A stretch of DNA of 64,000 nt from Hysterangium stoloniferum (Eukaryota > Basidiomycota > Agaricomycetes > Hysterangiales > Hysterangiaceae). The translations under genes and the position numbers were made by a program. The notes beneath the pieces are model-generated. The model ran no database searches, was not told where the DNA came from, and worked only from the letters and a program-made list of their open reading frames with translations. Location of the stretch: assembly GCA_015178975.1 (NCBI GenBank), contig WHVD01000068.1, positions 398,686 through 462,685 on the forward strand, written 5' to 3'. This document shows positions 1-64,000 of the stretch, in pieces; within the stretch, counting starts at the first letter, position 1; each line of letters starts with the position of its first letter.

Positions 1-192
1 GCCGAAGAGCCACGCATATTTTCGGAGTAATCCGCGGCTTTTTTCGAAGTTGAATTTTCACAGTCCAATTTGCTCCTGAGTCACGCTAAGGGTCCGAGTC
101 AAGGCTATCCTTCTCGCTCATCATTGTTACAACCTCATTCTCATTGTCTCCCACATCCAAATTTTGCTCACCACCATCGGTGTAGGGGTCTG

Positions 193-3100
193 ATGTTGCC
201 TAAAGTAGCAACTCACATCCTTCAACATACGACCCGTGTCGCCGCTGCCGTTCAGAACCAAACTACACAGGCTTTCCGCAATGCGCTACAGCTACAACAA
301 GGGACGCCATCCGCCTCTGCTGGCGGCGGCTCTGGCCTTACACAGTGGGGAGGTGTAGGCTCCAGTTCAGGTTGGGGTAGCGGGAGTAGTGCTGGTCCAG
401 GCGGTGCCAAGTATAACGCTGGGAGTAGATTCTATACTGGTTATACAGTGAGACTTCTTGCCTTTTTTCTTTGACGATGTTTGTTCAAATCTTGCAATGC
501 TTCATAGGGACCTGGTCGTTCAGTAACCCAGACCACGTCGCAGACAGACGATAATGACGAACGTACTACACAAGTCCGCATTAAGCATGTGCCAACTCAC
601 GCCAAGCGCCATGTCCCCGCTCGGCCACGTAGCTTGAGCGTTTCATTCTCTTCAGAGGACCGTCTAAGCCGTGGGAAAGGCCTTGGTGTTCTGCAGGTCG
701 TGCAAGCAAGAGCTCGACATGCATTCGCAGCGCAGCGAGGTTCCTCACCGTTAATAGACGAGTCGTCAAATGAACTGCTTATCCCAGACCAACCAGCCCT
801 CGTTCGCCGGAATTCCACTTCTACACCCTCAGCTCCTTCAATTGACGAGGGGACCGTTTCGTCAGCACCGCCACCCCCGCCATCGCCGAAGAATACGACG
901 TCTACACCCCCGCTGTCAGATGTCGCGGGAAGAGACGATGCTCCTATCAGAATTGACGATACCGTTCTCCTTAACCACGATCTTGCAGCATACGAAGGGC
1001 TTCGGGCTGCAGCGAATTCAAAGGATATTGATCTAATACGCAAAGAAATTGAACGCTACCGAAACCAAACATATGTGAGCGTGCCGTGCTACAATATGGC
1101 ATTGACGGCTCTATACGACGTCCGTTCGCCAGGCGACCCTATCACGACCATTATCGAGCTATACAACGAGATGATTTACCGCGATCTCATTCCCAATTTC
1201 CGCACATACAGAATCATGATCTCGACATTGTGTGAACGAGACTACGATGTCAGTTGCGTTATACGGCGTCTTGAAGACAAGATTAAACGTCGAAAGTTCA
1301 CGGACCCTGAGAACCCTTCTCTCAACGAGGCTGATGAACAACGATTAGCCCAGTTACGTGTAGAAAAAAACTTCGCTTCTGCAATGGCCATGTTCCAAGC
1401 GGCCACCGTTGTGCAGCTCCAGAACCAAAAGCAGTCCCGTAGTCAGATTCTTGAAATCAAGGAGTACAACGTCCTCCTCCGTTCGTGCGCAATACACGCA
1501 AATGTCGATGCGGCCCTCCGCGTGTTCGCGCATCTCGAGCGGTTTCACAATGAATTGGCAACACCTACGACATACCTTATGCTACTCAATGTCTTCCACG
1601 CCATAGGTGATCCCAAGGGTGCCCAGCGGATCTTCGATGGCTACAAGGACGCTTGTCAACGCCAGAAAATCATATTTTCTCCAAAAACTGACCAATATGA
1701 AAATCAATGCAAGTACATTCATGTCCAAATATGGAACAAGATGATCGGGATATACTTAAACTGTGGCGAAGTGGAGAAGGCAATTGATCTATTTGACAGC
1801 ATGATTGCTACCCCTCGTGGAATTGATTTTCAACCGACGGATCCCCCACTGGCAAATACGTTGACCTATTCTGCGTTGATATCTGGCTTCTGCGATTCAG
1901 GGGATACAGAGACTGCAGTGAGGTGGTTGGAGCAGCTCCTCTCCCAGGGATCACCCCCTCCTGACTGGCACAGGCCCCTTCAGCGACCACCACTCCCTAT
2001 TACCGCGCATTGGCATGCTGTACTTGCAGCACTCGCACATAACGGCGCTGTCGACGAGCTCAACCGTGTATGGAAACTCCATTTGACTGCCATGCCAAAA
2101 CGCGGCGTCGTCAAAGCAATTGATCGCAAAATGGTTGCTCGTGTTAACTTGGATGCTATCCGAGCAGCACATGAAGACCCCGCTCGTGTCCTGGCCCTAA
2201 GCAACTTCCTGGCCAATGATGTCTTAAAGTCTGATGATCCCGAGTTTTCCTTATACACGCAGTCGGGTGATGCGAAAGCCATCCTCCATAAACTTGTCGA
2301 CCTGCTCATAGAGATCCGCCATCTCGACACGATAGCGGCGGTGGTGGAGCAGGTGATCCTAAGAGAGCGTGAAGTTGTCGGTGACTACGAAGTGACACAG
2401 GCTTGGGATGGACACGACACTCTCAGTAAGATGAATACCCTCCGCGGCATTGTAAAGTCTACCGCGGGTGCCGTCGTCCACTGCTCGACACCTGAGAACA
2501 TCCTGCCACTTAAGCTTCTGCTGCGCGTACTAGGTATAGGGCGTCTTGTCACTATGGGCCCGCCTGCAGCCTTCGGTCCTGCGATTGTTGCGAGTTACCT
2601 CCAAGCCAAACGTTCAGGCGACCTTGTCCTGTCGAGTGAAGAACAAGGCATATTGGTGGAAGCGTTCGTCGCGATCGAGCTGCCGCCTCTAGAACGCAGC
2701 CGGAATGAGAACGCTATCGCGCAATCGGACGCGTGGAAGCCTCCCGACTACAATTACCCCGGGATGGCATCATTACTGGAAGATCTTGCTCTGACCCCAT
2801 TCAGTATGGAAAGTCTGCCGTTGAAAACACAGCGTAAAGTAATGCGAACTCTGGTTTATACGCACGGTCGGGAACGCGCACTGGAAATTGTCCGTGGTCT
2901 AGGCAACCAGTTCAGCAACTTGCTGAATATGCATGGCATATCTCTCGACCGAAGCACTTCTGCCCAATTTGGACAGATGCCGGAAGAGGCAGCCGAGCAC
3001 TTCTTGGACAATCACAAAGGCCGTGCAAAAATCGATACATTCCATACCAAGTTCGTTGACGAATGGCACCCTTATAATCCCAAGGTGACATGTCTAATGG

Positions 3101-4757
3101 GATACAAGCGTTTCATCGGTGGCGCCAAAAAGGGCATATTTACTAGTCCCGAGTGCATCGGCCGTCTCATTGGAGGTTTAGGTCGTCTTGGCAACCTCGA
3201 GAAAGTTCACGAGCTTTATCAATATGGTCAGATCGCTTTAGGCAGTCTTGAAAATCAAAAGGCGTGGCAATCATCAGGGTGGTTCGTCCTCGAAGATTAT
3301 ATGATTATCGGTCTGGCACATGGCGGACAACTTCAGGCCGCTGATGTCCATCGCATGCGTATCCTTGAAGCTGGCGGTACACCCTCTGCTGACGCCTACG
3401 CAGCCCTGATCTGCAATCTCAAGGACACAACTGACGACACAGGCAATGCGCTGCAATATTGGGAAGAGGCTTTATCTCGTGGTTGCAGTCCCAACATCTT
3501 CATGTACAATACGATCATCTCTAGGCTCGCGAAGGCCCGTAAAGCAGAACAAGCCCTAGCAGTCTTTCGCCAGATGCAAGAAAATGGTATCCAGCCTTCC
3601 ACAATTACTTATGGCGCTATTATTACCGCAGCCTGTCGAGTCAGCGATGCGGCTGCAGCTGAAGCGTATTTCGAACAAATGACTGCCTCACCCAAGTACA
3701 AGCTTAGGGCAGCTCCTTACAACATGATGATGCAAATGTACGTGACGACAAAGCCGAATCGTGAGCGTGCGCTTTATTATTATAACGCACTCGAGAGGGA
3801 CAAGGTCAAGCCAACTGACCATACGTGGAAGGTGCGTGTTTGTCTATACTTATCTGTAGCCAACTAACCTCTCACACTCTATATAGCTCCTCCTTGACAT
3901 TTACGGGAAGTTGTCGCCACCAGATATCGAAGGAATGCAAATGGTCTTCGAAAAGATTGCTTCGAACCCCGAGATTGAAATCATCGGGTCTCACTGGGCA
4001 AGTCTGATCAACGCTCACGGCTGTATCGCCAAAGATCTCAACCGCGCAATCGGGCTATTCGAATCCATCGCGACACATCCCTCAACTGCGCGTTCGAAGA
4101 ACCCGATGCCCGACGCTGTTGTTTACGAAGCACTCTTCGAGGTCTTTTCTGTCCACCGTCGCCCTGATCTGATTCCCGTCTACATGCATCGTCTCACAAC
4201 ATCCGAAGTCCGCCCAACAGCCTACGTTGCCAATGCCGTTATTAAAGGATACTCTGTCGTTGGTGATATTGACAGTGCACGTGCAATGTTCGAAAGCTTG
4301 CAAGATCCGCCCACAGGGATTGCCGCGCCTTTCAACCATTGCACGACGAAGGGCGGTGTTCGCCAATACCAAAAAGCCAGCGACGACCCGTCAGCAAATG
4401 TCATATACCGAGAGGTAAGGATTGATTGTTTTAATTAAGTAGTTAACACATTAATTGGATGATTCTTTAGCCATCTACATGGGAGGCGATGGTGCGGGCC
4501 GAATTGGCTGTAGGCAACAATGATCAAGCACAGAATCTTGTCAGGCGTATGGAAATGAGGTATGTCTATGTTCTTCCAAATAATATACGCGTTATGCTGA
4601 CGTCGGATGACCTAGATTGTATCCAGATCTCGTTGTACAACGTGTACGAGATATCGTCAACCCCCCTGCGGTCATGGCCCCATTCCCGATTATCAACTGG
4701 GGCAACGATTCACAAACACCCTCACCGACCCCCACATCAAATTCAAGCCCAAGTTGA
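193..4757 (+). CDS. mitochondrial-type pentatricopeptide repeat (PPR) protein, 5 exons
   Basis: Exons 193-447, 508-3831, 3887-4414, 4471-4559 and 4616-4757 join in frame into a protein of about 1445 residues; every intron has a GT donor and a TAG acceptor. PPR-type helical pairs are visible near residues 280-330, around 535 (NTLTYSALISGFCDSGD) and best near 1080-1130 (MYNTIISRLAKARKAEQAL). PPR proteins bind single-stranded RNA in organelles and act in mitochondrial RNA stability, processing or translation; location here is inferred from the family and from an N-terminus rich in basic and hydroxylated residues (MLPKVATHILQHTTR). Residues about 150-205 are a Ser/Pro-rich low-complexity stretch. 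I chose the ATG at 193 because the sequence from there looks like an import leader; an in-frame ATG at 70 would add 41 unconvincing residues. It converges with the acyl-CoA dehydrogenase gene. The exact RNA target is unknown. Confidence 0.9.
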
Positions 4758-5346
4758 TGTCATTCACGATCCTTTTGCACGTTGTTGTTCCACATTTGTA
4801 TTATATATCTACTCTGCAACTGTATGATTATACTCAGTAGCTCTCCCCCTCCCTACTCCTTGTTCCTTTATTCCAGTTCTAGATTAGACTAGAATAGTAC
4901 GAATAGTATACCGTCCTGTTCGACCTGGGGATAGAAAAGTACTTACAGTATACTTATAGGGATTAACATTTATAAATTGATTCCAATGCTTGGTTGTGCT
5001 ATGTAAGGAATATAATGTAACTGACTGATCTTCCAACGACTTTGTTTAATGTTCCAACACTTGTAGCGAAGATGCTATGTTGTGGAAAATTTGCATGTAG
5101 AGCGCAGTGGCGCCACAAATCCGTCCTGTGATCCTACATATCACAGCTCGTTGCACTGGTTCAATATCATATAAACAGAGGTGTATAAATCCAGTCGGCG
5201 GACACCAAAGCCCCTTCAATGTCCAGTGTCTTTCCGATCGTGCCACACAGATACGAAGATGGTCGTTGGTCTTCGATTCGATGGTAATCTCGCCACCACC
5301 TCCCTTGCTTCCAAATTATCTGTCATACTCGTACCCTGCCCTATAA
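4758..5346. other. intergenic region between convergent 3' ends
   Basis: This stretch is AT-rich and holds the 3' untranslated ends of the two convergent genes. No splice-linked coding sequence, repeat or RNA gene was seen. Confidence 0.6.
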
Positions 5347-7029
5347 CTACGAGTACTCCTTCTGGATAAATTTCGCGATCGTCTGTAATTGAATATTCGA
5401 TGTTCCCTCGTAGATCGCTCCCTGAAAATAACCACACACGCTTAAAAAGATGCAAACCGACAAAAGGGCAGATGACATACAATTTTAGAGTCACGCCAAT
5501 ACTTCTCAATACCAGTCTCCCGCGTGAACCCTACTCCTCCCGCCCATTCAATGGCGGCACCTGAAACCTTCTGTGCGATCACAGATGAATAATACTTCGC
5601 CATGGCCGCCTCCTTAACGAAGCTTTTGCCCTCTTCTTTCCTGCAACACGGGTCAAACATAAATACCACGGAAAGTTGTAATAAAATAATGAAAACGGTC
5701 CACACCGTCTAGCAGCATTGTATGTTAATAAGCGTGCGGCTTCAATTTGCACCGCAGCCTCAGCCTGCTGGAACTGCATTCCCTGGAATTCGCCGACAGG
5801 CTTTCCAAATTGTTTACGTTGGAACGTATATGGGACGGACTTGTCAAACGCTCCTTGTGCCAATCCAAGCATCTGCCCAGCGATACCTATACGGCCTTCA
5901 TTCAAAATCTCAATAGCAAGCTGCGAGGGAGGGAATCAGACTATGTCCGACTCGTGGCCGTGAGTGAATTACCTTGTAGCCTAAGCCTTCCCCGCCAATG
6001 ATATTTTCCAAAGGAACTTGAACATCATCAAAATCAAGTGAACATGTCGACGATGCTCGAATTCCAAGCTTCTGTTCTTTCTTGGCAATCTTGATGCCCA
6101 TATCTCTCTCCACGATGAAACAGGTGATCCCCTTGTATCCCTTTGAAGGATCTATCTTGTATGGATATAAGATATAGTTTTATTAAGGATAGAATACTTA
6201 GACGTACTGTTGCAAAGACAAGGAATATTTCTGCTTCGAATGAATTGGTAATCCACATTTTAGACCCATTCAATAACCAATGATCGGCTTTCTTCTCTGC
6301 ACGTGTTTGAAGAGCAAAAGCATCTGAGCCCGATGCAGCCTCTGACAAGCAGAAGGATCCCAACTGTGAATAAATTAGCGGACAATGGAATGCACAAAAA
6401 ATAATCCGCCAAAACGAACTTTCGATTGGGCGAGCTGGGGGAGATACTTTTTTTGCTGCTCAGGGGTGGCATGTTTGCGAAATATGGTATTAACGAGGGT
6501 ATTGTGGACATCGCACAAGACAGACACGGAGGGGTCGACTTTGGCAAGTTCCTCGATGACTATTATGGCAGAGGTGAAGGATGATTCTGCGCCTCCGAAG
6601 TCAGAACTTATTTCAACACCCATCAGCTGCACAACAACATATAGCAATATTCCAATATATTTTATTAAAAACTTACTCCTTGCTCGAACAGTCCTTTAAT
6701 GACTTCAGGCGCCATCATCTCCTTCTCGTCCATCTCCCGAACTCGGGGACCTACGACATCAGTTGCAAATCGCTTCACTGAGATGTAATCAGCCCTAGAC
6801 CACAAATAATAGCCTCAGATCGCGAACCAGCGTCTCGAAGCATCTCTTCCTCCTCAGAAAAGTTATCCAAAGATGCTATATGCGATGCAGCCACACGACT
6901 CGAAGAGAACGCCCTGTAACTTGTTAAACGAAGAGCTTCAATCAGTTCCTAATGCCTGTACCTAGTTCTGGCGGCGGTCGGAACATTCTTGAAAGCTGGA
7001 CAAACAATTCTGGCAGCAATACGCAACAT
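5347..7029 (-). CDS. short/branched-chain acyl-CoA dehydrogenase, mitochondrial, 9 exons
   Basis: Minus-strand exons 6962-7029, 6828-6913, 6677-6777, 6420-6626, 6208-6363, 5973-6155, 5706-5920, 5481-5640 and 5347-5421 join without a frame break into 416 residues, close to the roughly 430 of animal ACADSB. The enzyme oxidises short or 2-methyl-branched acyl-CoAs in fatty acid and isoleucine breakdown, passing electrons from FAD to electron-transfer flavoprotein in the mitochondrial matrix. Visible family blocks are [51 protein letters not shown] and the C-terminal [12 protein letters not shown], whose Glu is the catalytic base in this family. The first 20 residues are basic and hydroxylated (MLRIAARIV), consistent with a mitochondrial leader. 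Introns are 48-65 bp. No disabling change was seen. Confidence 0.95.
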
Positions 7030-7719
7030 GGTTAAACGTGAAATTCTGAATATCACGTGTCATCTGGATCTTATTTTACGTAAATGAATGATGGAACCAA
7101 TCAGTCCACATTTGGAAGTATTCTTTAAGCATGTGATATAGCTGAAATTTTTTACCACTGACCATATATACTAACTTATGGGTGGATACGGTTACGGTGC
7201 CGACGAATATGAAGATTTCTGTCGGAATGAGTAGCCAAAACGTCCGAGTAATATTGTTGTGGTACAGCGATTAGCTGCCGGATTTTGAAGTGTTACGGTG
7301 GCAGCAAAATGCGAGGCCGTGTAAGCCGTATACGGCAATACGGCAATTCAGATACCCTAGACACTGATGCGTTTCTAACCGATTCTGTTTTGCTATTTTC
7401 CCGCTGAATGATAAGTCGTACAGAAGGGTATCGTTGGCGAGTGACCCTTTAGGATAAAGCATTACTTTATCATAGATAGGATGAATAGCTAAAGGTTTCA
7501 TGAGAGACCTGTCGTGATGTCGACACATCGCCAGTTTTTTTGAGCTGTTGAGCGTGGTGTGATCTGGTAAGCTTGAAGTGCACTGATCAGTCTTTAATGC
7601 CGACAGTATCAGGGTGGTTGACAGTGGTCACTCCGGTCTGCGATAGGCAGTCACGTACCACTATGAAACCATATCATTGTCGGTGTAGATACAGCCTAGT
7701 TTGTAAATTTCAGCATAAA
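7030..7719. other. intergenic region, nothing recognised
   Basis: It contains the 5' flank of the acyl-CoA dehydrogenase gene. Only short unsupported reading frames were seen. Confidence 0.4.
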
Positions 7720-8150
7720 ACTTGTAATGGGATTTGGAGTCGACAATAAATTACCCCTCATTGGCACTCCTTGTCTTTACTTCAAGAGCTGGCAGCCAAA
7801 CGGTAACGCTAAGCATCACTCACATAAAAAGATTGTCCTAGAGTGCCTCGGTGCCCTTAATGTCATTTGCACCGTTCTCATTGCAGGGCGCCTCATCAAT
7901 CATCAGCGTCGTATTTCGCGTTTCCTCAGTGGTAGTAGTCCCAACTCGCGCGGGTAGTTACTTGTCAATTACAGCCATACCTCCTGAAAGCGCTGCGCTC
8001 TGCTCGGTTGTCGGCGCTATTTGCATCCCCTTCTTCAGAGCGAATTCCGAACTAGTGCCTTCATTCGCAGTGCTTTGGGTTCTGTCGCAGTGACTCTCCA
8101 AGAGTCTGTTCGTGATATATAACATCATAACGGTACGTTTAGGCCATCAC
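7720..8150 (+). pseudogene. relic of a basidiomycete multi-pass membrane protein
   Basis: The stretch around 7836-7950 reads ALNVICTVLIAGRL followed by a basic loop (NHQRRISRF). The continuation, SYLSITAI then ESAALCSVVGAICIPFF, is in another frame, and the next piece (ALGSVAVTLQESVRDI) is shifted again. This order (hydrophobic helix, basic loop, helix) resembles a large family of uncharacterised integral membrane proteins common in mushroom genomes. The frame changes and stops show it is broken. The family assignment rests on remembered pattern only, so it is tentative. Confidence 0.45.
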
Positions 8151-9028
8151 TCCCAACTCGATCATTCGCTGTATCACTTTGGGAGCTGATTCTCCCGAGA
8201 GCGCTTAATTAAATTAACAATTAAGGCTAGTGCTATCGTCTGAGGAGCGCAATTAGACCTGGGATGACAGATGGAGGATATGGCTGTCGTCTTCCATGTC
8301 TAGGCGCGTTTCCGGAAAAGGGTTTGTCAGTGATGGAGCCCATTACTGTTTCTTTGGCTTTCCGCCTGCATCCAGGAACCTATATGTATGATAACCATGT
8401 ATTCCGTAAGCTACTTTTTTATTTTATGTGGTGCGTGAACTTCCCGAAGCTTTCTACCACCTGCCGTCCAGCAGTGAGGATGGTATAAGACGTGGCAGCG
8501 GAGGCGGTAGTTTTTGAGTACTGTTTGACGGACATTAGGCTGGATGCAGTCACTCTCCTCTAAATGAGTGTGAGACCGCTTTTTCCAATTTTCAGCCTAA
8601 ATTTGAACGTTCACAGATTAGCAGCCTGACGACACGATTATCGCAGTGACGAATCGAGGGGAGTCCAAAGCGAACAAAAGAAGTGGGCTTCAAAGCCACC
8701 CTTTTTGATGCGTCGTAGAAAAAATATGTAATACTAGGTACAAACAAAATGATGAAATAGTGAACCAACCGACTTTCCTGATGAGTATCATTTATTATAG
8801 ATCCTGGGAAGGTGTCGATGCTGAAGGGTGATAAATGGTGAAAATAAGCTCAATAAATGCAGGTCTGGTATTGCTTCGGAGTTGTGGATTTACACATAAT
8901 TAAGACAGAAATAAAGAAATGCACCACAACTGTGAGGTGTTCCTCCAATGTCATTCATGTATGAAATGAATAAATTATACTGAACACACATCTTCCATTG
9001 TGCTCATTATAATTATAATATCTAATTC
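8151..9028. other. gene-poor interval
   Basis: AT-rich sequence with short unrelated open frames. I see no gene, RNA gene or repeat. Confidence 0.4.
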
Positions 9029-9420
9029 ATGACCTTAATGCTTGATCATGCTGCAAATAATGATACACTCATCGAAAAAATTGTAAGATTAACAGAGAAG
9101 CAAGGGATTCCAATGAAATCCGAATGGATATACCTGCATTGCTTGTCGCATACCATCCGTCAGGATGAACAAGACGTCCTTTTCCTGCAGATTGATAGAA
9201 TGAGCATCATTTTTCAGGAGTTGAGAAGGTGAGTAGATTATCTTGTCGGGTTTCATAAATTGACCGCTAACGCGTAGCTTCGAAAGATCATCCGTGCAAT
9301 ACGCTCGGACCCGCAGCGCAAGCAAAGCTGGCTCACTCCAGTTGCTGCTTCAGAAAAAGGAGAAGATGATCTCCAGCGCCTGCTGTGTCAGAACACGGTG
9401 GTCCTCGATTCACCAAATGT
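9029..9420 (+). pseudogene. hAT-family transposase relic
   Basis: The reading frame at 9029 contains DHAANNDTLIEKI and WIYLHCLSHTI, matching the RNase H-like core of fungal hAT transposases, where a catalytic Asp precedes an NASNND-like motif and a conserved Cys-x-x-H follows. After a stop or possible intron at 9230, another frame gives LRKIIRAIRSDPQRKQSW, a block that usually follows in this family. Zinc-finger, dimerisation and terminal repeat regions are not recognisable. Sequence near 9850-10000 (VLDPQIAYEGLYDG) may be a further scrap of the same element, but I could not connect it. Confidence 0.6.
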
Positions 9421-11460
9421 TCTGTTTCAACACTCTTAAATTGTTAGTTTCTCACCCGGTGCAATAGGTCGAGCTCTGGAGTATCAAGTGCAATTGATGG
9501 TTTTGTCGGTCGAAATAAGGGCCTTTGTACATTGGAGCTTTCCAAATCAGAAAGGAAAGGGAAGCCATTAAGCAAGGTAGCTGACTGGCTTTCCGCATTT
9601 CGCTCAGCAACAACGGAAATGTCAACAACCACTTCTACAACACATGCCATCTTTCGAGGTTTACAAGATCACACCCAATAAATCCATCGGGGTTTTCTGG
9701 AGTCTATAGCGGGTCAAATAAAAAGTGGCCTTCTTGAGGTCAACCGAAAGCTGAGCGACTATCATTATAAATATAATAGTTCTCCATTCTATATCTTGGC
9801 TGCTCGTCAGTCATTCATTTTTGCCCCGTAACACATTGCCGAATTCAATTCCAGTTCTTGATCCTCAGATAGCCTATGAAGGCTTATATGATGGTTATCA
9901 ATATGAACTCTGATCTCTTGACCTATCTCAAATGCATGCTACATACACATTACACAGATTTCTATGCCAATCGAGCTTCCATGATGGGAACAAACCAATT
10001 CTGCCAAATCAAGGGCTGTGGGTGCTTCTTCAAAGGTCAATTTCACATCACGGTACAAAAAGAAAGATGAAATATGCCGCGGAACAAATTGGTGTTAAAT
10101 TTGATGATGAAACACACCTTTTTATAGGGGGAGTCCACCAATTATTGCAACTTTTCATATGAAGATGCTAATTGTGGACCATGCATTTGGAGGTTAATGT
10201 GTGTCAGAACCACTATACACCTCCCAGAGCATCCAACCTATATTGTCAGGAGGTGCTACACTAACTGACACAAGATATTGAGACACAAAGTACTTTTATT
10301 ACAAGCTTATTAAACTCTTGTATATTGTGTATTGCAATAGAGTCAACTCATACTATTTTTAATAATTGGAAAGTATCTTAAACTCATACATGAAGATTTC
10401 GAGAACTGTGACCCATTGCTATGGTGGTGTTAGAATGAAAGAAGGGAAGGGGGATCAGGGCACAGAATAGTGACCCTAGTGGACAAATAGACCACCACTC
10501 ATACTCAAACTCAGACTCAGATTGACCGCATGGTGGACAGAACCAAAGCCATGGATAAGGACTACTATGGATACATGTGGGTACTTAGGGTTCCGAACCA
10601 CATATTCCAACAGGTGGCTGGGTCGTTTAGCACGGATCCCCAGTTTTTTTTTCTTTGCTTGTGATATACTTCAATTCTGGGTGCGTTTGCAAAGATTTTG
10701 TGTACAAGTTCCAGAGTCAACACTTCCGCGAGCACAAAGGCGCTGATCAGACAACTTCAGCGCCTTTTTGTCGCTCACAGGGATTTTCTGACAATTCGCA
10801 CCCCCTGATGACTCTCAAGCAGTGTTCTATATTTACCCGCAAGAACATTCAAAAAGGCTTTAATTAGCTGCTTAGTTACATCTCCAGTGCCACTGTGCTT
10901 TCTTAATAATCCTGTATGGTATGAAAGTGCTAGAAGAGCCAAGAATAAAAAATAGCGACATTATTCCATTCAAGTGCCACAACCGAAGTCAACCGACTTT
11001 GCCCATACCGCAATAGCTCCCTTCCATTCAAATAAACAGACGGCTGCCCCCACTCGACGAGTCCCCGAACAATCGTTGCGTTACTACACTTTATGTTCAT
11101 CATTCTCGCGATTGGCCATTTAAGCGTTACGGTTGATTATATCTATCTATTTATACTACAAGTTTTTGCATATAAATCTATTCCTACACATTTCAGAACA
11201 TTGATATAGCGTGGTGTCATCGAAGCAATACACCATAGCTTCTCTCTCTCTCTCCCTTCTGTTTTTCCTTTTTTTTCCCTTATGCTTCTTATCATTTTTT
11301 CGCTTTCCGAAGACTGATCCGATTTATTTCTTGAATCTGTGATAATTTTCGTATATCACACTTCTCTGTGTTCTTCGTGACGTAGCTCCAGAAATAAGCC
11401 ACATTTTTGGTTGACGAACCTTCCTCCTGCTAGCATGTCGCTGTGGATACCCCCCAAATT
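9421..11460. other. gene-poor interval with decayed sequence
   Basis: Apart from a possible hAT scrap near 9850-10000, I see only short unsupported frames. A pyrimidine tract (CT repeats and T runs) lies near 11236-11285, in the 5' region of the repeat-protein gene. Confidence 0.4.
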
Positions 11461-11463
11461 TGC

Positions 11464-11472
11464 TATATAAAA
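11464..11472 (+). promoter_or_regulatory. TATA box of the secreted repeat-protein gene
   Basis: TATATAAAA lies 71 bp upstream of the proposed ATG at 11543. The spacing suits a fungal core promoter with a short leader. Confidence 0.55.
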
Positions 11473-11542
11473 TCCAGCATCCTCTACTACAAATTTCAGA
11501 TCACAGTAGCCAACGCATCAGCCAAAGTATTCGTCCTATACA

Positions 11543-12306
11543 ATGATTTCTTTTATCTGTCTTTTCAACCTCGTCACCCTACTCTCCTTCGTCTCTGCAG
11601 TTTCCGTGGACAATCCCCGCGACGCCAAGTTACGCGTAGGTTTTTCATTGCCAACATGAGACAATCTACTCACGTTGAGGTCCTCCAGTTCGGCCGCGAT
11701 TCCCATGGAGCTGTCGCTGTGGGCACATTTTCTCCAAGCCCGCGGGATCTAGTTTCCCCCCACAGGCCTCTCTCTGACGAGCCAGACCCAGATCTCCATC
11801 GCAAGGCTCCTTTTGGCGAGCCAGACCCAGATCTCCGTCGCAAGGCTCCCTTTGACGAGCCAGACCCAGATCTCCGTCGCAAGGCTCCCTTTGACGAGCC
11901 AGACCCAGATCTCCGTCGCAAGGCTCCCTTTGACGAGCCAGACCCAGATCTCCGTCGCAAGGCTCCCTTTGACGAGCCAGACCCAGATCTCCGTCGCAAG
12001 GCTCCCTTTGACGAGCCAGACCCAGATCTCCGTCGCAAGGCTCCCTTTGACGAGCCAGACCCAGATCTCCGTCGCAAGGCTCCCTTTGACGAGCCAGACC
12101 CAGATCTCCGTCGCAAGGCTCCCTTTGACGAGCCAGACCCAGATCTCCGTCGCAAAGCTCCTTTTGACGAGCCAGACCCAGATCTCCGTCGCAAGGCTCC
12201 TTTTGGCGAGCCAGACCCAGATCTCCGTCGCAAGGCTCCTTTTGGCGAGCCAGACCCAGATCTCCGTCGCAAGGCTCCTTTTGGCGAGCCAGACCCAGAT
12301 GATTGA
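11543..12306 (+). CDS. secreted tandem-repeat protein, candidate Kex2-processed peptide precursor
   Basis: Exons 11543-11635 and 11689-12306 give 236 residues. The first exon encodes a classic signal peptide (MISFICLFNLVTLLSFVSA) and ends at a GTAGGT donor; the CTCCAG acceptor restores the same frame as the repeats. After a linker of about 40 residues come 13 copies of a 13-residue acidic, proline-rich unit, EPDPDLRRKAPF plus D or G, then a partial 14th and a stop. Each unit from the second carries an Arg-Arg site, which the Golgi protease Kex2 can cleave, so maturation would release near-identical 13-residue peptides such as KAPFDEPDPDLRR. The first unit has His-Arg instead. Fungal precursors of this layout include repellents and ribosomally made cyclic peptides. 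No tailoring enzyme gene was recognised nearby, so a structural or secreted-peptide role is as likely as a modified metabolite. Confidence 0.75.
11776..12303 (+). repeat. 39-bp coding minisatellite, 13.5 units
   Basis: Thirteen units of exactly 39 bp run from 11776 to 12282, plus 21 bp of a 14th. Most interior units are identical at the DNA level. The last few share a TTTTGGC variant, which points to recent unequal exchange. Because 39 is divisible by three, units can be gained or lost without a frameshift. Confidence 0.97.
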
Positions 12307-13091
12307 TTTCAGATGCCAAAGGGCTCAACTACTGGAACGGGGAGTGTGTGGTTTGGTTCACTTATTCGAAGGTTGAATCATACCATACGAAGTTTGAACA
12401 TTCTTGTAATCTCCCTCTCTGCCGTGAAATCATTCTTTTCTTGTTTTTGTTTCTCCCCTAGATATCCCCCCCTTTCTCCCCTTCCTCATTGACTCCCAAG
12501 TTGTTATAAAGCCACGATGAAAAGGTTTTCTTTCTTTTTCCAATATGCAAAACCATATTTGAGTTGCAATTCGGAGCCTGCTACTGAGAAATTAAGGCCC
12601 AAATGCAAATTTCGAGATATCAATTATTACAGTAATAGTCGCTGTGCAGTTTTGCGAGTCCGACTGTCCAAGAGCTTGGTTAGACCATAATAAGGACCAC
12701 GCCCTCGCCAGTCAGACGTATTTACGTACAGAGCTGTCACTCGGGTTTACGTTTTATTTTGAGAACAACTAGACTGGTTACTGTCTCGCTCCCACCAATC
12801 GGCGCATCCAGGGAGGGATAAAAATGTAGCTCCGGTGACGGTATAAGAGGTTGAATTCTAAGATCGACCCTGCCTCCATAGCAGCTCGATTCTGCCGCCT
12901 GGTCGTCCGGATGAGATTGTTGATTAATTTTCATTCCTGTTCACGATGTAATAAAATGGTATCTTCGCTTTGATCTTCGCCATGGCTACTTTAATATTAC
13001 CATGTCGACTGAGCTTGCTTAAAATTGCTCCAGCACAACGCGAAGGCCATCTTTCTCTAGCCGAAATTAGGAAGAGTCTGACATATTAGGT
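12307..13091. other. 3' flank of the repeat gene; nothing else recognised
   Basis: It contains pyrimidine-rich 3' flank near 12410-12490 and short unsupported frames, up to the break point of the Copia copy. Confidence 0.4.
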
Positions 13092-13700
13092 CAGGTGGTG
13101 CCCTCATGTATATTTCGTCTCTGAGCTTGGCATTCAGGTATGCGCTTTTAATATCCACTTGATGTATTTCCCAGTTTTGATGTGCTGCCATTGTCAGAAC
13201 AACTCGAATTGTTGACATGTTGGATGTGGGTGCAAAGATTTGTGAATAGTCTATGCCGTATTCTTAATGTTGACCATTTGCCACTAGACATGCTCATAGT
13301 TTTATCTTCTCTCCATCTGGTCCTCATTTTGTTGCAAGTACAAAATGGTGGGGTATGATATTTGCTCCTTGAGGTGCATCTACTTTTTCCCACGTCCTAA
13401 TTTCTCCAATTAACCTATTTCATAGTCAATTGCTGCTTGCCACTCAACTGCATCTGGTCCATTCTTCTATTGCAGCTGATGCCATCTGTCCCTGATTTAA
13501 TGCTTTATAATAGCCTGCTGGGGGTCACACTCAAGTTACTCTTGGGGTTGTTGGTGTTGGAAGTATTTGCACACTTTGTGGTGGTGTTGCAGAGGTTGGT
13601 GCTGATGGTATGATGTGCTGGATGTTACTCTGGACATTGTCTTCTGGGACTGTTTCCCATGACTCCCCCTCATCTAGTACATTGTTTTGAATATTGATTT
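13092..13700 (-). pseudogene. Copia reverse transcriptase fragment (copy A)
   Basis: Minus-strand translation gives TWEKVDAPQGANIIP, then YSQIFAPTSNMSTIRVVL and WEIHQVDIKSAYLNAKL, the start of the Copia-type reverse transcriptase domain (family RVT_2). In-frame stops interrupt it. It ends just after IYMRAPPD, before the YxDD catalytic box, so no polymerase activity is possible. Confidence 0.85.
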
Positions 13701-13724
13701 TTGTAGGTATTCAACTGACGTTTC

Positions 13725-15680
13725 TGTAATGTATTAGCCTTATTTTAATACTATTTTCCGAAAAAGGAGTCCAATGCTCTATCAAAATGTGCAAATACTC
13801 AATTCACTGCAAGGTAAAATAATTTAAGTATTTGATATTAATCAGTGGCAGCCTAAATAGACTTAGAACCCCTGAAGTCAAGAGTTTACTTGAATATATG
13901 CACCCTACTTCGCAAAGAAGGTTTTGAGAGCTGCTTGTGCAAGCTTGTTCTTTTTCTGTGATAACAACTACTAAAACAAGAATAACAATTTACTGATTCC
14001 GAAGCTAGATTTAACTTCAATGCTAGCTAGTTTATATATATTTTATACTATTTGTCAAACAGTTAAAATATTTATAAACGGGTCAAAAGATTAGATATAG
14101 AATAAAACACTATTTGGCTAATATATGCTTTATTTACACTAACCTACAGGGTCTACTGTGATACTAACTTATCAGGATCTTAATGTAGTCTTAAAGATTC
14201 TGCAAGGATATTCTCAGTATTTGTTTATGTGAATACGCTTTACTGATTCACAATAAATGAACAAAGAAATGGGATTATTTGCAATGTAATAAACAGTCAA
14301 ATTACTCAACTAGAGGTGACTGAAGTCTTAAACTACAAATAACAATGTAGAGAAAACTAATAATCAAATACTCAATTAAGAGATGACTATAGTATAAGAT
14401 TATTTATATATTATTAGTTGATAACCAACAGATCTAACTGAAGTGGAAATAATATATAAAAGATAGCCAGCTATTCAATTAAGAAGTGGCAAGGGGGAAC
14501 AAAAGTCAACAACTCAGATTGAGGTGACAGGGGAACAGCAGATCAGTCAACAGCTCAGATTGAGGTGACAAGGGATCTGATTGGGCCAACAACTCTGATA
14601 GAGGTGGCAAGGGTTTCCAACAGCTCAGATAGAGGTGGAATTAGATGTCCAACTGCCCAGATAGGGGTGGAGTAGCCTGCTTGCTGCAGTGACACACACA
14701 GATGTGGTGGGTTGATGAGATGATATGATTTTATTCAAGGCTGGAGCTGAGCTCCTTATATACATTTTAGTCTGAGACATTTAGAAGATTCTGGAAGATT
14801 TAATGATGTCATTCTGGGAGGAGTGATGTCATTTAGAATTTTCTAGAATTTTCTAGAGCATTGTGGAAAGTTCTAACTACTTCTAAGACACTATAGAATA
14901 TTCTTGGCATAATGGAACATTGTAGAATTTTATAGAATATTCTACAATATTCTATCTAATATTAGTACCTATTAACTAATGTTCCATTGGAAGCCACTGG
15001 AATGTTCCAGAGAGTTTCCTGTTTTTGTTGCAGTAGCATATATGATGACATAATGCTCTCGCGCCTGTGCGCGCGCATGACACCCTTCGCGTCTTGTGAC
15101 TGTCACGCGTTGTGACAGTCGCGCGCCTGTGTGACCGTCGCGCGCCTCTGTGACCGTCGCGCGCCTCTGTGACCGTCGCGCGCCTTTGTGACAACTGTCA
15201 CCTGTTATGACGGTTGTCACTCGTTGTGACGATTTTCCCGCGCACCGTGTAATAAACGCCAGGCCGGTTTTATATTATTATATAATTATTATATTTACTT
15301 TTAGTTAGTTATAAATATAATATTTTATTATAATAATATAAAAATATATATATTTCGCCTTGATAATGCGCGAGTATTTCAAATCGCGTTTTGTCGGCGT
15401 CGGAGTTTGAAATATCATGTGAATGTCACATGATTACTCGCGCGTTGTGAATAAGCGCTGAGTCGCCGACATATTAATCAAAAAAGAATAAAAAGTAGAA
15501 ATTCAATTACTTGCTCAATTTATTAGATAGAAATACAAAATAAATTGTATAAATTCAGGATAAATCAAACAAATATTGTACAATTTAATCGTCGCAATAT
15601 AATTACATTTGAATATTTGTTTTCGCAATTTGTTAGGGGAAATTGTTTAAAAATTGGAAAAAACTTAGAAATACATAACA
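13725..15680. mobile_element. 1956-bp LTR-like insertion in Copia A, TSD GTTTC
   Basis: It begins TGTAATG, ends ATAACA and is flanked on both sides by GTTTC (13720-13724 and 15681-15685). TG...CA ends plus a 5-bp target duplication identify a solo LTR or a small non-autonomous LTR element. It has no convincing coding region. Around 14510-14690 it carries degenerate repeats of an AACTCAGATTGAGGTGAC-like motif, and near 14750 a TTATATACAT motif that could be its promoter. Confidence 0.8.
15112..15187 (+). repeat. 19-bp GC-rich tandem repeat inside the LTR-like insertion
   Basis: Four units of GTGACCGTCGCGCGCCTCT or close variants lie end to end. Looser GTGAC/GTCAC-containing sequence surrounds them on both sides. 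Confidence 0.85.
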
Positions 15681-15760
15681 GTTTCATTCAACTGACGTTT
15701 CATTCAACTGACGTTTCATTCAACTGACGTTTCATTCAACTGACGTTTCATTCAACTGAC
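15681..15760 (-). repeat. 16-bp minisatellite in Copia A pol
   Basis: Five exact units of GTTTCATTCAACTGAC occur where copy B, near 48985-49020, has about two diverged ones. A 16-bp unit shifts the frame, so this expansion happened after the copy died. The first unit supplies the right-hand target duplication of the preceding insertion. Confidence 0.85.
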
Positions 15761-15992
15761 GTTTGTCATTTCTCGGGCCAGTATATAGGGCTTCCTTGGC
15801 TTGTGCTTCAAGCTTTCCAGTATCATTTAGGTGGATATACATACACTTTCATGCCAAATTTGTGTGCTTGGGCTAGGTTGGCCTTGGTCCCATGTATGAG
15901 GTTATATGGTGTGTGTCCAGGGATGGCTCTTGAAGGTAATTGATTTTTCAACCATATAGCATAATTAATGGCTTCAGCCCACAGGAATTTTG

Positions 15993-16924
15993 TAAAAGAC
16001 TTTAAGCACGATAACCTGTAACGAGACAGTTACACTCAGTCGTGCGCAGATAGTATGCAAACATCTGAGGTGATGTGTACCTAGCTCAAAGACTAAATAT
16101 GAAATGTAGTCTTTTCATGTACAAATAAGTAAATCAATAATCACGTTGTTGAAAATGTTATATGAAACAAGGTTAGTGTGAAGAGTGGTAGAAGTTCTAA
16201 CCGTTCTATATACAAAGAATGTCGACCGTTTAGGTACGATACCACGATGTATTGACTGTCTAAGTCTAATACAGGCTGAACACATATTGACTGCTTAGTT
16301 CAATACAGTAGAGAGAAGTGGCTATCTAAAGTAAGTAGATAGCTAGAACGAATAAGTAGAATCAACTGTTAAGTGCGATTCTGAACGACTGCTCGAGTGC
16401 AAAGTAGAGTAACTAGAGAGTCGGATAATAGAGTAGCATGGATGTAGTCCACGCAGGTTGAGATAAGGATTGAGTTTTGACTGGTACAGTTCAAAACTCA
16501 GATTGAGTAGATAGCTAAAGCCCATCTGTGACGGTTGAGACGATACACCAATCACAACTTACAGGACACTAACAGGTGTCTGGGTAAGTCGTGGTTGTGG
16601 TGTAAAAAGTGTCAGAGTTCTAAACTACGGGCACTAGAATACATAAGTCTGGGGTGTGTGCACCCACAAGAGTCGATGTACCGCATACATAGGTCGTCAA
16701 ACTAATTATAGATATAATAAAAGAGAGAAAACTGAAATAATAAAGGAAATATAGTAAGAGCTCATCCAACTATATTTCCTGAGTGTATTTCACCATACCT
16801 CTCACAGTTAGTGTGATGAGACACTAAACAAAAAGGAGTCGTACAAAATTATGTAACAATTATGTCTTTTCAGGACAATCAGAAACAAAGGGTTGATAGA
16901 CTGTGTCACACTTGAATTTCCAAC
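15993..16924. mobile_element. insertion of unknown class in Copia A, 6-bp duplication ATTTTG
   Basis: Comparison with copy B shows about 300 bp of foreign DNA, excluding a nested LTR, between two copies of ATTTTG (15987-15992 and 16925-16930). The ends show no clear TG...CA or terminal inverted repeats, so the class is open. Confidence 0.6.
16178..16806. mobile_element. solo LTR, 629 bp, TSD GTTAG
   Basis: It starts TGTGAAGAGTGG and ends CCTCTCACA, with GTTAG immediately on each side. Its start resembles the LTRs of element G and the solo LTR at 36693, so they form a related LTR group. No internal region is present, as expected after LTR-LTR recombination. Confidence 0.88.
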
Positions 16925-17415
16925 ATTTTGGGATGTTTTGGCCTAGTAACATGGCCTGTGCATGTTCAACAAGTGTCTGATTGAGTCTTTCAGCAACTCC
17001 ATTCTGTTGGGGTGAATTATGCACCGTAAGTTGTCTTTCAATTCCTTGTTCCTTCAAATATTGATCAAAATCTGCACTTAGGTACAGTGGGTCAAAAAAT
17101 TGCCCCAATGTTTGTGCATTCTAGAAAGATTGATATTATGTGAAGGAATGACATCAGCAAAAATTCTGAAAAATTCACATGATACATATACTAGAACATA
17201 TTGGCTATCTACCAACTTAAGAAATCATGTGATTCCAATCAAAACTCATTGCTCAATAAATCAAATAAAATAATCACTCATTGGGGCAGTTTTTTGACCC
17301 TCTATTATTTTCTCTGATTTTCAATGTTACACACCAGTATAAGGTAGGAGTGGGTCATGTGAATCATCAACATGTCATGTGACCTTATTTGTATCAATTT
17401 GGCATGTTGAACTTT

Positions 17416-18476
17416 TGTTAAGCTCCATGGATAGTCCCACGGAGGTTTCCGGTAACTATTCCAAACACACACACTTGCTTCCGGGAATTGTCCCATGGAG
17501 TCCCTGGGTAATAGGTCCTGGGAAAGTTCCAGGGATATTAGTACAAGGAACAGTGATATCAGAATAATTACCAGAAAGTATGGTGAACGACTGAGATGGA
17601 CTTGGCTTCAGCTTATAGGCTGCGCCCTCGTACACTCATTCAGGCATCCATATTTTGAACTGACAGAATGCATGCAAGAAGATATAGATTCCGGAGTTCC
17701 CGTGGGAGTTCCAGGAATCGAGCGTGCAAACAGACAAGAGGACTAGAGACTGGGATTGAAGGGAAACTTGTTCAAGGGTCAAACTTGTTTGGGGGAAAAC
17801 TAGTTCAAGATTGAAACTGGATCCTAAGTACATAAATATAGCAGACTTATATAGACTGTGAAATGTAATAATACCAAATCCGGTATTAATGAGAGGCAGA
17901 ACTATTAAACATAAAATGAAACAAGTAAATACTAAACTGGGAATTAGGGATGGAACGGAACAGGAGCGGAGAATGAATCATGACAGGTCATTTAACCATA
18001 ACTGGAGCGGGGCTCAGTTAGAGGGGTTCCGGAAGTCCGGTCAGAGTCCGGTGACTTGGTGCACAAGATAGTGTCGGGTATAGACAGGTTTGATGTGCAG
18101 GAGGTCTGGTGGAGTCCGGTGGGTTTTCCGATGACTGGTGTGTGAGATGCAGAGACAGGTCATAACAGGAGCGGGGTTCTATGCTCTGTTAGAGGGGTTC
18201 CAGGAGTCCGGTCAGAGTCCAGTGACTGGTACATAAGACACAGAGTGTCGGGTGTATATAGAGTGGAGTCTGAAGTCCGGTGAAGTCTGAGGACTGGTGT
18301 ATGAGACACAGAGGGTTAGGTGCAGACGGGTGGGGTGCGTACAGAGTCAGGCATAAACAAGTCGACGTGCAGGCTCTGGCGGGAACTCCAGTTGTAACTA
18401 TACAATATAGAGGGTCAGGAGCATGTAGGATGGGGTCCGGGGGCCCGGAGGCCGGCGGGTTTTCCGGTTCCTGACA
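17416..18476. mobile_element. solo LTR, 1061 bp, inside the Tc1 element, TSD ACTTT
   Basis: It begins TGTTAAGCTCC and ends TTCCTGACA between two copies of ACTTT (17411-17415 and 18477-18481). A second member of the family lies at 46628-47681. The age order is therefore Copia, then Tc1, then this LTR. Confidence 0.93.
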
Positions 18477-18489
18477 ACTTTGTTCATTC

Positions 18490-19533
18490 ATCTCCTTGAC
18501 TCCTTACCACCACTATGAAATCCATCTTTGCTGAAAAGCATTCTTCTGTTGTTTCTCTCCTCAATGAGGGTATTCCCATTGGCAAATTCAAGCTAGGACT
18601 GGCCTGGGGAAGGATACTATTGGCAGGATCAGTAGGGAGGTAGAGGGGGATAAGGAAAATCATCCTGGTGGCCATCCTTCCAAGCTTTCCCCTTATGATA
18701 AACAGTCAATTATCTGTCAAATCAGCTCTGGGAAGCTTGACAATGCTGTCCAAGCCACCCAATTCATAAATCCCATCATATCTACCTCTTTCACTCCTCA
18801 GACTGTTAGGAATGTGTTGAAGGAAGCTGGCTTTAGGTCAGCAACAAAGAAGAAAGCCCCTATGCTCAAGGGTCTCATTGTCAGCAATGTCTAAAGTTTG
18901 CCCAATACCATGAAAATTGGACTATGGAGGACTGGAAGAGGGTGTTGTGGACTGATGAGACAAAAATCAATAGGATTGGGTCAGATGGGAAGGTATATGT
19001 TTGGAAGCAACAAGGGGAACCAGTATCAGACAGGGCCACCACACCAACTGTCAAACATGGAGTGGGGGAATAACTTGATGGTTTGGGGGTGTATATGCTG
19101 GAATGGGGTAGGGAAGCTGATAGAGGTGCAGGGGAACATGGATGCAGTGCAGTATTGTGAGATTTTGGAGGAGGGAGTGGAGGATAGTATTGAAAGTTTG
19201 GAGATGGCTGAGGATAAGTGGTACTTCCAACAGGACAATGATCCAAAACATACCTCAAAAAAGGCAGACCAGTGGTTTTCTGACAATAACATCATTCCCA
19301 TGAAGTGGCCTACCTAATCCCTTGATCTAAATCCCATTGAACACCTCTGGCAACACCTCAAGGCCAAACTCCAACAATATGACATACCACCCAAAGGAGT
19401 ACATGAATTATGGGACAGGGTGGCAAAGGAGTGGACTGAAATACCACCAGAGACATGCCAGAGGCTAATAGAAAGCATGCCTAGGAGGATACAGGCAGTT
19501 TTAAAGGCAAAGGGGGGTCATACAAAGTATTAG
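18490..19533 (+). pseudogene. Tc1 transposase, DD34E type, frameshifted
   Basis: A helix-turn-helix region (SLLNEGIPIGKFK onwards) is followed by the catalytic triad: Asp in LWTDETKIN, Asp in WYFQQDNDPKHTS and Glu in LNPIEHLWQH. Thirty-four residues separate the second Asp from the Glu, as in Tc1. The protein would cut and paste the element at TA sites. It is broken by at least two frameshifts and by an in-frame TAA at about 19315, where a Gln is expected. It ends with a stop at 19531-19533. Confidence 0.88.
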
Positions 19534-19758
19534 ATTGTAAAATAATAGAGGGTCAAAAAACTGCCCCAATGAGTGATTATTCTGTTTGATTTATTGAGAA
19601 ATGAGTTTTGATTGGAATCACATGATTTCTTAAGTTGGTAGATAGGTGTTCTAGTATATCATGTGAAATTTTCAGAAGTTTTGCTAATGTCATTCCTTCA
19701 CACAATATCAATCTTGCTAAAATACACAAACATTGGGGCAGTTTTTTGACCCACTGTA

Positions 19759-21545
19759 CTTGCCTCCATGGTCTGAACGTATCCTTCATAATTTCAATCC
19801 AGGATGTTGTCGTAAAATATTACATTCATAATGTTTAAATGCCAAAAGGCCCTCCCCTTTATGCTTCAGAAAGGTGAGTTTTGTTTTGTGACTGTAATCA
19901 TCAGTAAAACTGATGTAGTATAGACTCCCTCCTAGGCTTGTAGTTTGTGCTGGTCCCCACAAATCTGTGTGTACAAATTCTCCATACATCTTTGCTCAAT
20001 TTTTCGTTTTCTCTGGCAATGGCTGACATACTGCTTTTGCTTGTGTGCAGGTATTGCAAAATTCTGGTTTAGAGGTAGTGTCAAAATCAACACCTTCAAC
20101 CAGTCCTCCTTTCTTTACAGCATCAAGTATTGCTTCTTGTGATACATACATGTCCCAGAGTTCGATGTAGTGCACATACATATGGTAGGTTTTGATTTTG
20201 CGACATTTGCTTGATGCTGACTATTTGTAGTGATGCTGTATAGTCCATCAATCTGCAGGATTATTGCAATAACCTTCTGATTTTGGGGATAATATCTTGC
20301 ATATTTTGTTTTCAAACAAAATTGTGTATCCTGCTGTTGCAATTTGATTTGCTGAGATGAGTGGGAATGCCATTTTTGGGGTGTAGAGAGATTTTTGAGG
20401 GTAATGGAACTCTTCTTGTCTCCCAATGGTAAGTTTATTTGTACATCTCCTTTTCATATAGCACTAATAGCAGATCCATCTGCAGTGTGCACTTGCTGTG
20501 GGTCCATGGCGGTGAAGGTAACAAATTTTGACCAGTCAGGGCAGAAGTATGATGTGGCACCTGAATCAATAATTGCATCTCATTGGTTGACAGATACATT
20601 CTTAACTCTATCTGTTGAGAATGCATAACGATCTTTGTCTGTTTCAGTAAGTGCATTCATGATTTCCTTCTTTGCACCCTTCTGTTGCCCTTGTTTGGGT
20701 CCTTGACCTTCCTTTCCTCCTCCGGCCCTCCAACAGTCAGCCTTGTAGTGGCCCTTTCTGTCGCAATTGTAACAGGTAATATCCTTGTTACTTGATATGT
20801 GGTCCTTCTTGCCATTTGCCTTTACCATTAAAGCACTATTTCCTCCTTTCTTTGAGGTCCTTTGATCTGTTAATTGACGATGTTCATACTCCTTGGAGAT
20901 GACATTAACCAGTTCATATGGGGTGAGTGGTTGTTTTGTGATATGTGCTGCAGCATTTATTGATGAGAGCAGTGGTCTGTAGGATTCAGGTAATGATCCC
21001 ATTACTATTGCATAAAAATCCTTATCCTCAATATTTGCTCCCATGCCTGATAATGGTTCACAAATTCAAAATAGATTTCTGAAATATACCTTTACATCAC
21101 CTCCTTCATTGCATCTGGGTTCTTGTAGCCTTCAATACAGATCTATTTGTACCAGTTCAGTTTTGCCCTCATGTATGGTACATATCTCTATCCATATCCT
21201 TGAGGCATTATCCAGTCCTTGGACATGCAACAATAGCTGATCTGAAATTGTGCTAAACATGTGTTGTTTGACGAGTGAGTCCTTCTGATAAAACTCATCA
21301 GTTTTCTTTTCTAAGTCTTCTATCTTGCTCAGCGTAAGTATTGATCCACCAGGCTTGATCATTTTTCCCGATGAGTCGATTTCAAATTGGGTTGGTTCCT
21401 TCCTACATCCATCAAGATAATACATCAAACCTCGTGCGCATATCACCATTTTTGCCCTTTCCTTATAGGTTATCCACTTTGAGCCATCTTCGGCAAGCTG
21501 GGGGATGTTATATAATGATGTCGTACTAGAGAGTGTCATATCCAT
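19759..21545 (-). pseudogene. Copia gag, protease and integrase remnants (copy A)
   Basis: From 21545 downwards come a gag N-terminus (WITYKERAKMVICARGL, then LLLHVQGLDNASRIW), a frameshift, the rest of gag with a zinc knuckle CYNCDRKGHYKADC, a protease with the active-site motif IIDSGATSYFCPDW, and an integrase with a CNTC half finger and Asp-containing HTDLWGPAQ and FTDDYSHKTK. The remaining integrase (HNSPQQNGVAERLNQTL) lies beyond the Tc1 insertion near 16930-17080. Several frameshifts and stops inactivate it. Confidence 0.9.
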
Positions 21546-21557
21546 GTTTGTCGGTTC

Positions 21558-21569
21558 GGGCCCATAACC
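21558..21569 (-). promoter_or_regulatory. Copia A primer binding site
   Basis: On the minus strand GGTTATGGGCCC lies 3 bp after the LTR end. This matches the anticodon-stem region of initiator tRNA-Met, the half-tRNA primer site known from Drosophila copia. Confidence 0.7.
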
Positions 21570-21572
21570 TAT

Positions 21573-21756
21573 TGTAGTTTATATTTGAGCAAGTGAGAAC
21601 TAGAAAGATAATAATATTTTGGGTTTTTTCGGACTGATTTATTTGACTGTTGTTTCCTATCCTATATACTATGTACCAGTAATAGTATGTTGCCTGTTCC
21701 ATACTGATTCCTAATTTTTTACTAATGCTATGTTTTATTCTCTATTATAACTGTGT
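21573..21756 (-). mobile_element. Copia A 5' LTR, truncated
   Basis: These 184 bp match the 3' two-thirds of the copy B LTR (35250-35429) in inverse orientation. The outer part is missing, and the sequence abuts the inverted-duplication arm at 21757. Confidence 0.75.
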
Positions 21757-21806
21757 GGAGCTCCGCCTAGACTGTTCCTTGCACTAGTGGTGATGTGACT
21801 AGCCAC

Positions 21807-22103
21807 TTATATTAAACTAGGAAGACATGCCCCTTTCTCTATATAAAAGTCCATATGGAGACTAGATTTGCCTCGTTGTAATTGTATGTAATAGATAGGC
21901 GGTTTGTTTCGGAACCGCGTTAGGTCAAGGGATTTAAGTTTTTTTTTTCCACCGTCGTTGAATGAGAAATGAACAGAGAAAGTATTTACAAACTGTACAG
22001 TCATATGTCTCTCTATGGCGGTCTCACATGTCCTATTACGAAAGGTGATGAGAAATACATAGTTTCTCCCTTTTGGGCTTAGACTAAAGGAAGGATATCT
22101 CAT
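21807..22103 (-). CDS. 98-residue open frame, unrecognised (left arm)
   Basis: The frame opens with MRYPSFSLSPKGRN and runs divergently from the cassette gene. An identical frame exists in the other arm. Preservation follows from the recent duplication and is not evidence of selection. No domain or signal peptide is visible, and it may be chance. Confidence 0.2.
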   Translation of the reverse strand: MRYPSFSLSPKGRNYVFLITFRNRTCETAIERHMTVQFVNTFSVHFSFNDGGKKKLKSLDLTRFRNKPPIYYIQLQRGKSSLHMDFYIEKGACLPSLI

Positions 22104-22318
22104 GGTAGATAGACCTTCTTGGGGCGCCTTTCCTGATCATAGAATCGCGTGCTTGGCTCCTCCCACATGTGGCTCTGCTCAAAAGAATGTCGAAGTAGGC
22201 GAGATGACTATCATTAATTTCATCACAGCCGGTTGCATTGGTTGATAAATGAATTGCTAGAAGCTAGCATCCGAAAAATTATCTGTTTGATTTTGAATAA
22301 GTGTCGAACACGCGGGTG

Positions 22319-22325
22319 TATAAAA
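22319..22325 (+). promoter_or_regulatory. TATA box of the left exon-cassette gene
   Basis: TATAAAA stands 61 bp before the ATG at 22380. It is preserved in the right arm. Confidence 0.6.
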
Positions 22326-22379
22326 CAGCTCACTCTTTCTGCTAAAACACCTTGCCACCCCACACACAATCAACATATT

Positions 22380-23752
22380 ATGATCGCACCCACCACTCCA
22401 CCCGCGCCATCAGTGTGAGTTGCTGATGTCCTCGGTTTATCATATCCCAGACCATCTGTCTTTGTACTGACCACATGATGTCAACGTCTAGACCCTTACC
22501 CCGTATCTATGAAGATGACTCGGGGAGATGCTGGGAAGAATATATGTAAGCTCATATCTAATAGTATTTGTGTTGATGTTAACTTTCTCTTCGCAATCCC
22601 CAGGCCGCCCCGTTATATGTAAGTTTCTCTCTGTAACCATACCGACTATGTGACGACGACGACATCTAGACCCTTACCCCCCATCCATGAGGATGACTCG
22701 GGGAGGTGCCATGCAGGAGACATGTAAGCTCATATCTAATAGTATTTGTGTTGATATTAATTTTCTCTTCGCAATCCCCAGACCGCCCCCCCCTTTTCCA
22801 TTCCGCTACATGTAAGTTTCTCTCTGTATCCGTACCGACTATGTGACGACGACAACATCTAGACCCTTACCCCCCATCCATGAGGATGACTCGGGGAGGT
22901 GCCCAGAATACATGTAAGCGCGTATCTAATAGTATTTGTGTTGATGTTAATTTTCTCTTCGCAATCCCCAGACCACCACCCCCACTTCCATTCCTGTACA
23001 TGTAAGTTTGTCTCTGTAACCATACCGACTATGTGACGACGACAACGTCTAGACCCCTACCCCCAATTGGTGAGGACGAGTCGGTGAGATGTGCGTGTTG
23101 CGGTGCGAATAGGTGAGCTCATGACGCCAATCTGTCCTCAATTGGTAGCATTGATACTAACTAGCTGTCACCACAGGGAACAGGCCAATTACCACGCCTA
23201 CCTGCCCAAGCTCAGGCTGGCGGGACACATGTAAGCTCATATTTAAGAGTATTTGTGTTGATATTAATTTTTCCTTCGCAATCCCCAGACCACTCCCCCC
23301 ACTTCCCCCAGATAGAGACAGGAGTGGTGCCGTGGTTTATGAGACCCCAGTGGATGTGTAAGTATCCCACATTAAGGCAATAACAGCACACTGACCATCA
23401 AATATATATTCGCTTTACAGGAGATACTCGGCCGTGGTGTCCCACAAGGATCCCATTGAAGCTCGAGCGTTGCGTCTCTCCGAGGGTTTGCCCAGGGCCC
23501 AAGCAACTGTACCGTCAAGGTGTGTTGAGGCCACATATAAGTCTTGCAATCCATTGATAATTAATCAAACTCCCTTTCTTGTTACCTTGACAGGTTTATT
23601 TCAGACAGGTCTCAAGTTACCGAGCCTGTTTTCCTTGCAAATGGTCGACGGCGCACTGATGTAAGTGTTAACCAAACAAAGTATTTATTAAACTACTAAT
23701 GCCGCTACAGGAGCGTCACCACCGACCAACCTTTACAGTAAGGTTCCGATAA
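22380..23752 (+). CDS. tandem exon-cassette gene, left copy, 13 exons, 219 residues
   Basis: I do not recognise this gene. Exons 22380-22414, 22492-22545, 22604-22618, 22670-22723, 22782-22811, 22863-22913, 22972-23001, 23053-23112, 23177-23230, 23289-23357, 23421-23519, 23594-23660 and 23711-23752 join without a frame break. All introns but the last are phase 2, most with the donor AT|GTAAG. Two exon types alternate: one encodes PLPPIHEDDSGRC plus a variable tail, the other PPPPxPFRYI. Their introns are nearly identical, so exon plus intron was duplicated as a unit. The unique C-terminus contains RYSAVVSHKDPIEARALRLS and FISDRSQVTEPVFLANGRR. No signal peptide or membrane segment is visible; the product would be proline-rich with regularly placed Cys. 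A TATA box lies upstream. Its end differs by a 1-bp indel from the right copy, giving an earlier stop. Confidence 0.75.
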
Positions 23753-24161
23753 TGCCTTGGGAACACAAAGGTACCCCCCGGGCATAACTGGGACACTTGG
23801 CAATGGACTGGCAGGCGGAGAAACGTCCGCTATCATGTCTGCTTTATCTTTGAATCATTTTTGCAACGGGAGGATCGTAACCTATTGCGCATGTTGGTGA
23901 CAATCGATGGGAAGCGCACTGACCCAAGACATCACCATGCAAATTTTGCGAAGCGTCACGGTTGCGTCACTCATGCATAAATAAAGAATTATGTCATTCT
24001 CGTTTGGGATTGACCTCCGATCTTACCCTATTTCTCTGAAGCTAAATACTGAAGTACATGTCAATGAAAGTAGGTGTCTATGAAAAGGAAAACTGCGTTG
24101 TAGTTTCATTTTCGACCAACCTGATGGTTACCTTACAATTGTGATTTCTTTTGCTCACATG

Positions 24162-24849
24162 ATCCTGAGTTCATACGAGATCACTTTGTGAGTCCTATTT
24201 CAGATTAAATACTATTCTTGTATGTTTTTTTTTTCTTTTGAGAAGGTGCCAATATTCTTTGGGGAGGTAAGGTAAAGGAGAAAAGTGTCAAAAGGGGGTA
24301 ATTGGAAAGAAGGACAACAATGTGCCGCCGGTTTCCTGCTGAAAGTGTTCTTTTGATTTGAGATCCATAGAATACATCTAGCATACCTATTAATGTATAC
24401 TCCCTAGTTTGCCGATGCATTTAATAACCGAATAACATTCCATAACAACAATATGACTTATTTTTCTCCATGTAAATATATACATTTTATTCCAATAGTA
24501 GTATCCATCGCTGACAAAAGCGCTGAGTGCGCCCTTCTGGAGTGGCGAGGAGGGCCGGAATGTGAGCTCATTGTCGTCAGCGACGAGCACGGCAATTCAA
24601 AGCGAGAGCACCATGATGATGTGTGATGCGGCGGGTGGGGGTGAAAGTCCCAACCGATTGTCCATCAAATAAATCGAATACTCACCTGATAATATATAGT
24701 ATAACCCAAAAAAGAGCACACCAACACCGTGAGCATCTTCACCAGCTCGCAAAACAAATATCAGTAAATCCCAACATATGGAGCGTCCCGTTCTCGCAGA
24801 ATTATCGGTGGAAGAGGTCCATCGCAACAAGGGAACAAATTCGCCAAGG
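24162..24849. other. inner flank of left arm, nothing firm
   Basis: Minus-strand pieces such as VLVADDNELTFRPSSPLQKG near 24530-24590 look protein-like but could not be assigned or connected. Confidence 0.3.
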
Positions 24850-25050
24850 GCTACCCACGCCATCATTGTGAGCTGTTGATGGTCTCGATTCAACATATCC
24901 TAGAATGTCTGTCTTTGTACTGACTGTATGCAACATCTAGATCGCTACCCTGCATCCCCAGTGATATTAGGAGCTACCGTGCACGGCTTGGAGAGGTGAG
25001 CTTATGACGCTGGCCTGTCCGCGATCACAGCGTTAGCTATCATGGCCGGG
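24850..25050 (+). pseudogene. diverged third relic of the exon-cassette gene
   Basis: An exon end (CCATCATT), then GTGAGCTGTTGATG, then CTGTCTTTGTACTGAC and CAACATCTAG closely follow the first intron of the left copy. Near 25000, GGTGAGCTTATGACGCTGGC resembles the intron after its eighth exon. The cassettes between them are missing. It therefore looks like a shortened, diverged paralogue. Confidence 0.55.
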
Positions 25051-26714
25051 TTGAAATATTGACCACCAATGATTGACGTAAACGGTATGTATCGCATCAA
25101 CCAGTACAAGCTATAGAGATCGCGGGGATGGTCAAACGTGACCGTATGCGTTTTTACACGGGCTCAAATTATGTAGCTTTATACAATGTACTAATCCGGC
25201 TGCAAAGTGAGTCAAGTAAAGGGCAACGGGAATATGCTCCTCCTAACTTGGTTGAAATGTGTCGACGTTCCAATAGAAAAGATTATAAATCGTACCAAAT
25301 TGACGGAGAAAGACCCGAGGTTTCGCCAGGCCAACCATGTCCATCCAACACTGACATGGAGTTCGACGTAGACTTTACCGACATACCGGTGAGTGGTGTG
25401 GGGACGACGCAAAACAAGGAATGAGCGATGAGATCTAAACTTTCAAGGCAGCTACGGATGGATTGGTGGTTGATCGAGCCGCGCATTGCGTCACAATGTG
25501 AAAGGAGACAAGGAGAATGGCGATGGTATTGAGGCTGCGCACTGTGGTACATGCAAACTTTTAATACAGCTCAGCAATATCTCGAAACCATACATCTTGG
25601 TGGATGCAAAACTGTACACGATCTTCATAAAACCAACGTTGCTGGCGTCATGGTTTTCGTCAGCAGAATGTAAAAATATGATGTCGCGACGTACGGTTGT
25701 ACCCAGAATTCAAAGTAACCTCTGATCGCAGTGAGTTCCTCCACAGACAGCTGACGCACGTGGGGGGTCTTTTGCACGACACACTTAAGGCCGATAACGA
25801 GGAAGGAACCTTGACTATGCAAGCCTGTTAAATAGCGGGCGATTTGTACGATAAATGTTGATGTAACCTCATCGGAATTAATGTGTAGCGCTGATTTGAT
25901 CACAGTGTTATAAAGTGACGACGTAATTGCAGGTGACGTGTCTGACTCTCTATCCCACCATCGAGTGCTGGGAGACCTTGAGGGTTAATCTTACTTTTAT
26001 CGCTGCATAGTGTGATCTTTGTTCCTCCGCTGCATAGACTGAGTTATCCCTACCTCATTAAATCAGTGCTCTTGAATTATTATTCTCAGCCTTGACAGCC
26101 TGAGATATTTATGTATAAACTCCTTGTCTCAGTGATCTGTTCCCGTTCCTCTGAGTTCAATACACCAGGGGAAACCATGGGTGGTAGCTCCTCAACGCCT
26201 TTAAGGAGTCTCAGCCTGTACCATATCGTGGTTGCTCAGTCGCCTCGTTGGAAGTAGACATCGGTGGGTAGCAGTAAAAGTCACACCAGAAGGGGATGCT
26301 CCACTGTAAGGCGCGACCTCACTTTCCAGGTTTAGGGTCCAGTTCCAGGATACTCTCAAGTAATCTTACTAATTTCTTACCCTGGTTTCTTACATTTCGC
26401 CTACCGACGAAAGCACACATAGCAGCTAATAATAGTTAGTGAGTTGTCACCGCATATTTGGGAAGTGACATTGTCATATAAAACAAGAATGCAATACCTT
26501 ATCTGAAATGCCACTCCGAGTAATTGTTTGGCCTCATTTGGAGATCGAAGCAGAACAAATAAGGATATCGTCTATTGAGGGAGAAACTTTTGGTGTATAC
26601 AACCAGGTCGCAAACAGTAGAACGAAGGATATATACTCTATAGTAAGATCTTGGATCAATCTAGCCGTGGTCTGCCGGCTTGACAGGGTGATCACTGATT
26701 AAACATCACGAAAG
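25051..26714. other. gene-poor interval downstream of hem25
   Basis: A 98-codon open frame at 25128-25424 (MVKRDRMRFYTGSNYV onwards) has no recognisable domain. Nothing else is supported. Confidence 0.3.
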
Positions 26715-28157
26715 TCATGCTACAGCTGGACGAAGTCGGGTGCGATTGTGGATGAAGAGTAGAGTGCCTTCGTAAACAGCCCAGCCAATTGCCGAGCTGA
26801 GTACTTTTCGAGATAATCTAAGAGAGATGCCGTCGAAAAAACCTCGAAGGCCTCGATCCTGCGAGAAGGGCAGAGGATAAGCAAGACATGCAACTGTTTA
26901 GCTCAGCTCAACGCACGGTCCATATAGTTCGTACAGTGCTTCTAAGTGTGTGGTATTTATCTCCATTACGTACCTGCAATCGTGTCTAAGAGAGCAATAA
27001 ATTCGCCTTCTTAAGGCAGGCTAAGAACCCTGTTAAACGTACTTTAAGTACGTCAAATGGGTGCGTGAGTAGTGTCGCAGCTGTTCCAGCGCCGGCGCCA
27101 GCAAAACCGTTTATAACAATCATAGACGAATTCGTTAGGGGGTTGAACAGTATGCCTACTCCGCGTTATTAATAATGGGTAATGTGGACGGTAGCAAGAT
27201 TCGAATTACCACTTTCGTGTTTAAGGTGCTCATATGTCATTAGAAAAAGTCCTGCATATGGAGCGTCCCGCATTACAGATGCAGCAGCGCCGCGGAAGAG
27301 CTGTGATGGCCCGGATTTTATCAAGGAACTAAAGGCTTCCCATAAACTGCGATATGCGTATAGATCACTCTTAAACGGCGGGGTAAGCTTGATATAAGTC
27401 GAGACGAATGGCAAGCTTTACTTCGTAACGAGCTTTTAAAATTGCTAAAGGATTCAGGAGCGTTCCTACTGCTGATCTGGTCTAGAGAGCAACAATGAAA
27501 AAGAAGAAAAAAAAGCGCAAATCGGCAGTGCATTCGTCGAAAACATAGACTTACGACTGCGCCTGCCAACAAATTCCCTTGGAGCGTGAGAGAAGGTAGA
27601 ACCGATGACGAGGATCCAGATGCTGGACGCATCTTTGTGAAATATGTTGTCCCTGCCATGACGACTCTGACCTGGTTCAGAGTAGACATGTACAATGCCA
27701 CACCAGGCACATTCCTATACCACATGTATTAATAAGTATTAAGCAGATCGCCTTCAAATATAAATCACACTCCGTACCGTGCCAGCGTTGGTAATGTGCC
27801 GCGCCACAAGCCAAAAACTCCGTGTGTGTCTACAACGTTACGAGCAATGCTTATGATTCCTGGAACACGCCTACTTGGAATGAGATGGATATATCATTGA
27901 AGTAGAAAATATGAACCCTTGCAGGTGATGTGAAGTATCATAGCCCTGCTGCATTCGCGTTTTGAGGAGGTCGACTGCGACAGTTAGTAAATGATGATTG
28001 TTTATTGTGAAAGGTAGGATTTAAAGCCGTCGTACATGGCTGGAGACATATTACTGAAGTGAGACCGGATAGTGCGCCTTGTAGAAATGCGGTTTGAGAG
28101 AGATGAATTAGATGAAAAAGAGACTTTACCTGAAGCCAGATGTTGACTGTAGCTCAT
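26715..28157 (-). CDS. HEM25: mitochondrial glycine carrier Hem25 / SLC25A38 homologue, 10 exons
   Basis: Exons 28130-28157, 28036-28077, 27917-27974, 27778-27873, 27555-27714, 27422-27481, 27210-27369, 27043-27155, 26917-26985 and 26715-26858 join perfectly into 309 residues, the size of yeast Hem25. This inner-membrane carrier brings glycine into mitochondria for the first step of haem synthesis. The three carrier signatures are present: QPFDLLKTRMQQ, NPLAILKARYE (a non-acidic second motif, typical of this subfamily) and HPFDVLKTRLQ. Subfamily blocks include LWRGTLPTLARNVPGVALYM, GPSQLFRGAAASVMRDAPYA and GLRGFFDGISLRLSRKVLSS. Exons as short as 28 and 42 bp and a 43-bp intron are unusual, but the frame is consistent throughout. 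It looks functional, unlike the neighbouring pds5. Confidence 0.93.
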
Positions 28158-28400
28158 TCGAGTCCACAGTGACCTTCTCTTTCTACACTCCTCTCTGTGT
28201 GCCAAGTGCAATATCACAAGTACGATTAGCTAGAAGCTGGTAATAAAGATAACTGTTGTAGCTGGGAGTCAAGTGAAAGAGAAGGTTAAGTAGCGCTAGC
28301 AGCATGGGTCGACGCGAAGCGCCACTGGACGTCACGTGAATTCTCGCGGCAATGGAATCATAATATAATATAATTTGTTTTAAATTGATAGACTTGGGCT

Positions 28401-31130
28401 CTATACGTTGACAACCTTCAACGCCACCTCCTCGTTTTCCTTCATATTCCCAATTATGCGTGCTGCGAACTTCGCATGTCTTGCACTTGCTCCCAAAGCA
28501 TACTTGGTGATACGGTCTTTTGTGCGCCTACACCCATATCATTTTAATTATCTTCATCGGAGATGGAAGATATTACACACTTCTCATTCGCCTCCCAGCC
28601 CAAAGCTCCCAAGGCCTGCAACGATACCTCAATCAACTTCGGGTTCTTCTTGGCCAATGATTTAATAAGCTCGGCTACATGCGGCCTATAGAGGGCCGGG
28701 TAATGCTTTGAGATCCAAGCGAGGGCATGCTTGGCGATACGACCATATCTTTCGATATCGCCGATGTCAGCATCATTTGCTTCGGTTTCAGAAACAGATG
28801 CATGTGTAATGCGGCGGAGTAGTGACGGTATTGACGATGTGTTCAATGTCCAAAGACTGCGTCTGCGGAGTATAACAGACATCGTACCGACAATCGATGA
28901 TGATGCTGTTCAATCCGATGGAGGAATTCGTTCTGTACGGTCGATGGGTAGAAAAGGCGGGCGTAGGTAAGCGCGGAAAGCTCACGTATGATTTTACGAG
29001 CATCTTCAGATCGGTTTGTATATCCATACATATTTTGAGCAACTCGTACAATCGGCCTTCGTTGAGTTTCGCGAATGAATGCAGATCTTCTTCTGCTTTA
29101 ATACGATCGGGAATTGAGCTGATTTGACAATGAGTAAATTATCAGAATACAAGGCTGTGCATCGAAAGTGCGACTTACTTGCTAATCGGTCAACAACAAC
29201 TTTTAGTTTGTGTTTGACAACGTCAGCGTCGATTACGCCACCCTGCCGGAAATGAGAAACTGGAGACTGTGGGTGCTTACAAGCTTACATTGTTCTCACA
29301 GATCTGAACAAAGCGCTCAAATAATGTTGGACGGCTGTCGCCGCGTTAGAGAAAGTTAAAACTTCCAATATGAAAGAAACCTACGACTGTTTAACATTGC
29401 TCATGATCAATACCACATTCATTGCACGATGGTCCACGTGTCTCAAAACGCTCAATAATTGGTCGGTCCAAGTCGCTTGGTCCTCTCCCTTGGAAGGTAA
29501 CGGAAGAATAAATTGATAGATAAAACATTCCACCATGTGTCTACGGATATGATTGTTAATCTACCTTAACCTCAGGAAAGAAAATTGCATACCTAGTTTC
29601 ATTATTTGCTGCGGCAGCATGAAGAAGTACCTCAGGGATCCAACAGAATTGGGATATAGCCGCGGCGTCAGAGTGTTCTCTACGAGGTTATATCGTTAGG
29701 GAAGTTTTCGCATAGATCCCGAATCGAAAGACTCACATCTCGGGCCTAGCCAGGCTGTACAACTTGCCAAGAGTCTGCATGGCTTCTGCGCGGACAGAAT
29801 ACTACAAAAGAAGGCTTCTGTTAAGACATACATCAGAACGCGGGAGTAATCTTCACCTGTTTATCCATACAACGTTCACCGACAGTTCGCAGTTGGGGTT
29901 TCGGTAACATGGTGTAGCGCTGTTTCGTAGTCTAATTGTGAATATAGCTTGCAAGTGGCAGCCCGGACTTTGTCATCCATGTCAAGCAATTTTGTTCGGA
30001 GCAACTCTGTAATAACTAATCAATGTGATAGTAAATGTGGAAATAGCCTTCGATGGACTGCCGTAGATCAGGGTGATGCGTGATGACCCCCCTGCACGCC
30101 GCTACAAAAGCGATGCGAACGCCAGCCATTTTATCTGATCGACGGAATTGCCAGACTTCCCATACGTGAGGATACGTTTTGGATAATTCCGTGCCGCTCT
30201 TGTCAGCGAACATTTCTCCGAGAACTTGGGTGGCAAGCAGACGAATCTCATACTCGCTAACCTTGAGCTCCTCCTCCAATTTTGGTGCAACATTATGGAG
30301 TAAAGAAGGGAAATCTCGATGGGTTTTCTTGATCAAATCATGAGCGGTGCGGATTTCAGCGAAGTCGTCATCGTCTTTCGAATGTTGAACTATGATATCA
30401 GGGAAGTATTGGCAAACATAGCGCTGAAGTTTATCCACAGTGGCATTGCATACTTCGACAGCTAATCGATATGCGGGTTCGTCCATACGCGCATTTTGAT
30501 CGAGAAATTACTTCATCAGGGTTTCCAGAACTGTGTGGCACGGTTTGACATTCGTCAATAAGCGCGCCGAGTATATCACTCGTACACAGCTCAATTTTTT
30601 TAGCCAGATCATTGCGAACAACCATGAATAAATCATGAAAGATTTTGGCCATGAGATCGTCCGCCTGAGGTAGATCACAGACAAGCACTACGCTCTTGAC
30701 TACAAAGACTCCAGAAGTAGGAAATATTAGTTGTAATAGGGAGAATTGGTGCCCTTGAGGCCCGTAGAGAGTTGGCTAAAGAAAAACTGAAAAATATCGC
30801 GTAGTTCATCAGCTGTATAGGGTGCGTCGGGTGCAGCCTGAGAATGTCGGCCAGACAGCAGGCAACATAGGCCTTCACGCCTTTGTCTTTATGAAGGAGA
30901 ATAGGAACCTGGATGAGCTCCTTCCTAACCATGATAGTGATTTCACGTCGACGCGTTCCTGCTCCATTTCAGCCAACTCCTGCTGTAAACTCTGGAGTTT
31001 CTTGAGAAGTGCATCTGTGGAGTAGCCTTTGCCAACTAATTTGTCCTTGAATTGAAGTTTCTTGGGTGCCACTGTGACGGTCGAGCCTCCTCCTCTGGTC
31101 TTGGCCACGGATACAAGCAGGACACGCGTG
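28401..31130 (-). pseudogene. pds5: cohesin regulator Pds5, broken and 3'-truncated
   Basis: Pds5 binds the cohesin ring and controls sister-chromatid cohesion. Its N-terminal HEAT-repeat region is recognisable in order: KLVGKGYSTDALLKKL, VRKELIQVPILLHKDKGVKA, LPQADDLMAKIFHDLFMVVR, YRLAVEVCNATVDKLQRYV, YEIRLLATQVLGEMFADKSG and, last, ITKYALGASARHAKFAARI. Typical splice sites survive in places. Disabling changes include a 1-bp loss before VRKEL, a shift after ADILRL, a TAA after SPYYN and a shift plus TAA near LETLMK. The expected start codon reads GTG. Homology stops at 28401, so roughly the C-terminal third to half is missing. A functional copy must exist elsewhere, since Pds5 is generally needed. 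Confidence 0.88.
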
Positions 31131-31855
31131 GAGAAAGTATGCAAGGTGACCAAGTTGACCGACGCGTGGTGTGACACTAGTAGAGAGTATGTGCAACTAA
31201 TATATATTAGCCAACTGAATGGCGTACCTGATATGAATATCAGGAATTAATTCAGTTTGCTAATATTTCATTAGTTGCAAATACTTTCAGCGAAACACTT
31301 CGCAGTTGGGAATAAATACAGAGCAATTCTTTAATATGGGGGATCATTGATACAGCTTCATTGTAAGCTATGGAGATATCAGTAACTTGTTTTGCTGCTC
31401 CGAGTCCAGACATTTGAACTTTGCAGACATCAACGGCGGACTCCTGTCTTCCTAGCTTGCTGGATGTCTAACAGGAGACTTTCGAATGAACTCGAATGCC
31501 CTGACTCAAGTTGGTTAGTGGTTATTTCAAGCCTAATGTAGGTGAATAACATACTACTCGGTTTGCAAGGTGATATGTTGGACCGGTGCGTTGTTTACTG
31601 TCTCCCATCGATCATCACGTGATGCGTAATAGCTTTGTCGCAAAAAAAAAAAAGAAAGGATTACGTACAAAGGTAAATACTAAATAAAAAGCACGCATAC
31701 ATGGTTAACAACTTGTGTCCATACTCCAGAATATTACACGTAGGTGGGCGTTGTAGTAGGGAAAGTAAGGAGCTGACCGACATTACAGCGGACGTTTCTC
31801 CAACTGCCGCCTTGACGGTACAATCACTCGCCTTGACGGCACAATTACTTACCTT
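31131..31855. other. 5' flank of pds5 relic, with an unidentified minus-strand fragment
   Basis: Minus-strand 31530-31300 can be read as protein-like pieces such as DVCKVQMSGLGAAKQVTDIS, unassigned. Sequence at 31560-31830 is a diverged direct repeat of the 3' region of the right cassette gene (compare 32080-32310), for example GACAGCGGACGTTTCTCC-like blocks. Confidence 0.35.
31189..31277. repeat. imperfect 90-bp palindrome (fold-back)
   Basis: TGCAACTAATATATATTAGC on the left pairs with the reverse complement of GCTAATATTTCATTAGTTGC on the right. The centre is CCTGATATGAATATCAGG. It could be a miniature fold-back element just upstream of the pds5 relic. Confidence 0.65.
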
Positions 31856-32321
31856 GTGTGAGCAAAAGAAATCACAATTGTAAGGTAACCATCAGGTTGG
31901 TTGAAAATGAACTACAACGCAGTTTTCCTTTTCATAGACACCTACTTTCATTGACATGTACTTCAGTATTTAGAGAAATAGGGTAAGATCGGAGGTCAAT
32001 CCCAAACGAGAATGACAGAATTCTTTATTTATGGATGAGTGACGCAACCGTGACGCTTCGCAAAATTTGCATGGTGATGTCTTGGGGTCAGTGCGTTGTG
32101 CTGCTTCCCATCGATTGTCACCAACATGCGCAATAGGTTACGATCCTCCCGTTGCAACAAGGATTTATATACAAGGGTAAATACACGGTTAACAATTTGT
32201 GTCCAGACTACATGCTTCGCGGAGGTGGTAGGAGAAAAAGTTGGGAGCTGAATTTTGAAAGATAAAGCGAACATGACAGCGGACGTTTCTCCGCCTGCCA
32301 GTCCATTGCCAAGTGTCCCAG

Positions 32322-34125
32322 TTATGCCCGGGGGGTACCTTTGTGTTCCCAAGGCATTATCGGAACCCTAAGGTTAACGTTTGGTCGGTGGTGACGCTCC
32401 TGTTTATGTAGCGGCATTAGTAGTTTAATAAATACTTTGTTTGGTTAACACTTACATCGGTGCGCCGTCGACCATTTGCAAGGAAAACAGGCTCGGTAAC
32501 TTGAGACCTGTCTGAAATAAACCTGTCAAGGTAACAAAAAAGGGAGTTTGATTAATTATCAATGGATTGCAAGACTTATATGTGGCCTCAACACACCTTG
32601 ACGGTAAGGTTGCTCGGGCCCTGGGCAAACCCTCGGAGGGACGCAACGCTCGACCTTCAATGGGATACTTGTGGGACACCACGGCCGAGTATCTCCTGTA
32701 AAGCGAATATATATTTGATGGTCAGTGTGCTGTTATTGCCTTAATGTGGGATACTTACACATCCACTGGGGTCTCATAAACCACGGCACCACTCCTGTCT
32801 CTATCTGGGGGAAGTGGGGGGAGTGGTCTGGGGATTGCGAAGGAAAAATTAATATCAACACAAATACTCTTAAATATGAGCTTACATGTGTCCCGCCAGC
32901 CTGAGCTTGGGCAGGTAGGCGTGGTAATTGGCCTGTTCCCTGTGGTGACAACTAGTTAGTATCGATGCTACCAATTGAGGACAGATTGGCGTCATGAGCT
33001 CACCTATTCGCACCGCAACACGCACATCTCACCGACTTGTCCTCACCAATTGGGGGTAAGGGTCTAGATGTTGTCGTCGTCACATAGTCGGTACGGATAC
33101 AGAGACAAACTTACATGTAGCGGAAAGGAAAAGGGGGGGGCGGTCTGGGGATTGCGAAGAGAAAATTAATATCAACACAAATACTATTAGATATGAGCTT
33201 ACATGTATTCTGCCCGGCACCTCCCCGAGTCATCCTCATGGATGGGGGGTAAGGGTCTAGATGTTGTCGTCGTCACATAGTCGGTATGGTTACAGAGAGA
33301 AACTTACATGTAGCGGAATGGCATTGGGGGGGGTGGTCTGGGGATTGCGAAGAGAAAGTTAACATCAACACAAATACTATTAGATATGAGCTTACATGTA
33401 TTCTGCCCGGCACCTCCCCGAGTCATCCTCATGGATGGGGGGTAAGGGTCTAGATGTTGTCATCGTCACATAGTCGGTATGGTTACAGAGAGAAACTTAC
33501 ATGTAGCGGAATGGCATTGGGGGGGGCGGTCTGGGGATTGCGAAGAGAAAGTTAACATCAACACAAATACTATTAGATATGAGCTTACATGTATTCTGCC
33601 CGGCATCTCCCCGAGTCATCCTCATGGATGGGGGGTAAGGGTCTAGATGTTGTCGTCGTCACATAGTCGGTATGGTTACAGAGAGAAACTTACATGTAAC
33701 GGAATGGCATTGGGGGGGGTGGTCTGGGGATTCCGAAGAGAAAGTTAACATCAACACAAATACTATTAGATATGAGCTTACATGTATTCTGCCCGGCATC
33801 TCCCCGAGTCATCCTCATGGATGGGGGGTAAAGGTCTAGATGTTGTCATCGTCACATAGTCGGTATGGTTACAGAGAGAAACTTACATATAACGGGGCGG
33901 CCTGGGGATTGCGAAGAGAAAGTTAACATCAACACAAATACTATTAGATATGAGCTTACATATATTCTTCCCAGCATCTCCCCGAGTCATCTTCATAGAT
34001 ACGGGGTAAGGGTCTAGACGTTGACATCATGTGGTCAGTACAAAGACAGATGGTCTGGGATATGATAAACCGAGGACATCAGCAACTCACACTGATGGCG
34101 CGGGTGGAGTGGTGGGTGCGATCAT
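32322..34125 (-). CDS. tandem exon-cassette gene, right copy, 17 exons, 288 residues
   Basis: Minus-strand exons are 34091-34125, 33960-34013, 33887-33901, 33782-33835, 33694-33723, 33589-33642, 33501-33530, 33396-33449, 33308-33337, 33203-33256, 33115-33144, 33004-33063, 32886-32939, 32759-32827, 32597-32695, 32456-32522 and 32322-32399. They join into an open frame with four PLPPIHEDDSGRC plus PPPPxPFRY cassettes against two in the left copy. Cassettes are 54 + 30 bp of exon, separated by introns that are almost identical among repeats. The C-terminus is longer than in the left copy (RPNVNLRVPIMPWEHKGTPRA). Preserved frame and splice sites in both copies argue that it is, or recently was, a working gene. 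Function is unknown. Confidence 0.75.
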
Positions 34126-34401
34126 AATATGTTGATTGTGTGTGGGGTGGCAAGGTGTTTTAGCAGAAAGAGTGAGCTGTTTTATACACCCGCGTGTTCG
34201 ACACTTATTCAAAATCAAACAGATAATTTTTCGGATGCTAGCTTCTAGCAATTCATTTATCAACCAATGCAACCGGCTGTGATGAAATTAATGATAGTCA
34301 TCTCGCCTACTTCGACATTCTTTTGAGCAGAGCCACATGTGGGAGGAGCCAAGCACGCGATTCTATGATCAGGAAAGGCGCCCCAAGAAGGTCTATCTAC
34401 C

Positions 34402-34698
34402 ATGAGATATCCTTCCTTTAGTCTAAGCCCAAAAGGGAGAAACTATGTATTTCTCATCACCTTTCGTAATAGGACATGTGAGACCGCCATAGAGAGACAT
34501 ATGACTGTACAGTTTGTAAATACTTTCTCTGTTCATTTCTCATTCAACGACGGTGGAAAAAAAAAACTTAAATCCCTTGACCTAACGCGGTTCCGAAACA
34601 AACCGCCTATCTATTACATACAATTACAACGAGGCAAATCTAGTCTCCATATGGACTTTTATATAGAGAAAGGGGCATGTCTTCCTAGTTTAATATAA
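34402..34698 (+). CDS. 98-residue open frame, unrecognised (right arm)
   Basis: Identical at protein level to the frame at 21807-22103 in the left arm. No function is suggested by the sequence. Confidence 0.2.
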   Translation: MRYPSFSLSPKGRNYVFLITFRNRTCETAIERHMTVQFVNTFSVHFSFNDGGKKKLKSLDLTRFRNKPPIYYIQLQRGKSSLHMDFYIEKGACLPSLI

Positions 34699-34745
34699 GT
34701 GGCTAGTCACATCACCACTAGTGCAAGGAACAGTCTAGGCGGAGC

Positions 34746-35149
34746 TCCATTCCGCTCGTTTATGTTTTTCATAACAGCATTGATATAGTTGAATATTACC
34801 ATACCCTTGTAGTAGTCGGCCTTTTCCAGTGCTGTAAATGTGGCGCTGTTACATAAAGTCGTGTGGGCTCACGTGATGAACAGCCCTTTGCATTACGTAA
34901 GGTGGCGCGGGAAATATTGCTGAAAATTGCGAACCTTGTACCTCTCTCAATAATTGACCAATTGCCTTGTAACTTTATATACATATTTTACTTATTGTTG
35001 TGATCTAAAGTGGGAGCCAGCTGTGACCACAGGTGACAGACAGGCATCCATGGCAACAGGTGCAGGCCATTACAAAAGACTAGCTAAGGTACAAAGAAAA
35101 ACAGTTGTAGGAAATGAAAGAGGGATGGTGGGTGGGAAATAAAAAGAAC
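34746..35149. other. junction between inverted arm and Copia B LTR
   Basis: There is no gene. A purine-rich stretch (about 35108-35147) ends right before the LTR start and looks like a polypurine tract, so this could be the 3' end of another Copia copy sharing the LTR. Confidence 0.35.
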
Positions 35150-35429
35150 TGTTGAGGATGCTGTAAGCATCCTGTGAGATGGGAGATGAAGAGTGTTGAG
35201 ATTGTCGGAGTTTGAAGTCGGAAATCGGACGCGGAATAAGTCCAAGCACAGTTATAATAGAGAATAAAACATAGCATTAGTAAAAAATTAGGAATCAGTA
35301 TGGAACCGGCAACATACTATTACTGGTACATAGTATATAGGATAGAAAACAACAGTCAAATAAATCAGTCCGACAAAACCCAAGATATTATTATCTTTCT
35401 AGTTCTCACTTGCTCAAATATAAACTACA
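35150..35429 (+). mobile_element. Copia B 5' LTR, about 280 bp
   Basis: It starts TGTTGAGGATG and ends AAACTACA, just before the primer site. The end is confirmed by copy A. The start is inferred from the TG and the preceding purine tract. Confidence 0.65.
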
Positions 35430-35432
35430 ATA

Positions 35433-35444
35433 GGTTATGGGCCC
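35433..35444 (+). promoter_or_regulatory. Copia B primer binding site (initiator tRNA-Met half)
   Basis: GGTTATGGGCCC, 3 bp after the LTR, is complementary to the anticodon stem-loop side of initiator tRNA-Met, as in Drosophila copia. Confidence 0.7.
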
Positions 35445-35457
35445 GAACCTACAAACA

Positions 35458-36406
35458 TGGATATGACACTCTCTGGTATGCCATCATTATATAACATCCC
35501 CCAGCTTGCCAAAGATGGCTCAAACTGGATAACCTATAAGGAAAGGGCAAAAATGGTGATATGCACACAAGGTTTGATGCATTATCTTGATGGATGTATG
35601 AATTAACCAACCCAATTTGAAATCGACTCATCGGGAAAAATGATCAAGCCCGATAGATCAATACCTATGCTGTGTGAGATAGAAGACTTAGAAAAGAAAA
35701 CTCATGAGTTTTATCAGAAGGACTTACTCGTCAAAGAACATATGTTTAGCACAATTTCAGATCAGCTATTGTTGCATGTCCAAGGACTGGATAATGCCTC
35801 AAGGATATGGACAGAGATATGTACCATACATGAGGGCAAAACTGAACTGGTACAAATAGATCTGCATTGAAGGCTACAAGAAACCAGATGCAATGAAGGA
35901 GGTGATGTAAAGGTATATTTCAGAAATCTATTTTGAACTTGTGAATCATTATCAGGCATGGGAGCAAATATTGAGGATAAGGATTTTTATGCAATAGTAA
36001 TGGGATCATTACCTGAATCCTACAGACCACTGCTCTCATCAATAAATGCTGCAGCACATATCACAAAACAACCACTCACCCCATATGAACTGGTTAATGT
36101 CATCTCCAAGGAGTATGAACATCGTCAATTAACAGATCAAAGGACCTCAAAGAAAGGAGGAAATAGTGCCTTAATGGTAAAGGCAAATGGCAAGAAGGAT
36201 CACATATCAAGTAAAAAGATATTGCCTGTTACAATTGCGACAGAAAGGGCCACTACAAGGCTGACTGTTGGAGGGCTAGAGGAGGAAAGGAAGGTCAAGG
36301 ACCCCAACAAGGGCAACAGAAGGGCACAAAGAAGGAAATCATGAATGCACTCACTGAAACAGACAAAGATCGTTATGCATTCTCAACAAATAGGGCTAAG
36401 AACATA
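35458..36406 (+). pseudogene. Copia B gag remnant
   Basis: Gag begins MDMTLSGMPSLYN-like and continues with SDQLLLHVQGLDNASRIW and MGANIEDKDFYAIVMGSLPE. An in-frame TAA near 35604 and frameshifts break it. The zinc knuckle seen intact in copy A is split by a frameshift here. It is cut by a solo LTR at 36407. Confidence 0.88.
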
Positions 36407-37779
36407 TGTTACGACCGTGTCGCAACCCTATCGGTCCCGAGGTTATTGCCACCTATCCATGTTTCAAGTCACCATCTCGGAAACCATCGGCCCCGAAGCT
36501 GACGTATGTTTTCGCGAAGATCAAACTCCGTCTACGCCCACGTCAAAATAACTCGTATTGTCTGGTCAAACTTTGATACGTCCCCTTTTATTATGTTGAT
36601 CCATTCAATCTTATGTTTCACATATGTCTATCTATATTTGTAGTCCTTGAACCATTTCCTTTTATCGTAATCCCGCTCTCAGTTATCATCGGTGTGAAGA
36701 GTCGATAGATTCTGACCGTTCAATATACGAAGAATAGTGTTTATTCAACTACTATTAGCAGGTATTGACCGTACAGTACAATACCGTAGATTACTAGACA
36801 AGCAGTACTAGTAAGAAGACACGCTATGCGTCACAAGAGCAACTGTACAGTTGCTCTTGACGGCTAGAATGAAAGAATGAAAGAGTTGACCTTCACGGTA
36901 CAACTCGTAGCTAGATGTAAAATAGATAATCAACGCGAAGCTGAATATCTAGAGTAAAGAGATAGTAGTGCGAGTCGACTATAATGTCGACTAGCGCAAA
37001 GACCTTAGAGTGGAACTCGACCTTCACGGTTCGAGTCCAAAGTATGTTAGTATGCGAGAGAATACTACCTTTATAGGTAGTTGAGACGTTACCCTTGACA
37101 CCTCTCACTATTCGACGTCTGGGTCGTTTACGAGGTGGTGTCTGCTGGGTAAAAAGTGTCTATCGTTTTGGCGCCGAGAGCGCCCATACGTATACACAAA
37201 GCTTCGAACTACAAAATAAGGGTATGCTCGAAATATAGAAAGAATGTAAAGAAAGAAAATAAAAGATAAATAATAAAGTACTATAATCCAACTATTATTC
37301 CTTAGTCCAATTATGCATGTATGCATACCCTTTACAATCGGCCTCCGAACTAATCACAAACCTCCCGTTCCTAGTCAAGCTTATTGTTAATACCATTTTC
37401 CGCCCTTCTCCCCATTAGTATTTTCTAGATGCCTGTTACTTGTATATGAACCCACTGTAGTTGTAGTTACTAGGCAATCAGAATATCGACTCAGAATACC
37501 CTCATACGTCTGTAACAGTCTCGTACTAAGAATCCCCCATCCGCCTTTGCGTGCGCTCGCCCACTCCCGGCCCTGAACCCCTTGGCCCGACGCTCGACTT
37601 GTCCTTCGGTTCCAATCGGTATCTCGCCGAGAGGAGCTCTTTAGGATTAGTCTTCGCCTGCCCGAAATTTAAGGACACCCTACAGATATTTGTGAGGGCG
37701 CAGCACATAAGCTGAAGCCAAGTCCTTCCGATCGGTCCCTGTCGGCCACCGACATTTAGTCAGTTTTCAGTTCTTAACA
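36407..37779. mobile_element. solo LTR in Copia B, itself interrupted; imperfect TSD ACATA/ATGTA
   Basis: It begins TGTTACGACCGTG and ends TTCTTAACA. Flanks are ACATA and ATGTA, differing by two transitions; copy A has ATGTA at this spot. Without the nested LTR and its duplication it is about 720 bp. Confidence 0.75.
36693..37336. mobile_element. nested solo LTR, 644 bp, TSD ATCGG
   Basis: It starts TGTGAAGAGTCG and ends CCCTTTACA, between ATCGG at 36688-36692 and 37337-37341. Confidence 0.88.
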
Positions 37780-38356
37780 ATGTATCTGTCAACCAATGAG
37801 ATGTTACATTTTCAGTGGCGCTGTTCTTAGACTGTATAACTTTCCATTTGTCTGAGTAGGTGACAGTTAACTCATTGTAAATGGATGAGTACTATAATAC
37901 AAGTCTCATCCATATATACCCTAGTAACCTGCTTACTAATAGCCCTGAGTCCTTGCCGCTCGTTTACTGAATTCCCAAAGTTAACACACTCCCTCGAGCA
38001 AAAAGGACTCACAGTAACCATAGCACTCTCTGAAACCTAAGTTCCCTGAATTCACCTGCCTGAACTCCCTGAGACAACTGCAACAACCTCTAAATCCCTC
38101 TCAAATGCACTCCTTGAACCCCAACTACTCCCACACAGTTGTCCATCACTTTGACTCCCACTCCCAATCCAATTGTAAATCCTATCCCAGATATTACAGG
38201 TGATATTGGCAAGTAGCGATGTTTGACAGTGATCCAGGACTGTGAAGAGTGGTGGAAGTTCAGACCATTCTATATACGAAGAAATAAGTAGGAAGGAAAG
38301 ATATTGACCTATTCGGTGCAATATAAGGGAAAGTGAGAGAAAGAGCACGAGATAAC

Positions 38357-39671
38357 TGTGATGTATCAACATTATCTCATAATATTCTCTTAATTTTCTG
38401 TGGATTATTTAATATTCTTTCGAATTTATTGTATTTTTATTATATTTTTATTGTGAAAAATAGGCCTTATTCCTTTTAACTTCACATAAATAATAGCATA
38501 TATGGACTCATATTATGCTATTATATCTTAGTTAATTTATTATAATTTTTAACTAATTATTTATATTTTATTTACTTAGTTATTACCTTTCGGCACCTTG
38601 CTGCAGCCTAGTTTGCGCATTTTTGGAGTCATGTGACTTATTACATAAGCCTCCAGTGTCGGGATGTCACAAAGGTCACGAATGTGACCACCCGAGTCAC
38701 ACAAGTCACGAATGTGACTACCCGAGTCACACAAGTCACGAACGTGACTACCCGAGTCATTATTAGGTTCCGCCGACTCGTCGTTTGCTCCCGTCCCGGG
38801 ACCGCGGCCTTGAACCTAGCAAGAGGTTAGAACCCTTGTCTCAGAGAAGGGAATCACATGTTAAACAAAGGGTAAATAATGAGTAGAATATGAGGTCATT
38901 ATGATCTCACTAATGACCTCATAAACTAAATAGTTAGCTAATCATTGAGTTATCAAAATGTATATAAGGAGGGCTAAGTTTCCAATAAAATCATCTTATC
39001 TCACACATATTTGCAGCACAGCACCAGCTTATCTAATCATCCTAAGGACAATAATAGCCTTAGTCTGATACACTCACTGCAAGCACCTACACTTGCAGCA
39101 TCTTGAATCTTTGTCAGCAACTTTTGGACTTAGCTAATCATCTAAGTTCCCCAGCCTCACAGCTACCCTTTAGGCTTATTAATTAGATAATAAACCTAAT
39201 AAGTATCTAAGTATCCTTACTGAAATCCCTGCCAATACTAGATTACTCAAGGCCCAGCCCTAAGTTTATTGAATTAATCAAGTACAAGCACTCAGATAAT
39301 CCAATACAATTTATTTTCTCTATTAATAAATTATTTAACACCTTGTTAAATAACTATTAATAGTTACAAATAAGCATACAAGAATCCGAAGCTCTTATAT
39401 CAAGTCTCTGCCAAGTTACTGCGCATATATTCAGCTTCCAGCCCCTATTCTCAAGGAATAGTTCTTGTATTTGCTAAAAGAGTCATACACAGTTCTATTG
39501 AACCTTTCAATAATCAAAATAAGCATTGATTTGAGTTGTTTAAGCTTCATAGCACAGCTCATTAATCTATCAGTATTTAAATTACTGGACCTTTGCTTGT
39601 TTTATTGTTGAAGCTCTGTGACACTATAGCATATATTGAGCTATCTAAGAGAATCCCCTGAATACATTACA
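38357..39671. mobile_element. solo LTR, 1315 bp, in the G 3' LTR, TSD ATAAC
   Basis: It begins TGTGATGTATCAAC and ends ACATTACA with ATAAC on each side. Removing it restores a 475-bp LTR identical in length to the other G LTR. Confidence 0.92.
38666..38755 (+). repeat. three 30-bp tandem units in the solo LTR
   Basis: Units begin GTCACACAAGTCACGAATGT and end ACTACCCGA, each exactly 30 bp with few differences. GTCAC/GTGAC halves make each unit partly palindromic. Confidence 0.9.
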
Positions 39672-40608
39672 ATAACGAAGGAGTCAACAAGTGCGATGGT
39701 TCGAGTGGAGGCCTCGACTATTACAGTTCGAGGCCAGAAGTGTTTAGTAGTTCAGATATTGCTACTTATGTAGTAGCTGACACGTTACCCTGATCACCGC
39801 TCGTAGTAGACCTAGTTTGTGTCTTACGAGTGGTGGTTCTTGGGTTAAAGTGTGTCTGAGTTCTAATTGGTGCTGAGTGCACCCACAAGTATACACAATG
39901 CTTCGAACTAATGAAATATGCAATATTCGAAGAATATGAAAGATAGAAAATTATGAATAGAATATGTAGAATATAAATAAAATAAAAGGAGTGTTTTACC
40001 ACAATGAATACTGTGGTAAAAGCATACTCCTCACAGTGCCCCCCAGTTCGAAGGGATGTGCTATATGAAGTTCTGGAAAGCTTCGGGGATGCCCCCCAGG
40101 TGTCTTGTGTGGAGCCCCCCAAACTGCAAGGTGCCAAGACCCCAGTATTCGAAGAGAGGTTGGTGGGTTTAGGGGCAGTAAGGAGAGATGTCGATGTGGA
40201 AAAAGGGAGGGAAGGGAAGGGGAAAAAAAATAGATCCATTCTTTTCCTTCAGTCCCTAGTCGAGCACTCCTTCAGTCCTCGAACAGCAATTGGACTACTT
40301 GATAGCCTTCTAGACACTGCCACATTGTCTCCTTCCAGGACACGAGGCATTCCTCATAGTAGATGTCCTGTAGGTGGACAGACTGTCATGTAACTCGTTG
40401 GGCAGTGCATCTTGGGGTTAGGAGGGTAAGCTATCATTAGAGTCCATCGGAATCTCCTCCTCCTTAAATGAGTACCGGAGGAGGTTTATGATGCTTTGCT
40501 GTGGCGAGATAGTATAAGACTTGAGATTAGGATCTTTCCATGCTGCTAGTCTATGGGACCTAGCAGCATGCCAGGATGTATACCCTATACCCCCTATACC
40601 GCCCCCCA

Positions 40609-40643
40609 CTTTGCGATATTGTGATTCCACCACGATCTCGCAA
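40609..40643. repeat. short hairpin near the 3' side of G
   Basis: TTGCGATATTGTG and CACGATCTCGCAA form an imperfect inverted repeat with a short loop, preceded by a C-rich run. A related hairpin lies at 43216-43249. Confidence 0.6.
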
Positions 40644-41479
40644 ATTAACCATTATTGTGCACCAGTCTGTGTTCCCAAAAGGTCTAGCCCATGGCAGGTC
40701 TAGAAAGTGTCCAGAAATGCTGCGAGTAGGTGGGCAAGTCCGGAGGAAAAAGAAAAAATCACGAAATCGACTGAGTTCGGTACGATTGTAATAATGAACC
40801 CGAATACGGTACTTGAGTTGGGTGTGTACGCATTCCTCACTCCAAAATCCCAACACTGGCACATAACCACTTTTCCTGCCCCCGTCGCAGCCGAATTTGA
40901 CATCACAAGTCACGCCTATCGAAAATGTGTGTCGTCGCTATGCCTAACGAAAGCACACGAACTGAAATCGAAAGTGAAAGGGGTGAAGGGGAAAGAGTCC
41001 CTGTCTGTTAGCGAGACATTGTCAGGGTATGGTGTTGCACAACCAGAGGGCTATCGGCATGTCGACATGTGTGAGAAGCACACTCATGAATTTGACTGCG
41101 AGTGATGAGCACATTGACACGACTCGCAAATGCCACTGGAAGTCTGTGTTCATCAGCGAAGTCGTTGAGGTGCGGTGTTGCGCGGCCAGTGAGCTTAGAG
41201 TGTACCACTGTCGTTGTTGCATCGTCACGGACGTCGCACACCTTCCTGATACTCGTACTATGATGTCAACCTGGACCGCCGCCACACCCCATTGGAAGGC
41301 ATACGCTGCACTGAACCCAAACCCGAACTTGTCGAACAATGCTGCATATAATGGATGGGTAACCGGGCATTTGTGACAAGTTCCATGTACCCAGGAGGGG
41401 AAAGAGCCCGTGTCCATTGGCGAAATACTGTCAGGGCATGGTGTTATGCAGCCCGTGAGCTACGAGCGCATCAATGTAG

Positions 41480-43090
41480 TATATCTTCAAGCTGTGCCCC
41501 CACACCGTATTTGCGCACCCGTGTAGCGCAAGTTGCACCCTCATGTAGCCCAGTCGCATGGTCGTACCGTTGCACAGTCGCACCATCACGCAGTCGCGCC
41601 ATCGTACAGTCGTGCCGTTGCGCTGTAGCACAGTCACGCAGTCGCGCCGTCGCGCACCTGTGCAGCACGGTTGTGCGGTCGCACACTCGTACAGCACGAT
41701 CGCATAGTCACACCATCGTGCAGTCGCGCTGTCACGCACTCGTGCAGCGCGATCGTGCGGTCGTGAACTCTTGCAGCGCAGTCACGCAATCACACCATCA
41801 TACCCCATCCCTCTATTTTTTGACGTTCCTTTGAAACAACCTCTGCTAGGCCAGATTCCCCGGACGTTCCCCAGACGTTTCCCCAACCAAGAGAAGTTCC
41901 GTCGATGCCGTTTCCTGCAAGTCAACAACGTCGTGGGACAGTAGTAGTGTCAATGCTGATGACAAGGAGTGGGGAAGAGTGCGAGACCGAGGTCAGGACC
42001 AAGACCGACGTTGAGACAAGTCAGAAAGGAAAAGCTTTGACTATTTCAGTACAAAGCTTTAACAGAGGGGAAAGCTAAGAGTAGAAGACAGTGTGAAGGC
42101 TTCGTTGTGAGGTGACATGGCCATGTGTCCACGTGTGTCCACAAGTTTTGGAGGTCAGCTCCTTTACTCTGTCGTACTCGACTGTCAACCTCACCCCATC
42201 TCCTCATCGTTTGGAAGGACTGGATAAGGTAAGTCCACTTCTCTGGCATCATCTTGCTCAGTGATGCCATCCATCAACTGACTTGTACACCTGCACAGCG
42301 CACCCTTGAACCTGTACAGCGCACCCTCAAACCACGCCCATGTACCATACGCCCATACCCACACTGCGCACCTGTGCAGTGCCATTGTGTGCACTTGTGC
42401 AGTGCCATTGTGCCTACTCGTGCAGCGCGGTCGCACCATCGTGCAGTCGCACAGTCGCGCACTTGTGCGACGCAGTTGTGTGCACTTATGCAGCGCGGTT
42501 GCGCACACTTGTGCACCCGTGCAGCATGCCCACATCCATGAGCCGCGTGCGCACACCTCATCCACGCACCGTGCGCGCGCACCACATCCACACGCATCCA
42601 CGCGCCGTGCGCGCGCACCACATCCACACGCATCCACACGCCACGCGCACACCACGTCCACGCGCCACCACATGCCGCGCACACGCACCACCTCCATGCG
42701 TCGTGCGCACGCACCACCTCCACGCGTTGTGCGCACGCATCACCTCCACGCGTTGTGCGCACGCACCACCTCCACGCGTGCACCACGTCCATGCCCCGCA
42801 CACGCGCACCACATCTATGCCACACGCGCACACACCACGTCCACGCCCCACACACACGCACCACCTCCATGCCCCGCGTGCGCACATTCACCATATCCAC
42901 ACGCCGCGTGTGCACACCACCTCCACGTGCCGTGCACACGCATGCCCCGCGCAACGTGTTGGCGCGCTCGCGCAGCGTACTTGCATACCCGAGTGACGTG
43001 TTGACGCGCTCGCGCAGCGTACTTGCATACCTGAGAGACGTGTTGACGCGCTCGCGCAGTGTGCTTGTGCGCCTGTGCAGCTACATGCTT
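41480..43090. repeat. GC-rich low-complexity repeat region of element G
   Basis: Two blocks (about 41510-41800 and 42280-43090) consist of degenerate CGCAC, CACCACnTCCACG and GTCGC repeats. They keep several frames open on both strands, which yields misleading long open frames rich in Arg, Cys and His. Three degenerate repeats with a GTCAGGGyATGGTGTT core precede them near 41020, 41160 and 41430. Confidence 0.8.
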
Positions 43091-43215
43091 ACACACTGCA
43101 CCAGCTCTCGACCGTTTCATTGGCGAGACTGGTGACATAGTTGTTTGCATGCTCTTGCTGGCTGTAGGTGACGATCCATGTGCCTTCTCCTATACCTCCT
43201 ATATTGCCCCCCTGT

Positions 43216-43249
43216 TGCGACATTGTTGTTCCAGAACAATCTCACAACA
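43216..43249. repeat. second short hairpin in G
   Basis: GTTGCGACATTGTT pairs with AACAATCTCACAAC. Like the hairpin at 40609 it follows a TATAyC(C/T)CCTATA stretch and C-rich run, so the two mark either side of the GC-rich block. Confidence 0.6.
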
Positions 43250-44561
43250 TCACGATGGTCCTCCATACGACATAAATTTTAAGGGAGCGTCCCGGGTCGA
43301 ATGGAAAAGTATCTGTCCTCGGCTTGGTCTGTTGAGGGGTATCCAGTGCGGTGTGTCCGTGGTCGCCTTCCATTTGCAGAAACTCCATCAGTGCCCCCCG
43401 TTCTGAAATTAGGGGCTTGTGTCGACGAATTCCTGGTGGTATCTCCATGGGAACGCTTTTGTCGAGTCCTGCAAGATGGGATGCCTTTACCGTTGGTGAG
43501 TCCTGTTCTGAGCCTTTTCTATTGTCAGAACCATCGTCTGATTTCTGCCCCCCAGTTTCCAACCCTTTACTGCAGTCCCAATCATTCGAGCTATTGGACA
43601 ACTTATTGGAGGGTCCACTCGGCGGAGTAAATGGGATAGGATGGATAGGTGATGGATGGCGAGATTCGTCAGGACACTGCGAATCTCGACCTGAGGATGA
43701 TGGGGAACTGGAGACGACTTTGGCTGTGATCTTTTCTGCAGACACATTCGAGAAAGATGACTGTCCGTTTTTGGCAGTTGATCTGGCATGGATTCCAGGA
43801 CATTCTTCGTGAAAGGGACCAGAGGGTGTTCGTGTTGGCTCATCAAACCCATTGAGCAATTCCGCCATCATCTTGTTACATCTCTCCAGGTTGCGCATCA
43901 ATCTTGACCTGAGAGTGAAGTAGGCGAAACACACATTCGAGGGTTTACCGTATATGGATTCCTTCAACATTTGAATGTATCGGAAATCCGTATCGACCCT
44001 TGGCATGATGTGGTTCCCTCCGAGCAATACATGCATAATCTGTAGCAGATCATCATGTACACAAAGTAAATCGGAGAGCAGAATGAACAGTTCCATCTTG
44101 ATACTCGCTATTCCCTTTTCTTGGAAGAACATCACTTCGTTTGACCACTTTGGGATCAACTTTGTTACCTCATCGAGAGTTCCAGGCCAAGTGAATAAAT
44201 TGTGTGCTGATATGATGCCATGATACCGACCTAGCCAAACTGCTACTGTTGCAGGCATAGATGGGTATCTAGTCCTGTAATTCTTCGTGGCAGTGACAAC
44301 CTTATCTCTCGAAACTCGAGAAGTGTAGTAGGAGCTCCACTTCACATTGACAGGCTCCGAATAAAGTAATTGACCATGATGCTCGAGCATAACTTGTCTC
44401 GGCGGGAAGACCAGTGTATCATTCATGAAGATGCGAGCATTTTGCCTTTCCAAGGGACTCGACTGCTCGAAGTTCGAGTTACCTTCCATTTGACCAGATT
44501 CGCAACGCTCAGCGTGCGAGAAGTTCCAGACAGCATTTTGCGAAGTTGCGAATGTTGACAC
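43242..44561 (-). CDS. single long frame of element G, possible gag, 439 residues
   Basis: It starts 86 bp inside the element after the primer site, the usual place for gag. The N-terminal half contains LPKW-like and helical blocks (VTKLIPKWSNEVMFFQEKG, IKMELFILLSDLLCVHDDLL, YFTLRSRLMRNLERCNKMMA), compatible with a capsid-like helical domain. The second half is Ser/Pro-rich and disordered (SSSPSSSGRDSQCPDESR). No CCHC zinc knuckle or protease is visible. The gag call is inferred from position. The open 1.3-kb frame with near-identical LTRs suggests a recently active element. Confidence 0.55.
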   Translation of the reverse strand: MSTFATSQNAVWNFSHAERCESGQMEGNSNFEQSSPLERQNARIFMNDTLVFPPRQVMLEHHGQLLYSEPVNVKWSSYYTSRVSRDKVVTATKNYRTRYPSMPATVAVWLGRYHGIISAHNLFTWPGTLDEVTKLIPKWSNEVMFFQEKGIASIKMELFILLSDLLCVHDDLLQIMHVLLGGNHIMPRVDTDFRYIQMLKESIYGKPSNVCFAYFTLRSRLMRNLERCNKMMAELLNGFDEPTRTPSGPFHEECPGIHARSTAKNGQSSFSNVSAEKITAKVVSSSPSSSGRDSQCPDESRHPSPIHPIPFTPPSGPSNKLSNSSNDWDCSKGLETGGQKSDDGSDNRKGSEQDSPTVKASHLAGLDKSVPMEIPPGIRRHKPLISERGALMEFLQMEGDHGHTALDTPQQTKPRTDTFPFDPGRSLKIYVVWRTIVML

Positions 44562-44627
44562 TTCGCAGCTGTGTAGTTAGAATTTCGTATTGAATATAAA
44601 AAGAGATTTTCTTCGTAGGGAAAGTAC

Positions 44628-44646
44628 GGTCCGGCCGGGATCACCA
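44628..44646 (-). promoter_or_regulatory. primer binding site of element G
   Basis: TGGTGATCCCGGCCGGACC begins 1 bp after the LTR. The leading TGG complements the CCA end of a tRNA. The tRNA species was not determined. Confidence 0.7.
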
Positions 44647-44647
44647 C

Positions 44648-45122
44648 TGTGAAGAGTGGTGGAAGTTCAGACCGTTCTATATACGAAGAAATACGTAGGA
44701 AGGAAAGATATTGACCTATTCGGTGCAATATAAGGGAAAATGAGAGAAAGAGCACGAGATAACGAAGGAGTCAACAAGTGCGATGGTTCGAGTGGAGGCC
44801 TCGACTATTACAGTTCGAGGCCAGAAGTGTTTAGTAGTTCAGATATTGCTACTTATGTAGTAGCTGACACATTACCCTGATCACCGCTCGTAGTAGACCT
44901 AGTTTGTGTCTTACGAGTGGTGGTTCTTGGGTTAAAGTGTGTCTGAGTTCTAATTGGTGCTGAGTGCACCCACAAGTATACACAATGCTTCGAACTAATG
45001 AAATATGCAATATTCGAAGAATATGAAAGATAGAAAATTATGAATAGAATATGTAGAATATAAATAAAATAAAAGGAGTGTTTTACCACAATGAATACTG
45101 TGGTAAAAGCATACTCCTCACA
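44648..45122 (-). mobile_element. 5' LTR of element G
   Basis: 475 bp from TGTGAGGAG to CTTCACA on the minus strand. Matches the 3' LTR closely. Confidence 0.9.
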
Positions 45123-46627
45123 AGGACAAACCTGCTGAGTAGTAAAATCACAATTTGGCTCTTCCAATGGGTGGGCAATGATAAACGCAGATCGTAAGAG
45201 TTGCCACTGTGTGAATGTAGGCATGAATTAGTGTCGTAGTGCTAATGTGATGTGTGATAAATGATAAACAATGTGCAATGTTGAAAAAAGGACAGTCGGT
45301 TTCTTGATACGTGGCAATATATGGTGGTTACGTGCCAGCCTTGAACCATCGTGGATGCAGACAGTCCCTCACCATTGTGACTCAAGCCCTAGTGCTCATA
45401 ATACTCCAATACACTCCCTCAAGCATAGAGGATCAGAATTATATCATGCAGCATTGAGGTGCAAATGATCCGAAATGTGTGTGAGTTTGTGCATTGGTGA
45501 GAAAGTCGGTTGCCAGTTGTGGTCATCCTGTGATGTGCCTCAAAGTAAAATTCTTAATTTTCTTCTTCCAATTCATCACCCCATCACCAACCTTCCCTCG
45601 CCCATCCAGCTAATCACCCAGTTCAGCATTCCCTCCAGTAGGGCGCTTCCGTCCCTCTGGCTCACGATGAGACTGTGGTTGGCCGCTACCTCAGTCATCC
45701 ACTGGGTGTTCCTGCATGCCATACTTTTGCATCCATCTCTGTCGCAGCTGTCGTCGATTATGATATTGGCGGTAGTTGTGATTGGTGGTGCCTCGAAAAG
45801 GTGAGGACTTTCTTCAATGCCCGGAACTGCCCGCAGGTCTTTGTACGTCAAGTCATCTCGATTCGAGGTCTCACATGTTCACAGTTCAGCTGTGGCTAAT
45901 GGGAGCCACCCATGATGCGTGTGATGTAGACAGCAGTTCAGGGTTGTTGCATACGTGGCAGTCCCTGCATGTTGTGCCACAAGTCCTAATGCTCACTATC
46001 CCTCGCTATCCCAAATCTACTGCACTCTCTTGAGCATGAGGGGCTCGCAGTGACCATTCCCACTCCCTTAAATGAAGAAAACATACTGTCCAACTCTCCC
46101 CACAATCTGATCCTCCTTACAGCAACTCCATCCTGGCACATGGCAGCTCTCCAAGACATAGCAGTCATAGCATTCCCTCTGGCAAAGACACCCTGTCTTT
46201 CCAGCTCACAATTGACCTGTTGGGTTGCCATCCTCAGGCTCAATGGCTCTAGGATCTTCAGCACCTCGGTCAACCAGATCACCGCAGCATTATTGGAGGT
46301 GTATTCGAGATCCAGGATATTGCAAAAGGCCTCGTATGGTGTGTGAGAATGACAATAAGAATGAGTGGTGGTATGCGACGAATGGAGTCCACACAACGAA
46401 CAACAGTGCGCAGAATGGTGATTTGTAGCAACAAGATCAAAGGTGGTCTGCACAGCACCTAGCTTTGGTTAACGGTAGCTAACTGTGATCCGTTTATGTT
46501 AAATTTTCAGTGGCACTGTTCTTAGACCATATAACTTTCCGTTTGTCTGAGTAGGTGACAGTTAACTCATTGTAAATGGATGAGTACTATAATACACGTC
46601 TCATCCATATATACCCTAGTAACCTGC

Positions 46628-47681
46628 TGTTAAGTTCCCAAACAAAGCTCCACGGATAGTCCCGCGGAGGTTTCCGGTAACTATTCCGAACACACACTTG
46701 CTTCCGGGAAATAGTCCCACGGATTCCCCGGGCAATAGGTCCCGGGAAAGTTCCGGGGATTATTAGTACAAGGAACGGTGATATCAGAATAATTACCAGA
46801 AAGTCTGGTGATACGACTGAGATGGACTTGGCTTCAGCTTATAGGCTGCGCCCTCGTACACTCATTCGGGTGTCCATATTTCGAGCTGACAGAATGCATA
46901 CAGGAAGATATAGATTCCGGAGTTCCCGTGGGAGTTCCGGGAATCGAGTGTGCAGACAGACAAGAGGACTAGAGACTGTTCAAGGATCAAACTTGTTCGG
47001 GGGAAAACTAGTTCGAGATTGAAACTGGATTCTAAGTACATGAATATAGCGGACTTATATAGACTGTGAAATGTAATAATACCAAATCCGGTATTAATGA
47101 GAGGCAGAACTATTAAACATAAAATGAAACAAGTAAATACTAAACTGGGAATAGGGACGGAACGGAACGGGAGCGGAGAATGAATCATGACAGATCATTT
47201 AACCATAACTGGAGCGGGGCTCAGTTAGAGGGGTTCCGGAAGTCCGGTCGGAGTCCGGTGACTTGGTGCACAAGATAGTGTCGGGTATAGACAGGCTTGA
47301 TGTGCAGGAGGTCCGGTGGAGTCCGGTGGGTTTTCCAATGACTGGTGTGTGAGACGCAGAGACAGATAACAGGAGTGGGGTTCTATGCTCTGTTAGAGGG
47401 GTTCCAGGAGTCCGGTCGGAGTCCGGTGACTGGTACATAAGACACAGAGTGTCGGGTGTATGTAGGGTGGAGTCCGGAGTCCGGGGAGTCCGAGGACTGG
47501 TGTATGAGACATAGAGGGTTAGGTGCAGACAGGTGGGGTGCGTACAGAGAGTCAGGCATAAACAAGTTGACATGCAGGCTCCCGTGGGAACTCCGGTTGT
47601 TACTATACAATATAGAGGGTCAGGAGCATGTAGGACGGGGTCCGGGGGCCCGGAGGCCGGCGGGTTTTCCGGTTCCTGACA
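46628..47681. mobile_element. solo LTR, 1054 bp, in the right LTR of X, TSD CCTGC
   Basis: Same family as the LTR inside the Tc1 element. CCTGC flanks it at 46623-46627 and 47682-47686, and the left X LTR at 37802 shows the empty site. Confidence 0.95.
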
Positions 47682-47745
47682 CCTGCTTACTAATAGCCCT
47701 GAGTCCTTGCCACTTGTTTACCGAATTCCCAAAGTTAACATGAGA

Positions 47746-49175
47746 TGCAATTATTGATTCAGGTGCCACATCACACTTCTGTCCTGACTGGTCAAAATTT
47801 GTTACCTTCACCCCCATGGACCCACAGTAAGTGCACACTGCAGATGGATCTGCTATTAGTGCCATAGGAAAAGGAGATGTACAAATAAACTTCCCATTGG
47901 GAGACAAGAAGAGTTCCATTACCCTCAAAAATCTCTCTACACCCCAAAAATGGCATTCACACTCATCTCAGCAAATCAAATTGCAACAGCAGGATACACA
48001 ATTTTGTTTGAAAACAAAATATGCAAGATATTATCCCCAAACCCAAATCAGAAGGTCATTGCAATAATCCTGCAGATTGATGGACTATACAGCATCACTA
48101 CAAATAGTCAGCATCAAGCAAATGTTGCAAAATCAAAACCTACCATATGTATGTGCACTACATCGAACTCTGGGACATGTATCACAAGAAGCAATACTCA
48201 ATGCTGTAAAGAAAGGACTGGTTGAAGGTGTTGATTTTGACACTACCTCTAAACCAGAATTTTGCAATACCTGCACACAAGCAAAAGCAGTATGTCAGCC
48301 ATTTCCAGAGAAAATGAAAAATCGAGCAAAGATGTATGGAGAATTTGTACACACATATTTGTGGGGACCAGCACAAACTACAAGCCTAGGAGGGAGTCTA
48401 TACTACATCAGTTTTACTGAGAATTACAGTCACAAAACAAAACTCACCTTTCTGAAGCATAAAGGGGAGGGCCTTTTGGCATTTAAACATTATGAATGTA
48501 ATATTTCACAACAACATCCTGGATTGAAATTATGAAGGATACATTCAGACCATGGAGGCAAGTACCTAAGTGCAGATTTCGATCAATATTTGAAGGAACA
48601 AGGAATTGAAAGACAACTTACAGTGCATAATTCACCCCAACAGAATGGAGTTGCTGAAAGACTCAATCAGACACTTGTTGAACATGCACAGGCCATGTTA
48701 CTAGGCTAAAACATCCCAAAATTCCTGTGGGCTGAAGCCATTAATTATGCTACATGGTTGAAAAATCAATTACCTTCAAGAGCCATCCCTGGACACACAC
48801 CATATGACCTCATACATGGGACCAAGGCCAACCTAGCCCAAGCACACAAATTTGGCATGAAAGTGTATATCCACCTAAATGACACTGGAAAGCTTGAAGC
48901 ATAAGCCGAGGAAGCCCTATTTGTGGGTGTGGATGAACAAAGCAAGGGATTTTGTATATACTGGCCTGAGAAATGACAAATTTCAGTTGAATGAAACATC
49001 AGTTGAATGAAACATCAGCTTCATACCTACAAACATCAATATTCAAAACAATGTACTAGATGAGGGGGAGTCATGGGAAACAGTCCCAGAAGACAATGTC
49101 CAGAGTAACATCCAGCACGTCATACCATCAGCACCAACCCCTGCAACACCACTGCAAAGTGTGCAAACACTTCCA
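47746..49175 (+). pseudogene. Copia B protease and integrase remnants
   Basis: The protease begins at its active-site region (AIIDSGATSHFCPDW), followed by WHSHSSQQIKLQQQDTQFCL. Integrase shows LHRTLGHVSQEAI, CNTCTQAK and HNSPQQNGVAERLNQTL. Two of the catalytic Asp positions seen in copy A are changed here (HTDLWG to HTYLWG, FTDDYS to FTENYS). Stops and shifts occur near 48535, 48709 and 48903. Confidence 0.9.
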
Positions 49176-50181
49176 ACACTGATGCAACTGACTTGCACTC
49201 GCACGGAGGCTTGGCAGAGGAATAGACTCACGAAATATTCCCTTCTTCGACTTATCCTTTTTTTTGCTGGAGGAAGCTTATCCTTGGAGTATGGTATGAT
49301 TATTGGTTGTTGGTATGTAGATTTGAATCACCAAACTTCAATGTCAAGTTAATGCCAGTGAGTGACAAGAGGGTGACAGACTGGGGAACAGATGATAAGG
49401 TTTTATACTAGGAAAAAGCACCCGCAGTACAGAGAACAACATCCTTACGGCCATGGCACCCAAATCCCAAGGAGGAAGACACAACATCTCGGCGAACAAT
49501 AAAGACAAAATTAACACAAGAAGATGCAGCGAATCCATGGATTCAAACGAGCCTTCGAGGAGCCTGAATTATCGGACCCCACCGTTTGTAGGCTTTCTGA
49601 AGTCGCACGGTCAACAGAGTCAGCAAATAAATGAAGGAAAGCTATTGTCACCAGTGATTCTGTAGCAATTTACACTGTAAGGAGTGTAAACGCTAAGCCC
49701 TCGTTCCGTAACAGCAACTTACATTCAGAGGACTTTCCATTCAGAGAACTGATTTCCTGATCCTTTACGCAAATTTCCATATCAGGAAGACAACCTGATC
49801 GCAACGACTACTACAAACATTCTGGCTTTACGTTTTGGGGCAACTTCTGGGACAATCAGTCGTAAGTTACCATAGACGCCTACCAAGCAAGATCACACTC
49901 ACAACAACGTCCTGTCTGTCCTCTTTGAGAATAAAAAGAGGTCGTGAGAATATATTGCCTCTAAAAAGAAATCAAGGGCATATTTCCGAATAAAATAAGT
50001 AAATCACAAGTTGCTTTTATAGCCTGGTGAGGTGGTGGTATCATATGAAAGTGCCCGCTGGAGTGTCGGAACGTGTTTGTGCTGCAAGTTTCCAGAAAAT
50101 ATGCAGCATCGTAAGTATAAGCATCGTATGCTTTTTATACGAGAGGAGGGGATGTACATCTCTACAACCGGAAGATTGCAT
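49176..50181. other. interval without a recognised gene
   Basis: An open frame at 49453-49665 starts MAPKSQGGRHN and may be a gene start, because another frame soon reads QEDAANPWIQTSLRG. I could not build a model. Confidence 0.3.
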
Positions 50182-51029
50182 CAACAGAAAAAAGAGGCGA
50201 CGGAGGACCATTGGTCGTTTATGCATCGAATGGCAGTGCGTGTTAGAATATAGGGTTGTGCGAGCATGCATAAGGTGCTACACCGGCAATTTGCCACCCC
50301 ATTGTTCCGCGTAACCTTTTGTTGCCATACGTCTATTGTTCTCAAGGCGTATATAACTAGTATAGATTTTTGTATTTACGCTATCCGTTTGCCTCCTACG
50401 AGACACAGAGGGTCAATCGGAAATCACATTCGTCCTTGTTTCTGATTGTTGCGAGCTTCGAGATTTTATTTTCAATGCAAACGTCGTCGCCAAAGCTGAA
50501 ATGGCGCTCAGGAGGGTATCTAATTCATATATTATAGGTGAGCATCTCAGTTTCGATTACACAGATTATAGCCTTATTCTTCTCGCTGGTTATAATAGAT
50601 CAAACACTGTCGTCACATCCTTATTGTAGCTGTAGTATTTCTTTTAGAAGTTGTATCATTTCATCTTACCTTTGTATCCATGTCCGGTCATCATATTAAT
50701 CTACTTTTTTCTTGGGAAGCTCATTTGGCGTTATGGCGTCACATAGTCAAGGTTAATGGCAGTGCTCCTGATATGGATTCGACCTGCATACACCCAATGT
50801 GCCATCTTGGGCCGTGACCTTTGTGTCACTCGGATGACACACCGGAATGTAGAGGACTTGAATCACGGGTCCGCGGTGGTTGAGCTGCACTTTTGATGGC
50901 TCTACGTATTCTTCTTAATCACTTGCCTCAACGATGAATGATGTCTCGGACGACGAATGCAGATTGCGAGCAACAGAAAAAAGAGGCGACGGAGGACCAT
51001 TGGTCGTTTATGCATCGAATGGCAGTGCG
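50182..51029 (+). repeat. 59-bp direct repeat pair (50182-50240 and 50971-51029)
   Basis: Both copies begin CAACAGAAAAAAGAGGCGAC and end GGCAGTGCG without a mismatch. The second copy forms most of the spacer of the fold-back at 50471-51536. Confidence 0.95.
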
Positions 51030-51536
51030 ATGCTCAGCTCGCAATCTGCATTCGTCGTCCGAGACACCATTCATCGTTAAGGCAAGTGGTTAAGAAGAAT
51101 ACGTAGAGCCATCAAAAGTGCGGCTCAACCACCGCGGACCCGTGATTCAAGTCCTCTACATTCCGGTTTCATCCGGGTGACACTAAGGTCACGGCCCAAG
51201 ATGGCACATTGGGTGTATGCAGGTCGAATCCATATCAGGAGCACTGCCATTAACCTTGACTATGTGACGCCATAACGCCAAATGAGTTTTCCCAAGAAAA
51301 AATTAGATTAATATGATGACCGGACATGGATACAAAGGTAAGATGAAATGATACAACTTCTAAAAGAAATACTACAGCTACAATAAGGATGTGACGACAG
51401 TGTTTGATCTATTATAACCAGCGAGAAGAATAAGGCTATAATCTGTGTAATCGAAACTGAGATGCTCACCTATAAGATATGAATTAGATACCCTCCTGAG
51501 CGCCATTTCAGCTTTGGCGACAACGTTTGCATTGAA
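50471..51536. repeat. fold-back inverted duplication, arms about 500 bp
   Basis: Arms are 50471-50970 and 51038-51536 with a 67-bp spacer. The right arm covers the last codons and 3' flank of the zinc-finger gene; the left arm is the inverted duplicate. Arms differ by scattered substitutions and small indels. Confidence 0.93.
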
Positions 51537-52559
51537 ACTGATGCCTCCTAAAGGAATCTTCTCGCAAGAATATCCTAGAGCAACAGTAAAAGGCCTTGGT
51601 TTCTTCCACATTTGATTTTTGGTTATGAGCGCGCAGCGATTCACGATGTTGTTTGGTTTTGGTGTTGTGCCGTTTGAGGTCATCTTTGCGTGTGAATGTG
51701 ACATTGCAAAGTGAACACCTGTGCTGTGTTGCGGAGGAGATGGACGTATCTGTGATCCCGCTTGTTGGAATACCAGAAGCAGATGGGGCCGTTTGGTGCT
51801 TTGGCTTCTTACTGCGACGAACGCCCTGGGCTGACTCCTTGGTCGGTTCCTCCTCATCGTCAGTCTCCACGCGCTTAGACTTCCGACTGACCAGTCTCGC
51901 AGGCTCATTACCATCATTGAAACCCTCCATCTGCGCCTTCAACAAAACACTCGCGCGGGCAGCCGCTCGCCGCTGCTGGACAAGAGGCCGCAGTACCTCT
52001 TGAGCATCCCCCATCGCCTGCGACGTGAATGACGCGGTATCGTCAGACCGATCATCCTCTACGAACACGGCCGAAGTCTTGACAGCACTCCTCGGTGTTG
52101 ATACTGACGACTCTGAGCTCGTTGAGGGAGTTGTCGCGGTCTTGAATCGTCCCTTGACGGTACATGATTCCCTCCCTTCTTCATCGTCCGCGTCCAACCC
52201 CATGAAAATATTGAAGTTAATTGAAGGTCTCACACCCCCTGCACTCTCTGGTGACTCTATATGAGCGCTAGGGGTGCTCTAAGGGAGGTTTTAGGGGAAA
52301 AACAAATGAAGAGTAGTCAATTGTAACTCACTGCTAATTGCCCTTGTAAAAATGACAGAGACGACCCACTTTGAGGCTGGTTTGCAAATTCTCTTGCTTC
52401 CCTAGAGCGCTTTGCAGCAATGGGGCGCATCTCCAGTAGATCATCGTCCATGGAAATAAACTCGTTGATTGCTTGGAGGATGGTGTGAGAGAGCAGTGTG
52501 GGATTTGCCGCGGCTGAGAAGATGCTGTTGGGTGGGGTGTGTATGGCAGAGAATAGCAT
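51508..52559 (-). CDS. C2H2 zinc-finger protein, 2 exons, 332 residues
   Basis: Exons 52332-52559 and 51508-52278 join in frame across a 53-bp intron (GTGAGT...CTTAG). The C-terminus holds a C2H2 finger with spacing C-x2-C-x12-H-x6-H (CSLCNVTFTRKDDLKRH) near residues 263-286 and a degenerate second finger (FYCCSRIFLREDSFRRH) near 305-327. The rest is Ser/Thr- and charge-rich, including VETDDEEEPTKES and a basic patch GVRRSKKPKH that could be a nuclear signal. A sequence-specific DNA-binding regulator is the likely role; the target is unknown. Its last codons and 3' end are duplicated in inverted form next door. Confidence 0.82.
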
Positions 52560-55500
52560 GTTAGGAGTATTGTGGTTAGTTTAGATAGTTGAGTAGTGGT
52601 AGGGGATGCAGTCGCAAAAAGTTGTGGCCGCTAAATAAAGTGGATCGGCTATTAGGAACAATAGATCTCTTGTCTACCACAAGACAAATACCTGGTCAAA
52701 AGAGAGTACCGCTGAACTCGATAAACAGGCACTATTATGGAAAATATGCGAAGGTACCATTGTTCACGGCGAGAATAGAGGCTAGCGAGGTAGAACAACA
52801 GGAGACCGTTCCTTTGTGCTGATTTAGACGCCGAAACGTTGTTTTGTCGCTGCGTTCCTGTTGTTCCTTTAATTAACCGGAAGCAAATGTCAAGTAATTT
52901 AACAAACGTCTTGACATTCAAGCATGCACGCCCGCCGGCAAAATGCCACCGGTTCGATAGAATAGAGTTATATCGTCATCTCGTCCGAGTCAGTGATCGC
53001 ATCAGTTTGATGTTGGGATGACAATGGAATTCCAACGTCCTCGCTAATTCCCATACAAAAGTTGATACATAGTCATATTCCTATTGTCCCGACGGTTGCA
53101 GGAACGTTTGTGAATGCATTCATGGTTTGCTTTGTATCTTATACTGGGGCAGTCCAGGTTCTCCACGAGGCCTCATGCAACGCATACGAAATACCGTTTA
53201 AAGGAGAAGATGTGTACATATGCATACATCTCAGCGACAGGCTTGGTAGAAGCCTCATCGTTTTCGACGTTTACCACCATGAGGAAACGAAAGTGTTTCC
53301 TGCCAGCATGCAACAGTATTGTCGATGTCTCCTGTGCATCTGAAAACTATTTTTCAAACAACTAATACCAATTACCCATCTTCAATTACTACAATATCGC
53401 TCGCCTCTGACTACTCGCGATATTTGTGGACGAATGGACTGTGTGGTGTTCTAGAGTATCCTAACGGGCGTGAAGATAATCCGGTGTTTGTTTGTGACAA
53501 CGAACAATTCAGTCCTTAAAACTGCGGATGAGGAGAGTTCTCCGTTCGAACATCTTCGTGGTGCGCGACAACTTCTAACTAGACGGACGGGGGTTCTGGC
53601 TTTCGGCGGAAACATTAATTCGTACTCCGAAGTGCAGTCTGGGGTACATATTCAAACTCCGACGCACGTGGTGTTTTCACCGGCTGCCAAGCTTGGAGAA
53701 AAGCGTTTCCCATTTTCTACTTGCATAGTCGACGAGGTAACATGCAGTTAAAATAAAAACAAGTTCATTTGATCGGTAATTTCAGGTTTATTTTTTATTT
53801 TATTTCTCAAGTTGGTGCTCAGCACCGCCAGCACCAGTGAATTCGGTTAAAAGCAGGATGACCATATGGTGAATACTGCTTTGTCCTCTAATCTCAATTT
53901 TTACAATTTAATGCTTACTGACACCACACCTCTGATCCATTATAATCACGCATTAAAAACCACGTCATGACAATTTAGCATATGATTTAATAAATTTTGG
54001 CCTAATTTGGGGGCGTAATTGACCGGTTAGTAAGATGAGTATATGGAAACCACAGTTCAACCCCTCCTCATAGACCCCTTTCGTGTTGGAACACCATAAC
54101 CTATCACAAGTTCAGTTTTATTAGTTCTATGCGTATGACAAAATTATATCTCTGCATGATCAAGGTTCAATTCCGGATAAAATCAGCAGTCAATAGCATA
54201 AAATGTGCCTCTGTTACAAGGTTAGCAGTTTAGATAGATTACTTTTGCACCACCATGTTCCATTTATTCGGAGAAGCTCCTGATTTAAAGCCTTGAAAGA
54301 AAGTGCAAGTGGTTGTTCCAATACTATTACCTCATTGTACAACGTGTCTGAGAAAGGGATGTGCCCAGATGTGCCCAGTCACACAAATTCCACCAATGTT
54401 GAATAAATAGGGAATCTTCTTGATTATCCTCCATTCGTAACTCTTATTTTACAATCTTACTCTACAGAGATAGAACGAGTTTTGGTAATGACTTTGCTCT
54501 GAGATACGCTTAATTGTCTAGGAGAATGGTATCGGTGTCGTGTTTTTTTTTTTTTGCACGCTATGGTTTCAAAAGTTCACCTTGGCCATCTCGACTCGCA
54601 GACGGTTCGAATGAATGTCAAGATCCAGAATAAAATGATAGGACCCATCTTTTCCCCCTTTGTATGTAACAAATCACTCTATTGATTATACTTGGAGATG
54701 CGCTCTTGACGTAGTTAGAAACGAAATTAATACTTTGACAAGAGTCGGAAACCCCCCGTGTCCATTTATAAACGTCCATCTCGTCATCATGTACCAGAGA
54801 ACTGGAATGAATTGATAACCGAAAAGGTTCGTCAATCTAGGCGATAGAAGGAGTCTATGACGTCTTAAAGCTCACTGTTGCTCAGGCATGTAATATTGTC
54901 TTTTCATCCCATAAATTATATCGCGACGAGGTCATTGAGGGGGACCGACTTGAAGTCTCAAAAGCTCCTACCCCAAATCGTGACACTGTGGCTTGCTGGT
55001 GGGCATCTGTGCTTGTCCTCCCTTGTTTAGTCCTTCCATCCTAACGGGCTCCGCATCCCTCATCTCAAATGGCGTTTGCTTAAAGATGCCTCTTGTACCA
55101 GATCGACCTTGTGTATGGTGTGCAGGTGACCATTGATAGGGACCTGAATGTGAACACTGATGGAATATATTGTTACAATTTTATTTGACAGTATTCCCTC
55201 CATAAAACTAAACGGATTGTTTTCCTACAAAGAAGGAACTTCTAACTTCGATCCAATGACTCGATAGTATCAGCCATGTGACGGAGGTGCTGATAAGATT
55301 ATGCCACTTCAAAATATTTTCTGCACAGAACATGAGCCCAGCGGCTGGCTGATTTCTGTTTATTTTTTATTGCCAAGTGCGATACTCTATGGCCATTACT
55401 ATACAGACCTATTCCCCAGTGTAAGTACAGGACCTCCTTATTAATAATGAGCATTCCAGATACACCTTCCTATTCTCTGCCAGTGAAATTCTGGAAGACA

Positions 55501-55585
55501 GTGTTCGTAAGTATATAATGTAAGATGTTGGCAGTATAATGAAAACAGACAAGGTTTTGTTTGTGTTAAAAGTGTAGAAAATGAA
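52560..55585. other. 3-kb interval with no assignable gene
   Basis: Short frames near 53062-53750 (for example GVLAFGGNINSYSEVQSG) look protein-like but were not assigned and could not be spliced into one model. From 53760 to 55400 I see nothing coding; a run of about 15 T lies near 54542. Confidence 0.35.
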
Positions 55586-55656
55586 TGGCCAGACTGGGGA
55601 TTGAACCCAGGGCTTCTGCATATATAGCAGGGGTGTTAACCATTACACCACCTGAC
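55586..55656 (-). tRNA. tRNA-like sequence, probable pseudogene or SINE head
   Basis: 71 nt fold as a cloverleaf: 7-bp acceptor stem with two G-U pairs, D arm GTGTAATGGTTAACAC, T arm CTGGGTTCAATCCCCAG, 4-nt variable loop. A-box (TGGTGTAATGG) and B-box (GGTTCAATCCC) promoters are good. The anticodon loop TATATAT lacks the invariant U33, and the top anticodon pair is C-A, so it is unlikely to decode. A T4 run follows 8 nt after the end. Confidence 0.6.
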
Positions 55657-56127
55657 CCTGGGAAACACTGTTAGCATTACTCAATCTAACAGTTTGTATG
55701 ACTAAGCTACTGTTATGTACTACTTAGCCAAGTGTATTCCAATAAACTATGAAAGTATGAGTTCCTTTAACAACATGCAACACAATACTATAAGGTCCAA
55801 CATGCCCAATTTGCATGTCATTGAGAGCTTGTAGTAAATCCATACACACCCAATGAAAAATACTTTTAACACAAAGAAATTGCACCCACTTGATGCAGAA
55901 ACTGTTTGGAAAAATTAAAACACACTCACTGCACCCACTAGATGCAAAATCCATTTGAAAATTGAAAAACATGCTGTGCCCACTAGACACAGAGTCTGCC
56001 CGGTACAATTTGGTGTTGAATTGAACCTCAGAGTGTCCTTTCTCCTAGAATGCATTCCCCCAACCTCCTAGACCACAAACACTGGACCTTGGAGCCCTAC
56101 TCACAACTCCTAGTCCATGTGACACTA

Positions 56128-56883
56128 TCAGGTATGCAATATAAACACACTCTCCCCTGTGCTAGCAGTGAGAGCCTCCAGGTTTTCAGCAGGTGACCCA
56201 CTTGACAACAAACCAACCAACTTTGGTGTGGGACAAAAATGTGTGATGTGACCTTTGCCATTGCATCTATAGCAATTTTTTGGCTGTTTCACATTTGGTG
56301 AGTCTGTTTTCATTTTCAAGGTGATTTGACTCTCAGTGTCCTTCTGGCCTTTCAAATGGCTTTCTTCTTCTACCAGCACTGTGGAAATATCCTCGACAGT
56401 AAGTGATTCCACATGCTGCATAAGAGTGGTTGCAACTGCACCAAATTCTGGAGCTAAACAATAAATGTGGACATCCAGCACATCCTCTTCACATAAATTA
56501 ACTCCAATCACTTGAAGCTGTGAAGTGAGAGTCAAAATGTCCATGGACATATTCCATCACTGGCTTTTTGACATCATGCTGGTACATATAGAGCTGGCAT
56601 TGAAATGAAATATGATTGGCCCAATTATTTGTCTGATAGATTTTCACAAGTGCTTGCCATGCCTCAGGTCCAGTGGTGCAATCCCGAGTATACAATTGTT
56701 GGCTTGATGTGATTGTGAGTCAATTGCTGTGTAACCATCCTCTGAATGCTTTGCCCATTCCAAATACTCCTTGCTACTCTCATTCTCAGGTGCCTTTGCT
56801 CCACCACTCACAACACTCCATGATCCAGCATGCCACAGAACCATTGACAGTGAAAACTTCCATTCATGGTACTTAGTTATCAC
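56128..56883 (-). pseudogene. gag of a different Copia-type element, frameshifted
   Basis: In order: KYHEWKFSLSMVLWHAGSWS, then GPEAWQALVKIYQTNNWANH, then SLTVEDISTVLVEEESHLKG and a zinc knuckle CYRCNGKGHITHFC. The pieces lie in different frames. This is not the family of copies A and B. Degenerate repeats of CCCACTAGATGC-like sequence lie downstream at about 55880-56000. Confidence 0.82.
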
Positions 56884-57895
56884 CTGAGAGTTTTGGGATG
56901 TTTGCCATCTACTGACAGGGTATTAGCTAAGGTATGTCGATACGAGGGGATTGGAGTAACGATTCGCAAGCGAATATTTTAGTATGCTGAATATATGTGG
57001 GACAGGTCAGGCATCGAGTGTTAATGTTTGTAATATACAGGCTATACAGTACAGAATAAACACAAGGGAAAAGGGGAAACGGGAGAAGGAGCACGTAGAG
57101 CGTATAGGCCAAAAGAATAAACAAAACTACACATGAACAAGAGAGGTACGAAGGGCTCCTTGGGCTCTGCAAGCAGTACTTTGGTCGATAGGACCTTGTC
57201 AGTTCCTTGAGGTATATGCTGAAATGGTAATGAAATTAGTAATTGCGTCAGGATAGTCTGGACTAAGTTCAGTGACAAATAAAGTAAACCACAGTGCCTT
57301 CTCACAAGAAGATCCCAAAGCGTAGCATCCGGGACCCCATAGATGAATCAAGACTGGATGACAAATAATTTGGTCGGATGCGATGGCTAACGGTGAGTGT
57401 AAGCAACTCGGTACCAGTGAGATTTAACAATCACCAACTCACCGTTGTATCGTTTCAAGGAATCGATGTCGTCCGAGCTGATAAGGTGGAGCGATGTCGA
57501 TACCTATGTAAAATGTCTGAATAATAACAGATCAAGGTAAGACCCGAGTCGCCTCACTATTGACTTGGCCGATGATGTCGCAGATGCCAAGCCGATACCG
57601 AACCTAAGAAGGAGGTTAGCACCGGAACAACAGGAGTTTTAAGAGCACTGGTGTCAGATACAGGGAGTATAGGATTATTGGTGCATACGACATGTATCAT
57701 ATAAGAGACAAACTTACATGGTTTTGAATGGTGTATTGTAGCCGCCTTGACTCGACTCAAGCTTCATGCCCACATGTTCTATAGCGAACAATGCGAATTA
57801 CGGTCGTCGTGAACCTCTGGCCTGGAGTAATAATCTGTGGTAGAACTAGCACGATAAACATAATTATGTATCTACAGCAGCCAGTGCAAACTATT
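56884..57895. other. interval without a firm gene
   Basis: Minus-strand pieces near 57700-57800 (KLESSQGGYNTPFKT) and 57560-57600 (GIGLASATSSAKSIVRR) look like exons and might extend the neighbouring gene. I could not join them with confidence. Confidence 0.3.
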
Positions 57896-58610
57896 TCACA
57901 TGGCGCCGTGATTCCTTTCGCGAACATGGCATACATCTGACCTTTCTAAGAAAAATAAAGAGCAACATGATCAGACAGATGGATGAGGATAGTGAATTGG
58001 GGGCCTACACTTGCGCGTCCAATAAACGCGTCAACCTCATGATTGCCCATACGCTCCACAAAATGGGATCCCATACTATCAGACTTACCGACTTCACACC
58101 AAGCTAGGCAACGCAGGGTCAGTGTGAGTCGCGAACCCATAGACGTACCCGTCATAGATGGTTCCTTGGTGGGTACAGTCACATGGTCATTTCCAAGGAT
58201 ATCCGCCGTCTCGGCTTGCTCGAGAACGACCTTTTGAAGGATCTCCATGCCTCGCTGTTCTTTGGTTTGCCTACCTGGCGGAAGACTCGGGCCGACCTGT
58301 AAAGCGGGTTGTTTTCCGTCAATTTGTACCATATTAACGAAGAAGCTTATAAGCCTCCACTCACAGATTTACCAGAGTAATTCATGAACATATTCGCATC
58401 TGCCACCAAATCTTTAACGCTGCCAAATGAAATCATACTCCAACCAAATGACTCAGATACAAAGGCACTCACGCAACGACTTTTTCCTGACTGTGGGCTT
58501 GCTCGACCGGCACAGACTTTGATCCTTAGGTGCGTAAATGTCAATCTCCACAATGACAAAGGCTAAGAGATAAGTAACCCATTACCTTCTCCGAGTGTCT
58601 GATCATCCAT
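57896..58610 (-). CDS. unrecognised small multi-exon gene, left palindrome arm
   Basis: Exons 58586-58610, 58473-58524, 58365-58419, 58149-58296, 58089-58103 and 57896-57945 join in frame to 114 residues, from MDDQTLGEGSKSV to RNHGAM and a stop. Introns are 45-143 bp with standard borders. The middle contains VKDLVADANMFMNYSGKS and EILQKVVLEQAETADILG, which look helical. No family was recognised. The 15-bp fifth exon is weakly supported, and the true 3' end may lie further left (toward 57400). The 3' part lies outside the mirrored region visible in this window. Confidence 0.45.
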
Positions 58611-59509
58611 CTCTTCAATGTTCACCAAGGTAGCATCAGTGCTCGCAAACGGTGAATCGATTCACATGACACATCGTGAATGCAGGGAACTGCTGGGGGC
58701 ATTTCCGGAAGTGTCTCAGACGTACCTGCGATGGGCATCCGTTCAGCTTTTCATCCCAGAAATCTCACAAAGGAATGCTTTAAAACATTCACTCGGCATG
58801 GCATCTAATCTGACGAGTCTTCATCCTATTCCATAGAAGACACAGACTGAGCGTTGAACACGGGCTGTCGGGATCTGAATTGCTGCTTGCGGGCATTAGT
58901 GCCATGTTACAATATACACCCACTTACAGAGATCGCCATATTATTGAACAAGTTCATGACTTCCAGATAGCCTCGACCACTTTCAAATGGTATAATATGG
59001 CTTACTAAACCATAGAAATGAAAAGGACACTCAAGATACTCTTTGCTCGCGAGGAGTCCGGAGAGCCGGGTCGGCGCTTATTTCTATTGTTTTACTCGAT
59101 GATGTTGCTGTTTCTGTGGATCGAAGTAAATGGATTTTCCTCACTTGGAGTATAATAATTGTCAGAATTGCAGTGCAGACGTGAAAGTTTATCCTTCTGT
59201 GCAGAACAGAGATGTTAATATTTCTCGAGGAAGTACACGTCCACATACAAAGATGGTCACATTATTGAGAAAATCTATGGTTTGTAAATCCACATAGCCT
59301 TCGAAACCGTGAGATGTGATAAGAGAAATGATAAGCCATGGAAATAAAAAGGATACTTACAGAATTAATTATTGTTTTCTCCCTCGTTCTGGAGCCTGGT
59401 GGGCGCTTGTTTCCACATTGTCAGACTATTGTTATTCGATCTCATTACTGCCTTGTGGATGGATATGAATAGAATTAATATAACTCGCCCTGTCGAATTT
59501 TAATTATTG

Positions 59510-59827
59510 TTAACGTTGCAGCGCAGACGTCGAAGTTGATCCTTTTGTACAGTATGGAGACGTTAATATTTCTCGAGAGTCGACATGAAGAGAAACCGAA
59601 TCATCACCCTTCATAGATTGCCGTTCATTGTCTTTCCCTTCTTTGTGAACGAATACAACATCATCACTCGCAAAATACCAATCTGAAGTCGCCAGTTGTG
59701 GTAAATAGGGGGAACTTGGGGGTGTCGCCGATGGTATCGGAGACATGCGATGATCGCGCATTCGAGCAAGGATTACAAGGAGGAATGATGCGTTCAGAAA
59801 AGCCCGGAAGGGCAATGTCTTTCTCAT
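59510..59827 (-). CDS. unrecognised 105-residue frame with hydrophobic N-terminus, left arm
   Basis: It starts MRKTLPFRAFLNASFLLVIL, which could be a signal peptide, then a Pro/Ser stretch and SDWYFASDDVVFVHKEG. It may be the first exon of a longer gene. An identical copy is at 62163-62480. Function unknown. Confidence 0.3.
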   Translation of the reverse strand: MRKTLPFRAFLNASFLLVILARMRDHRMSPIPSATPPSSPYLPQLATSDWYFASDDVVFVHKEGKDNERQSMKGDDSVSLHVDSREILTSPYCTKGSTSTSALQR

Positions 59828-62162
59828 CCTATGTTATTGGAATATTGTCTATGGAAATGGTATAAGCTATAAGGAGTGGATATCTGAGCCACACGGACCT
59901 TGCGCCGTACTAGGACGATACACTTTTTGACCGCATTCCATTCTTTCAGTATCACTCCGCGCAGCTGGGAACGCCTGGATGTTTCGAGCGGTTGTCTGAA
60001 GGATCGTAAAATCGGAGACGATTGTAATACTTTAAAGTGAATCTGAGGTGGTGCAGAACAAGACTACAACCGTACCTGTACCCACACAGACGGCCGAGCA
60101 CCATGGAATATTGCCCAAATCAGAACAAATGTCTACATTTACGCCGGTAAATAAGACTTATTATAGCTAAAACAGGTGTTGGAACAAGGAGCCAAGTGTA
60201 TCTCACCCAAATCGGACTTGCCACTTTGAATATTGACCTGTGGCAAGAAGTGCGTAATATTCCCCTTTTATGAAGACTCAGGTGACGTAGCATGAATAAA
60301 AACTCTCAGAAGACTTAGTGATAAAGCTCACTGGATTGTCTTATTGTGAATTAGTGGCTATTGGTGAACGCCACGCGCGCGCTCCTGCCGTTGTTCCGAA
60401 TCGATAGATAGCCTTTAAACCTTAAATCTTATGTTACAATTAGTTCTGCCAGCGCCATTTCGTGGTGAGATAATATCCGCTGCGGCACGCTTTAACCTAT
60501 CTCGGCATTTCGGATCGATTTCGGCATTGTTCAATTTTCACAGAACTGATCCATAGATCTGACTCTTGGTGTGAATCAAACTCTAGGAGCGCTACTTAGT
60601 GGCGATTGCTCCTGTCTACTCCTGGTTTAGATGCTATTTTTTACAATTTACTTTCTTTCTGGTGTATAGCAGTATGCTTGAGAAGATGCTTTCGGTCGGG
60701 CCGCTGAATATTCTGTATCATAGTTTTCCTCGTGGTCAACAGGCAGTAAATACAATCATTGGTTGTTGTAGGCATTTTAGCTATATGCAATTGGCAACAT
60801 CTCGTCGTACGACTCCCCTCTGGCCCACAGACTTACCAGTTTGTTACATAGGATTCACGCCGATGCTTGGAATGCTCATCACCCCAAGTCGAGTACGTAC
60901 TTGTAGCTGCGCTAATTTACTCTTATTATGCAAATGGGGCTTATAGGATTAGATGGGCGGGTGATGAGTGGGCAATTAGTTTAAGGTCATTACAAAACTT
61001 AGGGTTTTATTGGATTTTTAAACCTATGTTCAGACTTGAGGTTTCTATAAGGGGTAAACATTTGTCTGGACTTAATTCGCGCAGCTACAAGTACGTACTC
61101 GACTTGGGGTGATGAGCATTCCAAGCATCGGCGTGAATCCTATGTAACAAACTGGTAAGTCTGTGGGCCAGAGGGGAGTCGTACGACGAGATGTTGCCAA
61201 TTGCATATAGCTAAAATGCCTACAACAACCAATGATTGTATTTACTGCCTGTTGACCACGAGGAAAACTATGATACAGAATATTCAGCGGCCCGACCGAA
61301 AGCATCTTCTCAAGCATACTGCTATACACCAGAAAGAAAGTAAATTGTAAAAAATAGCATCTAAACCAGGAGTAGACAGGAGCAATCGCCACTAAGTAGC
61401 GCTCCTAGAGTTTGATTCACACCAAGAGTCAGATCTATGGATCAGTTCTGTGAAAATTGAACAATGCCGAAATCGATCCGAAATGCCGAGATAGGTTAAA
61501 GCGTGCCGCAGCGGATATTATCTCACCACGAAATGGCGCTGGCAGAACTAATTGTAACATAAGATTTAAGGTTTAAAGGCTATCTATCGATTCGGAACAA
61601 CGGCAGGAGCGCGCGCGTGGCGTTCACCAATAGCCACTAATTCACAATAAGACAATCCAGTGAGCTTTATCACTAAGTCTTCTGAGAGTTTTTATTCATG
61701 CTACGTCACCTGAGTCTTCATAAAGGGGAATATTACGCACTTCTTGCCACAGGTCAATATTCAAAGTGGCAAGTCCGATTTGGGTGAGATACACTTGGCT
61801 CCTTGTTCCAACACCTGTTTTAGCTATAATAAGTCTTATTTACCGGCGTAAATGTAGACATTTGTTCTGATTTGGGCAATATTCCATGGTGCTCGGCCGT
61901 CTGTGTGGGTACAGGTACGGTTGTAGTCTTGTTCTGCACCACCTCAGATTCACTTTAAAGTATTACAATCGTCTCCGATTTTACGATCCTTCAGACAACC
62001 GCTCGAAACATCCAGGCGTTCCCAGCTGCGCGGAGTGATACTGAAAGAATGGAATGCGGTCAAAAAGTGTATCGTCCTAGTACGGCGCAAGGTCCGTGTG
62101 GCTCAGATATCCACTCCTTATAGCTTATACCATTTCCATAGACAATATTCCAATAACATAGG

Positions 62163-62480
62163 ATGAGAAAGACATTGCCCTTCCGGGCTTTTCTGAACGC
62201 ATCATTCCTCCTTGTAATCCTTGCTCGAATGCGCGATCATCGCATGTCTCCGATACCATCGGCGACACCCCCAAGTTCCCCCTATTTACCACAACTGGCG
62301 ACTTCAGATTGGTATTTTGCGAGTGATGATGTTGTATTCGTTCACAAAGAAGGGAAAGACAATGAACGGCAATCTATGAAGGGTGATGATTCGGTTTCTC
62401 TTCATGTCGACTCTCGAGAAATATTAACGTCTCCATACTGTACAAAAGGATCAACTTCGACGTCTGCGCTGCAACGTTAA
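62163..62480 (+). CDS. unrecognised 105-residue frame with hydrophobic N-terminus, right arm
   Basis: Mirror copy of 59510-59827. Downstream, at 62398-63075, lie two diverged copies of a roughly 350-bp block that may contain further exons. Confidence 0.3.
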   Translation: MRKTLPFRAFLNASFLLVILARMRDHRMSPIPSATPPSSPYLPQLATSDWYFASDDVVFVHKEGKDNERQSMKGDDSVSLHVDSREILTSPYCTKGSTSTSALQR

Positions 62481-63075
62481 CAATAATTAAAATTCGACAG
62501 GGCGAGTTATATTAATTCTATTCATATCCATCCACAAGGCAGTAATGAGATCGAATAACAATAGTCTGACAATGTGGAAACAAGCGCCCACCAGGCTCCA
62601 GAACGAGGGAGAAAACAATAATTAATTCTGTAAGTATCCTTTTTATTTCCATGGCTTATCATTTCTCTTATCACATCTCACGGTTTCGAAGGCTATGTGG
62701 ATTTACAAACCATAGATTTTCTCAATAATGTGACCATCTTTGTATGTGGACGTGTACTTCCTCGAGAAATATTAACATCTCTGTTCTGCACAGAAGGATA
62801 AACTTTCACGTCTGCACTGCAATTCTGACAATTATTATACTCCAAGTGAGGAAAATCCATTTACTTCGATCCACAGAAACAGCAACATCATCGAGTAAAA
62901 CAATAGAAATAAGCGCCGACCCGGCTCTCCGGACTCCTCGCGAGCAAAGAGTATCTTGAGTGTCCTTTTCATTTCTATGGTTTAGTAAGCCATATTATAC
63001 CATTTGAAAGTGGTCGAGGCTATCTGGAAGTCATGAACTTGTTCAATAATATGGCGATCTCTGTAAGTGGGTGTA
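62398..63075 (+). repeat. two tandem diverged blocks of about 350 bp with exon-like segments
   Basis: Both blocks share CTCGAGAAATATTAAC, a GACGTCTGC/CACGTCTGC segment, a TATCCTTTT/GTCCTTTTC stretch with ATTTC-ATGG, and an end that could read YVDLQTIDFLNNVTIF in the first and YLEVMNLFNNMAIS in the second, each followed by a GTATGT/GTAAGT donor. The same pair exists inverted in the left arm. Confidence 0.6.
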
Positions 63076-63379
63076 TATTGTAACATGGCACTAATGCCCG
63101 CAAGCAGCAATTCAGATCCCGACAGCCCGTGTTCAACGCTCAGTCTGTGTCTTCTATGGAATAGGATGAAGACTCGTCAGATTAGATGCCATGCCGAGTG
63201 AATGTTTTAAAGCATTCCTTTGTGAGATTTCTGGGATGAAAAGCTGAACGGATGCCCATCGCAGGTACGTCTGAGACACTTCCGGAAATGCCCCCAGCAG
63301 TTCCCTGCATTCACGATGTGTCATGTGAATCGATTCACCGTTTGCGAGCACTGATGCTACCTTGGTGAACATTGAAGAG

Positions 63380-64000
63380 ATGGATGATCAGACACTCGGA
63401 GAAGGTAATGGGTTACTTATCTCTTAGCCTTTGTCATTGTGGAGATTGACATTTACGCACCTAAGGATCAAAGTCTGTGCCGGTCGAGCAAGCCCACAGT
63501 CAGGAAAAAGTCGTTGCGTGAGTGCCTTTGTATCTGAGTCATTTGGTTGGAGTATGATTTCATTTGGCAGCGTTAAAGATTTGGTGGCAGATGCGAATAT
63601 GTTCATGAATTACTCTGGTAAATCTGTGAGTGGAGGCTTATAAGCTTCTTCGTTAATATGGTACAAATTGACGGAAAACAACCCGCTTTACAGGTCGGCC
63701 CGAGTCTTCCGCCAGGTAGGCAAACCAAAGAACAGCGAGGCATGGAGATCCTTCAAAAGGTCGTTCTCGAGCAAGCCGAGACGGCGGATATCCTTGGAAA
63801 TGACCATGTGACTGTACCCACCAAGGAACCATCTATGACGGGTACGTCTATGGGTTCGCGACTCACACTGACCCTGCGTTGCCTAGCTTGGTGTGAAGTC
63901 GGTAAGTCTGATAGTATGGGATCCCATTTTGTGGAGCGTATGGGCAATCATGAGGTTGACGCGTTTATTGGACGCGCAAGTGTAGGCCCCCAATTCACTA
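63380..64000 (+). CDS. unrecognised small multi-exon gene, right palindrome arm, cut by window end
   Basis: Mirror of the gene at 57896-58610. Exons 63380-63404, 63466-63517, 63571-63625, 63694-63841 and 63887-63901 are present; the last exon would lie beyond 64000. Confidence 0.4.

Follow-up and report, generated by a model that had tools for sequence, protein, structure and literature searches.

Hysterangium stoloniferum, an ectomycorrhizal and truffle-like member of the Phallomycetidae, carries a gene family in which arrayed two-exon cassettes make up the variable portion, and two of its members lie in inverted orientation within the window, i.e., the whole stretch of 64,000 nucleotides analysed here. 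In the interpretation that we hold, with moderate confidence, to be the best one, these genes form a protein-coding, lineage-specific family in which unequal exchange alters the number of cassettes and which encodes a diversifying binding protein.

Predicted gene structure and public gene models

The left copy (22380-23752, forward strand; BU17DRAFT_67678, P0003) comprises 13 predicted exons encoding 219 amino acids, and the right copy (34125-32322, reverse strand; BU17DRAFT_67681, P0001) comprises 17 exons encoding 288 amino acids. The open frames that a first-pass annotation had assigned to the two copies, 660 and 867 nt long with stop codons included, were confirmed for the predicted splicing, with GT-AG sites at all 12 introns of the left and all 16 introns of the right copy. 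All introns of both copies are of phase 2, except for the last one, which follows a 67-nt exon and is of phase 0. Between the phase-2 introns, the predicted structure displays the proposed alternation of 54-nt and 30-nt exons, and the right copy is indeed richer by two cassettes: the left copy contains two full cassettes, one of which has a 51-nt exon in place of the 54-nt exon, and the right copy contains four. In addition, each copy features one 54/15 pair, raising the totals to three and five pairs, respectively.

On the forward strand, the 54/15 pair of the left copy (22492-22618) consists of a 54-nt exon (22492-22545), a 58-nt intron and a 15-nt microexon (22604-22618). It is followed by cassette 2 (22670-22811; exons of 54 nt at 22670-22723 and 30 nt at 22782-22811), cassette 3 (22863-23001; exons of 51 nt at 22863-22913 and 30 nt at 22972-23001) and a constant part (23053-23660) with exons of 60, 54, 69, 99 and 67 nt. 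The right copy, read on the reverse strand, begins with its own 54/15 pair (33887-34013; 54-nt exon at 34013-33960, 15-nt microexon at 33901-33887), continues with cassettes 2 to 5 (33694-33835, 33501-33642, 33308-33449 and 33115-33256) and ends in a constant part of the same exon lengths (32456-33063). Its cassette 5 is most closely related to cassette 2 of the left copy (96.9%). The stretch preceding the ATG of the left copy (22313-22379, forward strand) includes the motif TATAAAA at 22319-22325, at a distance of 55 nt from the start codon and labelled by eye as a TATA box; the same motif precedes the right copy, and a TATAAA version occurs in the copies beyond the window, designated C30 and C93.

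Splice paths reproducing the public models P0001, P0002 and P0003 run through the cassette exons, and those of P0001 and P0003 take in the 15-nt exon; these public models may be ab initio. P0002 agrees with our model of C93b in 17 of 17 exons. The P0001 path matches the right copy in its first 11 exons and in the 69-, 99- and 67-nt exons, and differs by exons of 38 and 82 nt instead of 60 and 54 nt as well as by its last exon. The P0003 path matches the first 12 exons of the left copy, its 3' part not being reproduced (218 of 284 amino acids matched). P0003 and P0005 were reproduced only in part, and some paths contain zero-length exons near the 3' end; all these paths were used for their 5' and cassette parts alone.

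The public-model paths of C93a, C30 and C93c omit an exon of 35, 34 and 60 nt, respectively (for C93c, 204 of 212 amino acids matched). These omissions, along with the symmetry of the standard cassette exons, speak for a gene that gains diversity by alternative splicing, in which inclusion of a cassette is optional and one isoform is distinguished from another by the symmetric exons that it retains, similar to the micro-exon genes (MEGs) of schistosomes. We regard this as possible but doubtful: the omitted exons either have a changed length or sit behind a lost acceptor, and leaving them out may be the gene predictor's detour around a lesion, whereas the paths of the left copy, the right copy and C93b include every cassette exon.

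Duplication of the cassette as a unit

The standard cassette of a 54-nt exon, a 58-nt intron, a 30-nt exon and a 51-nt intron amounts to 193 bp, and a period of exactly this length was detected in the right copy with 90-93% identity over 300 nt. Some cassettes are near-identical, namely the third and fourth of C93b (99.5%) and cassettes 2 to 4 of the right copy (97.4-98.4%); to judge from these identities, the cassette number has changed recently. The six copies of C520, C30 and C93 carry 3, 5, 2, 4, 5 and 2 cassette pairs (left copy 3, right copy 5, C93a 4, C93b 5, C93c 2), and the number thus differs between close paralogues. The earlier proposal that exon and intron were amplified as one unit with preservation of the frame is supported. 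The length of standard cassette exons is divisible by three, and phase-2 introns flank them on both sides. Unequal exchange between the nearly identical 193-bp units would therefore be the route by which entire cassettes are added or removed, and the frame would be preserved even if a damaged exon were skipped.

Sequence variation within the cassettes

Across the cassettes, the protein pattern PLPxIxED-SG is conserved and includes one hypervariable residue each. Among 17 codons compared in 20 full-length 54-nt exons, eight are invariant in amino acid, five of which vary synonymously, and codon 14 encodes seven different amino acids. The description of the repeat as Cys-bearing does not extend to the family, as the cysteine is replaced by serine in the 11 C93 cassettes among the 20 exons compared.

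Exons are about twice as variable as their own introns (30 of 84 versus 20 of 109 variable sites, p=0.008) in the 14 of 21 cassettes whose exons measure exactly 54 and 30 nt, the other seven having been dropped. For the 54-nt exon, dS amounts to 0.42 and dN to 0.23, compared to 0.076 for the introns. A further dN/dS calculation covered five of the six copies, all but C30. The raised dS implies that selection on the protein alone is insufficient as an explanation, and simple strong positive selection is not claimed for the same reason. A frame test yielded p=0.086 in the coding frame versus 0.81 and 0.84 in the other frames, a result that is only suggestive.

Genomic surroundings and integrity of the family

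The two copies reside on the arms of an inverted segmental duplication (20599-24159 and 36402-31857) with 93-97% identity; fragments of a copia-type gag occupy the outer end of the left arm, and the right arm contains an extra stretch at about 34750-35246. An assembly artefact as the origin of the family is unlikely because the C30 and C93 copies are distinct from the two in the window and also from one another. Beyond these copies, C268 carries a diverged cluster with larger repeated blocks of about 765 bp; in the one gene spliced there, all 13 introns are of phase 2.

Several features may indicate that part of the family is decaying: 30-nt-type exons have a frame-shifting length in three of the six copies (C30, C93a and C93c), one acceptor has been lost in C93c, and the exon that measures 69 nt elsewhere is 73 nt long in C30. 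Furthermore, copia-type gag fragments adjoin the left copy and are shared by the right copy and C30, and a decayed 5' relic of a further member lies at 24853-24984 on the forward strand, the same relic being found downstream of the C93 copies. It could therefore be argued from the lesions, the gag fragments and the relic that the entire family is a decaying repeat, spread by segmental duplication among transposons, with cassette differences reflecting neutral drift of pseudogenes. This view is unlikely, however, given that three copies (left, right and C93b) on two contigs are open throughout and that the cassette codons are constrained in protein yet synonymously variable. In addition, the C268 relative, at only 66-77% DNA identity in matching stretches, still splices to an open frame in agreement with its public model.

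Predicted properties of the protein

Protein searches, which were restricted to relatives sharing exact 5-residue words, revealed no homologues outside Hysterangium stoloniferum, and the family would, as far as tested, be an orphan and lineage-specific one. In five family proteins no Pfam match exceeded its cut-off, so that an LRR domain was not found either, while DUF6296 appeared in two of the five below its cut-off (E 0.055 and 0.02); PDB relatives were absent at E up to 1.

The orphan status and fast evolution of the family in an ectomycorrhizal species would suit a family of classically secreted, host-directed effectors. Such a role is quite unlikely, as by hydropathy alone none of seven proteins has a hydrophobic N-terminal stretch (best 9-residue mean within the first 40 residues, 0.42-1.06). 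According to the favoured interpretation, the product would instead be a proline-rich binding protein, not classically secreted and, from its composition alone, disordered. The cassette segment R-Y-I-P-L-P-P fits RxxPxxP, the class I SH3 ligand pattern. This pattern occurs five times in the right copy (shuffle mean 1.6; 35 of 2000 shuffles reach five), and its count is not significant in the left copy (reached by 447 of 2000 shuffles) or in C93b (168 of 2000). If each cassette contributes one proline ligand, the cassette number would set valency, and the family may be under diversifying pressure from partner, host or self/non-self recognition.

The hypervariable 3' core

Near its 3' end, each copy contains a short hypervariable core of 12-15 bp; across 16 copies, 15 different core sequences were counted. 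The same 16 copies were obtained with three substitutions allowed per flank and, separately, with the downstream motif as the sole anchor. In the left copy the core comprises 12 bp between conserved flanks (23730-23741, forward strand), and in the right copy 13 bp (32368-32380, reverse strand). The flanking DNA is conserved even between subfamilies, and the gene models read it in different frames. A non-coding RNA was considered and rejected: no Rfam family reaches its gathering threshold across 21000-36500, and in none of seven sequences tried does the core, taken together with its flanks, fold better than shuffled versions (z -0.82 to 0.88).

A far-reaching and very unlikely reading would combine two levels of diversification in one locus, with cassette number altered via unequal exchange, one hypervariable codon per cassette, and a core of 12-15 bp that is rewritten in almost all copies; it would constitute a variable recognition system, for self/non-self or symbiosis, with targeted changing of short exon segments. 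To our knowledge, there is no earlier fungal case of such targeted rewriting in a variable recognition system. An accelerated segment switch in exons, by which short segments turn into unrelated sequence, is reported for snake toxins (PMC2474615, PMC2711939); the likeness to the core lies in the pattern alone, the genes being unrelated and of animal origin.

Relation to known gene families

The multiplication of small symmetric exons is already known elsewhere, and the Hysterangium family adds a fungal variant. The first-pass annotation, which was aware of no described family of this kind, is not supported on this point: the architecture is common to Tetrahymena LRR genes, aphid bicycle genes and schistosome MEGs (PMC6564038, PMC9168663, PMC4350168). 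Among the matches listed from the open PMC literature, judged by title and the start of the abstract, no fungal family of this build is described.

The Tetrahymena LRR genes are described as young and species-specific, with arrays of 90-bp exons and phase-2 introns, for which unequal crossing over was proposed (PMC6564038). Tandem arrays of small exons of equal size between phase-2 introns are common to both systems, the ciliate multiplying a one-exon, LRR-encoding unit to tens of thousands of exons (PMC6564038). In contrast, the Hysterangium family is based on a two-exon, proline-rich unit, comprises few genes, belongs to a fungus and lacks an LRR match.

The bicycle proteins of aphids carry a two-cysteine motif. 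Their genes possess many small internal exons, nearly all of phase 2, and encode fast-evolving, secreted orphan proteins; a related large gene arose through internal tandem duplication (PMC9168663). Similarly, all introns except the last are of phase 2 in the left copy, the right copy and C93b, as are 13 of 13 in the C268 gene, but a hydrophobic N-terminus is absent and the cassette cysteine is not conserved. Similarity to bicycle proteins was not found in the word-limited searches, which matched Hysterangium stoloniferum alone.

Schistosome MEGs contain very small symmetric exons that permit splicing variants, with exon duplication in one family, and their differentially spliced products are secreted parasite proteins (PMC4350168). 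The left copy, the right copy and C93b show a comparable build, in that small symmetric exons make up most of what they encode; their internal exons of 15-99 nt are multiples of three save for the 67-nt exon. A MEG-type hydrophobic N-terminal signal was not found in seven family proteins by hydropathy alone; secretion by a non-classical route may occur.

Tandem repeats in a fungal symbiont also characterize the SP7-like effectors of arbuscular mycorrhizal fungi, which have hydrophilic repeats, are partly defined as a family by intron structure and all share a feature ahead of the first repeat (PMC11333574). The passages describing them do not mention one exon per repeat (PMC11333574), and searches limited to shared exact 5-residue words gave no Glomeromycotina homologue, all matches being to Hysterangium stoloniferum.

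Significance

The hypervariable core raises a separate question, namely how short exon segments get rewritten. If transcribed, the family would offer a small, naturally occurring example of a protein growing and shrinking by whole exon-intron units. With paralogues of different cassette counts side by side, exon gain and loss would become directly measurable and selection on cassette number could be addressed, and the symmetric phase-2 exon architecture would be extended to a fungus.

Exon structure of the two window copies

The two inverted gene copies, the left one at 22380-23752 on the plus strand (L) and the right one at 34125-32322 on the minus strand (R), splice as the first-pass annotation had proposed, yielding open frames of 660 and 867 nt in which 54-nt and 30-nt exons alternate, separated by phase-2 introns 58 and 51 nt long. 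GT-AG borders are present in every one of the 28 introns in L and R. The two and four cassettes originally counted fit the full exon pairs; each copy carries one additional pair, the second exon of which comprises just 15 nt, giving three and five and leaving R two ahead.

Public models were compared via a search for splice paths reproducing them, that is, through fitting paths and not deposited coordinates. In the path of the predicted model for R (P0001, BU17DRAFT_67681), the first 11 of 17 exons and three later ones are identical to ours; in that for L (P0003, BU17DRAFT_67678), the first 12 agree and the 3' part is not reproduced. The path of the model predicted for C93b, a family copy on contig C93 (P0002), is identical in 17 of 17 exons. 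We hold the gene-structure part of our explanation to be very probably correct.

Family members and genomic context

The window lies at C520:398686-462685 in an assembly of 554 contigs and 111.1 Mb. H. stoloniferum, the sequencing of which is described in PMC7550596, is an ectomycorrhizal member of the Phallomycetidae. A DNA search of the genome revealed four further copies, one on contig C30 and three on C93 (C93a to C93c), as well as short matches on C268. Cassette pairs number 3 in L, 5 in R, 2 in C30, and 4, 5 and 2 in C93a, C93b and C93c. A second subfamily is represented by C268, with additional pieces on C118 and C67; the C268 gene that was spliced has 14 exons, 13 of 13 introns in phase 2, and 99% identity to the public model P0007, in which two exons are 6 nt shorter. 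The repeats of the C268 gene are larger blocks, spaced 763 and 765 bp apart. Protein searches whose reach was limited to relatives with exact 5-residue words in common gave no homologues outside H. stoloniferum, all protein matches (6, 3 and 10) being from the species itself; in two of these searches, scoring was confined to the best 8000 candidates.

Between the inverted arms, two open stretches at 28544-30486 (minus strand) match PDS5, a cohesion protein (Pfam PF20168). Over 11768-12300, a 39-bp tandem repeat (13.7 copies, 97%) leaves several frames open on both strands, one of which has the unit APFDEPDPDLRRK and no Pfam match. A stretch of 1.1 kb at 50470-51537 is 93.6% identical to its reverse complement and is thus a fold-back element or palindrome. 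A 2.9-kb inverted repeat (57990-60917 versus 61074-64000; 99.9% identity, spacer of about 156 nt) reaches the window edge and may be a recent duplication or an assembly fold-back.

Cassette turnover

The tree of the 21 cassettes, with strong support on just 3 of 17 inner branches, separates the ten of C520 and C30 from the eleven of C93 (support 100/99). L_1 (the first cassette of L) pairs with R_1 (98/100), L_2 with R_5 (94/95) and L_3 with C30_2 (93/78); among the C93 copies, first cassettes group together (90/90), as do last ones (98/94). R_2, R_3 and R_4 are 97.4-98.4% identical and without counterpart in L, and C93b_3 and C93b_4 are 99.5% identical at a place where C93a has a single cassette. 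These pairings and the near-identical unpartnered cassettes therefore indicate that gain or loss postdates the separation of the gene copies. Judged from sequence, the C93b difference would most simply be a cassette gain, that between R and L would fit a gain in R as well as a loss in L, and unequal exchange may have been the route of change.

Sequence variation and selection

Among 20 full-length 54-nt exons, codons 1, 2, 3, 5, 7, 8, 10 and 11 are invariant in amino acid, five of these eight having synonymous variants, and codon 14 takes seven different residues (W, H, R, N, E, D, A). The synonymous excess, tested by frame (p=0.086), is only suggestive. Variable sites amount to 30/84 in exons versus 20/109 in the introns between them (14 of 21 cassettes), with p=0.008, an optimistic value because the rows are related. 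Between groups, divergence is 22.8% in the first 54-nt exon, compared with 6.3% and 10.9% in its introns. In the constant part downstream of the array, six pairs compared between the C520 and C93 groups give dN/dS values of 0.66-0.83, with few changes each, and divergence is lower in introns (0.029-0.041) than in exons (dN 0.052-0.075, dS 0.079-0.092); the downstream flank of L differs from two C93 copies by 6.4-8.3%. Since synonymous divergence is high in the cassette exons too, selection by itself does not account for the variation.

The hypervariable 3' core

Between CACCACCGACCAA and GGTTCCGATAATGCC lies a 12-15 bp core that differs between copies, with 15 distinct cores in 16 copies; it occupies 23730-23741 (plus strand) in L and 32380-32368 (minus strand) in R, between conserved flanks. 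The same 16 copies were recovered by loose flanks and, separately, by the downstream motif alone, and an exact-pattern genome scan gave 11 matches against 0 in the control. In the first 14 copies, the mean pairwise core difference was 0.47 (13-bp) and 0.36 (15-bp), that of the flanks 0.05 and 0.07. Close C93 copies differ at 2-6 of 13 core bases, compared with 5-8 across roughly 740 bases outside the core (p from 0.0055 to 2e-8). The near flanks are common to both subfamilies, and the predicted models use different frames there (ERHHRP in P0002, SVTTDQ in P0007). No RNA fold was found for core plus flanks against shuffles in seven sequences.

Damage and frame tolerance

The C run of the 30-nt exon is eight bases long in 12 of the 21 cassettes; in C30, C93a and C93c, runs of 9, 13, 10 and 9 accompany exons of 34, 35, 32 and 31 nt, assembly homopolymer errors being a possible source of such changes. 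Moreover, one acceptor of C93c is lost through a change from AG to AA; in C30, a 69-nt exon is replaced by one of 73 nt, and other insertions occur. Because standard exons are symmetric, skipping preserves the frame. The public-model paths omit a 35-nt exon in C93a, a 34-nt exon in C30 and a 60-nt exon in C93c, which may be the work of cells or of the predictor; that of C93c reads the 32- and 31-nt exons, whose length shifts cancel. In C93c (C93:72500-79500), the exon between these two microexons is read in another open frame.

Protein features and relation to known architectures

Proteins of intact copies contain 18-21% proline. No hydrophobic N-terminus was detected by hydropathy in seven family proteins, and neither Pfam domains above cut-off (five proteins) nor PDB relatives at E up to 1 were found. 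RYIPLPP, formed at cassette joints (five in R, two in L, three in C93b), fits RxxPxxP, the class I SH3 ligand pattern, the excess of which over shuffles is marked in R only (35 of 2000 shuffles reach its count). That the proteins act as multivalent ligands is conceivable, if rather doubtful.

Among the literature surveyed, the described pattern closest to the core variation is the segment switching reported for exons of snake toxins (PMC2474615, PMC2711939). The first-pass annotation knew of no described family with a cassette pattern of this sort, a claim that is not supported, the architecture being of a known kind; this family is set apart by a cassette of two exons, its occurrence in a fungus and the 3' core.
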